From assembly GCA_011772425.1 (NCBI GenBank), contig WVZO01000590.1, forward strand, positions 393 to 50,683: 50,291 nucleotides of DNA. The letters are read 5' to 3'. Below the pieces are notes generated by a model, which saw only the letters and a program-made list of their open reading frames with translations, had not been told where the DNA came from and ran no database searches. Below are positions 1-50,291 of this stretch, piece after piece. Each line of letters starts with the position of its first letter. Position 1 is the stretch's first letter. The translations under genes were made by a program, and so were the position numbers. This DNA comes from Candidatus Aminicenantota bacterium (lineage in GTDB: Bacteria > Acidobacteriota > Aminicenantia > UBA2199).

Positions 1-58
1 GCTTTTACCGGTACAAGGGTACAAAAAAATCCAAATTTCAAAGTTCCGTCCCTGGGAT

Positions 59-83
59 GGGATCTGGGATTGGGATCTGGGAT
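59..83. repeat. short direct repeat in intergenic DNA
   Basis: The 12-mer GGGATCTGGGAT occurs at 59-70 and again at 72-83, one base apart, within a G-rich stretch downstream of the C25 peptidase gene. No coding capacity or function is visible. The rest of 1-117 shows no gene. Confidence 0.6.
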
Positions 84-117
84 GAAATATACCTTTAAGA
101 CATGTATATTGTTACTT

Positions 118-154
118 TAAAAAAAAAGGGGCATCCACCCCGGGTGGATGCCCC
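118..154 (-). terminator. rho-independent terminator of the C25 peptidase gene
   Basis: The arms 128-140 and 142-154 are perfectly complementary (GGGGCATCCACCC with GGGTGGATGCCCC). Because the centre is C/G-only, the real hairpin probably has a 10-11 bp stem and a small loop. Read on the minus strand, the stem is followed directly by a run of T (the A tract at 119-127). It lies about 20 bases beyond the peptidase stop codon, as expected for its intrinsic terminator. Confidence 0.9.
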
Positions 155-174
155 CTTAAATGGAAGTATAGAAG

Positions 175-3100
175 TTATTGGATATTTACCGTGTAATCTT
201 CGACTTCTCCGTAGGTGAAGGTTCCGCACGACGATGGATAGCCGCCGTATCTCATGGATACTCTCATCCGGGTGGAGCCGCTGGAGGCAGAGGTGGGTAC
301 CGTGAAGCTGCCGCTTACGGTGGAGCTGCCGGTACCGCTGAATACGGTTTCGCCGCTGTCGGCAAAATCACCATCCTTATTGTAGTCAATCCAGACTCGC
401 CAATATTCGGTATAGGAACTGCTGACAAAACCCGGGGTTAAGTAAACACTGACAGATGCGCCTTTGGTTACATTGGTGCTGATGTATGTGAAATCCGTGT
501 AACCGGATGCACCCGAAGAATTATCGATAGACCCTACCCGCACCCGCGCAATGTATTCATAATTCTGGTTATTCCCGGAGGATGTACAGTAGGTAACCGT
601 GCCCGGGTTTACAGTGATATAATTGTACTTGGTTTCTGAATCGCTGCCGGCTGAATTGTATACGGTTAAGGTTACATTGTAGTTTCCGGCTGTATTATAG
701 GTGACGGTGGGATTCTGGGCGGTGCTGCTGGAAGGCGTGCCGCCAGGGAAAGACCAGGACCAGGAGGTGGGATTGTTGGTGGATTGATCGGTAAAGAATA
801 CGGTTCCACCTTCAGTAACAGTGGTTGGACTTGCAGTGAAAGCCGCTACCGGGGGATTGACAATAATCCCGCTGATGTTTACGGTATAATCTTCAACTTC
901 ACCGTAGGTAAATGTCCCGCAGGGAGTGGGCCAACTGCCGTATTCCATGATGACCCTCATCCGTGTGGTTACACCATCGGCAGAGGAGGGCACAGTGAAA
1001 CTGCCGGTTACAGTGGAGCTGCCGGAACCACTGAATACTTCTTCACCGGAATCATCAAAATCACCGTCCACGTTATAATCGATCCAGATCTTCCAGTATT
1101 CGTTATAGGAAGAACTAACGAATCCCGGGGTTAATGACACATTGGTGGAGGCACCGGCGGTTAAATTCGCTGTCATGCCGGTAAAATCCGAATACCCGGA
1201 AGCACCGGAGGTATTATTCAAATCACCCACGGCAACACCTGCGATATATTCGTAATTTTGATTATTCCCGGAGGCTGTACAGTAACTAATGGTGGGTACC
1301 TCAACAGTGATATAATTGTACTTGGTTTCCGAATCGCTGCCGGCTGAATTGGAAACGGTTAAAGAAACATCATACGTTCCTGCGGTATTATAAGTGATAG
1401 TGGGATTTTGAGCTGTACTGGTTGAGGGTGTTCCTCCTTCAAAAGACCAGGACCAGGAGGTGGGGTTGTTAGTGGATGTATCGGTAAAGTTTACGGATTG
1501 ACCTTCATCAACAGTGGTGGGGTTACCGTAGAAATTAGCAACCGGCGGCTGCGGGGTTCCGCCGCCCGGTCCATTGGGAGTGCCGGGAGTCCGCAGTTGG
1601 ACCGATGAGTCACCGAAACAGGTCCAGGTATCGGCCATACTCTCACCGCCGCTGCCGTTCAAATCGATCATCTTGAACATACCATTGACAAATACACCGC
1701 CAAAGGTCCGTTTCGGCCCGGATGGCGAGACTAAAATATCGGCCATCTCATCCTGGGCGTCCATGGGTGGGTTCCATGACTGGTTAATGGTGGAACCCGC
1801 ATGGGCAACGGCACCGGTGGGATTACCGTTATTGGTGGCCCGCAGCCAGGATTCACAGAAACAGGTTTGACTTTTGAAATTACCGATCACACAGGCCACA
1901 GAGAAAACAGCCGGCAATTCGTTTTCATTGACAAGGGCATTGACATTGGTAATCGAAAAGGTCCAGCCGCAGGTCCAGGCAGTATCGCTGCCGTGACCGC
2001 AGTACCACATGGTCCCGGCACCATTGTTGATCAAATTGGACAAATTCGACGTGCTGCCGCCGCTCTGATAGTTCTTATGGGTGGTGTAACCATATCCCGA
2101 TAAATCGGTAAGAATATAGTCCATGTGCGTGGCGTCGTACTCGCCATTATGACCCGGTCCTTCCGCGGATGCCATCCCGATGGCATGCCTGAACCAGGTG
2201 GCAGAAGAAAGGACATCCTGTTCATAATAAATCGTCCGATTCACCTGGGTGGTTACATGTGCCGCGGTTTCAGCGGAGAAACGACCCACAAAAATATCCA
2301 GGTAATGGTCGCTGCCCACAATATACCCGTAGTTGTTGTCTGAATCACCGGCTGTGGTGCTGGAGGTGGGTACCTGCGCATGGTCACCTACAAGCAGTAA
2401 GTAATCCAACCCATTGGAATTGTAATAATTGGCAACATAGGTTTTTAATGCCGAAGAACTTCCAATGGTGGAATAATTCACCAGGTCTACATTATAACCG
2501 ATGTTTTCTTTCCAGGAAACAAATGGTGCCATTTCATCCATAAAGCTGCTGTAACAAATGATCAACATATCACCGATGGGGTCTTGCAGCGGGGTGTATT
2601 CTAATTGCGCTTCGATCATCTGGTCAAAGTTGATAAAATGCCGTGAGTAAACATTTTTAAATTCACGATTCAGCTTGTCCAGCTTAAGCGGTTTGTTACG
2701 GTTAAACTCGTTATCCCCTTTCTTATTCCCGTTCTTAGAAATCTTAACGGTTAATTCGCTGTACACCCGCAGGATGTCGTTAACCGGGTTGTACTGGAAG
2801 GGATACACGATTACTGCCTGACCCCTGAAGTCCCTGGCAATATAGGGTCTGGTCATTTCTGCCAATTCACCGGGGTAGAACCTATTCTTTTTGTACCATT
2901 TCCCATATTCATAGGGGACCTTATTGGGATCGATGGTCCTTAGCAGGTTACCTTTTGAAGGGGCAATTTTAATGTGATCGATTTCAATAAATTTCGAATC
3001 GATGACATCAACTTTCATTTTCCCCTTATCGGGAATGATTACCGATGTTCCGAACAGGGTTAAATCCGGTGCGCCTTTCTCCATTATCCTGGAAGACGTT

Positions 3101-3297
3101 GGCGCAACCAAAACCAATTCTTCACCGTTAGGTGTCTGAACCCGTTGGAAGTCATAGGAATTGACTTCGAATTTGACAACAATCTCGTTTGCAGACGCAG
3201 AAACAAGGGTAACCTTATTACTCTTTGCTGCAAACGCAGCAGTAACACTAACCAAAAGTAAGCATAATACCAAAAATTTTAGTCTTCTCATAGACAT
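175..3297 (-). CDS. secreted C25 (gingipain-type) cysteine peptidase with two PKD-GEVED repeats
   Basis: This is a secreted cysteine endopeptidase, probably cell-surface or extracellular. Residues 1-24 form a signal peptide (MRR, a hydrophobic stretch, then AFAA). About 27-230 looks like the C25 propeptide region, and 240-570 is the peptidase. The catalytic pair is visible as His435 in CGHG and Cys469 in SVACV, and the flanking block STINQSW / RTFGGV / DTWTCFGD is typical of gingipains. The C-terminal part is a tandem duplication of a PKD domain (587-666 and 816-897) followed by a GEVED domain (672-808 and 901-1038), ending in GEVEDYTVNIQ. I see no Por-type sorting domain. Two start codons are possible. 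The ATG at 3295-3297 leaves only 3 bases to the AGGAGG at 3301-3306, while the ATG at 3289-3291 has an ideal 9-base spacing and may be the true start. The gene is monocistronic and unrelated to the NRPS operon. Confidence 0.92.
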   Translation of the reverse strand: MSMRRLKFLVLCLLLVSVTAAFAAKSNKVTLVSASANEIVVKFEVNSYDFQRVQTPNGEELVLVAPTSSRIMEKGAPDLTLFGTSVIIPDKGKMKVDVIDSKFIEIDHIKIAPSKGNLLRTIDPNKVPYEYGKWYKKNRFYPGELAEMTRPYIARDFRGQAVIVYPFQYNPVNDILRVYSELTVKISKNGNKKGDNEFNRNKPLKLDKLNREFKNVYSRHFINFDQMIEAQLEYTPLQDPIGDMLIICYSSFMDEMAPFVSWKENIGYNVDLVNYSTIGSSSALKTYVANYYNSNGLDYLLLVGDHAQVPTSSTTAGDSDNNYGYIVGSDHYLDIFVGRFSAETAAHVTTQVNRTIYYEQDVLSSATWFRHAIGMASAEGPGHNGEYDATHMDYILTDLSGYGYTTHKNYQSGGSTSNLSNLINNGAGTMWYCGHGSDTAWTCGWTFSITNVNALVNENELPAVFSVACVIGNFKSQTCFCESWLRATNNGNPTGAVAHAGSTINQSWNPPMDAQDEMADILVSPSGPKRTFGGVFVNGMFKMIDLNGSGGESMADTWTCFGDSSVQLRTPGTPNGPGGGTPQPPVANFYGNPTTVDEGQSVNFTDTSTNNPTSWSWSFEGGTPSTSTAQNPTITYNTAGTYDVSLTVSNSAGSDSETKYNYITVEVPTISYCTASGNNQNYEYIAGVAVGDLNNTSGASGYSDFTGMTANLTAGASTNVSLTPGFVSSSYNEYWKIWIDYNVDGDFDDSGEEVFSGSGSSTVTGSFTVPSSADGVTTRMRVIMEYGSWPTPCGTFTYGEVEDYTVNISGIIVNPPVAAFTASPTTVTEGGTVFFTDQSTNNPTSWSWSFPGGTPSSSTAQNPTVTYNTAGNYNVTLTVYNSAGSDSETKYNYITVNPGTVTYCTSSGNNQNYEYIARVRVGSIDNSSGASGYTDFTYISTNVTKGASVSVYLTPGFVSSSYTEYWRVWIDYNKDGDFADSGETVFSGTGSSTVSGSFTVPTSASSGSTRMRVSMRYGGYPSSCGTFTYGEVEDYTVNIQ
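178..855 (-). repeat. tandem duplicated PKD-GEVED unit, copy 2 of 2
   Basis: This encodes residues 815-1040 of the C25 peptidase. It matches copy 1 with a constant offset of 693 bases (231 residues). The repeat is still visible at DNA level: one stretch of about 45 bases near 613-657 differs by a single base from that near 1306-1350. Such repeats usually act as surface or carbohydrate/protein-binding spacers in secreted enzymes; that role is inferred here. Confidence 0.85.
856..1548 (-). repeat. tandem duplicated PKD-GEVED unit, copy 1 of 2
   Basis: This encodes residues 584-814 of the C25 peptidase and lies directly after the catalytic domain through a Gly/Pro-rich linker. It pairs with the copy at 178-855. 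Confidence 0.85.
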
Positions 3298-3300
3298 ATA

Positions 3301-3306
3301 CCTCCT
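3301..3306 (-). promoter_or_regulatory. ribosome binding site deciding between two starts of the C25 gene
   Basis: On the minus strand the sequence reads AGGAGG. It is 3 bases from the upstream ATG (3297) and 9 bases from the second, in-frame ATG (3291). Normal spacing favours the second, which also gives a cleaner signal peptide start (MRRLKF). Confidence 0.7.
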
Positions 3307-3363
3307 CTATTTATGGTTTTTTGATTTTCCGCATAAATAAGAATACAAGAAACTAAGAATATA

Positions 3364-3392
3364 GATATATCATTAGTAATTTTTTCTGTCAA
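3364..3392 (-). promoter_or_regulatory. candidate sigma70-type promoter of the C25 peptidase gene
   Basis: On the minus strand a perfect -35 TTGACA (3387-3392) is followed after exactly 17 bases by TATATC (3364-3369), a 4/6 match to the -10 consensus. Transcription would start near 3356, giving a 5' leader of about 60 bases. This is a motif match only. Confidence 0.5.
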
Positions 3393-3563
3393 TCCTCCAA
3401 AAGTCTTATATTTGGTATGAAAGTGAAACTGAAAATTTGTACAACTAAAGTATGACTTTTTAGTAAATGGTATTACTAGTGTCCTGTTTCAAAGGTTTTG
3501 TGCCCAATTTCGGCAATTTAACATGATCCATTTGGGGAGAAGGGAGAATGAATCAACCATTTA

Positions 3564-3730
3564 AAATCCGAAATCCGAATCCCGAAATTCAAATACCAAA
3601 TGTCCAAAACATCTTTAAAGAGCTATAATAAAGATGCTGCATGCCGGAAGCGCCTGTTTTGAATTTTGGATTTTGGTCATTTGAATTTGTTTGGTCTCTG
3701 CGCGATTTCGTGCTTCGTGCTTCGGAATTT
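3564..3730. repeat. imperfect inverted repeat between the C25 and pilT-like genes
   Basis: The stretch 3564-3610 (repeated aaatccgaa-like units, then aaattcaaataccaaa) is imperfectly complementary to 3656-3692 (gttttgaattttgg, ttttggtcatttgaattt). It is followed by a small direct repeat, cgtgcttcgtgcttcg, at 3709-3724. The element overlaps the end of the pilT-like gene and could be a degenerate dispersed repeat. No gene is visible in 3298-3728. Confidence 0.45.
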
Positions 3731-4805
3731 ATAACTCCAGTGTTAGGTCTCTCTCTAACTGGGCGGCCTCTTCAGCGGCAGTCATAGCCGTCTCCATGGA
3801 AATCTTCTTTGCTTTAACCAGATCAATCAAATGCTGGTCAAAGGTTTGCATGCCAAAATCCTTATTTTTAAACATATGTTTAGGTATTTCCTCTGTTTTT
3901 TCAGGGTTCTTAATAGACATTTCAATGGTTTTATTGACCATCATGATCTCAACAGCAGGTATAAGGCCATTATTGTCGATATTGATGAGGAGTCGCAGGG
4001 AGATTATGGCCTTGAGATTCTCGGATATTCGCTGCCGTAAGGTGATCTGTTGTTCCGGGGGGAAATACCCCAGCAAGCGGCCCAGGGTACGCATTACATC
4101 CGGTGTGTGGATGGAAGCCAGGACCAAATGACCTGTTTCCGCAGCTTTTAAACAGGTATCCACCGTTTCATGGTCCCTGAGTTCACCCACCATGATGATG
4201 TCCGGGTCTTGCCTCAACGCCGCTCTCAAGGCTGTAGCAAACGAATCGGTATCAGGACCAACCTCTCGCTGAGAAATGATTGATATATCATTATGGAAAA
4301 GAAACTCGATAGGGTCTTCAATGGTCACGATGTGGGCACGCTTGTTTTTGTTGATGTAATTAAGCATCGATGCCAGTGTGGTGGACTTCCCGTTGCCTGT
4401 CGCTCCAGTAATCAGGACTAACCCTCGATTTATATCTGAAATTTTTTCAAGTATCGGCGGAAGATTTAATTCAGAGAAGGTGCGAATCTTGTAAGGAATA
4501 ACCCTCAACACAGCAGCATACTTGCTGTTCTGACGAAAGACATTCGCCCTGAATCGAGCTACACCCGGCAGGGAAAAAGACCCATCATATTCTTTGATTT
4601 CTTTTTTAAATCTTTCATCATCTTCAATCCTGGTTATAACTTTCCCAATCATAAAGGTATCCTCTTCGGTAAGGGGGGGATGGTTCAGGGGATAAAGTTG
4701 GCCATTATGACGGACCATAGGCGGCACACCCACCTGGAAATGTACATCCGATACTTCCCTTTTTGCAGCAAAACTAAGAATCGTGTTAATGTTTTTATTT
4801 ATCAC
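3729..4805 (-). CDS. PilT-like type IV pilus retraction ATPase
   Basis: This is a hexameric cytoplasmic secretion-superfamily ATPase that powers pilus retraction (twitching). At 358 residues it is the normal PilT/PilU length. Visible motifs are an N-terminal PAS-like domain (1-100, with SDVHF), Walker A GATGNGKS (134-141), the Asp box TIEDPIEF (161-168), Walker B with GELRD (203-211) and the His box with SIHT (231-234). The tail, KKISMETAM, is the usual PilT ending. The start is GTG at 4803-4805, supported by AGGAGG at 4811-4816 five bases upstream. Whether it is PilT, PilU or another PilT paralogue cannot be settled by eye. No other pilus gene is in the window, so the gene seems isolated, and its link to the NRPS operon is only neighbourhood. 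Confidence 0.9.
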   Translation of the reverse strand: MINKNINTILSFAAKREVSDVHFQVGVPPMVRHNGQLYPLNHPPLTEEDTFMIGKVITRIEDDERFKKEIKEYDGSFSLPGVARFRANVFRQNSKYAAVLRVIPYKIRTFSELNLPPILEKISDINRGLVLITGATGNGKSTTLASMLNYINKNKRAHIVTIEDPIEFLFHNDISIISQREVGPDTDSFATALRAALRQDPDIIMVGELRDHETVDTCLKAAETGHLVLASIHTPDVMRTLGRLLGYFPPEQQITLRQRISENLKAIISLRLLINIDNNGLIPAVEIMMVNKTIEMSIKNPEKTEEIPKHMFKNKDFGMQTFDQHLIDLVKAKKISMETAMTAAEEAAQLERDLTLEL

Positions 4806-5580
4806 AATAACCTCCTAAAAAACATACGGGAAAAAAATTATATCACAAAATTCCTAAATCCACCACCAATTTATGCTCATTTACTTCACCAACTTACCAT
4901 CCCGGTAAAGAGCAATAACTTACCTGCCCCCTTTCCTTTTTTGGGTTGCGGGTGCCATCCTCTTTTAATTAATACTCTGCAAAATGCGCTAAAAAAAACA
5001 AAGTTTTTACGGTTGGTATCTTTCAAATACCATGAACAAACCCTATTGGGCTGAGGGCGCCGCCCGCCTTTTGGAAAAAATGGGAAAAGTTTTTAAAGTG
5101 AGGGGATAACAAACATTGTTGCGCCATAAATTTATACTAAAAACCCAAAAAAACACACTAAAATGATGCTATATTGCCCTTCAACCAATATTCAAGACCG
5201 TTATAAAATTTTCACAATTCAATTTCAAGAAATTTTATTGTTTAAAAAAGCAAATAGTAAATGAATTTTAATCTAATTTTTGAAGAGTGCAACAATTTTG
5301 TGGATTTAAAAGGCTCTTCCAATATGTTAAAATGATAATCTGGTATCAAATAGAAAAGTCATCAGTGTGATTAAGCAATTATAGGTTTAATTCCCGGATC
5401 TGAAATGTAACAAATCATTAAATTCAGAGGCGGAAGCCTGTAAAAATCTTTATAAAAGCTTCACAGTTTGCTGTTCGGGTAAAATTGGTACATTTAGATA
5501 TCCCCAAATCTCTCAATGAGATCAACATTATCGCCTGGAAGGGAACACATTATTAAATTAGATATCTTAAATATCAAAAG
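4806..5580. other. 775-bp intergenic region upstream of the NRPS operon
   Basis: This region lies between two divergent units (pilT-like minus, NRPS operon plus), so it must hold the operon promoter. 5100-5580 is strongly AT-rich. I see no convincing -35/-10 pair. TTGCTG at 5468-5473 with TACATT at 5489-5494 has only 15-base spacing. A short inverted repeat, GATAT-cttaa-ATATC (5561-5575), sits immediately before the NRPS1 start codon, and there is no Shine-Dalgarno sequence there. A second small hairpin, ATCTC-tcaat-GAGAT, is near 5507-5521. No credible gene is present. Confidence 0.5.
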
Positions 5581-8500
5581 ATGAAAGAATTGGACAAAAA
5601 AAATATCCAGGATATTCTTGGGTTAACGCCCATGCAAGAAGGCATACTCTCTCATTACTTAAAAGATCCCGGAAGTAATCACTATTTTGAGCAATTAAGC
5701 TTGAAGATATCAGGTGAAATCAATTTCGAACGTTTTAAAAAAGCCTGGAATTTTGTAATCGAAACGAATGAGATGCTGCGAACTGTATTTCGCTGGAAGA
5801 AAGTGGAGTATCCCCTGCAAATTGTCTTAAAAAAACATAAACTTCAACCGAGATACTACGATTGTTCGGATGTGGATGGAGATGTCAACGAAAAGAAAAA
5901 GAAGTTGGAAGAGATAAGAGAAAAAGACAAGAAAGCTGGATTCGATTTGCATGACGTTCCCTTCCGTGTCACTTTATGTCGAATTGAGAAAAGCAGGTAT
6001 GAGATGATTATCAGCAACCATCATATTTTATATGATGGTTGGAGTAGTGGGATTATTTTGAAAGAATTTTTTGAGGCATATGATGAACGGGATAATAGAA
6101 ACACATTAGTACCATTTGTTAAGGTGAAGTCATCTGTCAAGACTAAATTTAAAACATTTCTCGAATGGATTCAAAACCAGGAAAACGGTAAGCAAATGGA
6201 ATTTTGGGAAACATATTTAGAGGGTTTCGATAATAAGACCGGGATATCTGTAAAAAGGAGAAGAAAAAGAGAGGTAAAGCACACAGAGGCATATCAATTT
6301 AAATTGCCCGGCAGCATTAAAGATGAAGTGGAAAATTTTGTTAAGAGTCATAATATAACCATCGCCTCTTTGCTGTACAGTCTGTGGGGGCTATTATTGC
6401 AGAAATACAATTCCACTAACGATGTGCTCTTTGATGTTACAGTATCGGGAAGAAGCGAAAAGATAAAAGGAATAGAAAATATTGTTGGACTATTTGTAAA
6501 CACATTGCCTTTGCGGGTAACCGCTTATTCCCCTGAAAAAATATCGGATTTTCTATCTCGAACATATCGTACGCTGCAGCGGTGGAGAGAATTTGAGAAC
6601 AGCTCTCTGGTCAGAATAAACGAATACCTTAGCGAATGTCATCAAAAGAGTCTTTTTGATTCGTTGGTGGTTATAGAAAATTATCCAGTGGACATTAACA
6701 GGATACTGAAAAATAAAAACAGTCCATTATCAGTGGAATCCTTTTCCTTCTCTGAAATGACCCATTATGATTTAACGGTTATCGTTACAGTGTTTGATGA
6801 TATCAGACTAAGTTTTACCTACAACAAAGAGCTATTTGATGGAGAAATGATGGTAAAACTGACAGATGATTTTATTTACATTATAAATAACGTTATAGAA
6901 AATTCCCAGATGAAAATATCTGAGCTGACGCTGCAGCCACAGTCGCAAGAGGTGAGAGCCAGGATACTGGATTACTACAATCATATAGTTATTGATGACC
7001 TGGTTGAAGATCAAAAGACCGATTCCTTATTACCAGGTAATTATGCAGCAGGAAGGGGTGGGGTGGAAGAAAGGCTTGTGGATATATGGTCGAGGTTGTT
7101 CCGGGTAGATAAAAGTAAGATCGGTATAGATAGGGATTTTTTCGATTTTGGCGGCCATTCCTTAAAAGCTAGACTTTTGAAGGCCAGTATACACAAAGAA
7201 TTTAAGGTAAAGGTTCCTTTTGCTGAAATTTTTAAACGATCCACCATCAGGGAATTGTCAAATTATATAAAAGAATCCCTTGAAGAAAAAGGAGAATTTG
7301 TATCCATTGAACCTGTGGAAATGAAAGAATATTACCCGTTGTCTTCAGCACAGCAAAGGATATTTACCCTTCAGCAGATGGATTTAAAAAGTATCGCTTA
7401 TAATGGTCCTTGTGTAATGATAATTGAAGGGCAGCTTAAAAAGGAGCGTTTTGAAGAGGTATTTCGGGAATTAGTTCACAGGCATGAAAGTTTAAGAACC
7501 GCATTCATATTATTGGGAGATAATCCCTTCCAGAGGATTCACAAAAGCGCAGAGTTGGATATAGAATATTATAATACCAATAGGGAAGATGCAAAAGAAA
7601 TATTGCTAAATTTTGTAAAACCGTTTAATCTAAGCCAGATACCGCTAATGCGGGTAAGGCTCTTAAAAATTGAAGCCCAACGCCATATACTTTTCGTAGA
7701 CATGCATCATATAATTACTGATGGCGCCTCTATGGAAATATTGATAGACGAGATTATGAGGCTTTATGAAGGTAAAAAACTACCTGAACTGGAGATTCAA
7801 TACAAAGATTACTCTGAATGGCAAAGCAGTAAGCAGGAGATGGAACGCATAAAAAAACAGGAAACCTATTGGTTGAATCGATTTAAAGGTGAAATACCCT
7901 TACTGAAGTTACCAACCGATTTTCCAGAACCCACCACCTGGAGTTCTAAAGGAAGCATTATTTATTTTGAGATAGGGAGAAGTGAAACAGAAAGATTAAG
8001 AAAGATGATATCAGAAAAGAGAATAACATTATATACATTGCTGCTGGCGGTCTATAATATATTGCTGTCAAAATATACTGCCCAGGAAGATATAGTCATA
8101 GGGGCAGTCACTTCCAACAGACCATATGAAGCGCTTCAAAATATTATCGGCCTGTTTACCAATTTTTTGGCAATGAGAAACTATCCGTTGGAGAACAAAA
8201 TATTCAGGGATTTCTTAGAGGAAGTCAAAAACAATACTCTTGATGCCTTTGAAAACCAGGATTATCAATATGAAGAACTAATAAAACGGTTGAATTTACA
8301 AAGAAAACCAGGAAGCGATCCATTGGTTGAGGCTGCATTTACAGTACAAAATATGAATATCAATGAAGGAAAAAGTAAAACCTTCTGGGAAAATACTCAC
8401 TTTAAAATGATTCCTTTTGAATTTGATCCCGGCATAACCAAATGGACATTGGATCTTTTTACTACTGAGTACGATGAGACAATAGGGATGATCCTGGTTT

Positions 8501-8679
8501 ACTCCACCGAGATATTCCGGGAATCTACGGCACATGTGATCAAAAAACACTTTATTGAGATTTTAAAGCAGATTGCGGATAATGACGGCATTAGATTGAA
8601 AGATATCGTCATCTGTCACGACTTATCATTTAAAAAATCAAAGGTTATTGAAGAACATGACAGTGATTTTCAGTTTTAG
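5581..8679 (+). CDS. NRPS1: C-T-C protein without an adenylation domain
   Basis: This non-ribosomal peptide synthetase subunit has 1032 residues. The order is condensation domain 1 (about 10-450, LTPMQEG, active site His147-His148...Asp152-Gly153), carrier domain (about 490-560, phosphopantetheine Ser527 in GGHS) and condensation domain 2 (about 575-1020, His709-His710...Asp714-Gly715). The stretch between C1 and T is only about 45 residues, where an A domain of about 500 would normally sit, so the carrier must be loaded in trans or is not loaded with an amino acid. C1 has the N-terminus typical of domains that accept from an upstream NRPS, which suggests this is not the first enzyme of the line even though it is the first gene. 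The tail ends SDFQF, a variant of the operon-wide C-terminal tag. The start is the first in-frame ATG after a TAA at 5554 and has no Shine-Dalgarno. The next gene begins 23 bp downstream. Confidence 0.93.
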   Translation: MKELDKKNIQDILGLTPMQEGILSHYLKDPGSNHYFEQLSLKISGEINFERFKKAWNFVIETNEMLRTVFRWKKVEYPLQIVLKKHKLQPRYYDCSDVDGDVNEKKKKLEEIREKDKKAGFDLHDVPFRVTLCRIEKSRYEMIISNHHILYDGWSSGIILKEFFEAYDERDNRNTLVPFVKVKSSVKTKFKTFLEWIQNQENGKQMEFWETYLEGFDNKTGISVKRRRKREVKHTEAYQFKLPGSIKDEVENFVKSHNITIASLLYSLWGLLLQKYNSTNDVLFDVTVSGRSEKIKGIENIVGLFVNTLPLRVTAYSPEKISDFLSRTYRTLQRWREFENSSLVRINEYLSECHQKSLFDSLVVIENYPVDINRILKNKNSPLSVESFSFSEMTHYDLTVIVTVFDDIRLSFTYNKELFDGEMMVKLTDDFIYIINNVIENSQMKISELTLQPQSQEVRARILDYYNHIVIDDLVEDQKTDSLLPGNYAAGRGGVEERLVDIWSRLFRVDKSKIGIDRDFFDFGGHSLKARLLKASIHKEFKVKVPFAEIFKRSTIRELSNYIKESLEEKGEFVSIEPVEMKEYYPLSSAQQRIFTLQQMDLKSIAYNGPCVMIIEGQLKKERFEEVFRELVHRHESLRTAFILLGDNPFQRIHKSAELDIEYYNTNREDAKEILLNFVKPFNLSQIPLMRVRLLKIEAQRHILFVDMHHIITDGASMEILIDEIMRLYEGKKLPELEIQYKDYSEWQSSKQEMERIKKQETYWLNRFKGEIPLLKLPTDFPEPTTWSSKGSIIYFEIGRSETERLRKMISEKRITLYTLLLAVYNILLSKYTAQEDIVIGAVTSNRPYEALQNIIGLFTNFLAMRNYPLENKIFRDFLEEVKNNTLDAFENQDYQYEELIKRLNLQRKPGSDPLVEAAFTVQNMNINEGKSKTFWENTHFKMIPFEFDPGITKWTLDLFTTEYDETIGMILVYSTEIFRESTAHVIKKHFIEILKQIADNDGIRLKDIVICHDLSFKKSKVIEEHDSDFQF

Positions 8680-8702
8680 CATTAAGGAGGAAATAAAAAG
8701 AA

Positions 8703-10421
8703 ATGCGAGAATTTAATCAAGATAATAGAACAGGAAGTTATCATGGTTGTCAAAAGATTCTTTTAGCATTGCTGCCCTATTGGACTCCAATGATCCCTGC
8801 CCTGGGGATTGCCAGTTTAAAAAGTTTTCTTCAGAGGCACGGTTATGAAATAAAGGCCATAGATGCTACTGTAGAAGAGGAATTTAAGGAAATCTACAAT
8901 CAATATTTTGATCTGTTAAAAGTCAATGTTCCTGAAAACAAAAGGGGGAATTTTTTCAATGTAGGTAACGATGTCTTACAAAATCATATGATGGCTCATA
9001 TGAATTATGAGGATGAAAAGCATTATATCGAGTTAGTAAAGATAATCATTTATAAGATTTATTATGTGGCTATTAAGGAAGGGGTAATCCTGGAACTGGC
9101 TGAAATATTGGATAAGTTTTTTACTCGGCTGAAAAGATATTTCCTGAATTTGCTGCAAAAAGAGAAGCCGGATGTGGTTGGTTTAACCGTTCATAATCAT
9201 ACTTTACCTGCATCACTATTTGTTTTTAGAATTACTAAAGAAAAATATCCACATATTAAAACGGTAATGGGAGGAGGTATTTTTACGGAATCTCTTGCCG
9301 TGGGTTCTCCCAATTTGGCTTATTTTGTTGAAAAAACACCTTATATAGATAATATCATAATAGGAGAAGGAGAAAATTTATTTCTAAAATTGCTGAAAGG
9401 CGAGTTTCAGGAGCCAAAAAAAGTCTATACACGTGAGGATATCCAGTGGGAAACAATAGATATTAATGAAATAGATCTACCGGATCTTTCGGATTTAGAC
9501 CTGGATAAATACCCCTGTCAAGGGATTTCTTGTTCTCGGAGTTGTCCCTATCAGTGTGCTTTTTGCAGTGATCCTGTTTACTTTGGGAAATATCAAATAC
9601 GGGATATTGGAAAGAGTGTTGCCGATATGATTAAAATGTATCAAAATCAAAATAACCAGTTATTTCATATGACGGACTCATTACTTAATCCCATTATAAC
9701 AGAACTTTCAGAGGGGCTAATTAATTCGGGGATTTCGCTGTATTGGGATGGCTATTTAAGAGTTTCAGAATCCCTTTGTAATATAGAAAACACCCTGGTC
9801 TGGAGGCGTGGAGGGTTTTACCGAGTCCGCCTGGGGATTGAAAGCGGTTCTCAGCGGGTGCTGGATTTGATGAATAAAAAAATAACAGTAGAACAAATCA
9901 GGGCTGCACTCTTCAGCCTTGCTTATGCCGGGATTAAAACCACCACATATTGGGTGGTGGGATATCCAGGCGAGACAGAAGAAGATTTCCAGCATACATT
10001 GGACCTCCTGGAAGAATTAAAGGATAACATCTGGGAAGCCTGGTGTCATCCTTTTCAATACAGCTATTACGGGTTGGTGAAATCGGACCGGTGGAGAAAA
10101 GATGCCGTTCTTCTATACCCGGAAGAAGCCAGGGAAATGTTGATTACGCAAACATGGATCGTGGATTGTGAACCCAACCGGGAAGAAATATACAGGAGGC
10201 TTAACCGGTTTGTCCAGCATTGCAATAAATTGGGAATCCCTAATCCCCATTTCATGAGCGATGTTTTTAAAGCCGATGAGCGTTGGGAAAAATTACATAA
10301 AAATGCGGTTCCCAAAATGGTGGAATTTAGCGACAAAGTCTACATCGACGAAAATAAAAACGTCTCGGCTGTCTCCCGTTCGCGAAGACAACAAGAGGAT
10401 AGTGGAGATTTTGTCTTTTAG
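8703..10421 (+). CDS. B12-binding-domain radical SAM enzyme 1
   Basis: This is a 572-residue class B-like radical SAM protein, probably a cobalamin-dependent methyltransferase or related C-C bond or radical tailoring enzyme. The N-terminal part (about 15-240) has the cobalamin-binding fold pattern: PALGIASLKSFLQRHGYE, then MGGG and GEGE. It contains an unusually long charged insertion around 60-150. The radical SAM domain follows, with the cluster motif Cys281-x3-Cys285-x2-Cys288. LGIESGS and VGYPGETEEDF are standard later motifs. A strong AAGGAGG lies at 8684-8690. The protein ends SGDFVF, a variant of the shared tag. It sits between NRPS1 and NRPS2, so its substrate is probably a carrier-bound residue or the finished peptide. 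The actual reaction is unknown. It is not a close paralogue of the other four stand-alone radical SAM proteins here. Confidence 0.85.
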   Translation: MREFNQDNRTGSYHGCQKILLALLPYWTPMIPALGIASLKSFLQRHGYEIKAIDATVEEEFKEIYNQYFDLLKVNVPENKRGNFFNVGNDVLQNHMMAHMNYEDEKHYIELVKIIIYKIYYVAIKEGVILELAEILDKFFTRLKRYFLNLLQKEKPDVVGLTVHNHTLPASLFVFRITKEKYPHIKTVMGGGIFTESLAVGSPNLAYFVEKTPYIDNIIIGEGENLFLKLLKGEFQEPKKVYTREDIQWETIDINEIDLPDLSDLDLDKYPCQGISCSRSCPYQCAFCSDPVYFGKYQIRDIGKSVADMIKMYQNQNNQLFHMTDSLLNPIITELSEGLINSGISLYWDGYLRVSESLCNIENTLVWRRGGFYRVRLGIESGSQRVLDLMNKKITVEQIRAALFSLAYAGIKTTTYWVVGYPGETEEDFQHTLDLLEELKDNIWEAWCHPFQYSYYGLVKSDRWRKDAVLLYPEEAREMLITQTWIVDCEPNREEIYRRLNRFVQHCNKLGIPNPHFMSDVFKADERWEKLHKNAVPKMVEFSDKVYIDENKNVSAVSRSRRQQEDSGDFVF

Positions 10422-10480
10422 TTTTTGAGCGTTAACTATCAACCGACAACCATTGGTTAAGCTTGAAAAGAGGAGAACAC

Positions 10481-13400
10481 ATGGTAACCAGAAAATACTC
10501 ATTTGAAACAGCAGCTATTGTAGCTCAAAATATCAAGGAAAGAGATTATTGGCTAAATAAATTGGCTGGTGATTGGGAAAAGACAACATTCCCTTCTAGT
10601 TTTCAAAAATCAAATCTAAAAGACACCAAAAGGGAGCCCATTAAATTTCAATTGACCGGGCAACTATTTTCAAGGTTAGTGAAGTTATCCAATAACTCCG
10701 ATAACAGGCTTTTTATGGTACTGTTGGCAGGATTGGCGGTATTAATCAATAAATATACCGGTAATGAAGATATTATCGTGGGAACATCCATCTGCAAGCA
10801 AGATGATGATGTTGAATTAGTCAATACAGTGCTGACATTAAGAAATCAGTTGGAAAAGAACATGACGTTTAAGGAATTGTTAATCTCGGTAAAGCAAACC
10901 TACTCAGAAGCCGCCCACAATCAAGATTATCCTTGTGAAGCCTTAATCTACAATTTAAATCTCCCTGATTCCGAAAATGATTTCCCTCTATTCGATATCG
11001 CTATTTTGCTTGGAAATATCCATGAAGAAAAATACATCCGCTTTACCAATCCCGACATATTGTTTTCCTTTTTTAGGTGGGATGAAATGATCGAGGGAGT
11101 CTTGGAATACAACCCATCCCTCTATGAAAAAGCATTGATAGAAAGAATTATAACGCATTATTTGCATTTACTGCGCACCAGTGTCAATAATGTAAATTTT
11201 AAGATATCGGAATTAGACGTTTTGCCGGAAGAAGAGAAATGGGAATTAATCCATGATTTTAATAGTGCAAAAACAGAATATCCCAAAGATAAAGTCATTC
11301 ATCAGTTATTTGAGGAGCAAGCCCGGAAAACACCGGACAATATCGCTTTGGTGTGTAAAGATAGTGAGTTTACTTATAAACAATTGAATGAAGAAGCGAA
11401 TCGAGTGGCCAGGGTATTAAGGGCCAAAGATGTCGGTGCGGATGTCATTGTCGGTTTAATATTGGCCCCCTCGATAGAAATGATAACCGCGATTTTCGGT
11501 ATTCTAAAGGCAGGGGGGGGTTATTTGCCGATAAACCCGGACTACCCGGGTGAGAGAATAAACTGGATATTGGCAGACAGTAACCTTAAGTTGTTAATCT
11601 CCCACAGCCGGTTTGCCGACAATTTTGAGTTTAAAGGGGAATTAATAGATATCGATTCATGGGAGACATATAAAAGAGAGTCTTCCAATTTAGAAATAAG
11701 CAGCGATTCGGAGCATCTGGCTTATATTGTTTACACCTCCGGGTCTACGGGGAAACCGAAAGGTGTCATGGTACGGCATCGGAATGTTATCACCTATTTG
11801 TATGCCTTTTATCGAAAAATAGAAATTGCACCGGGTACCGTCATGCTCCAGCAGGCCTCTTATATGTTTGATGTGTTCGTAGAAGAAATTTACGCGGTGC
11901 TGTTGAAGGGCGGCTGTGTCGCCATCCCGGAACGCTTCGAAATTGTAGATGTTCGCTTGCTCTTTGAATTTATTGCCAAACATAATGTCACCATGGTTGA
12001 TTGCTCGCCACTGCTGCTGAATGAGTTAAATAAACTGGACAAAATCAAGGGGGTACACACCTTTATCAGTGGTGGAGACGTTTTAAAGAAAGAGTATATC
12101 GATAACCTGTTAAAAATCGGCAGCGTTTATAATAGTTACGGTCCCGCGGAAACCACCGTATGTGTGACTTACTATAAGTGTTCCTTTGAAGACCCAGCGA
12201 ACATTCCCATAGGAAAACCTTTAGCAAATTACAATGTCTACATTTTGGATAAAAATAACCGGGTGCTTCCCCCGGGAGTATCCGGTGAATTGTGTGTATC
12301 CGGTGACAGTGTGACAAGGGGGTATTTGAATAGACCTGGTTTGACCGGCGAAATGTTTATAGAGAATCCCTTTAGCCGGGGAGAAAGGCTTTATAAAACC
12401 GGAGACCTGGCCAGGTGGCGATTTGATGGCAATATTGAGTTTTCAGGCCGAATCGATCAGCAGGTAAAAATAAGAGGTTACCGGATCGAATTGGGAGAGG
12501 TGGAAAATCAACTATTAAACATCAACGGCATAGAAGCAGCAGTCGTCATTACCAGGGAAAGAGAAGCCCACGATAGATATCTCTGTGCCTACCTCGTATC
12601 GGATACAAAGTTAAAGGTAACCCCATTGAGGGAATTCCTGCAAAAAAGATTACCGGACTATATGATACCATCTTATTTTGTCCAGATAGATAGCATTCCT
12701 TTCACAGCCAACGGAAAAATAGACCGGAAAGCTCTGCCGGATCACGATCACAAAATAGAAACCGGGGAGGATTTTGCCGCCCCGGGTGATGATGTGGAAA
12801 AGGCTTTGGCTGTCATATGGTCGGAAGTATTGGGTATTGAAAAGGACAAAGTAAGTATAAATGATAACTTTTTTTTGTCTGGGGGACATTCGCTGGCGGC
12901 TACCATTCTTGTTTCCAGGATACACAGGAGTTTTAACGTCAGGATTCCTTTTTCCGTCATATTTGAAACCCCCACCATTAAAGGGTTGGCTGAGTATGTA
13001 AAGGTTGCCAAAAAAGATAAATATGCTCCCATTGAAGCGGCGGAAGAGCAAGAACATTATCCCCTGTCCCACGGTCAACAGCGTTTATGGTTCGTCAGCC
13101 AGTTAGAGCAAGGCAGCGAGGTATATAACATGGCCGGGACCCTGGTAGTGGAAGGCGAACTAAACGTTGAGGCAGTTAAAGGGGCCTTTGATATTTTGCT
13201 GGATCGGCATGAATCGCTGCGAACAACCTTTTTCTCCTTAAATGGGGAACCACGCCAGAAGATCCACAACCATGCCGCAATGGATATTGAACGGATCGAT
13301 CTAAGCCAGGCAGGCAATCAAAAGGAATCGATGTGCAGGCTCTCAATTGAAGAAGCTCATGCCCCCTTTGATCTGGGAAAATGCCCCTTGTTGAGGGCAA

Positions 13401-16400
13401 AAATTCTAAAATTATCGGAATTGAAACACCTCTTTATGCTTACCATGCACCATATTATAGGTGACGGTGTTTCTATTACTATCCTGTTTGACGAGTATCA
13501 AATGTTATACAGGGCGTTTTGTAAAGGAGAGGGAAACCCCTTCCCACCCTTGAAATTACAGTACAGGGATTATGTCCGGTGGGAAAGGGGGTTTTTAACA
13601 GGAGAAAAATTAAATCAATTAAAGTTGTTCTGGAATGAACATTTTGGCGGACAAATAAAACTTCTGAATCTTCCCATAGACAAACCCCGTTCTAAGGCCA
13701 GGACATTTAATGGTGAACGTATTTCCTTCAGGATGGATGAGGAACTGACAGCAATGAGTTATGGGCTCGTTGAGAAATACAATATTACGGTGTATATTTT
13801 CTTTTTAACTATCTTTAACATGTTCCTGGCAAAGATTTGCCAGCAGGAAGATATTACGGTGGTATCCGGGACAGCCGGAAGAGAGCATGACGACCTGGAA
13901 AATATAGTAGGAATATTTGTCAGGGGTCACGGCATAAAGAACCACGTATCCCCAGGTCAGACATTTGCCGATTTTCTAAAAGCGGTGACCGCCAGATCCC
14001 TGGAAGCAAGGGAGAATAGTTTTTATCCGTTTGAGATGATGATTAATGATTATTCCGGCGGCAGTGGAGAACGTAATGTAGTGAATGTTCATTTTAACCT
14101 GTTCAGTTTAGGTTCGGCAAAACCCGGAGAAACCAGGGATCATACAGCCAATGCGTCTGCTTTAGTAGAAAGTGAATTCTACCTGGCCAAAGATGATTTT
14201 TCGCTGGAGATAGTCGAAGACTCTCCAGGTCTTGATTTTAACTTTGAATACAATACGGATCTCATATCCCGGAAAAAAGCGAGATTATTGGTGGCCTGGT
14301 TTAAGAACATTGCTCGGGAAATTATCTGTTATCCAGGAAAGGAGATTAATTGGTATCATCTCAGCACGGGGAGGGAAAGGGAATTGTATGAATACCTGGA
14401 TATCCCGGAGAAGGAAATGGAATGTGTTTATCCCTTCACACCTACCCAGAGAGACCTGCACCTGGATTGTCTCCTCAACCCGGAGGGGAAAGCTCATCGC
14501 CTGATTTATTACAACGTCTTCCCTGGATTCCTCGACATTGAATCCTGGAAAGAAATAATGACCCGCATATACGAACTCTATCCCATACTAAAAGCCAAAC
14601 TGGTATCCAGTGGGGATGACCTTTACCTGGGGATAAGAAAAAATGTTGACATTCATCTCGATTATATTGATCTCACCGGTGAAAACCTTTGCGAAAATGA
14701 TATTGAAACGCGAATGAAAGAATTAGTCCTCACAGAGACCCATAATTTAAATCGAGAACCGGTCAGGCATTATCTGGTTAAAATCTCCGCTGCCGTATTT
14801 ATAAATTTGATAAGTGCTCATCATATAATTTTTGACGGGCTGTCCGGGAAGATCGTGTTTGAAAAATTTCATGAGCTCTACAATAAACTCGAAAAATGTA
14901 ATGATGAGCCGGTGGGGCATGAAGTGTACCTTAATTATCACCAGCAAGATATGGGAAGATTTGATACGACGGCTGTAAAGAGATATTGGCGTAAAAAATT
15001 TTCAGATATTCAAAAGCTGAAAAGCGCTGGAAAGCCGGGTTCCGGGGGCGGTTTTGTAATAAACAAATCGGTGGTGAACAGGGATCACATGGCGAATATA
15101 CACCTTTATTGCAAAGAAAACGGTATATCTGTTCCCCGTTATTTCAGGTCTCTATTTGGCTGGCTGATTCGCCTGTACTGCGCTGTTGATGGAGATTTTG
15201 TCATCAGGGAAATCATTGACGGCCGGGATGAATTCACAAAAGATATTGTCGGCTGTTTTTATCAGACCGTTCCCATGGTTTTTGCCGGGGATGTGTTTCA
15301 AGGTGAAAAGAAGATTGCAGACTATTTTCAATATGTCCGTACCCAACGAAAGGAGTTGGGAGCCAATCGATATATTTCTATCTTTTTGCAAAATCAATTG
15401 ATAGAGGAAGAAGATATTATTTTTTTCTATAATTACAGTACGTTTTTCCAATTGGATATCGCGGACAACTGCCGTTATCTGGTTAAAATAGTGAATAATT
15501 CCAAAACCGGCAAAGTGGATTTTCCCGGGAAGGAAATTCACTTGCGGGCGGGTAATACCGCGCAAGGGTTCCAGTTGGAGTTAAGTTATAATGAAGGGGT
15601 TTTCAATGGGGACGGTTTCCTGGAGCGTCTGCTGCATGTATCCGGGCAAATTGTCGAGGGTGCGCAGTATATGCGAGATATCGATTTTGTGACGGAAAAG
15701 GAAAAGAGTGAACTTATTCGTCTTTCATCTATGGGCGTGCATGAATACCCCGAAGAGAAAAACCTTTGTCAATTTTTTGCAGACCAGGTGGAGAAAGCCC
15801 CGGACCAAACGGCCGTGGTTTTTGAGGACCGGGGATTAACCTATGGGGAGCTTGATAAACAATCCAACCGACTGGCATATCTATTGCAAGTAAAAGGTGT
15901 CCGACCCGGTGCAATCGCGGCCATTATGGCCGGGCGTTCCCTGGAGACTATAATTGGTATATTGGGTATTATAAAAGCCGGGGGAACCTATCTACCCATT
16001 GATCCGGATTACCCGGAAGAGCGTATTCGCTATATGCTGGCCGACAGCAATGCCGGCGTTTTGTTGAGTGAGGTGGGTGAGTTGGGTAAGTTAAGTGAGG
16101 GAACCGAGGTTGTTAAGCTAAATGAATTGAGAGAAGAACACCCCACTCACCTTACTCACCCTGCTCGCCCTGCTCACCTGTGTTATATTATCTACACCTC
16201 TGGGACTACCGGGAAACCCAAAGGTGTGTTGATAGAACATCGGAACCTGGTAAGGCTTTTCTTTAACGATAAATTCCAGTTTGATTTTAACAGCTCGGAT
16301 ATATGGTCCATGTTTCACTCCCCTTGTTTTGATTTTTCCGTATGGGAAATGTACGGGGCCTTATTGTTTGGCGGGAAATTGATTGTGATCTCTAAAATGC

Positions 16401-19400
16401 TGGCCAGGGATACGTCCGGTTACCTGGAGCGGTTAAAAAAAGAGAAAGTAACCGTGCTGAATCAAACGCCCACCGCCTTTTACCATCTTTGCCGTGAAGA
16501 GATGAAGCATGACAATAAAGCGCTGAAAATAAGATATGTTATCTTTGGCGGTGAGGAATTGCATCCTTTAAAACTAAAACCCTGGAGGAGCCGGTACCCG
16601 GGGACGAAACTGGTCAATATGTACGGAATCACCGAAACCACGGTGCATGTCACTTACAAAGAGATAACCGATAAAGAGATAGAACTTAACCAGGGAAATA
16701 TAGGTAAACCGATTCCCACTTCCGGCACATATATCATGGACGGCGAATCAAGACTCCTGCCCGTGGAAATAGCAGGAGAGATATGTGTAGGAGGGGCCGG
16801 GGTATCCAGGGGATACTTGAACCGGGTGGACTTAACAGCAGAGAAATTTATAGAGAATCCTTATAAAAAGGGAGAAAAGGTGTACCGCTCGGGAGACCTT
16901 GGTAAATTATCCGCAGATGGGGAATTGAGATACCTGGGAAGAATGGACCACCAGGTGCAGTTGAGGGGATTTCGCGTGGAATTGGGAGAAATAGAAAGCC
17001 AGTTATTGAGAATGGATGAAATAAAAGAAGCGGTTGTTATTGCCAGGGACAGCAGCGGCGCTGGCAGCGATGGTCATGAAGGTGACGGTAAATATTTGTG
17101 CGCCTACCTGGCAGCGGATGAAAAAATCGATCTTTCGACAGTAAGGAAGAAATTGTCCGGGGTACTTCCCGATTATATGATTCCCAATTATTTTGTTCCC
17201 CTGGATGAGATTCCCTTAACGGCTAATGGGAAAGTAAACAGGAAAGCATTGCCGGAGCCGACTGTGGGTCCGGCAGAAAAAGCGGTTGTACCACCCCGGG
17301 ATAAAAGGGAAGAGATGTTGGTAGAAATCTGGTCTGAAGTCCTGGGATTGGACGCTGGCCTTATCGGTATAAACAGCGATTTTTTTGAATTGGGAGGACA
17401 CTCCTTGAAGGCAGCCACAGTGGTTTCCAATATACAGAAAAAGTTCGATGTGAGAATACCCTTAGCAAAAATATTTGAAACCCCCACCATCCGGGGATTG
17501 GTCCAGCAACTGGAGAATGCGGTGGAAGATAAATACAGGGTAATCGAAACCGTTGAAGAAAAAGAGTATTATCCGCTCTCATCCGCCCAAAAGAGGCTGT
17601 ATATTCTCCGGCAAATGGAGGAGGAAAGCTCTGTCTATAATATCCCGGTGGTTTTATCCGCTGAAGGTTTTCTCCATAAAGAAAAAATAGAAAATAGTTT
17701 CAAGAAATTGATCCGGCGTCATGAAAGTCTGAGAACATCCTTTGAGATGATAGGGGGGGAACCGGTTCAGACGCTGCACAACGATGTTAATTTTGAAATC
17801 GAATATTATGAAGCGCCCGGCGCCCGGGGTGAAGAATCCTATGCCGGCATTATAACGGGTTTTATCCGGTCCTTTGATTTGATTAAAGCACCGCTGATGC
17901 GGGCGGGGTTAATAAAAATCGAAGAAGACAAACACCTATTGATGATGGACATTCATCATATCGCAGCGGACGGCTCTTCCATGGGGATATTGGTAAAAGA
18001 TTTTATGGCCCTGTACCGGGAGCAAGAATTGCCCCCTCTTCGCATCCAGTACAAAGAATATTGCCAATGGCAGAAAAATAAGAAAGATAAAGAAAACATA
18101 TCAAAACAAAGAGATTTCTGGGAAAAAGAATTTGCCGGAGACATACCAGTACTCAATCTTCCCTCAGATTTCACCAGGCCGGCGGTACAGCGCTTTGAGG
18201 GTGATACCGTAAATTTTGAGTTAGCCCCGGAAGAAACAAAAAAATTAAAGGATTTTACCAACGCCAGTGATTCCACATTGAATATGGTATTGATTGCCCT
18301 GTTAAATGTATTCCTGGCAAAATTAAGCGGGCAGGAAAACATCATTATCGGCATACCGACGGCTGGCCGCCGGCATGCGGACCTGCAGCAGATAATCGGT
18401 ATATTTGTCAATACATTGGCATTCATGAATTTCCCCAAAAGTGAGAAGACATTTGAAGAATTTCTCCGGGAAGTCAAAGAAAGAACGCTCAATGTTTTTG
18501 AAAACCAGGAATATCCCTTTGAAGACCTGGTGGACCATCTTTCCCTGGATAGGGATATCAGCCGGAATCCTCTATTTGATGTGATGCTTACATTACAGGT
18601 AATGGATATACCGGAGATAAAGATACCAGGTTTGCAGTTGAAACCCTATAACTGGAATTCCAATATCGCTAAATTTGATCTTACCTTATACGCTGTGGAA
18701 ATCGCTGCAAAACTGTTTTTTTCATTTGAATACAGTACCAACCTGTTTAAAGCAGATACCATAATACGGTTTGCCAACTATTTCAAAAAAATAGTATTGG
18801 ATGTACTTAAAGAGCCGGTTAAGAAGTTGTCGGAAATTGAGATGATTACAGAAGAAGAAAAGAGTAAAATACTATATGATTTCAATAAAACAGCAGTTGA
18901 ATTTCCCAATGATAAAACGATTCACCACCTATTTGGCCTGCAAGTGGAGAAAGCGCCGCATCATATCGCAGCGGTATTCCAGGAGACGTATTTAACTTAC
19001 AGGGAACTGGGAAAAAAAGCCGATCAATTGGCAAAAGCTGTCAGGCAAAAGGGTGTAATAGCGGATACAGTGGTGGGAATATTGGTGGAACCATCTTTAG
19101 AGATGATAATAGGTATTATGGGAATATTAAAGGCAGGTGGGGCGTATTTGCCGATTCCCCCCGAATATCCTCCGGAAAGAATAACATATATGCTCGAGGA
19201 CAGCGGTTCTTGCCTGGTGCTTACCAGGAGCAAGCTTGGTAAAATTTTGCAGAAAAAATGGGAAATTGTCGAGTTGGAAAACCATAATCATTGGATTGCT
19301 AAAGGAGAGGATTTAAACGAGGTCAACCGCTCGGATGATCTTGCCTATGTGATTTATACATCGGGTTCCACGGGGAGACCCAAAGGGGTTATGATTGAGC

Positions 19401-21973
19401 ACAGGGCGTTATGTAATTTGTGCCATTGGCATAACCGGTTTTTTGAGGTTACATCTGCCGATAGGGCGTTAAAATATGCCGGGTTCGGTTTTGACGCTTC
19501 AGTTTGGGAAATTTTTCCCTATTTAATTGTCGGGGCAGCTATTTACATTGTCGAGGATGAAATAAAATTGGATATGGTTCGGTTGAATGATTATTTTGAA
19601 ACCAACAAAATAACCATTGGCTTTTTACCCACCCACATATGCGAACAATTTATGCAGTCTGACAGCCATTCTTTAAGGATTTTGTTGACAGGGGGAGATA
19701 AATTAAATAGTTGGACAAAAAAAGGTTACCGGTTGGTAAATAACTATGGGCCCACTGAAAATACCGTGGTAAGCACCAGTTTTGTTGTAACTGGGTATTT
19801 CGCTAATATCCCCATTGGTAAACCGATATTTAATACTCAGATCTATATTTTAAACAATAACGGTAAACTTCAACCGCCAGGGATTCCCGGGGAATTATGT
19901 GTATCAGGAGCCAGTACAGCAAGGGGTTATTTAAATCAAATGGAATTAACAGGGGAGAAATTTACCGCCAGCTCCTTTGCCGCTGGAGAACGACTGTACT
20001 GGACAGGGGACCTGGCAAAATGGCTGCCGGACGGGAATATCGAGTTTCTTGGCAGGGTCGATCAGCAGGTAAAGGTAAGGGGTTTCAGGATAGAGCCCGG
20101 TGAAGTTGAAAATCACTTGTTAAAATGTAATGGAGTAAAAGAAGCCGTTGTTATTCCCTTTGGCTGTGGGGACGATACGCGTCTTTGTGCATACATCGTA
20201 ACGGGAAAAAAAAGTGAAATGGATCTATCTCGATTGCGGGATACCCTCTCTAAAACCTTGCCTGCTTCCATGATACCGGCTTATTTTATGGAGGTGGACC
20301 ATATTCCCCTGACACCCAATGGGAAAATAGATCGGAAGGCGCTGCCGGTACCGGAAACAGGTGGAGACGATACAGCACCGCGAAATGAAGTAGAAGAGAA
20401 ATTGGCTGAAATCTGGAGGGACGTACTTCGCCTGGAAAAGGGCATGATAGGTATCGATGCTAATTTTTTTGGGTTGGGGGGAGACTCATTAAAGGCCGCC
20501 GTCGTGGTATCGTTGGTACATAAAACCCTTAACCTCAAGATGCCCCTGACCGAACTATTTAAAAAACCCACTATCCGGGAATTGTCAAAATACATCAACG
20601 AATTGACCAGAGACGAATATACTTCTATAAAACCGGTGGAAAAGAAAGAATACTATCCCCAATCGTCTGCGCAGAAGAGCATATATGTCACGCAGCAGCT
20701 AAATAAAAAAAGTATAACCTACAACCTGCCTATCGTTTTTACATTGGCAGGAGAGCTGGATAGGGAAAAACTGGAGGAAACCTTCGCTAAGTTGATAAAG
20801 AGACATGAAAGCCTCAGGACCAGTTTTGGAATTATAGATGAGGAACCGCTCCAGGCGATCCATGATGAAGTAGAATTTAAAATTGAATATGATGAAGCGT
20901 CACCTCTCCGGTTGGAACGGGTCATACAGGATTTTGTCAAACCCTTTGCCCTGGAACGGGCGCCGCTGTTGAATGCTGCGTTGATAAAAGTAGAAGAAAG
21001 AAAACATGTAATGGTAGTAAACATGCATCATATAGTCACCGACGGGGCCTCGATAGAGGTGTTTGTGAAGGATTTTATGGCCTTGTATGAGGGAAAAGAG
21101 TTACCGCCGTTAAGCGTCCATTACAAAGAATACACGGAGTGGCAAAGCAGGGAAAAACAAAAACAATCAATCAAAAAACAAGGAGAGTATTGGAGGAAGG
21201 AATTTGAAGGGGAAATACCGGTTTTAAATTTACCTACAGATTATCCGAGGCCTGCAGTCCGAAGTTTTGAGGGCAGCACCCTGGACTTTGAGATAGGTCC
21301 CCTGGAGACAGGGGCATTAAAAAACCTGGCATTGGAGGAAAAGGCCACGTTGTTTATTGTCCTGCTGACCATATACACGATATTGTTATCAAAGTTGAGT
21401 GGCCAGGAGGATATTGTGGTGGGTACAGTTATAGCCGGGCGTAAGCATGTGGATTTGAAAATGATTATCGGGATGTTTGTCAATACACTTGCACTTAGAA
21501 ACTATCCAGGTGGGGAGAAGACATTTATCGGGTTTTTAAAGGAAGTGAAAGAAAGGGTATTGAAGGCTTTTGAGAACCAGGATTATCCCTGCGAAGATAT
21601 AATCGATGTATTGGAATTTAAAAAAGATATGGGCCGCTTTCCCCTATATAATGCCGCTTTTGGATTACAAAACCTTGAATTCCCTGGACTTCAAATACCC
21701 GGGTTAACGCTGAAACCCTATGAGATTGAAAATAAAACATCAAAGTTTGATCTGTCATTAGCCGCATTGGAAAAAGAAGGAAAACTGTCATTACTTTTTG
21801 AATACAGCACCAGGCTGTTCAAAAAGAGCACAATAAAGGGATTTATAAAATATTTTAAAGAAATGGTGTCCACTGTGATAAAAAATAGACATATTCAATT
21901 GAAGGACATCAAAATCTCTCATGAGTTATTTGAGCAAAAGTTAGATATTCCCACTATAGATTTTAAATTCTGA
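10481..21973 (+). CDS. NRPS2: half-C, then three modules with a tandem C-C pair
   Basis: This synthetase of 3830 residues has the order half-C (1-255, C-terminal lobe only, no HHxxxDG), A1 (265-770), T1 (Ser804), C1 (859-1290, His990-His991...Asp995), C2 (1314-1740, His1447-His1448...Asp1452), A2 (1754-2270), T2 (Ser2308), C3 (2361-2790, His2492-His2493), A3 (2807-3300), T3 (Ser3336 in GGDS) and C4 (3390-3815, His3516-His3517). By-eye codes aligned to GrsA are A1 DVEDIGSVCK (acidic pocket, possibly Orn/Lys-like, weak), A2 DFWNIGMVHK (the classic Thr code) and A3 DAWFLGNVVK (a classic Leu code). C1 and C2 are adjacent with no carrier between them. C2 is divergent and begins FTPTQRDLHLD. I chose the ATG at 10481 with AGGAG at 10471-10475 over an upstream TTG at 10463. 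The tail is TIDFKF. Confidence 0.93.
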   Translation: MVTRKYSFETAAIVAQNIKERDYWLNKLAGDWEKTTFPSSFQKSNLKDTKREPIKFQLTGQLFSRLVKLSNNSDNRLFMVLLAGLAVLINKYTGNEDIIVGTSICKQDDDVELVNTVLTLRNQLEKNMTFKELLISVKQTYSEAAHNQDYPCEALIYNLNLPDSENDFPLFDIAILLGNIHEEKYIRFTNPDILFSFFRWDEMIEGVLEYNPSLYEKALIERIITHYLHLLRTSVNNVNFKISELDVLPEEEKWELIHDFNSAKTEYPKDKVIHQLFEEQARKTPDNIALVCKDSEFTYKQLNEEANRVARVLRAKDVGADVIVGLILAPSIEMITAIFGILKAGGGYLPINPDYPGERINWILADSNLKLLISHSRFADNFEFKGELIDIDSWETYKRESSNLEISSDSEHLAYIVYTSGSTGKPKGVMVRHRNVITYLYAFYRKIEIAPGTVMLQQASYMFDVFVEEIYAVLLKGGCVAIPERFEIVDVRLLFEFIAKHNVTMVDCSPLLLNELNKLDKIKGVHTFISGGDVLKKEYIDNLLKIGSVYNSYGPAETTVCVTYYKCSFEDPANIPIGKPLANYNVYILDKNNRVLPPGVSGELCVSGDSVTRGYLNRPGLTGEMFIENPFSRGERLYKTGDLARWRFDGNIEFSGRIDQQVKIRGYRIELGEVENQLLNINGIEAAVVITREREAHDRYLCAYLVSDTKLKVTPLREFLQKRLPDYMIPSYFVQIDSIPFTANGKIDRKALPDHDHKIETGEDFAAPGDDVEKALAVIWSEVLGIEKDKVSINDNFFLSGGHSLAATILVSRIHRSFNVRIPFSVIFETPTIKGLAEYVKVAKKDKYAPIEAAEEQEHYPLSHGQQRLWFVSQLEQGSEVYNMAGTLVVEGELNVEAVKGAFDILLDRHESLRTTFFSLNGEPRQKIHNHAAMDIERIDLSQAGNQKESMCRLSIEEAHAPFDLGKCPLLRAKILKLSELKHLFMLTMHHIIGDGVSITILFDEYQMLYRAFCKGEGNPFPPLKLQYRDYVRWERGFLTGEKLNQLKLFWNEHFGGQIKLLNLPIDKPRSKARTFNGERISFRMDEELTAMSYGLVEKYNITVYIFFLTIFNMFLAKICQQEDITVVSGTAGREHDDLENIVGIFVRGHGIKNHVSPGQTFADFLKAVTARSLEARENSFYPFEMMINDYSGGSGERNVVNVHFNLFSLGSAKPGETRDHTANASALVESEFYLAKDDFSLEIVEDSPGLDFNFEYNTDLISRKKARLLVAWFKNIAREIICYPGKEINWYHLSTGRERELYEYLDIPEKEMECVYPFTPTQRDLHLDCLLNPEGKAHRLIYYNVFPGFLDIESWKEIMTRIYELYPILKAKLVSSGDDLYLGIRKNVDIHLDYIDLTGENLCENDIETRMKELVLTETHNLNREPVRHYLVKISAAVFINLISAHHIIFDGLSGKIVFEKFHELYNKLEKCNDEPVGHEVYLNYHQQDMGRFDTTAVKRYWRKKFSDIQKLKSAGKPGSGGGFVINKSVVNRDHMANIHLYCKENGISVPRYFRSLFGWLIRLYCAVDGDFVIREIIDGRDEFTKDIVGCFYQTVPMVFAGDVFQGEKKIADYFQYVRTQRKELGANRYISIFLQNQLIEEEDIIFFYNYSTFFQLDIADNCRYLVKIVNNSKTGKVDFPGKEIHLRAGNTAQGFQLELSYNEGVFNGDGFLERLLHVSGQIVEGAQYMRDIDFVTEKEKSELIRLSSMGVHEYPEEKNLCQFFADQVEKAPDQTAVVFEDRGLTYGELDKQSNRLAYLLQVKGVRPGAIAAIMAGRSLETIIGILGIIKAGGTYLPIDPDYPEERIRYMLADSNAGVLLSEVGELGKLSEGTEVVKLNELREEHPTHLTHPARPAHLCYIIYTSGTTGKPKGVLIEHRNLVRLFFNDKFQFDFNSSDIWSMFHSPCFDFSVWEMYGALLFGGKLIVISKMLARDTSGYLERLKKEKVTVLNQTPTAFYHLCREEMKHDNKALKIRYVIFGGEELHPLKLKPWRSRYPGTKLVNMYGITETTVHVTYKEITDKEIELNQGNIGKPIPTSGTYIMDGESRLLPVEIAGEICVGGAGVSRGYLNRVDLTAEKFIENPYKKGEKVYRSGDLGKLSADGELRYLGRMDHQVQLRGFRVELGEIESQLLRMDEIKEAVVIARDSSGAGSDGHEGDGKYLCAYLAADEKIDLSTVRKKLSGVLPDYMIPNYFVPLDEIPLTANGKVNRKALPEPTVGPAEKAVVPPRDKREEMLVEIWSEVLGLDAGLIGINSDFFELGGHSLKAATVVSNIQKKFDVRIPLAKIFETPTIRGLVQQLENAVEDKYRVIETVEEKEYYPLSSAQKRLYILRQMEEESSVYNIPVVLSAEGFLHKEKIENSFKKLIRRHESLRTSFEMIGGEPVQTLHNDVNFEIEYYEAPGARGEESYAGIITGFIRSFDLIKAPLMRAGLIKIEEDKHLLMMDIHHIAADGSSMGILVKDFMALYREQELPPLRIQYKEYCQWQKNKKDKENISKQRDFWEKEFAGDIPVLNLPSDFTRPAVQRFEGDTVNFELAPEETKKLKDFTNASDSTLNMVLIALLNVFLAKLSGQENIIIGIPTAGRRHADLQQIIGIFVNTLAFMNFPKSEKTFEEFLREVKERTLNVFENQEYPFEDLVDHLSLDRDISRNPLFDVMLTLQVMDIPEIKIPGLQLKPYNWNSNIAKFDLTLYAVEIAAKLFFSFEYSTNLFKADTIIRFANYFKKIVLDVLKEPVKKLSEIEMITEEEKSKILYDFNKTAVEFPNDKTIHHLFGLQVEKAPHHIAAVFQETYLTYRELGKKADQLAKAVRQKGVIADTVVGILVEPSLEMIIGIMGILKAGGAYLPIPPEYPPERITYMLEDSGSCLVLTRSKLGKILQKKWEIVELENHNHWIAKGEDLNEVNRSDDLAYVIYTSGSTGRPKGVMIEHRALCNLCHWHNRFFEVTSADRALKYAGFGFDASVWEIFPYLIVGAAIYIVEDEIKLDMVRLNDYFETNKITIGFLPTHICEQFMQSDSHSLRILLTGGDKLNSWTKKGYRLVNNYGPTENTVVSTSFVVTGYFANIPIGKPIFNTQIYILNNNGKLQPPGIPGELCVSGASTARGYLNQMELTGEKFTASSFAAGERLYWTGDLAKWLPDGNIEFLGRVDQQVKVRGFRIEPGEVENHLLKCNGVKEAVVIPFGCGDDTRLCAYIVTGKKSEMDLSRLRDTLSKTLPASMIPAYFMEVDHIPLTPNGKIDRKALPVPETGGDDTAPRNEVEEKLAEIWRDVLRLEKGMIGIDANFFGLGGDSLKAAVVVSLVHKTLNLKMPLTELFKKPTIRELSKYINELTRDEYTSIKPVEKKEYYPQSSAQKSIYVTQQLNKKSITYNLPIVFTLAGELDREKLEETFAKLIKRHESLRTSFGIIDEEPLQAIHDEVEFKIEYDEASPLRLERVIQDFVKPFALERAPLLNAALIKVEERKHVMVVNMHHIVTDGASIEVFVKDFMALYEGKELPPLSVHYKEYTEWQSREKQKQSIKKQGEYWRKEFEGEIPVLNLPTDYPRPAVRSFEGSTLDFEIGPLETGALKNLALEEKATLFIVLLTIYTILLSKLSGQEDIVVGTVIAGRKHVDLKMIIGMFVNTLALRNYPGGEKTFIGFLKEVKERVLKAFENQDYPCEDIIDVLEFKKDMGRFPLYNAAFGLQNLEFPGLQIPGLTLKPYEIENKTSKFDLSLAALEKEGKLSLLFEYSTRLFKKSTIKGFIKYFKEMVSTVIKNRHIQLKDIKISHELFEQKLDIPTIDFKF
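16063..16182 (+). repeat. simple-sequence inverted repeat in the A2-A3 linker of NRPS2 adenylation domain 2
   Basis: GTGAGT/GGTGAG-like units near 16065-16100 are mirrored by CTCACC-like units near 16140-16182. Both are within the loop between adenylation core motifs A2 and A3. The reading frame is kept. The left flank is nearly identical to the same loop in NRPS5 (43045-43125). Confidence 0.6.
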
Positions 21974-22005
21974 TTTTCTAAATCACAACATAATTGGAGT
22001 AAGAA

Positions 22006-25000
22006 ATGAGAAATAAAACCGATATGGAAGAACTTGTTATTGCAGCTCATCAACATATCAAAGAGAAAAATTACTGGTTAAGTAAACTGTCAGGAGAACT
22101 GGTAAAGAGTTGTTTTCTCAGCGATTTCCCGAAGACAGGGAAAAATGAACGCCGGCCGGAGGTTGTGAGATTTAAATTTTCCCCGGATATTTGTTCAAGG
22201 CTAATGAGCTTAAGCAGTGGAAGCGATCATGCATTAAATATTGTCCTGATGGCCGGGTTAATTTCGGTACTTAACAAATATACTGGCAGTACCGATATCA
22301 TTGTGGGAGCTCCCATTTATAAGCAGGAGATCGCAAGGGAGTTTGTCAATACGGTCCTGGTATTAAGAAACCAGTTTGATGAGAATATAACCTTTAAGGA
22401 GCTGCTTTTACTTGTAAAACAAACCGTCCTTGAAGCAGCGGATAACTACAGCTATCCCATTGAAATATTAATAGAGGAGTTGAAAATACCGGTTTCTGAG
22501 AATGCCGATTTCCCTTTATTTGATATTGTGGTTTTACTGGAAAATATTCATGATAGAAACTATATCCGGCATATAAATACCAATATGATCTTCTCTTTTT
22601 TGAGGAGCGATGAATCGATTGAAGGAATAGTGGAATTTAATTCTTTACTTTATAGGAAAATAACCATAGAAGGGATTAGCGAACATATTAAAAATCTTTT
22701 CCAGGAAGTCCTATTTAATGTAGATATGCGGGTGTCTGAAATCGATTTACTTTCGGAAGATGAAAAACAAAAACTTCTTTATGAATTTAACGACACCAAA
22801 AGGGAATATCCTGCCCACAAGACCATTCATGAGCTATTCGCGGAACAGGTGGAAAAGACACCGGGTAAAACAGCGGTGGTGTTTGAAGGAGAAGAACTGA
22901 CCTATCGGGATTTGAATGAAAGGGCCAATAAGTTGGCGAGAATATTAAGAAAGAAAGGAGTAAAACCGGGTCATATCGTACCGATAATTGTAGAGCATTC
23001 GCTTGAGATGATCGTTGGAATACTCAGCATATTAAAAGCAGGGGGTACTTACCTGCCCATAGACGAGGAGAACCCGAAAAATCGGGTTGTTTCCATGCTT
23101 AACGATTGTCAGGCGTCGATTTTATTAACCAAAAGCAGTATTCTTAAAAACCATTCTTTTACGAGTTTACAGGGGCTTCAATTAACCGGTGTGCAGCCCA
23201 CGCGAACGGCCCCCAGGCCCCAGATTCTTGACCTGGATGGTTTACCCATGGTTGATCGGTCAATGATCGATTTTGACCGGTATAGTCAATATATCAGTGT
23301 AGCACCGGTTAAGAGCAGTATTTCAATTCAAGGGACACGGGGCTGCCCCTATCTTTGTGCTTACTGTCACAAAATCTGGCCCAAAAGACATGTATTTCGT
23401 TCAGCAGAAAATATCTTTGCAGAACTGGAATTTTATTATAAGCTGGGAGTCAAGCGATTCGCAATGATTGATGATATTTTTAACCTGGATATTGAAAATA
23501 GTTCGCGATTTTTTAAATTGATTATCGATAATGGAATAGAGATGCAGCTTTTTTTCCCTGCCGGTCTGCGCGGCGATTTATTGAGCGAAAACTATATTGA
23601 TTTGATGATTGAAGCCGGGACCAGGGGATTTCCACTGGCATTGGAGACCGGTTCACCAAGATTGCAGAAATTGATTAAAAAGAATCTGAACCTGGACAAA
23701 CTCCATAGAAACCTTGAGTATATTTGCGAAAAATATCCCAATGTATTTTTAGAGCTTCAGACCATGCATGGGTTCCCCACCGAAACCGAAGAAGAAGCAA
23801 TGATGACCCTGGATTTCATCAAGAGCTTGAAATGGCTGCATTTCCCTTATGTTCATATTTTGAAAATTTACCCCAATACCGATATGGAAAAACTGGCAAT
23901 TGAAAATGGAGTCTCTGCGGAAGCGATCCGGCAGTCGCAAGAATTGGCCTGGCATGAATTGCCGGAAACGCTGCCCTTTGATAAGAGCTTTACCCTGCAA
24001 TATCAGGCTGATTTTTTTAATAACTATTTCCTTGCAAAAGAACGATTATTACACGTATTACCTTATCAAATGAAAATTATGACCGAAGATGAGGTGGTAC
24101 AAAAATACAATAGTTTCTTGCCCGTTGATATTGAAAGCTTTGATGACTTATCGAAATTTGCCGGGATATCAAAGGATGAGTTAGAGGGGCAGAAGTTCCT
24201 GGATGAGAAATCCGTAACGGTTACCGATTTTAACAGGAAAATAAAAAAATATTATCCCACGAAGGAATCGTCGGCGGATGCGTTGAGAATTTTGTTACTG
24301 GATTTATCGCAGTTTTTTAGTGCTGAGAGTCATATACTTTACGATGTGGTTGAGCAGCCCCTTGGGCTGATGTACCTGGCGACCTGCTTGAATCAACGGT
24401 TTGGTAACAAAGTCAAAATTGAGATCGCCAAATCGAGAATTAATTTTGACAATTATGAAGAGTTAAAAAAACTCCTGGAGGAGTTCAAACCCGATATCAT
24501 GGGAATTCGTTCGCTGACGTTTTATAAAGATTTTTTCCATAAGACCGTTGAAATGATCCGGCAGTGGACAACGGACATTCCTATTATTGCAGGTGGACCT
24601 TATGCAACCAGTCTTTACTCCACGGTATTGCAGGACAGGAATATTGACCTGGTGGTACTGGGAGAAGGAGAAATGACTACCTGTGAAATAGTCGAGAAAA
24701 TCATTGAAAATGGCAAACGAATACCAGGAGAAGCGGTTTTAAATGAAATTGCCGGGATTGCCTTTGTCCCCAATAAATCGGATTCACAGGAAAAGTTTTC
24801 CCGGCAAATCATTATCCTGGATGAACTGGCGGAAATGACGGCCCTGGAACCCGGTGAGAACCCGGGACATGTTAATGAACCCCGGGATCTGGCTTATGTT
24901 GTATATACCTCCGGTTCCACGGGCCAATCCAAAGGGGTGATGGTGGAACACAAATCCTTAAATAACCTGTGCCATTGGCATAATGCCTATTATTCGGTAA

Positions 25001-27600
25001 CATCGGCGGATAGAGCCGCAAAGTATGCAGGATTCGGATTTGACGCCTCCGCATGGGAAATTTTTCCCTATCTAATTACCGGGGCAAGTTTATACATTAT
25101 AGATGATAAAATAAAATTAGACCTGATCCGGCTGAATGATTATTTTGAAACCAATAAAATAACCATCGCTTTTTTACCCACCCAGATCGCCGAACAATTT
25201 ATGAAACTTGACAATCAGTCATTAAGGGCATTATTAACCGGTGGAGATAAATTAAAGGATTATGTAAAACGGGATTATTGCCTGGTTAATAACTATGGAC
25301 CTACAGAGAATACAGTGGTGACCACCAGTTTCGTGGTTGATGAAAAATACAATAATATCCCCATAGGTAAACCCATATACAATAACCAGGTATATATCCT
25401 GGATAAGCACCTTAAATTGCAGCCCCTGGGAGTTCCGGGGGAATTATGTATCAGCGGTGCCAGTCTTGCCAGGGGTTATTTAAGAAAAGAAACGTTGACA
25501 ATGGAAAAATTTGTGGCCAACCCCTTTATTGAGGGAGGGCGTCTGTATCGAACCGGGGACCTGGCCAGGTGGCTTCATGATGGGAATATAGAATTTTTAG
25601 GAAGAATCGATAGTCAGACAAAAATTAGGGGGTTCAGGATAGAGCTGGGTGAGATAGAAAACCATTTATTGAGCCATGATGAGATAAAGGAGGCTGTTGT
25701 CATCGCCGGCGAAGGGTTTGAAACCGGTGCCAAAGATAGATATCTTTGTGCCTATTTTGTTTCTAATAAGGAACTGACTGGAACCGACTTGAGAGAGTAC
25801 TTATCCCGCCAATTGCCCGGTTATATGATTCCCTCGTATTTTGTATCGTTAGACAGGATACCTGTAACTCCCAATGGAAAGGTGGACAGGAAGGCACTGC
25901 CATTACCTCAATTGGGTGGTGAAGACAGGGTGGTGGTGGTCCCCAGGAATCGTTTAGAGGAAAAATTGCTCGAGATATGGTCCGAAGTACTCGAGGTAGA
26001 AAAAGCCAAAATAGGGATAGACACCAACTTCTTCGCGTTGGGGGGTCATTCGTTAAAGGCAACGATAATGGCCGCTAAAGTACATAAAGAATTTGCCGCA
26101 AAAATTGAATTGGCTGAGATGCTGGAAATACCTACTATAAGGGGACTGGCAGAATATATAAGTAGAAAGGATATGGAAAAATACACACCGCTGGAACCGG
26201 TGGAGAAGAAAGAATATTATTATTTATCCTCTGCACAAGAACGATTATATTTTCTCCAGCAGGTCGATGTAACAAGTACCGCGTATAATATGCCGCAGGT
26301 GGGAATCCTGGAAGGCCAGGTGGATAAGGACAAAATAGAGAAGACATTTGGGAAATTGATACAGAGGCATGAAATGTTGAGAACATCGTTTGAAATAATC
26401 GATGAGATTCCATTCCAGAGAATACACGATGAAGTCGAGTTTTGCCTGGAGTATAAGGACCTGGTAAAGGAGGCCGGGAACCGGGAGCCAACGGTTAGAG
26501 AAGAAAAAATTATAAAAGGATTTATCAAGCCTTTTGATCTGGGTAGAACTCCGCTGCTTCGGGTTGGCTTATTCAAAACCAGGGAAGCCGAATATATACT
26601 AATAATGGACATCCATCATATCATCCTCGACTTTTCTTCTTACAGTATATTGATGGATGATTTTATTGCCCTGTGCGAGGGTAAAGAGTTACCGGGATTA
26701 ACATTACAGTATAAAGATTTCTGCCAGTGGCAAAACTGCCGACTGCAAACAGAAGAAATGAGGCGGCAAGAAGAGTATTGGCTAAACGAGTTTAAAACCG
26801 AGGTTCCCCAATTGAATTTGCCTACAGACTATGAAAGGCCCGAATTAAAAAGCATTGAGGGTAACCATATCCGGTTTGAAATAGGTAAAGAGATAACCCA
26901 ACGATTAAAATCCCTGGCACTGGAAGAGGGGGTAACCTTGTATATGCTGTTGGCTGCCCTATACAACGTACTGCTCTGGAAATTAAGTGGAAGCGGGGAT
27001 ATCCTGGTGGGAGTTGTGATTGCAGGTCGCCGCCCCCCGGGCCTCCAGCAGGTAATTGGTCTATTTTTAAATACTCTTGCCCACAGGAGCCATCCTTCCG
27101 GCGAGAAAAAATTTAATGATTTTTTAAGGGAAGTAAAAGAAAAAATGCTGGAGGCTTTTGAAAACCAGGATTATCCATTTTGTGAACTGGTGAAAAAAGT
27201 CGTGTCAAAACGGGACCCCAGCCGAAACACATTGCTGGATATAGGGCTCAGTTTACAAGACAATATCGGAGTGATAGAAAATAGAGCGCTTTCGCAGCAA
27301 ACCGGATTTGTACTGAAACCCTATGATTATGAAAATAAGATTGCCAAAGGCGACATGATATTCAATGGGGTGGATACCGGCGACAATTTACTTATCACGG
27401 TGGAATACTCTACCAAACTCTTTAAGGAAGAAACAATTCATAGCTATATCAAATATTTTAAGGCCATTGCCTTCGCTGTTTTGGAAACTCCTGGCAAAAA
27501 ACTGGAAGAAATAGAAGTCCACTCAAAAGAAGAAACGGAAAAAATTGTTTCGATAATTCGGGAAAAAAGCAAAGAGGTAAACGTTGATTTTGATATTTAG
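22006..27600 (+). CDS. NRPS3: half-C, adenylation domain interrupted by radical SAM + B12 domains, T, C
   Basis: This synthetase of 1864 residues has a half-C (1-250), then an A domain split in two. The first A part (262-380) contains A2 core LKAGGTYLPID (343-353). A radical SAM domain (about 400-640, cluster Cys447-x3-Cys451-x2-Cys454) and its C-terminal extension (to about 740) come next, then a cobalamin-binding-like domain (about 756-915, with PLGLMYLA, IIAGGPYAT and GEGE). The A domain resumes with A3 core VYTSGSTGQSK (966-976) and runs to about 1310. A carrier (Ser1349) and a C domain (1402-1850) follow. The distance from A2 to A3 is about 610 residues instead of about 80. The A code reads DAWFLGNVVK (Leu), and all later A motifs look intact. 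The C domain motif is HHIILDF (1537-1543), with Phe replacing the usual Gly. The tail is VDFDI. SD GGAGT lies at 21996-22000. Methyltransferase-interrupted A domains are known; I know of no characterised radical SAM version. Confidence 0.92.
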   Translation: MRNKTDMEELVIAAHQHIKEKNYWLSKLSGELVKSCFLSDFPKTGKNERRPEVVRFKFSPDICSRLMSLSSGSDHALNIVLMAGLISVLNKYTGSTDIIVGAPIYKQEIAREFVNTVLVLRNQFDENITFKELLLLVKQTVLEAADNYSYPIEILIEELKIPVSENADFPLFDIVVLLENIHDRNYIRHINTNMIFSFLRSDESIEGIVEFNSLLYRKITIEGISEHIKNLFQEVLFNVDMRVSEIDLLSEDEKQKLLYEFNDTKREYPAHKTIHELFAEQVEKTPGKTAVVFEGEELTYRDLNERANKLARILRKKGVKPGHIVPIIVEHSLEMIVGILSILKAGGTYLPIDEENPKNRVVSMLNDCQASILLTKSSILKNHSFTSLQGLQLTGVQPTRTAPRPQILDLDGLPMVDRSMIDFDRYSQYISVAPVKSSISIQGTRGCPYLCAYCHKIWPKRHVFRSAENIFAELEFYYKLGVKRFAMIDDIFNLDIENSSRFFKLIIDNGIEMQLFFPAGLRGDLLSENYIDLMIEAGTRGFPLALETGSPRLQKLIKKNLNLDKLHRNLEYICEKYPNVFLELQTMHGFPTETEEEAMMTLDFIKSLKWLHFPYVHILKIYPNTDMEKLAIENGVSAEAIRQSQELAWHELPETLPFDKSFTLQYQADFFNNYFLAKERLLHVLPYQMKIMTEDEVVQKYNSFLPVDIESFDDLSKFAGISKDELEGQKFLDEKSVTVTDFNRKIKKYYPTKESSADALRILLLDLSQFFSAESHILYDVVEQPLGLMYLATCLNQRFGNKVKIEIAKSRINFDNYEELKKLLEEFKPDIMGIRSLTFYKDFFHKTVEMIRQWTTDIPIIAGGPYATSLYSTVLQDRNIDLVVLGEGEMTTCEIVEKIIENGKRIPGEAVLNEIAGIAFVPNKSDSQEKFSRQIIILDELAEMTALEPGENPGHVNEPRDLAYVVYTSGSTGQSKGVMVEHKSLNNLCHWHNAYYSVTSADRAAKYAGFGFDASAWEIFPYLITGASLYIIDDKIKLDLIRLNDYFETNKITIAFLPTQIAEQFMKLDNQSLRALLTGGDKLKDYVKRDYCLVNNYGPTENTVVTTSFVVDEKYNNIPIGKPIYNNQVYILDKHLKLQPLGVPGELCISGASLARGYLRKETLTMEKFVANPFIEGGRLYRTGDLARWLHDGNIEFLGRIDSQTKIRGFRIELGEIENHLLSHDEIKEAVVIAGEGFETGAKDRYLCAYFVSNKELTGTDLREYLSRQLPGYMIPSYFVSLDRIPVTPNGKVDRKALPLPQLGGEDRVVVVPRNRLEEKLLEIWSEVLEVEKAKIGIDTNFFALGGHSLKATIMAAKVHKEFAAKIELAEMLEIPTIRGLAEYISRKDMEKYTPLEPVEKKEYYYLSSAQERLYFLQQVDVTSTAYNMPQVGILEGQVDKDKIEKTFGKLIQRHEMLRTSFEIIDEIPFQRIHDEVEFCLEYKDLVKEAGNREPTVREEKIIKGFIKPFDLGRTPLLRVGLFKTREAEYILIMDIHHIILDFSSYSILMDDFIALCEGKELPGLTLQYKDFCQWQNCRLQTEEMRRQEEYWLNEFKTEVPQLNLPTDYERPELKSIEGNHIRFEIGKEITQRLKSLALEEGVTLYMLLAALYNVLLWKLSGSGDILVGVVIAGRRPPGLQQVIGLFLNTLAHRSHPSGEKKFNDFLREVKEKMLEAFENQDYPFCELVKKVVSKRDPSRNTLLDIGLSLQDNIGVIENRALSQQTGFVLKPYDYENKIAKGDMIFNGVDTGDNLLITVEYSTKLFKEETIHSYIKYFKAIAFAVLETPGKKLEEIEVHSKEETEKIVSIIREKSKEVNVDFDI
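23150..24800 (+). other. in-frame radical SAM plus cobalamin-binding insert within the NRPS3 adenylation domain
   Basis: This marks the approximate extent of the foreign module (residues about 382-931). Its order is radical SAM first and B12-binding second, the reverse of stand-alone class B enzymes. The radical SAM part opens with ILDLDGLP, the sequence that normally links a B12 domain to its radical SAM domain. The B12 part ends IAGIAFV, where that linker would normally begin. No canonical DxHxxG cobalamin motif is seen, which is common in radical SAM B12 domains. Confidence 0.8.
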
Positions 27601-27666
27601 AACTTAACCAAATGATTGCCCTTAAAATTTTTAAATCCTGGCTAAAAGGAAGAGAAGAATATTAAA

Positions 27667-29367
27667 ATGAAAGAAAATATCGATTGCCTATTTATCGGTT
27701 ACAATGAAATGAGTTTCCCGGAATATGAGAAAGCGATTCGCAGCACCGGAACCAATTCCAGTGCTTACCGCGATTTGAATTTGAGCTTTCTAACTTATAA
27801 CAACCAACCTTTCACGTTTGCGGGAATGTTTAATTTAATCGGCGGCAGTGGTAACGATTCAAAACGTCCCCTTAAAAATCTAAGTATAAGTGAAACTTTT
27901 AGTGCAGCGATTGCCTATCTTGGTACTTATTTAAGCCGAAGGGGGTATACTTTCGAATATGTGAATGCCTTTCAAGATGAGAAAGAAATATTGATAGAAA
28001 TGTTGACAGGAAAAAATATCCTGGCCATTGCAATAACAACCACTTTTTATTTTTCCAGTCTTCCCATTCTTGAAATTATGGATTTTGTCCGAAAGTATAA
28101 TAATGATGCCAAAATCATAATCGGCGGCCCGTTTGTTTCCAACCAGGTACGTACGAAAGAACCCGAAAACCTGATGTATTTGTTTAATTCGCTGGGGGCG
28201 GATTTTTATGTGAATAGTGCCCAAGGTGAAGCCGCACTGGTCAAAATCATCGATTCTCTGAAAAGTCATGTGAATCCAACGGGGATAAACAATATTTATT
28301 ATAAACTCCCCCGGGGATATGCAGCAACCCCGGTTGAGAGAGAAGACAATAAAATATCCCAAAATATGGTAGATTGGAGTCTGTTTGGTCATCGAGTGGG
28401 TGAATATGCACTCCTGCGGACATCAATATCCTGCCCCTTCTCCTGTGCTTTTTGCGCCTATCCGGCTCACGCCGGCAAATATCAGACAGCCGATGTGGAA
28501 GCCGTGGAAAAAGAATTAAATACCCTGGCTAAAATAAAATCGGTAAAGAAAGTGAATTTTATTGATGATACCTTTAACGTTCCGGTGGATAGATTTAAAA
28601 ATACGCTCAGGATGTTTATAAAAAACAAATATAACTTTAATTGGCACTCATTCTTCAGATGCCAATTTGCAGACAGGGAGATGGTTGAATTAATGAAAGA
28701 GAGCGGCTGTGAAGGCGTTTTCCTGGGAATTGAATCGGGAAATGATCAAATTCTTAAAAACATGAACAAAGTTGCCGCCGTTGAAAAATACCTTAAAGGG
28801 ATTGAGTTGCTAAAGGAATATGAAATCATTACGTTCGGTAGTTTTATAATCGGGTTTCCCGGGGAGACTGATGAAACGGTAAAAGATACGATTCAATTGA
28901 TAGAAGAAAGTGGACTTGACTTTTACCGAACGCAGCCCTGGTATTGTGACCCTATTTCGCCAATATATAAGCAAAAAGATAAGTATAAAATTAAAGGGGA
29001 AGGTGTGGTGTGGAGTCATGCCACCATGAATTCCGCAAGAACGTGTGACTTGATAGAAGAATTATTTTTATCGGTTAAAAAATCTGTTTGGCTTCCCTTT
29101 TATGACGGTGATTACGGCAATCTTTTTCACTTATTGGCCAGGGGAATAACGTTGGCGCAAGTTAAAGATCTTTTTAAGAGTTTTAATAATGGTATAAAAG
29201 AAAAATTATTGGCTCCTTCAGCAAAAGAGGTCAGCCCTGACGTTATGATGCAGTTCCACCGGTCTTTAGCTGGTTCCCCCGGTTTTGAATCGGAGGGTGA
29301 AAATGTCATTGGCACCAGTGGCACCCGGGAGCAGGAGAATGATTTAGTCATTGATTTTGACTTGTGA
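27667..29367 (+). CDS. PhpK-like B12-binding radical SAM enzyme (copy 1)
   Basis: This is a 566-residue cobalamin-binding radical SAM protein. The opening DCLFIGYNE, the central B12-fold block (ITTTFYFS...IIGGPFVS, with GAD and QGEA) and the cluster Cys256-x3-Cys260-x2-Cys263 resemble the PhpK family of radical SAM methyltransferases, whose founding member methylates phosphorus in phosphinothricin biosynthesis. Here no phosphonate genes are present, so C-methylation or another alkyl transfer on the peptide is more likely (inference). Later motifs are DDTFNVP, GIESGN and IGFPGETDE. It is strongly similar to the gene at 47239 along its whole length; the three cluster cysteines fall at identical residue numbers. 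The tail is VIDFDL. The gene lies 66 bp after NRPS3 and starts the tailoring cassette 27667-34268. The upstream ribosome site is only moderate (AAGGAAGAG). Confidence 0.85.
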   Translation: MKENIDCLFIGYNEMSFPEYEKAIRSTGTNSSAYRDLNLSFLTYNNQPFTFAGMFNLIGGSGNDSKRPLKNLSISETFSAAIAYLGTYLSRRGYTFEYVNAFQDEKEILIEMLTGKNILAIAITTTFYFSSLPILEIMDFVRKYNNDAKIIIGGPFVSNQVRTKEPENLMYLFNSLGADFYVNSAQGEAALVKIIDSLKSHVNPTGINNIYYKLPRGYAATPVEREDNKISQNMVDWSLFGHRVGEYALLRTSISCPFSCAFCAYPAHAGKYQTADVEAVEKELNTLAKIKSVKKVNFIDDTFNVPVDRFKNTLRMFIKNKYNFNWHSFFRCQFADREMVELMKESGCEGVFLGIESGNDQILKNMNKVAAVEKYLKGIELLKEYEIITFGSFIIGFPGETDETVKDTIQLIEESGLDFYRTQPWYCDPISPIYKQKDKYKIKGEGVVWSHATMNSARTCDLIEELFLSVKKSVWLPFYDGDYGNLFHLLARGITLAQVKDLFKSFNNGIKEKLLAPSAKEVSPDVMMQFHRSLAGSPGFESEGENVIGTSGTREQENDLVIDFDL

Positions 29368-29409
29368 TTGAAAAGCGCTCCGCCTTTACAAATTTAGTGG
29401 AGATGAATC

Positions 29410-31233
29410 GTGAACCCCGATAACAAATTTTATGTAAAGCTGATTCACTGCGGCAATCGAAATATTACCAACGGGCAAAATAAGAACCGGGAAAACCTCT
29501 TTTTTATACCCATGGGACTTTTTCCCCTGGCCAATATGTTAAAGCAGAAGGGATTTGATGTTGAAATTATTCATTTCGATCTTGAACCGGGGACAGGGAT
29601 AGAAGAAATCCTGGACGTTAATACATTGGATGCAGTGGGCTTTGACTGCCATTGGATAGAGCAAAGTCAAGCCGTTTTAGATGCCGGGGCACTGATAAAG
29701 AAGATCAAACCCGGCGTCTTTATTTTCCTGGGGGGCTTCAGTGCCAGTTTTTTTTCCAGGGAAATCTTAGAGAATTATTCTCAAGTTGATGCCGTTATAA
29801 GAGGGGATGGAGAAATTCCCATCGTTGAGCTTTGCCGTATTTTAAATGAAAAAAAGCAGGATCCCATAAACGCCGGGGGCGATCATATTTCGTTGAAACA
29901 TGTGCCCAACCTGGTCTGGAAAGAAGCCCCGGGAACGATTATATTTAATGAATTCTCATATATCGGCACGGAAGCAGAACTATCGCAATTGGATTTTGCC
30001 GACCTCCCGCTGTTAAGAAATTGGGAATATTATAGAGAAATTTGCCGCTATTGGACAAAATTTGAGCCCATTGATTCGTTTCCTCTCTTTTTTTTGGAGA
30101 TTGGCCGCGGATGTAGTTATAATTGTTCCTTTTGCGGTGGGAGTGCCCGGGCGCAAATATGCATTAATAACCGAAAAAATCAGGTGGTACGTTCCGTCGA
30201 TTCGGTAATTTCCACGATAGAAAAAGCTGTCTCTTATGGATATCGATGTTTTTTAACTTCCTTTAATTTTGATGGCAGCGACCAGTGGTACATTAACTTG
30301 TTCAGGACCCTGGAAGAAAGAAAGTTCAAGATTAGTTTTGGTTATGAAAGTTGGGGTCTCCCTTCCCCGTCGTTAATAAATGCCATATCGGCTGGGTGTG
30401 AGCATGCCGTGATTACCATATCGCCAGACAGTGCGGATCTTGATTTGCGAAAGAAAAACAAAGACCCACGGTTGTTTTATACCAATGCCCGGTTGGAGGA
30501 GTGCCTGGATTATATCGCTGCTAAAAATAATTTGAAAGTCCAGCTTTATTTTGTTTATTTCCTGCCCTATGAAACCGAAAAGACGATTTTTGCGACAATG
30601 GATTATATAACAGCGCTTTATCTCAACTATTCACATTTTACAGAAATCATTTACATGCAGCTGTGTACAGACCCCGGGTCTTTGTTATTCTTAAATCCCC
30701 ACAGGTATGACGTTGATATTGCCGTTGGCGATTTTAGTGATTATATCAGCGCATTAAATAAGAATGACGGGCCTGAAACCACAACCACCTCCCTTCCACT
30801 ATTATCGAAACCAATCACCATGACCGATGGAGAAGCAGCCCACCTGGTTTATAAAATAAACGTATTTAAGCGATTGTTCTCGTTTCCGCGTTCCCTGCTG
30901 CGATTGCTGAACGAAACCGGGAAACCAACGATCATATCCGCTTATCTTAAAAGGAATGACTTTTTAATGGTAGGAAAGCGTGAGATTACACCGGAGGTGA
31001 TTAAGACGGTTTTATTCAATATTTGTAATGAAAACCTGGAAGCGGACAGCGACATATTCGACTTGATCGAACGTGAATACCAGGAGACAGGCCATAATCG
31101 CTTGAATTCAATCTCAGCCGGTTCAAAAGGAGCCCGGGAGATAACGATCATTTCCGAAAGCGAAACCAAAGAGATGCTTTCCAGCATTAGAAAAGATGAA
31201 GAAGGTATTTCGATTGAATTTGATATTTACTAG
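29410..31233 (+). CDS. B12-binding radical SAM enzyme, second type (copy 1)
   Basis: This protein has 607 residues. An N-terminal cobalamin-binding-like domain (about 8-150: FIPMGLFPLANMLKQKGFDV, FLGGFSAS, RGDGEIP) is followed by a radical SAM domain with Cys235-x3-Cys239-x2-Cys242 in GRGCSYNCSFCGG. The C-terminal part (about 400-590) is not recognised. The protein is a full-length paralogue of the gene at 32442 and belongs to a different subfamily from the PhpK-like pair. Its function is unknown; tailoring of the NRPS product is inferred from the operon. The start is GTG at 29410 with GGAG at 29399-29402 (7-base spacing). The tail is SIEFDIY, the tag with one extra residue. The next gene follows after 12 bp, and that gene's Shine-Dalgarno overlaps this stop codon. 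Confidence 0.82.
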   Translation: MNPDNKFYVKLIHCGNRNITNGQNKNRENLFFIPMGLFPLANMLKQKGFDVEIIHFDLEPGTGIEEILDVNTLDAVGFDCHWIEQSQAVLDAGALIKKIKPGVFIFLGGFSASFFSREILENYSQVDAVIRGDGEIPIVELCRILNEKKQDPINAGGDHISLKHVPNLVWKEAPGTIIFNEFSYIGTEAELSQLDFADLPLLRNWEYYREICRYWTKFEPIDSFPLFFLEIGRGCSYNCSFCGGSARAQICINNRKNQVVRSVDSVISTIEKAVSYGYRCFLTSFNFDGSDQWYINLFRTLEERKFKISFGYESWGLPSPSLINAISAGCEHAVITISPDSADLDLRKKNKDPRLFYTNARLEECLDYIAAKNNLKVQLYFVYFLPYETEKTIFATMDYITALYLNYSHFTEIIYMQLCTDPGSLLFLNPHRYDVDIAVGDFSDYISALNKNDGPETTTTSLPLLSKPITMTDGEAAHLVYKINVFKRLFSFPRSLLRLLNETGKPTIISAYLKRNDFLMVGKREITPEVIKTVLFNICNENLEADSDIFDLIEREYQETGHNRLNSISAGSKGAREITIISESETKEMLSSIRKDEEGISIEFDIY

Positions 31234-31245
31234 GAGGTACTTGAT

Positions 31246-32406
31246 ATGAAATACTTCAGTGTACCCGCGGATTTTAAGACAGAGACTATCGATCGATATG
31301 AAATACTCAATAATACCTACGACGATTCCAGGGTGATTGAAAGTTATGGGAATATAACCGTAAGAAACGGGTTTGAATCGGGGCGGTCGGTGGAGCAATT
31401 GCCCGAAGTGGATTGGTACGAACTGGAAAATTATATAGCCTACTCAAAGCAGAAGAATATAGATTTTAATTATACTATCAACTCATCCTACATGCAAAAC
31501 AAGGAATTTACTGAGAACGGGATTTTGAAAATCAAAACCTTTTTAAAAAGGCTTTATGAGATAGGCGTAGATTCTCTTACCGTTGCTTTACCCTCCTTAA
31601 TCGAGTTGATTAAATCCACAAACTACAATTTTAAAATTAAAGCCTCTGTAATTTGCCAGATAACAAATGCCAATAAAGCCATGAGCTTCAAGAAAATGGG
31701 CGCAGCGCGAATGGTGGTGGACGAATCTATGAACAGGAACTTTAAAGTCCTGGAAAGAATAAAAAATGTTTTTGGAGATTATGTGGAGATCATTGTAAAC
31801 CCCATATGTTTTAAAGATTGCATATACCGTATGTTCCATTACAACCAGATTTCAGGCGATTCAATCGAGGTTTCAAGTCAGGCCAGCATTGAATATTATC
31901 CGCATCGGTGCGTATTGAAAAGATATGAGAATACCGGTAATTTATTGAAACTCAATTGGGTTAGACCGGAAGATATCAACTATTATAGTAATATTGGCAT
32001 ATGCCATTTTAAATTACAGGGAAGGCATACCGTATTAAAAGGAGACCCGGTTAGAGCCGTTGAATGTTATGCCAAAGAATCTTATGATGGAGACTTAATG
32101 GAGTTGTTGGATCTCTTTGATCCAACCACCAGTTTCAGGGTATCTATTGATAATAAAAAGTTAGATGGATTTATAAAACCGTATTATGAAAACGAAAATT
32201 TTTGTAAAAATGATTGTTCCGGCTGCAATTACTGTGAGAGTTTTGCCCAAAAGTGTATTGATCATGAAAAAGCAAATGAGGTGATCCAATTGGCCGTTCA
32301 ATTTTATAACGATTATGACAGGTTCAAAGAAATGATTGCCGCGATAAATCCTGCAAAAGTTGACAATTTATCTGAAGAGAAAATGGATATTGGATTTGAT
32401 TTATAG
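31246..32406 (+). CDS. U32-family (UbiU/UbiV-like) Fe-S protein, copy 1
   Basis: This 386-residue protein has the U32 core pattern, including WVRPED...YY...GI..FKLQGR (238-260). Cysteines at 137, 188, 192 and 222 are conserved in the second copy and are candidate ligands of the 4Fe-4S cluster known in UbiU/UbiV. A cysteine-rich tail, C320-x3-C324-x2-C327-x2-C330-x6-C337, then CIDHEKA, suggests a further metal or Fe-S site. U32 relatives UbiU/UbiV and RlhA carry out hydroxylations, in UbiU/UbiV without oxygen. That makes an O2-independent hydroxylase acting on an NRPS-bound residue a reasonable hypothesis; a peptidase role is not excluded. The ribosome site AGGAGGT (31232-31238) overlaps the stop codon of the preceding gene. 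The tail is DIGFDL. It is flanked on both sides by the paralogous second-type radical SAM genes. Confidence 0.8.
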   Translation: MKYFSVPADFKTETIDRYEILNNTYDDSRVIESYGNITVRNGFESGRSVEQLPEVDWYELENYIAYSKQKNIDFNYTINSSYMQNKEFTENGILKIKTFLKRLYEIGVDSLTVALPSLIELIKSTNYNFKIKASVICQITNANKAMSFKKMGAARMVVDESMNRNFKVLERIKNVFGDYVEIIVNPICFKDCIYRMFHYNQISGDSIEVSSQASIEYYPHRCVLKRYENTGNLLKLNWVRPEDINYYSNIGICHFKLQGRHTVLKGDPVRAVECYAKESYDGDLMELLDLFDPTTSFRVSIDNKKLDGFIKPYYENENFCKNDCSGCNYCESFAQKCIDHEKANEVIQLAVQFYNDYDRFKEMIAAINPAKVDNLSEEKMDIGFDL

Positions 32407-32441
32407 GATGAAAATAGAACATGAGGAGATTATAAGAACAA

Positions 32442-34268
32442 ATGAATGATACAGGTCAACTTTGTGTAAAACTGGTTCACTGCGGTAATATGAATATAGC
32501 CAATCCTATGGATACGGCGCAAAAGAATACCTTTTTCCTGCCTATGGGTTTGTTTTCCCTGGCGGATATTTTAGTAAAGCATGGTGTTGATGCTGAAATT
32601 ATTCACCTGGATATTGAGAATAAGCAGACGATTGAAGAAATCCTGGATTTTTCCAGGTTAGATGCTGTGGGATTTGATCTTCAATGGATAAATCAGGGTG
32701 TTGTCGTATTGGATACCATAAAGCTTATAAAGAAAATCAGGCCGGAAATATTTGTTTTTTTGGGTGGGTTTAGTGCCAGTTTATTTGCTGATGAAATAAT
32801 TTCAGACTATCCTGACGTTGATGTAATTATAAAAGGAGATAGTGAAATTCCTATTGTCGAGCTGTGCATGGCGGTGCGGGAAGGAAAAGGGGCCTTTAAC
32901 AAGGTGCAAAACCTGGTCTGGCGAGACCATAGAAACAACATCAGGCAAAATGCAGTATCCTATGTGCCTTCAACTGAGGAATTGGAAAATATTGACTTTG
33001 CCTCAGTTGACTTATTAAGGAATTGGTTGGCATATAAAGCGGCTTCCTCCTTTTGGACCAGGTTTAGTCCCATCAATACTTCCCCTCTCTTTTTTTTGGA
33101 AGTGGGAAGAGGGTGTCCATATGCATGCACATTCTGTGGAGGAAATTGTGTCGCCCAGGATCGAATAAACAATCGCAGGGAAACAATTTTCAGGTCCGCT
33201 GCGTCTGTAATTGGTACGATAAAGAAAGCAATTTCCTTTGGATTTGAGACCTTCTTCGCCTGTATGGAATCTGAAGTAAGTGATGAGTGGTATTTGCAAC
33301 TTTTTAAACGGATTAGTGAAGAAAAGCTTTCCATCAATTTTGTATATGGAAGTTGGGGGCTTCCCTGCCCATCTTTTATCGACGCGTTGTCAGATGCCTG
33401 TAATGAAGTAATTATTGAAATATCACCGGAAACCTCTGATCTCGCTCTCCGCAAGAAAAACAAAGACCCACGGTTATATTATTCGAATGAGGAACTGGAG
33501 AAATGCCTGGATTATATCAGTTCAAAACAAAATATAAAAGTTCAACTCTATTTTGGTTATTATCTTGCAGGTGATACAGAGAAAACAATTCTTGATACCA
33601 TTAGCTATGTTCTGACACTAATTCTTAAATATCCGCACCTGGTGGAGATCGAATATTCTAATTTTTCAACAGACCCCGGTTCATTATTTTTTTTGTATCC
33701 GGAGAAGTATGGAATTGATATAAAGGTCTGCAATTTCAGGGATTATGTAAAGTATGTGAAGGATATTTATATACGAAAAAAAGGGCAGCCGGCCGATATG
33801 ATCGTTTTCAAGCCCGAAAATATCTCTACTGAAGAAGATGCTGAAATACATAAAAAAGTAAGACTATTAAACCACCTGTTTTTTTCATACAGGAAATCGA
33901 TCTCTTATATCCTGGCAAAAACGGGGAGTCCCCATATTATTGTCTCACTTTTAAAGGAAGCCCAAATTGATATAAATGATGATAATACGTTCCCACAGGA
34001 TGAGATAAAAAAAATATTGCTGTCTACCTTCAGTAAGAACAACATACTGGATGACGTGATGATTCAATTAATTAGTTATGAATACGAAAGAATTGCGTCA
34101 CAGGACCAGGTTCTTATGCCAGCGCCAACTCCCCAACTGTACCTGGATTTTGAAAGAGAGGAATTGATGCGGAAAGATAGAATGTCAGAAGCCATGATAC
34201 ACTATATAAATTCTAGAACCGGGGATAAAGCAAAAGATGAAAGCATAGATATTGATTTTGATATTTAA
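32442..34268 (+). CDS. B12-binding radical SAM enzyme, second type (copy 2)
   Basis: This 608-residue protein is a paralogue of the 29410 gene in every segment: the N-terminal VKLVHCGN..., the B12-like domain (FLPMGLFSLADIL, FLGGFSAS, KGDSEIP), the radical SAM motif GRGCPYACTFCGGN with Cys225, Cys229 and Cys232, and the long unrecognised C-terminal part. In both copies a characteristic INNR block lies about 15 residues after the cluster. Function is unknown, with a tailoring role inferred. The tail is IDIDFDI. GAGGAG at 32423-32428 lies 13 bases before the ATG, a somewhat long spacing. The stop codon TAA (34266-34268) overlaps the AAGGAG of NRPS4, so translation of the two is probably coupled. 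Confidence 0.82.
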   Translation: MNDTGQLCVKLVHCGNMNIANPMDTAQKNTFFLPMGLFSLADILVKHGVDAEIIHLDIENKQTIEEILDFSRLDAVGFDLQWINQGVVVLDTIKLIKKIRPEIFVFLGGFSASLFADEIISDYPDVDVIIKGDSEIPIVELCMAVREGKGAFNKVQNLVWRDHRNNIRQNAVSYVPSTEELENIDFASVDLLRNWLAYKAASSFWTRFSPINTSPLFFLEVGRGCPYACTFCGGNCVAQDRINNRRETIFRSAASVIGTIKKAISFGFETFFACMESEVSDEWYLQLFKRISEEKLSINFVYGSWGLPCPSFIDALSDACNEVIIEISPETSDLALRKKNKDPRLYYSNEELEKCLDYISSKQNIKVQLYFGYYLAGDTEKTILDTISYVLTLILKYPHLVEIEYSNFSTDPGSLFFLYPEKYGIDIKVCNFRDYVKYVKDIYIRKKGQPADMIVFKPENISTEEDAEIHKKVRLLNHLFFSYRKSISYILAKTGSPHIIVSLLKEAQIDINDDNTFPQDEIKKILLSTFSKNNILDDVMIQLISYEYERIASQDQVLMPAPTPQLYLDFEREELMRKDRMSEAMIHYINSRTGDKAKDESIDIDFDI

Positions 34269-34279
34269 GGAGATGGGAA

Positions 34280-37200
34280 ATGAGTGAAAAAGTTGCTTTA
34301 TTAATGGAAAAATTTGAAGATGAAAAAAACTATTGGGTGAACAAATTAGCAGGAGAAATAAGTGCTGTAGAATTGCCCATTGATTTCCCCAGGACCCAGG
34401 AATCTCAGAAAAGGAGTTACACGGTTGTTTTTGATGGTGAATTGTCAAATGAAATGGTGCGTATTAGCAAGAATAACGATTTATCGCTTTATGTTTTTCT
34501 TTTAACTGCGTTTAAGATACTGCTTTTGAAGTATACCGGTCAAAATGATATTATTGTTGCTCTGCCAATTTATTCGCAGGCTGATTATTATTACAATGAG
34601 TATATTCTATCCAGGGATTTACTGGATACGGAGATGAGGTTTTTGGATGTATTGATGACAGTAAAGGAAACCGTATCCGCAGGGTATAAAAATCAGCATT
34701 ATCCGATGAGGAAGGTTTTCGAGATATTAGGAAGTGATAGTCACGCATTTGTTAATATCCTGATGCTCCTGGAAAATATTCATGAAAAGGAGGCAATGAA
34801 CGCTATTATTGATTCTGCTGCCAATGATATTACGTTGTCACTGGTGAGGTCTGAAAAATGGGTGGAAGGCAAAATTATATACAATGCAAAATTGTTTAAA
34901 GAGAGTACCATTGGGAGGATATATGAGATCTATACCCATATTCTTAAATGGGTGCTGTCCAATACCAGGGTTCAATTAACAGAGATGGAACTCATACGGG
35001 AAGAGGAGAAGCAAAAATTGCTGTATGACTTTAACGGTGCGGAAACCTCTTATCCTCGAGATAGAACCATACAGGAACTATTTGAAAAGCAAGCAGCCAA
35101 AACAGCCGATAATATTGCAGTTGAATTTGAAGATGAGCAATTAACCTACCGGGAATTGAATGCGTGTTCAAATCAATTGGCACGTATATTAAAAGAAAGA
35201 TATGTAGGTCAACAGCAGATTGTGGGTATAATACAGGAAAGTTCGCTAGAACTGGTTATAGGGATTTTGGCAGTATTGAAAGCGGGTTATATTTACCTGC
35301 CCATAGAACCGCAAACGCCCCGACAGAGAATAAAATATATGTTTGATGATAGTGATGTTCAAACGGTGTTAACCGCAAAATCACTGGCTCATAGAATCCT
35401 GGAAATAAAAAACCCGTTATCTGTCATTTGTATGGATGATATAGGTATGTCTTTATACAGTGCTTCGAACCTTGAGATGGTAACGAGAGGTTCGGATGCT
35501 GCGTATGTTGTGTACACATCGGGCTCCACCGGATGGCCCAAAGCGGCTGTTATCGAGCATAAAGGTATAATCAACTATACTTGTTGGCGGCTTGCGGCCT
35601 ATAACTACAACGAGAAGGATGTAACCCTTCAGTTGCTCTCACCTGCCTTTGACGGTTTTGGTTCTAATTTTTATTCCAGTCTTTTTTCAGGTGGAAGAAT
35701 TATAATGATCCCCGATGAAGACAAGCTGAATTTTGAGTATGTCAGGGGAATAATAAAAGACAGGAAAGTCTCCAATACAAGCCTTGTTCCCGGGATATAT
35801 GAAGAATTGCTCAACAGTGTGGAGAAAGACGACATTAAGAGCCTGCGATTTGTGGTGTTAGCCGGGGAAAAGGCCGGGGCAAATCTCATTAAAAAGAGTA
35901 AAGAGAGAAATCCGGGTTTACTGCATATTATTGAATATGGTCCCACAGAGGCCACGGTTACAGCGACAGCCAATATTGATATAGAGCCTCCCGATACGGC
36001 AGTCATCGGAAAACCCATTTCTAATACTTCTATCTATATCCTTGATAACTCTCTTAAACTAGTTCCCGTTGGTGTTACGGGTGAAATATCCATATCAGGA
36101 GCAGGGGTTTCCAGGGGATATTTAAATAATCCGGGCCTGGCAGCGGAATACTTTGTAAGAAATCCCCACAGCCCCACAGGAAAGCTTTATAGGACAGGGG
36201 ATATAGGAAGATGGCTGTTGGATGGGAATATCGAATTCCTGGGCAGGAAAGACCACCAGGTGAAAGTCAGGGGCTTCCGTATCGAACTGAAGGAGATAGA
36301 GAATCAACTGGTAAACCATGATAAAATAAAAGAAGCGGTGGTAACCACACCGGAAGACAAAGAAGGAAATAAGTTTCTTTGTGCTTACGTTGTTTCAGAT
36401 GAGCCATTTGAGCCGGTCCCATTGAAAGAATTTTTATCTGCTGCCCTGCCGGATTACATGATACCGACGCATTTTATGCAAATAAGCAGTGTACCCTTAA
36501 CCCCGAACGGCAAATTAAACCGGAAAGCATTACCCATACCTGAGATAACCTCCGGTGAGAATTATATCGCGCCCACCAATGAGTTAGAAGAGAAGTTGGT
36601 TGAAATATGGGCCAAAGTACTGGGAATAGAAAAGGATATCATTGGCATAAATGATTCGTTTTTTGCACTAGGCGGTCATTCATTAAGAGCCACGATTGTC
36701 CTCTCTAAGATTCAAAAGGAACTTAATGCCGTGGTCCCCCTGAAGGAGATGTTTGGAAAGCCGAGTATAAGAGAATTGGCGGAATATATCCAGGGTATGA
36801 AAAAGGAGGTGTACACAGCGATAGAACCGGCAAAGCCAAAAGAATACTATGCCCTGTCCTCTGCACAAAGAAGATTATACGTGCTGCAGCAAATAGAAAA
36901 AGACAGCAGCGGATATAATATACCCCAGATAGTAATCCTGGCGACGGAAATTGACGGGAAAAGATTCGAAAATGCCTTTAGAAATCTTATACAAAGACAC
37001 GAAAGCTTAAGAACATCATTTGAAATGATAGAAGAAGAGCCGGTACAGAAAATACACCAGGAAGTTGATTTTGAAGTCCAGTATTATGAAGCAGATGAAA
37101 CGGGAGCCAGGGAACTGGTAAAGGGTTTTGTAAAATCATTTGATCTAAGCAAGGCGCCGCTGCTTCGAGTGGGGCTAATAAAAATCGAAATGAATAAATA

Positions 37201-40200
37201 TATTTTGATGGTGGATATGCATCATATCATAACGGATGGTGCCTCACAGGAGATATTTGTAAAAGAGTTTATTCAACTGTACGAAGGGAAACGGCTGCTT
37301 CCCTTAAAAATTCAGTATAAAGACTTCTCTGAATGGCAGAACAGCGGAAAACAAAGGGATATCATAAAGAAGCAGGAGGAGTTCTGGATAAATGAATTTT
37401 CCGGGGAAATACCGGTATTGAATTTGCCCATCGATTATACACGTCCTGTGGTTCAAAGTTTTGAGGGGAATCATATCAGTGTGGAAATAAACAAAGATAG
37501 TACGAAGATTTTAAAGGTCCTGGCATTGGAAGAAGACGCCACCTTATATATGGTTCTGCTTGCCTTATTCAATGTACTTTTAGCAAAACTAAGCGGACAG
37601 GAAGACATTGTGGTGGGGACACCAATCGCAGGCCGAAGGCATCCGGACCTGGAACCAATAATTGGCCTGTTCATCAACACCCTTGCACTGAGAAATTATC
37701 CCCGGGGAGAGAAGACCCTTAAAGAATTCATAAAAGAAGTGAAAGAACGAATCTTAAATGCCTTTGAGAACCAGGAATACCAGTTTGAAGACCTGGTGGA
37801 GAAAGCAGCGGTAAACAGGGATGTCAGCCGAAATCCACTGTTTGATGTCATGTTTGCGTTTCAAACTCAAAATCGGCAGCCGCAGCAGGATCAATTCCTG
37901 GAATCAGGTCTCTTTTTAACCGCCGAGCCCTATGAATACATCAACCCGGTATCGAAGTTTGATCTGAGTTTAAATGTGGTGGAAGAGGAAGATAAGCTGA
38001 TTTGTACCTTTGAATACTGTATAAAACTATTTAAAAAAGTGGCCATAGAGACCTTCATCGATTATTTTTTAAGGATTATATCCGGTCTCCCGGAAACCCT
38101 GGAAAAGAAGTTATCAGAGATAGAAATAATCAGTGAAAGAGGTAAAAAACAGGTATTATACGATTTTAATCGTTATAAAAGGGATTACCCGGTGGAGCAG
38201 ACAGTTCATGAATTATTTGAACAACAGGTAGAAAAAACCCCACACCGGGCAGCCCTGGCAGCTGGAGATACTCACCTTACCTACCTGGAATTAAATAATA
38301 GGACCAACCGTCTGGCAGGAGAACTGAGGAACAGGGGTGTGAAACCTGATGGCATAATCGCAATAATGGTGGACTTTTCCCTGGAAATGCTTATAGGAAT
38401 TATAAGCATACTGAAATCCGGGGGGGCCTACCTGCCGATTGAACCAGGATATCCGGATGAAAGAATAAAGTACATGCTGGAAGACAGCAGTGTAAACATT
38501 TTACTTACTCAAGAATGCTGTGCCAGGAGGATAGAAGATGTGGCTGAGGTGATAGACCTGGAACGTTCTTATTTTTACAGCGGTAACCAGGATAATTTGG
38601 CCAAAGTAAATACACCGGGAAACTTCTCTTATGTGTTGTATACATCGGGCTCCACCGGGAAACCCAAGGGGGTTATGATTGAACATCGGTCTGTTGTCAA
38701 TGTATTGTTGGCTTTGAATGAAAATTATCCCTTTGGAGAAACAGACGCTTACATGTTAAGGACCCCTTACATATTTGATGTATCGGTGAGTGAATTGTTT
38801 GGGTGGTTCTTTACCGGCGGGAAATTGGTCATACCGGGAAAGGATGGCGAGAAAGATCCCCGGGAGATATTGGATTGTATTGAGAGGGTCTGTATTACCC
38901 ATATAAATTTTGTCCCCTCCATGTTCCATGTTTTCATTGAGGCGATCGATAATGTGAATATCCGCCAATTATCCAGTTTGAAATATATATTTTTAGCAGG
39001 AGAAGCTATTCTATCAGGGATTATTCATAAGTTCTGGCAATTCACCACCGATTGCAAAATAGAAAATATATATGGCCCTACTGAAGCCACGATTTATGGA
39101 AGTTGGTATTCGCTGGCAAATTGGGACGGCTTAACCAGGATACCTATCGGTAAGCCATTATATAATGTAAACCTTTATATTCTTGATAAGCGTAATCGTC
39201 TACAACCGGTTGGGATTCCGGGAGAGTTATGTATATCAGGGGCAGGGTTAGCCAGGGGATACTTAAACAGTCCCGGGTTAACCATGGAAAAATTCATCCC
39301 CAATCCCTTTTGTCCCGGGAAACGGCTCTATAAGACCGGGGACCTCACCAGGTGGCTAAATGACGGCAATATAGAATTCCTGGGTAGAATGGATCACCAG
39401 GTTAAAATACGGGGGATTAGAATAGAACTTGGTGAAATAGAGAATCAGTTGTTGAGTGATGAAGATATAAAGAAGGCAGCAGTCGTAGAGAGAACAGATG
39501 ACGAATATAACAATTATCTATGTGCTTATATTGTCTCGGATAAGGAGATTGAAATTTCAGAACTGAGAAATAGATTGTCCAACAATTTGCCGGCGTCCAT
39601 GATACCCGCTTATTTCGTGCAATTGGAGAAAATACCCTTAGCGCCGGGAGGTAAACTGGATCGGAAAAGTCTGCCCATGCCCGAAGTAAAACCAGGAGCC
39701 GATTATATGCCGCCTGGAACCGAAGTAGAAGAGAGAATGGTGGAAATATGGTCGGAAGTACTTGGCCTGGAGAGGATAGGAATCAATGACAATTTCTTTG
39801 AGATCGGTGGAGATTCTATAAAAGCAATACAAATAGCGGCCAGGCTGCAGAAATATGGATTAAAGATTGAAATCAGGGATTTTCTGCTGAACCCGCGAAT
39901 AAAGGACTTAAGCAAACGTACCGGTAAAATAGCCAGGAAAATAGACCAGGGAGAAGTGGAAGGAGAGGTTAGATTAACTCCCATTCAGAGATGGTTTTTT
40001 GAAAATAGATTTAGAGATCGTCACCATTTCAATCACTCGTTGATTTTATACAGGAAAAAAGGATTTGTAACAGACATTTTAATAAACGTATTTACTGCGA
40101 TTGTCCGGCATCACGATGCCTTAAGAATTGTATTTAACGAAGCAGGGAACCAGGTTACCCAGTTCAATAGAGGATTCAAGGGTAAATTATTTAACATCGA

Positions 40201-41374
40201 GATTTTTCAATTGGATAACACAACGGATATTGAAAGTCAGATAGTCAGGGAAGCCAATAAAATACAACGAAGTATCCACCTGGAATCCGGGTTGGTAAAA
40301 CTTGGACTTTTTAAGAGTGATAAAGGAGATTACCTGTTGATAGTCATTCATCATTTAGTAATAGATGGAATTTCATGGTGGATCTTGCTGGAAGACCTGG
40401 AAATTGGCTATAAACAGGCTGAGAAAGGCGAAGAGATAAAATTCCAGGATAAGACGGACTCCTTTATGTATTGGTCTGGGCGGTTATTTGAATGTTCAGC
40501 CAGCAAACGAATATTAAAAGATCTATCATACTGGCAGAATATAGAAAATCAAAAAATAGAAAAATTGCCCCGGGATAATGAAATAGATGCACAGAAGAGA
40601 AAAAGAAAATACAGTGAAATCGTCACCATGAGTCTGAACCCGGAAGAAACGGAAAAATTGGTTAAGGAAGTGAACCAGGCTTACAATACCGAAATCAATG
40701 ATATCCTACTGGCAGCATTGGGATTAGCAATAAAAGAGTGGAGCGGTAATGAGAAAGTCCTGGTAAATCTTGAAGGGCATGGACGGGAAAGCATTGTGGG
40801 AGATGTGGACATAAGCCGGACAGTGGGTTGGTTTACCTCCCAGTATCCTGTATTGCTGGAAATGAGCAATTCCCATGATCTATCATTCAGTATAAAGTTT
40901 ATAAAAGAAACCTTGAGAAGGGTCCCCAATAAAGGTATCAGTTATGGGATACTCAAGTATTTAACCCCTCGAGATAAGAAAGAGGGATGGTTGTTTGAAC
41001 ATCATCCTGAAATCAGTTTCAATTACTTAGGACAATTTGGCCGGGGAGAAAGTAATCCTCAAGGAATTTTTAGTATCTCAGGGACATCCGCAGGGGATGC
41101 TGTAAGCCCGGAAATCGACAACCTGTTTACTCTCAACATCAACGGTATGATAAAAGGGGGAACATTAACGTTCTCTTTTTCCTACAACAGGTATGAATTC
41201 AGCAGAGACACCATAGAAAAACTGGTGGCAGGATATACGTCAAAACTGGTTGATATTATTCAACATTGCAGTAAAAAGGAGGAAAAGGAATTAACACCCA
41301 GTGATTTTGGTGACCACAGCATAGAAATAGAAGAATTTGAAGAATTTGAGGCGGAAATGAGTGAAATTGATTGA
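34280..41374 (+). CDS. NRPS4: half-C, A-T-C-A-T-E
   Basis: This synthetase of 2364 residues has a half-C (1-245, no HHxxxDG), A1 (255-755), T1 (Ser801), C (854-1275, His981-His982...Asp986-Gly987), A2 (1302-1800), T2 (Ser1846 in GGDS, the form usual before an epimerase) and an epimerization domain (1896-2340, LTPIQRWFFE, His2024-His2025...Asp2029-Gly2030, VGWFTS, NYLGQFG). The second residue is therefore predicted to become D-configured. By-eye codes are A1 about D-G-S-S-V-A-E-V-T (unassigned) and A2 DVSNFAIIYK (unassigned, similar to NRPS5). The C-terminus is acidic (IEEFEEFEAEMSEID) and lacks the shared tag. This fits a classical E-to-C communication helix that hands over to the N-terminal C domain of NRPS5, 25 bp downstream. 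AAGGAG lies at 34267-34272. Confidence 0.93.
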   Translation: MSEKVALLMEKFEDEKNYWVNKLAGEISAVELPIDFPRTQESQKRSYTVVFDGELSNEMVRISKNNDLSLYVFLLTAFKILLLKYTGQNDIIVALPIYSQADYYYNEYILSRDLLDTEMRFLDVLMTVKETVSAGYKNQHYPMRKVFEILGSDSHAFVNILMLLENIHEKEAMNAIIDSAANDITLSLVRSEKWVEGKIIYNAKLFKESTIGRIYEIYTHILKWVLSNTRVQLTEMELIREEEKQKLLYDFNGAETSYPRDRTIQELFEKQAAKTADNIAVEFEDEQLTYRELNACSNQLARILKERYVGQQQIVGIIQESSLELVIGILAVLKAGYIYLPIEPQTPRQRIKYMFDDSDVQTVLTAKSLAHRILEIKNPLSVICMDDIGMSLYSASNLEMVTRGSDAAYVVYTSGSTGWPKAAVIEHKGIINYTCWRLAAYNYNEKDVTLQLLSPAFDGFGSNFYSSLFSGGRIIMIPDEDKLNFEYVRGIIKDRKVSNTSLVPGIYEELLNSVEKDDIKSLRFVVLAGEKAGANLIKKSKERNPGLLHIIEYGPTEATVTATANIDIEPPDTAVIGKPISNTSIYILDNSLKLVPVGVTGEISISGAGVSRGYLNNPGLAAEYFVRNPHSPTGKLYRTGDIGRWLLDGNIEFLGRKDHQVKVRGFRIELKEIENQLVNHDKIKEAVVTTPEDKEGNKFLCAYVVSDEPFEPVPLKEFLSAALPDYMIPTHFMQISSVPLTPNGKLNRKALPIPEITSGENYIAPTNELEEKLVEIWAKVLGIEKDIIGINDSFFALGGHSLRATIVLSKIQKELNAVVPLKEMFGKPSIRELAEYIQGMKKEVYTAIEPAKPKEYYALSSAQRRLYVLQQIEKDSSGYNIPQIVILATEIDGKRFENAFRNLIQRHESLRTSFEMIEEEPVQKIHQEVDFEVQYYEADETGARELVKGFVKSFDLSKAPLLRVGLIKIEMNKYILMVDMHHIITDGASQEIFVKEFIQLYEGKRLLPLKIQYKDFSEWQNSGKQRDIIKKQEEFWINEFSGEIPVLNLPIDYTRPVVQSFEGNHISVEINKDSTKILKVLALEEDATLYMVLLALFNVLLAKLSGQEDIVVGTPIAGRRHPDLEPIIGLFINTLALRNYPRGEKTLKEFIKEVKERILNAFENQEYQFEDLVEKAAVNRDVSRNPLFDVMFAFQTQNRQPQQDQFLESGLFLTAEPYEYINPVSKFDLSLNVVEEEDKLICTFEYCIKLFKKVAIETFIDYFLRIISGLPETLEKKLSEIEIISERGKKQVLYDFNRYKRDYPVEQTVHELFEQQVEKTPHRAALAAGDTHLTYLELNNRTNRLAGELRNRGVKPDGIIAIMVDFSLEMLIGIISILKSGGAYLPIEPGYPDERIKYMLEDSSVNILLTQECCARRIEDVAEVIDLERSYFYSGNQDNLAKVNTPGNFSYVLYTSGSTGKPKGVMIEHRSVVNVLLALNENYPFGETDAYMLRTPYIFDVSVSELFGWFFTGGKLVIPGKDGEKDPREILDCIERVCITHINFVPSMFHVFIEAIDNVNIRQLSSLKYIFLAGEAILSGIIHKFWQFTTDCKIENIYGPTEATIYGSWYSLANWDGLTRIPIGKPLYNVNLYILDKRNRLQPVGIPGELCISGAGLARGYLNSPGLTMEKFIPNPFCPGKRLYKTGDLTRWLNDGNIEFLGRMDHQVKIRGIRIELGEIENQLLSDEDIKKAAVVERTDDEYNNYLCAYIVSDKEIEISELRNRLSNNLPASMIPAYFVQLEKIPLAPGGKLDRKSLPMPEVKPGADYMPPGTEVEERMVEIWSEVLGLERIGINDNFFEIGGDSIKAIQIAARLQKYGLKIEIRDFLLNPRIKDLSKRTGKIARKIDQGEVEGEVRLTPIQRWFFENRFRDRHHFNHSLILYRKKGFVTDILINVFTAIVRHHDALRIVFNEAGNQVTQFNRGFKGKLFNIEIFQLDNTTDIESQIVREANKIQRSIHLESGLVKLGLFKSDKGDYLLIVIHHLVIDGISWWILLEDLEIGYKQAEKGEEIKFQDKTDSFMYWSGRLFECSASKRILKDLSYWQNIENQKIEKLPRDNEIDAQKRKRKYSEIVTMSLNPEETEKLVKEVNQAYNTEINDILLAALGLAIKEWSGNEKVLVNLEGHGRESIVGDVDISRTVGWFTSQYPVLLEMSNSHDLSFSIKFIKETLRRVPNKGISYGILKYLTPRDKKEGWLFEHHPEISFNYLGQFGRGESNPQGIFSISGTSAGDAVSPEIDNLFTLNINGMIKGGTLTFSFSYNRYEFSRDTIEKLVAGYTSKLVDIIQHCSKKEEKELTPSDFGDHSIEIEEFEEFEAEMSEID

Positions 41375-41399
41375 CAAATGACAGAAAAAGGAAAATCCA

Positions 41400-44300
41400 A
41401 TGGCTAAAAAAAGAAGGATACAGGACATATATAATCTTTCTCCCATGCAGAGTGGGATGCTGTTCTATTGGTTAAAAGATAAAAATTCAAAGGCATATTT
41501 CGAGCAGACCACTCTTACGGTAAAGGGGAAGATAGACCCCCGGCTGTTTGAAAGGTGTTTTATTAAATTGATTGAGCGGTATGATAATCTTAAGAACAGT
41601 TTTTCGCTTCGAGAAATTATCACACCCCAGGCAATTTGTTTTAGCCAGTCGAAGATTTAAAATGAATTTTAAAGATATATCCGGTTTAAGCGAGGTTGAA
41701 AAAGAAAAATATATTCAAACCTTTAAAGAAGATGATAAATCCAGGGGATTTGATTTAACCCGGGATATGTTGATGAGAGTATCTTTAATCAGGACAGGGG
41801 AGGATTCCTATAAACTGGTATGGGCGTATCATCACATTTTAATGGATGGTTGGTGTATGGGAATTATTTTCAAGGAGCTGATACAAATATATATATCTTT
41901 AACCAGGGGAGAACCTCTTCATCTAAAACCGGTAACACCCTACAAAAAGTATATCCAATGGCTGGAGAACCAGGATGAGGACGAAGGATTGCAATACTGG
42001 AGTAAGTATCTTGAGAATTATGAAGAACAGGCCGTAATACCCGGGACCTATTGTAAAGAAAAAAACAGCAAATATGAATTTAAGGAGCACAAACTGGTTA
42101 TTGATGATGAACGAACCAGCGGGTTAAGAAAAATCGCCAGGCAAAACCAAACAACAGTAAACATCGTATTTCAAGTCATATGGGGATTGCTGTTACAGCG
42201 ATACAATAATGTTGACGATGTGGTTTATGGAGTGGTAGTAGCGGGGCGCTCCTCCCAAATAGAAGGTATTGAAAATATGGTAGGGCTATTTATAAATGCA
42301 ATTCCCATGAGAATTAAAACCAATAATAAAAGCCGTTTTTCCCGGGTGTTAAAAACCATACAAAAAGAAGCGGTATTATCTAAACCCTATGAGTATTTAC
42401 CCCTGGCAGAGATACAATCAAAATCGGAATTAAAAGGCAATCTCCTCGATCACGTATTTGTTTTTGAAAATTTTCCCGGGCCAGAAGACTTCACCGGCAG
42501 TGACATTGCAGAAAAGCTGGGTTTCATGATTGAAGATATGGAGGTTTTTGAACAGACAGGCTATGATTTTCATATTATTGCTGCACCGGGAAAATCGTGC
42601 CTGATCAGGTTCGGTTATAACTCCCGGATATACTCCGGTGAATTTATAAAAAATACAGCATCTCATTTTCAGAAGATCATAGAACAGGTGGTGGAAAATC
42701 CTCACGAAAAGCTGTTTAAAATTGAAATCCTGACAGAAGCCGAAAAAAAACAGGTATTGTATGATTTTAACAGTACTGATACCAGGTATCCGGCAGATAA
42801 GACCATAGATGTTTTGTTTGCGGAACAGGTAAAGAGAACTCCCGATAGCACCGCATTGACATATGCAAAAAAACACGTAACATATGGGAAATTGAATGAA
42901 AGGGCGAACCAACTGGCAAAGGTATTAAGAGAAAAAGGAGTTGCTGCGGAGACCATCGTTGCTATAACGGTAGAGCGTTCAATAGAGATGATGATCGGCA
43001 TATTGGCTGTATTAAAAGCAGGGGGAGTCTACTTACCCATTGACCCTGGATACCCTGAAGAGCGTATCTGTTATATGTTGGCCGACAGCAATGCCAGGGT
43101 TTTGTTGAGTGAGGTGAGTGAGGTAAGTAAGTTGAGTGAGTGGAACGGTGAAATACTCCACACCCCGGCTGCTTCGCAGTCACCCCTCTCAAGAGGGGGC
43201 AGGGGTGGTCCCGAGCCGGCGAGGGTCAGCCCTACTCACCTGGGTTATACTATCTACACATCCGGTTCCACAGGGAAGCCAAAGGGAGTTTTGGTCGAAC
43301 ATCGTTCTGTTGTCAATATACTATTGGTCTTATTTAAAGAATATCCGTTATTGGAAAAAGATGCTTATTTATTAAAGACATCGTGCTTATTTGATGTATC
43401 CGTAACCGAGTTGTTTGGGTGGTTTATCGGTGGTGGCCGCCTGGTAATAATGGAAAAGGATGGTGAGAAAGACCCTCAAGACATATTAGATTCCATTGAG
43501 AGGGAGAATATAACCCATATAAATTTTGTTCCGTCAATGTTTAATGCTTTTGTTGACATAATAACCCAGCAAAATATTAGCAAACTATCCGGTTTAAAAT
43601 ACATTTTTTTAGCCGGGGAAGCCATCTTACCGGAGTTAGTAAAAAAATATGAACGTTTAGATATTAAGATTATATTGGAAAATCTATATGGTCCCACAGA
43701 AGCCACTGTTTATGCCAGTAAGTATTCGTTGCAGGAGTGGGACATGAGGGATACAATACCCATTGGCAGACCCCTGGGGAATGTGAGACTTCATATTTTA
43801 GACGGGTATGGTCATTTACAACCGGTGGGAATTCCCGGTGAATTATGTATTTCCGGTGTAGGATTGGCCAGGGGATATCTCAACCGCCCCCAATTGACAT
43901 CAGAAAAATTCAGGAATTGGCACCCCCCGTCTATAAGGGGTGGTCAGTCACGGGAAGCCCCCCCCTCAACCATTTACCGGACAGGAGACCTTGCCAGGTG
44001 GCAGCCGGATAGAAATATCGAATTCCTGGGAAGAATCGATCACCAGGTAAAAATAAGGGGTTTCCGGATTGAACCCGCAGAAATAGAAAGCAAATTATTG
44101 GCTCACGATAAAATAAAGGAAGCAGTGGTAATCGCAAAAGAAAACAGCAGCGCTGGCGGAATGAAGGAAAACAGGGAAAAGCATTTAATTGCATACATTG
44201 TCTCAACTAATGAATTTTCAATACCGGAATTAAAAGAATATTTGTCCAGGGAGCTGCCGGATTTTATGATCCCTTTATTTTTTGTGCAAATAGAAAAAAT

Positions 44301-46017
44301 TCCAGTGACGGCCAGTGGAAAAGTAGACAGGAAAGAATTGCCCTCACCTGAAGTCAGGTGCCCGGGAGAATATATCGGGCCGGGGGATGAAGTAGAAGAC
44401 AAACTTGTCGAGATATGGTCGGACGTATTGGAGATAAAAAGGGAGATTATCAGCATCAATTCCAATTTTTTTGATTTGGGTGGACATTCGCTAAAAGCCA
44501 CCATATTAGCAGCGAAAATTCATAAAGAGTTTAACGTAAAAACAGAATTAAAGGAAATATTCAACAATCCCACCATAAGAGAACTATCAAGATATATAAA
44601 GGCTTTGGCAAGCGAACAATTCATATCAATCGGACCGGCCGAAAAGAAAGAATATTATGCCCTATCCTCAGCACAACGGAGATTGTTTATCCAGCAGCAA
44701 ATGAATCCATACCATACTGGGTATAACATGCCGTTGATATTGCTGCTGGAAGGGGCGGTTGATACGGCTAAACTGGAAGGAGTATTCCGGCGGTTGATTC
44801 AGCGGCACGAAGGCCTGAGGACTTCATTTGAATTAGTTGAAGGGAAACCGGTACAGCAGATACATAAAGATGTGGATTTTAAACTGGGGTATTGCGAGGT
44901 GGATGAAAAGGAAGCCCGGGAGTTGGTCCGGGACTTTGTGAAACCCTTCTCTCTTAATCAAGCACCCCTGATGCGGGTCAAGCTGGTGAAGACCGGTGAA
45001 GAAAGATACATATTGATGGTAGACCTAAACCATATAATCGCTGACGGCTTTTCTATCAGGATTCTTGAAAGAGAGTTTACCGCACTCTATGTGGATGTCG
45101 AATTGTCAGACCTACGGATCCAGTACAAAGATTTTTCAGAATGGCAGAATAGGTTATTTGCATCCGACGTAATAAAAAAACAGGAAAACTACTGGTTAGA
45201 GGAATTGAAAGGAGAGATACCCAGGTTGAATTTACAGCTTGATTATCCGGGAGTTAGCGAACGAAGTTTTGAAGGAAGTATTGTTGAGCAGACCCTGGAA
45301 AAGGATGAAACAGAAGCACTGAAAGCATTGGCGTCAGAAGAAAAAACAACCATGTCCATGCTTTTGTTCACCATTTTCAATATCTTCTTATCCAGGCTGA
45401 GTGGTCAGGAAGATATTGTGGTGGGAGTGGGAGTTGCAGGACGGAAACATGCGGACCTGCAGATGACATTGGGCATGTTTATCAACATGCTGGCCTTGAG
45501 GAATTACCCCGGGAAAGATAAATCATTTAAAGAATTCATGAAAGAAGTAAAAGAACGAACATTAAAAGCCTTTGAAAACCAGGATTATCCCTTTGAGCAG
45601 TTGGTGGAGAAAGTTGCTGCCAACAGGAATCTGAGTCGAAATCCATTGTTTGATGTCGATTTTGGCATGGATATCGATCTCCCGGTTTCCCAAGAGATAC
45701 CCCGGGTGAAGCTTCCCGGCCTGGAGTTAAAGCGGCGTTTTGAGCAAGATAATGTAATGGTGAATTCCTATTTTTTATTACGGGCGGTGGAAATGGATGC
45801 AAGAATCTTGTTAAAAATGCAGTATAGTAGAGAGTTATTTAAAAAAGAAACCATGGAGAACTATTTGAACTATTATCGAAGGATCATACAACGGGTAACT
45901 GAAGATAAGGAGATACGAATCAGGGATATAGACCTGGCAACGCAAGAGGAAAAAGATAAAATGCTTGCCATCTTAAGAAAAAATGAGGAAACTCTGCAAA
46001 TCGATTTTGATATTTAA
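41400..46017 (+). CDS. NRPS5: C-A-T-C, interrupted by a one-base frameshift
   Basis: Reading starts at ATG 41400 (AAGGA at 41388-41392). It must shift by one base at about 41586 to follow the family: 62 codons in the first frame end IERYD, and the second frame continues ILRTVFRFE from 41587. The corrected protein is about 1538 residues. C1 (5-455) has His144-His145...Asp149-Gly150 and probably accepts from the NRPS4 epimerase. The A domain is about 465-980, code near DVTNFALVYK (unassigned, like NRPS4 A2). The carrier has Ser1030. C2 (1080-1520) has NHIIADG (1210-1216), so the first His is Asn while the catalytic second His is kept. Two palindromic DNA elements lie inside the A domain coding region (43161-43207, 43921-43942). 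The tail is QIDFDI. Without a correction, translation would stop at 41660. Confidence 0.88.
41583..41591 (+). other. frameshift site in NRPS5
   Basis: The sequence GATAATCTT would give the conserved D-I-L if one A (41586 or 41587) were absent (GATATCTT). The first frame runs to a stop at 41660 without further similarity, and the other frame continues the condensation domain exactly. There is no homopolymer that would make a base-calling error the obvious explanation. Confidence 0.85.
43161..43207 (+). repeat. nested palindromic element inside NRPS5 coding sequence
   Basis: The outer arms CACCCC (43161-43166) and GGGGTG (43202-43207) enclose a small hairpin CTGC-TTC-GCAG (43169-43179) and a perfect palindrome CCCCTCT-CA-AGAGGGG (43183-43198). 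Together they form a cloverleaf-like fold. The element is read through in frame, adding about 20 residues to the A2-A3 loop of the adenylation domain. It resembles REP-like or mobile palindromic elements. Confidence 0.7.
43921..43942 (+). repeat. second short inverted repeat inside NRPS5 coding sequence
   Basis: CACCCC (43921-43926) and GGGGTG (43937-43942) flank a 10-base loop, ccgtctataa. The translated stretch WHPPSIRGGQS has no counterpart in the other A domains, where the chain passes directly to the YKTGDL-type motif. It shares its outer arms with the 43161-43207 element and is probably a reduced relative. Confidence 0.6.
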
Positions 46018-46031
46018 AATGGAGGAAAACC

Positions 46032-47195
46032 ATGAAATATTTTTGTATGCCTGCAGATTTTAAAAAAGAAACCATTGATAAATATGAGGAGATCAATCAA
46101 ACGTATAGGGATGCCCGAGTGGTGGAGACCTATGGCAACATCACCGTGGGGGATAATTTCGGCTCGGGGAGAGTCCTGAAACAGCTTCCCAAAGTGGATT
46201 TCCTGGGTTTGAAAGAATATGTCGAGTACTCACTGGAGAAAAATATCGATTTTAATTATACTTTGAATGTGCCTTATATAGGGAACCAGGAGTTCACCCA
46301 AGAGGGTGTTTTCAGGATTAAGAGGTTTTTAAAGAATCTCTATGAGGTGGGGATTCGGACAATCACGGTTTCCTTGCCGTCATTGGTTGATATCATTAAG
46401 TACAGCGGGTGTGATTTTAAGCTGACGGCCTCCACCATCTGCCATATCAACAATGCCAACCGGGCGTTGGCATATAAAAAAGCAGGTTTTGAGCGCATCG
46501 TGGTGGATGAATCCATTCATCGTGATTTTGAAACACTAAAAAGCATATGCGGCATATTTGGTGACCAGGTGGAAATGATCGTGAATACGATGTGTCACCG
46601 CAATTGTCAATATCGCAATTTTCATTATAATGAAACCGGTGGAGATTCAGCCGGGATTCCCAATGACGTGGGCATCAACTTCTTTGAACATAAATGCCTG
46701 CTGCAGCGCTATGATACCATTGGCGGGTTATTGAAACTGGGCTGGGTTCGACCCGAGGATCTTCATTATTATTACGACACCGGTATCAGGTATTTTAAAT
46801 TGCAAGGACGGCAGCATGTTCATAAGGGCGGACATCTGCGGACTCTTGAACACTATCTAAAAGAAAGCTACGACGGCGGTCTGATGGACCTGTTGGATAT
46901 GTTTAACCCAAGGTATAGTTTTAGCGTATACCTGGACAACAAGAAACTGGACGGGTTTCTCGAACCCTATTATAAAAAGGGAAATTTTTGCAAATTCAAC
47001 TGCAGTCAATGCAGCTACTGTGATAACTTTTCAAAAAAATGCATTGATCATGAGAAAGCAAGGGAGATTATCTCGCTTGCCAGGGAATTCTATAATGAGT
47101 CCGATCAATTGAAGCACATAGTGGAATCCACTGAAGTCGAAGAAACCACGGATTCTCAATCCCAACCGATGAAAGTGGATTTCGATTTTGCTTGA
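46032..47195 (+). CDS. U32-family (UbiU/UbiV-like) Fe-S protein, copy 2
   Basis: This 387-residue protein is collinear with the 31246 gene. Shared features are MKYF.(V/M)PADFK at the start, Cys137, Cys188, Cys192, Cys222, the WVRPED...FKLQGR block and the tail C320-x3-C324-x2-C327-x2-C330-x6-C337. All nine cysteines fall at identical positions in the two copies, which argues that they are functional ligands rather than chance. Cys253 and Cys274 of copy 1 are not conserved. The likely role is again an Fe-S tailoring enzyme, possibly an oxygen-independent hydroxylase (inference). GGAGG at 46021-46025 is five to six bases from the ATG, and NRPS5 ends 14 bp upstream. The tail is KVDFDFA, the shared tag plus one Ala. 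It is paired with the PhpK-like gene at 47239. Confidence 0.8.
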   Translation: MKYFCMPADFKKETIDKYEEINQTYRDARVVETYGNITVGDNFGSGRVLKQLPKVDFLGLKEYVEYSLEKNIDFNYTLNVPYIGNQEFTQEGVFRIKRFLKNLYEVGIRTITVSLPSLVDIIKYSGCDFKLTASTICHINNANRALAYKKAGFERIVVDESIHRDFETLKSICGIFGDQVEMIVNTMCHRNCQYRNFHYNETGGDSAGIPNDVGINFFEHKCLLQRYDTIGGLLKLGWVRPEDLHYYYDTGIRYFKLQGRQHVHKGGHLRTLEHYLKESYDGGLMDLLDMFNPRYSFSVYLDNKKLDGFLEPYYKKGNFCKFNCSQCSYCDNFSKKCIDHEKAREIISLAREFYNESDQLKHIVESTEVEETTDSQSQPMKVDFDFA

Positions 47196-47238
47196 AGTGA
47201 AAAAAACGATAAATGGCGGGAAATCCAGGGAGATCGTG

Positions 47239-48936
47239 ATGAATAAAACAATTGATTGCCTGTTGATTGGTTACCATGAAGTGGACTTTACCGAGCATGT
47301 AAAAATGGTCCGCAAACTAGGGGAGAATTCCGGGATTTTTCATAAATTAAACCTGGATTTTATCCAGTATAACAATAAACCTTACCATCTGGCCGGGATA
47401 TTTAATTTGCTTTGCCGCGAGGATAGTTCTCTGGGAAGTTCTATAAAGCCCGTTCACATGGGAGATACCTTCAGCCTGGCTATTTCTTACCTGGGCACCT
47501 ATTTGCAGCGGAGAGGATTCAAATTCGATTATGTGAATACGGTAAAGTATGAGAAAGAAGAATTGGTGAAAAAACTCCGGGAGGAAAATATTCTCACCAT
47601 TGCCATTACTACCACCTATTATGTGACCCCTTTGCCTATTCTTGAAATAATGAATATCGTCAAAGAGCATAACCGGACAGCCAGGGTAATTATCGGAGGC
47701 CCCTTTATTGCCAGCCAGGTGCGGACTCAAGACCCCAAAGCATTGGAATATACCTTTGATTCCCTGGGAGCGGATTTTTATGTTAACAGTTCCCAGGGAG
47801 AGACCTCTTTAGTAAAGATAATTAATGCTCTAAAAAACAATTTACCACTTAGTCAAATCAACAATATTTATTATAAAACGGATAAAGGATATAGGGCCAC
47901 CCCGGTGGTGAGAGAGGATAATAAATTATCTGAAAATATACCCGGGTGGGAAATGTTTAAAGACAGCGTTGGCGAGTATGTCAACATTCGTACGTCAATA
48001 TCCTGTCCTTTTTCTTGTTCTTTTTGTGGGTTCCCGGAATTTGCCGGGAAATACCGTACAGTAGATGTTCATACCATTGAACAGGAGTTGGACCTTGTAT
48101 CCGGTATAGAGTCTGTTAAAAGCGTTCATTTTATTGATGACACCTTTAATGTCCCGGTTGAACGGTTCAAAAATTTTCTTAAAATGATGGTGAGAAAAAA
48201 ATATACATTTAAGTGGCACTCTTTCTTCCGATGCCAATATGCAGATAGAGAAACCGTGGAGTTAATGAAAGAGAGTGGATGCGAAGGTGTTTACCTGGGA
48301 CTGGAATCGGGCAGTAATCAAATGCTTAAGAAGATGAATAAAAGTGCTGTGGTTGAAGACTATTTTAAAGGAATCGCGTTATTAAAAGAGTATGAAATTT
48401 TAAATTATGGCTCCTTTATCCTGGGTTTCCCGGGTGAAACGTATGAAACAGTACTGGAAACCATTAAATTGATCAAAGAAAGCGAACTGGATTTTTACCA
48501 GTGTAAACTGTGGTTTTGCGATCCCATTGCCCCCATCATGAAGGAAAAAGAAAAGTATAATATTGCATGTCGGCAGTATGAGTGGTCTCATAACACCATG
48601 AATTTCAGGAAGGCATATGAGCTGGTGGATGAAATATTCTTATCCATTGATAAGTCGATTCGTGTCCCGGATTATGGTTTTGATTTTCCCACTGTTTTCC
48701 ACCTGACCAATCGCGGCCTGGACCTGGAACAGGTGAAATGTTTCATAAAGTGCTTTAACGAGGGAGTAAAAGAAAAAATAAAGGATCCCTGTAAACGAGA
48801 TGTTAGTCCGGAGGCTGTCGAAAAACTGAGGAAATCCTTAACTCCCAATTATAAAGAGTGCTTTGAGGAGCCGATAAGCACCGTCAGCGTCAGCATCCCT
48901 GAAGATAGCTTAACCGTTGACTTTGACCTGGATTAG
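47239..48936 (+). CDS. PhpK-like B12-binding radical SAM enzyme (copy 2)
   Basis: This 565-residue protein is a close paralogue of the 27667 gene. Shared features are DCLLIGYHE, a B12-like domain (ITTTYYVTPLPILEIMN, IIGGPFIAS, QGET), the cluster Cys256-x3-Cys260-x2-Cys263, HFIDDTFNVP, LGLESGS and LGFPGETYE. An upstream TTG at 47188 also gives an open frame. The ATG at 47239 has AGGGAG at 47227-47232 and aligns the protein start and the cluster cysteines exactly with the paralogue, so I use it. Two copies may act on two residues of the peptide or differ in substrate. The tail is TVDFDLD, the shared tag plus one Asp. Confidence 0.86.
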   Translation: MNKTIDCLLIGYHEVDFTEHVKMVRKLGENSGIFHKLNLDFIQYNNKPYHLAGIFNLLCREDSSLGSSIKPVHMGDTFSLAISYLGTYLQRRGFKFDYVNTVKYEKEELVKKLREENILTIAITTTYYVTPLPILEIMNIVKEHNRTARVIIGGPFIASQVRTQDPKALEYTFDSLGADFYVNSSQGETSLVKIINALKNNLPLSQINNIYYKTDKGYRATPVVREDNKLSENIPGWEMFKDSVGEYVNIRTSISCPFSCSFCGFPEFAGKYRTVDVHTIEQELDLVSGIESVKSVHFIDDTFNVPVERFKNFLKMMVRKKYTFKWHSFFRCQYADRETVELMKESGCEGVYLGLESGSNQMLKKMNKSAVVEDYFKGIALLKEYEILNYGSFILGFPGETYETVLETIKLIKESELDFYQCKLWFCDPIAPIMKEKEKYNIACRQYEWSHNTMNFRKAYELVDEIFLSIDKSIRVPDYGFDFPTVFHLTNRGLDLEQVKCFIKCFNEGVKEKIKDPCKRDVSPEAVEKLRKSLTPNYKECFEEPISTVSVSIPEDSLTVDFDLD

Positions 48937-48959
48937 ACATTGAGGTGAAAGGTGGATAC

Positions 48960-48986
48960 GTATACCTATATAGTATACCGTATACC
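48960..48986. repeat. three GTATACC units before the last NRPS gene
   Basis: GTATACC occurs at 48960-48966, 48973-48979 and 48980-48986 in the 92-bp gap between the PhpK-like gene and NRPS6, the widest gap within the operon. GTATAC is itself palindromic. The stretch also contains TATAGT (48969-48974), a possible -10 hexamer. Whether it is regulatory or a simple repeat is not clear. Confidence 0.5.
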
Positions 48987-49028
48987 GCACCCTCAGGTAC
49001 TTAAATCAAATTTAAGAGGAGATTGTCA

Positions 49029-50291
49029 ATGATCTATACAACGAAAGAATTTGACGAAGCCAAAAGCTATTGGTTGGATAAATTATCAGGAGAGTTAAGC
49101 GAGGTGCAGTTGCTCAAGGATTCCCACCGGTCGGAATCTTATGAAGGGGCTGATTTTAAATTAATCTTTGCAAGTAAGTTAACGGAACGCTTGCTAAAAA
49201 TCAGCAAGAATAATGACCTGTCACTGTATGTCCTACTTATAACCGCATTTAAGATATTGCTTTATAAATATACAGGAAAAAAGGATATTATTATTTCATC
49301 CCCGATTTATGGTACAGGCACCCGGGAATATAACAAATGGGTGGCGTTAAGGGATATCTTAAATCCCCAAATGACCTTTAAAGAGTTGTTGATCAATGTG
49401 AAACAGACAGTAATGGATGGGTATAAGAACCAGTATTACCCCATAAGACGGCTGTTGGAGCTTTTGGGAATCGAAAAGAAGATATCGTTATTCAGGGTGA
49501 TTTTATTACTGCAAAATATCCACGAAAAGGAATTTATCGAAGACCTGGTAAATGATTTTGAAAATGATATCACTCTTTCCATTCATAAAAAGAGTGGAGA
49601 CCTGGAAGGAAATATCACCTACAATTCGCATATTTTTAAGAAAGAAACCATTCAAATGTTGGCCGATCGTTACCTTCACCTGCTGGAGCAGGTATTAAAC
49701 GACGTAAATATAAAAATGGTTGATATAGAAGCGTTAACAGGAGAAGAGAAGAACAAAATACGCTATGAGTTTAATAATACGGCTGAACCGTGCTGTCACA
49801 AAAATAAAACCCTTCATGAATTATTTGAAGAACAGGTGGAGAGGACACCTGATCATGTTGCCGTCAGTGACAGCATTGATTTAAGCGATATTTACCAGGC
49901 ATTGAACTCCGAAAAAACACCTGAAAATTTACTTTCAAAAATAGAGACCTGCTGCTTTGAGAAAAATCCCTATATTTATGAATATGATTGGAATGTTCCG
50001 GGTGAGAACCTTCATCTCAAAATATTAAAAACCAACCACCACAACAGTGTGGTTACCAATACCAATATGGTGAAATTGCTCCATCTATTTGATGGTGAAA
50101 GAAATATAAAGTCCATTTTTTCCCAGGTGAAACATCTACATTTAAGACTTCCGGTTTATTCTATAGGTTCGGAAGATGTGATGGAAATTGCCAATCGATT
50201 TAGCAAGCAAAGAGAAATCCTTTTGAATGGAGGGTTTGAAGATTTTGTCCATGTCGTTAAAGCATTATATGAAAATTATTTAATTGAACTG
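49029..50291 (+). CDS. NRPS6 (partial): half-C, start of an interrupted adenylation domain
   Basis: This is an open frame of 421 codons that runs off the right edge. Residues 1-245 are a fourth N-terminal half condensation domain (SYWLDKLSGE..., C-lobe only), followed by the usual C-A linker and the first A-domain residues (LHELFEEQVERTPDHVAVS, ending near 280). Instead of the expected LTYxEL segment the chain then continues with an unrelated stretch. Its part from about 330 (TNMVKLLHLFDGERNIKSIF ... FVHVVKALYENYLIEL) resembles a PqqD-like domain of the kind found in front of radical SAM maturases. A second interrupted adenylation domain, perhaps again with a radical SAM enzyme, is therefore likely (inference; the rest lies outside the window). 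AGAGGAG at 49015-49021 supports the ATG. Confidence 0.8.
   Translation, partial: MIYTTKEFDEAKSYWLDKLSGELSEVQLLKDSHRSESYEGADFKLIFASKLTERLLKISKNNDLSLYVLLITAFKILLYKYTGKKDIIISSPIYGTGTREYNKWVALRDILNPQMTFKELLINVKQTVMDGYKNQYYPIRRLLELLGIEKKISLFRVILLLQNIHEKEFIEDLVNDFENDITLSIHKKSGDLEGNITYNSHIFKKETIQMLADRYLHLLEQVLNDVNIKMVDIEALTGEEKNKIRYEFNNTAEPCCHKNKTLHELFEEQVERTPDHVAVSDSIDLSDIYQALNSEKTPENLLSKIETCCFEKNPYIYEYDWNVPGENLHLKILKTNHHNSVVTNTNMVKLLHLFDGERNIKSIFSQVKHLHLRLPVYSIGSEDVMEIANRFSKQREILLNGGFEDFVHVVKALYENYLIEL

Follow-up and report, generated by a model that had tools for sequence, protein, structure and literature searches.

Radical SAM and B12-binding domains, in permuted order, inside an NRPS adenylation domain of Candidatus Aminicenantota

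Can a radical SAM (RS) enzyme with a B12-binding domain be housed inside the adenylation (A) domain of an NRPS and, if so, what could it do there? The question is raised by NRPS3, an open frame in the 50,291-nucleotide stretch of Candidatus Aminicenantota DNA that was analysed here (the window), in whose A domain a first-pass annotation had seen an in-frame insert with both kinds of domain. The two domains of the insert taken together are called RS-B12 below.

The split A domain of NRPS3

Pfam matches AMP-binding on NRPS3 in two stretches, which flank Radical_SAM (residues 443–605, 67.3 bits against a Pfam cut-off of 29.5) and B12-binding (784–895, 47.3 bits, cut-off 32.1), and these are followed by PP-binding and Condensation (Table 1). 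Both inserted domains score well over their cut-offs, so that a chance match is no concern. By profile, and counting from the Met, the RS domain takes residues 404–708 and the B12-binding domain 754–923, the RS profile having been built in this analysis from 19 insert copies. The first condensation (C) domain is probably partial, to judge from its length. The GC content is 41.4% in the insert and 38.4 and 42.4% in its flanks.

The A2 motif, LKAGGTYLPID, stands at residues 343–353, as first annotated, and A3 is found as LAYVVYTSGSTG at residues 962–973 rather than at 966–976. The A2–A3 spacing is 613 residues, compared with a median of 66 for the own-genome A domains matched by our script (41 of 57 are below 120), which gives a net insert of about 547 residues, slightly more than the 540 first estimated. 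The complete CxxxCxxC motif and the B12-binding-like domain that the first pass reported are both there, and so are the core motifs on either side: besides A2 before the insert and A3 after it, A5, A7, A8 and A10 are all found C-terminal to it. Thus NRPS3 has what is looked for in an interrupted A domain, namely ordered core motifs that flank an embedded domain within one frame.

Interrupted A domains had been invoked as precedents, but the two examples chosen, KtzH and TioS, are interrupted between a8 and a9, according to the review PMC11355689. In the same review, a2–a3 is listed as a known interruption site, occupied in TioN and MarQ by domains that methylate side-chain sulfur; embedded methylases are described as working after loading of the carrier (T) domain; and the embedded domains are M, Ox, KR and alike, kinds among which that of NRPS3 does not fall. 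NRPS3 shares with TioN and MarQ the a2–a3 site, a second catalytic domain in the loop and A core motifs on both sides of it. In contrast, the embedded domain of TioN, MarQ, KtzH and TioS is a class I methyltransferase, whereas that of NRPS3 is of RS plus B12 type and circularly permuted, and it differs from the known interrupted A domains also in its number, about 33 copies in one genome, and in the existence of forms with a decayed A shell. We found no description of RS-B12 inside an A domain in the open literature, a coverage that does not extend to the chief survey of such interruptions. Interrupted A domains are already known, and RS-B12 as the embedded enzyme is, provisionally, new.

Table 1. 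Features of NRPS3 and related features of the window (positions are those of the window; RS, radical SAM; B12, B12-binding; tail, acidic-aromatic C-terminal tail).
Feature	Position	Strand	Basis or remark
Standalone B12-RS protein, normal order	8703–10421	+	
NRPS2, three A domains without RS-B12 insert	10463–21973	+	third code DAWFLGNVV
NRPS3 open frame, 1864 aa: partial C – A (N part) – RS – B12 – A (C part) – T – C	22006–27600	+	open frame, Pfam
N-terminal A part, A-profile positions 2–106; A2 at 23032–23064	22843–23157	+	profile
RS domain of insert, RS profile 1–305	23215–24129	+	Pfam, own profile; pLDDT >90 over most
CPYLCAYC, CxxxCxxC cluster motif, Cys447/451/454 (residues 447–454)	23344–23367	+	
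Linker, usual RS C-terminus to usual B12 N-terminus	24130–24264	+	median offset 47 residues, 45 copies
B12-binding domain with PLG, GGPYAT and GEGE motifs	24265–24774	+	Pfam, profile
C-terminal A part, A3 to A10, code DAWFLGNVV	24799–25890	+	profile, alignment
Peptidyl carrier (T) domain, LGGHSL at 26038–26055	25960–26160	+	Pfam
Condensation domain of NRPS3	26209–27549	+	Pfam
Standalone B12-RS protein, normal order; tail VIDFDL	27667–29367	+	TIGR04479, 635.8 bits (cut-off 600)
Standalone B12-RS protein, normal order	29410–31233	+	
Standalone B12-RS protein, normal order	32442–34268	+	Pfam Radical_SAM 28.2 bits, just below cut-off
Standalone B12-RS protein, normal order	47188–48936	+	TIGR04479, 607.9 bits (cut-off 600)
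Tail-bearing proteins (B12-RS or U32-type)	8703–10421, 27667–29367, 29410–31233, 31246–32406, 32442–34268, 46032–47195, 47188–48936		
Tail-bearing NRPS ends	8679, 21973, 27600, 46017		

Recurrence and domain order of the insert

The insert is matched 34 times at E ≤ 1e-40 in the own genome, an assembly of 10.4 Mb and 768 contigs in which a search for 16S rRNA found none. These matches stand for about 33 copies, since a single copy on contig C741 is spread over two frames and accounts for two of them; 29 copies are full-length in the fetched loci. In the family, the insert is carried by 7 of 34 genomes, the own one among them, which belong to three genera and are the largest on the family list (4.7–10.4 Mb, versus at most 3.4 Mb for the rest). 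A search of the nearest relatives found it in 7 of 60 genomes, own counted, and a phylum-wide draw in 1 of 396, the own genome, the other six carriers being absent from that draw. The set of full copies used below (n = 45) is made up of the 29 own copies and 16 from the six other genomes. Their site is constant: the A profile breaks off at position 101–108 (41 copies) and restarts at 99–134 (37 copies).

The fragmentation of the assembly and its 6.86% contamination are what might suggest an assembly chimera. Since the insert recurs in frame, at one site, in separate assemblies of seven genomes and three genera, a chimera is ruled out, and we give the idea practically no weight. The proposal of the first-pass annotation to look for the same insert in the same loop of other A domains was thus fruitful, and the two dangers that it had foreseen, a chimera on the one hand and absence from relatives together with loss of the cluster cysteines on the other, did not materialize. 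Of the 45 full copies, 44 have an unaltered CxxxCxxC motif, and with three partial ones that hold the region the count is 47 of 48; the exception is a full own copy (G000:C47:25717-27531, L012), in which the first cluster cysteine is replaced by Tyr. Cys451 and Cys454 are among 47 aligned columns that are invariant over the 45 full copies. In the B12 part, GGPY and PLG are found in 47 of 47 rows and a GEGE-type motif in 44, the row count including two fragments, one of them the duplicate of a copy. For the 30 copies in which both A parts are intact, the median pairwise identity is 0.58 for the insert and 0.48 and 0.39 for the A parts.

In view of this conservation, we consider a relic or spacer devoid of catalytic activity very improbable. 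The loss of the first cluster cysteine in 1 of 45 full copies and the own copy that lies in two frames would fit a relic, but the three cysteines kept in 44 of 45, the 47 invariant columns and the higher conservation of the insert than of its host A domain do not.

The insert is a circular permutation, with RS first and B12 second, a point that the first-pass annotation had not noticed. In ORFs with an A domain, all 61 RS hits stand before B12 (loci that overlap being counted repeatedly), whereas B12 precedes RS in the standalone relatives, counted in ORFs matched by both profiles: 78 of 78 named-locus hits among the best 80 matches of the genome-contig scan, 20 of 20 hits among the best 80 of the viral collection and 2 of 2 own-genome hits. 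No two-domain ORF with RS before B12 was found in the 160 loci that make up the best 80 of each of these two scans; in every one of them the best-segment identity is at most 39%, and an A-profile match is given by one ORF per scan set, in L109 (without RS in that ORF) and in L231. The order does not depend on our own models, because matches to curated profiles, although under their cut-offs, say the same. The insert aligns by its N-terminal part with the middle of ApyD (query 12–259 to profile 146–389) and a later stretch of TIGR04385 (35–269 to 163–400), and by its C-terminal part with the beginning of KedN5 (417–563 to 17–162) and of HpnR (416–544 to 21–149). The new termini lie in the usual B12-RS linker, and the old termini are bridged by a linker of 47 residues, the median RS-B12 offset of the 45 full copies (range 42–61).

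The insert matches no NCBIfam radical SAM family at its cut-off, and is a member neither of the PhpK family (TIGR04479, 92.1 bits, cut-off 600) nor of the AprD4 family (NF033070, 61.9 bits, cut-off 500). Of the marks of class B radical SAM enzymes, it has the CxxxCxxC core (47 of 48 copies) and a putative cobalamin-binding Rossmann-type domain, but not the position of B12 N-terminal of RS. CysS, TokK and MgmA have B12 before RS. These three and TsrM share with the insert the RS core with CxxxCxxC and the B12-binding Rossmann-type domain, and all four are fold matches; they are separate proteins, however, whereas in NRPS3 RS stands before B12 and inside an A domain. B12 before RS is the order given for TsrM as well, in PMC8992657. 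We found no report of a circularly permuted cobalamin radical SAM enzyme in the open literature. The permutation is an example of an enzyme opened at an interdomain linker to suit a loop.

Structure models were made of the insert from two alignments. With RS relatives only, the RS domain is mostly above 90 pLDDT and the B12 part below 50, the mean over the whole model being 67.8. The mixed-alignment model (overall pLDDT 66.4, pTM 0.71) gives the B12 part as an alpha/beta fold with block means of 49–86, and it is weak there because the tails of most of the 20 RS rows in the alignment lie in the B12 region. With these mean values of 67.8 and 66.4, the packing of B12 on RS is poorly modelled. Foldseek gave 58 matches at E ≤ 0.001, with AprD4 at the top and MiaB, TsrM, MgmA, TokK and CysS (rank 18) also present. 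Among solved structures, AprD4 also comes first in sequence comparison with the RS part (71.1 bits); it is a standalone protein with a different domain order, and its likeness to the insert concerns the RS part, in both sequence and fold.

Host A domains and decayed shells

The nine specificity positions of the NRPS3 A domain read DAWFLGNVV on alignment, which we take to be a Leu code. The first-pass annotation had also read a Leu-type code, but the insert is not confined to Leu domains. Codes were read in fetched contigs, at nine positions, on an alignment from the motifs of the window; the list of own-genome A domains is partial, with 129 of 319 candidates scored. After removal of one double entry and one decayed shell from the 25 rows of the code table, 23 interrupted A domains are left, with nine types of code: DFWNIGMVH (6, presumably Thr), DGFFLGM/VVY (6, presumably Ile), DVQFVAHVV (4, presumably Pro), DAKDIGVVD (2, presumably Glu) and, once each, DAWFLGNVV (the window), DALWLGGTF (assumed Val), DLTKIGEVG (assumed Asn), DPWYIGTVN and VAWEVTADD. 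A Leu-specific function is ruled out by these nine codes. Eight of them are also found in own A domains without the RS-B12 insert.

In a tree of 92 A cores, the 23 interrupted ones are scattered among the uninterrupted, with some clustering. The tree requires 17 changes of state, at least nine of them forced by starred branches, compared with a mean of 20.6 after shuffling and 10 of 500 shuffles as low; it is a quick tree, in which one of the 23 is a double entry and methyltransferase-interrupted domains are scored as uninterrupted. Tree and codes are compatible with a history in which the insert was gained repeatedly or lost repeatedly, as well as with A cores recombining around it.

Over 33 copies, identities correlate at r 0.65 between the N- and C-terminal A parts and at 0.20 and 0.21 with the insert. 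An insert uncoupled from its host was nevertheless rejected, as this difference is an artefact of the decayed shells of relatives among the 33. In the 30 intact copies the correlations are 0.23 for N part and insert (p 0.013), 0.38 for insert and C part (p 0.001) and 0.36 for N and C parts (p 0.001). The coupling of insert and host is about as weak as that between the host's own two parts, and hence this test gives no sign of a moving cassette; what still supports one is the spread of the insert over codes and over the A-core tree. As for the residue, codes for beta-branched amino acids (Thr, Ile and Val on our assignments, a class chosen post hoc) are found in 13 of 23 interrupted and 13 of 70 uninterrupted own A domains (Fisher p 0.0008, with domains that are not independent). 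In relatives the figures are 1 of 12 and 1 of 19, or 2 of 12 with DFWNIGMIH taken for a Thr code. We take this as only a hint of a link between insert and beta-branched residues.

In some modules the host A domain has decayed. On the own contigs C47, C471 and C497, a complete A domain with code CVQYIAHVV is followed by a broken or nearly absent A shell around RS-B12 and then by T; in G003 (two modules), G013 (one) and G006 (one), a complete A domain with CVQYIAHVV or CVQFVAHVV is followed by RS-B12 without a resumed A domain and then by a T motif. The cluster cysteines are intact in all seven, from four genomes. An eighth copy without resumed A domain lies on contig C417 of G006 (L024). The seven may go back to one inherited event, and hence be one observation, as common descent is suggested by the CVQ-type code that they share. 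The RS-B12 core outlasts its A shell across three genera, which is, we think, the strongest sign of a tailoring domain in its own right, and its function may be independent of the surrounding A domain.

A few details of these codes are added for completeness. Cys takes the place of the usual Asp at the first code position of the A domain before the shell in L036, L042, L049 and L232–L235. A further CVQ code, partly read, is found in L036 without a visible shell.

The persistence of RS-B12 where the A shell decays, and the hosts of nine codes scattered over the A-core tree, could also mean that RS-B12 acts on the growing peptide or on residues of other modules, the A domain being a mere anchoring scaffold. 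We consider this unlikely, because in all seven decayed cases RS-B12 is still preceded by a complete A domain and followed by a T motif, as a cis-acting domain usually is.

Possible chemistry and the surroundings of the insert

The permuted order, the nine codes and the decayed shells together favour an autonomous in-line tailoring domain that would act on a carrier-bound residue. With moderate confidence, we think that the insert is a permuted class B-type radical SAM enzyme in the A2–A3 loop that C-methylates the carrier-bound residue before condensation. This account starts from computed features: domains, motifs, permutation, recurrence, constant site, spread over codes and survival of RS-B12. 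In such a mechanism, the A domain would activate the amino acid, which by its code is Leu in the case of NRPS3, and load it onto the T domain of its own module, and the carrier arm would deliver the residue to RS-B12. SAM and the [4Fe-4S] cluster would then generate a 5'-deoxyadenosyl radical that takes a hydrogen atom from a carbon, and methylcobalamin would donate the methyl group, so that the residue would be C-methylated ahead of condensation. The use of cobalamin, the carrier-bound state of the substrate, and the methylation and its position are presumed here, and the target could be in the own module or in one further on.

C-methylation is probably the chemistry of RS-B12. It is the first guess given the methylating precedents at a2–a3, the B12 domain, and CysS, a B12 radical SAM enzyme whose substrate is methylated while bound to a carrier protein (PMC8992657). 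It is also favoured by KedN5 and HpnR, C-methyltransferase profiles that match the B12 part under their cut-offs; against it, the nearest solved structure, AprD4, is a 1,2-diol dehydratase and no methyltransferase.

As this radical SAM diol dehydratase is the top solved match by both sequence and fold, the same in-line domain might perform another radical chemistry, such as epimerisation, dehydration or deoxygenation, or rearrangement; its B12-type domain might then be otherwise used or free of cobalamin. AprD4 itself has a B12-like domain and no cobalamin. Ring contraction and rearrangement are also known for B12 radical enzymes, and the fetched own loci hold few motifs like those of E domains (6 versus 104 C-like, with loose patterns and some overlapping loci). 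We regard another chemistry as rather doubtful, since the Pfam B12-binding match is over its cut-off, PLG and GGPY are kept throughout, and it is C-methyltransferase profiles that match the B12 part.

If C-methylation on the carrier is what RS-B12 does, it would give assembly lines a natural means of methylating selected residues at unactivated carbons; we know of no class I methyltransferase insert that methylates such carbons. Moreover, the natural set of intact and decayed hosts, together with the one loss of a cysteine, makes the interdependence of embedded domain and A domain directly testable. A wider reading, which we put forward as possible and tentative, is that RS-B12 is a portable plug-in of A domains of unlike specificity, always at A2–A3, that C-methylates a carbon shared by their residues and unactivated (Cbeta would fit) on the carrier. 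The A2–A3 loop would then be a general docking slot, as other domains occupy it too in the own genome, and the shell would be dispensable once the cassette works.

Among the other inserted domains observed, class I methyltransferase-like ones stand at A2–A3 of five own A domains (L063–L066; contigs C27, C675, C210 and C24 of G000, the own genome), the Pfam check covering a single copy from C27 and another from C24. At A2–A3 of another own A domain (L057, 9319–11205, minus strand, contig C702) the inserted domain is ThiF/E1-like (184.8 bits). A PP-loop, WbuX-like domain lies near A8–A9 in L057 (2645–9436, minus), L058 (3562–9591, minus) and L243 (1514–6889); the L057 copy, the one that was scored, gives 125.8 bits against a cut-off of 203.2. 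The A domains of L058 and L243 are doubly interrupted, with RS-B12 at A2–A3 and the WbuX-like domain near A8–A9, and the PP-loop appears degraded in both. In L244 (2–4876, minus) a gap resembles that near A8–A9. The ThiF-like domain on the same contig as the L057 WbuX-like copy brings sulfur chemistry to mind, as a thought.

Around NRPS3, the cluster of the window holds five standalone B12-RS proteins in normal order. Three of them have one Pfam domain below its cut-off, B12-binding in the proteins at 27667–29367 (28.5 bits, cut-off 32.1) and 47188–48936 (32.0 bits, just below). NRPS subunits, standalone B12-RS proteins and U32-type proteins have in common a short acidic-aromatic C-terminal tail (VDFDI, VIDFDL, SDFQF), which the NRPS at 34280–41374 does not carry. 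With a loose pattern, widened after the tails had been seen, the tail is found in the own genome in 14 of 16 standalone RS proteins, in 21 of 54 NRPS ORFs and in 12 of 114 other ORFs, some of these 12 being RS and U32 proteins of the window with weak scores; in the named loci of the best 80 matches it is found in 3 of 117 RS proteins and 28 of 1204 other ORFs. It is possibly a docking tag that recruits tailoring enzymes.

Also in the window, the ORF at 5581–8679 encodes an NRPS that lacks an A domain and consists of one T and two C domains, and a C25 (gingipain-like) peptidase with propeptide, PKD and GEVED adjoins the cluster at 175–3297 (minus). Outside it, a genome from a marine metagenome has seven consecutive CxxxCxxC ORFs (L072, 1–11324), most of them with a B12-type GG motif, and several are among the best-scoring standalone relatives in the matches listed.
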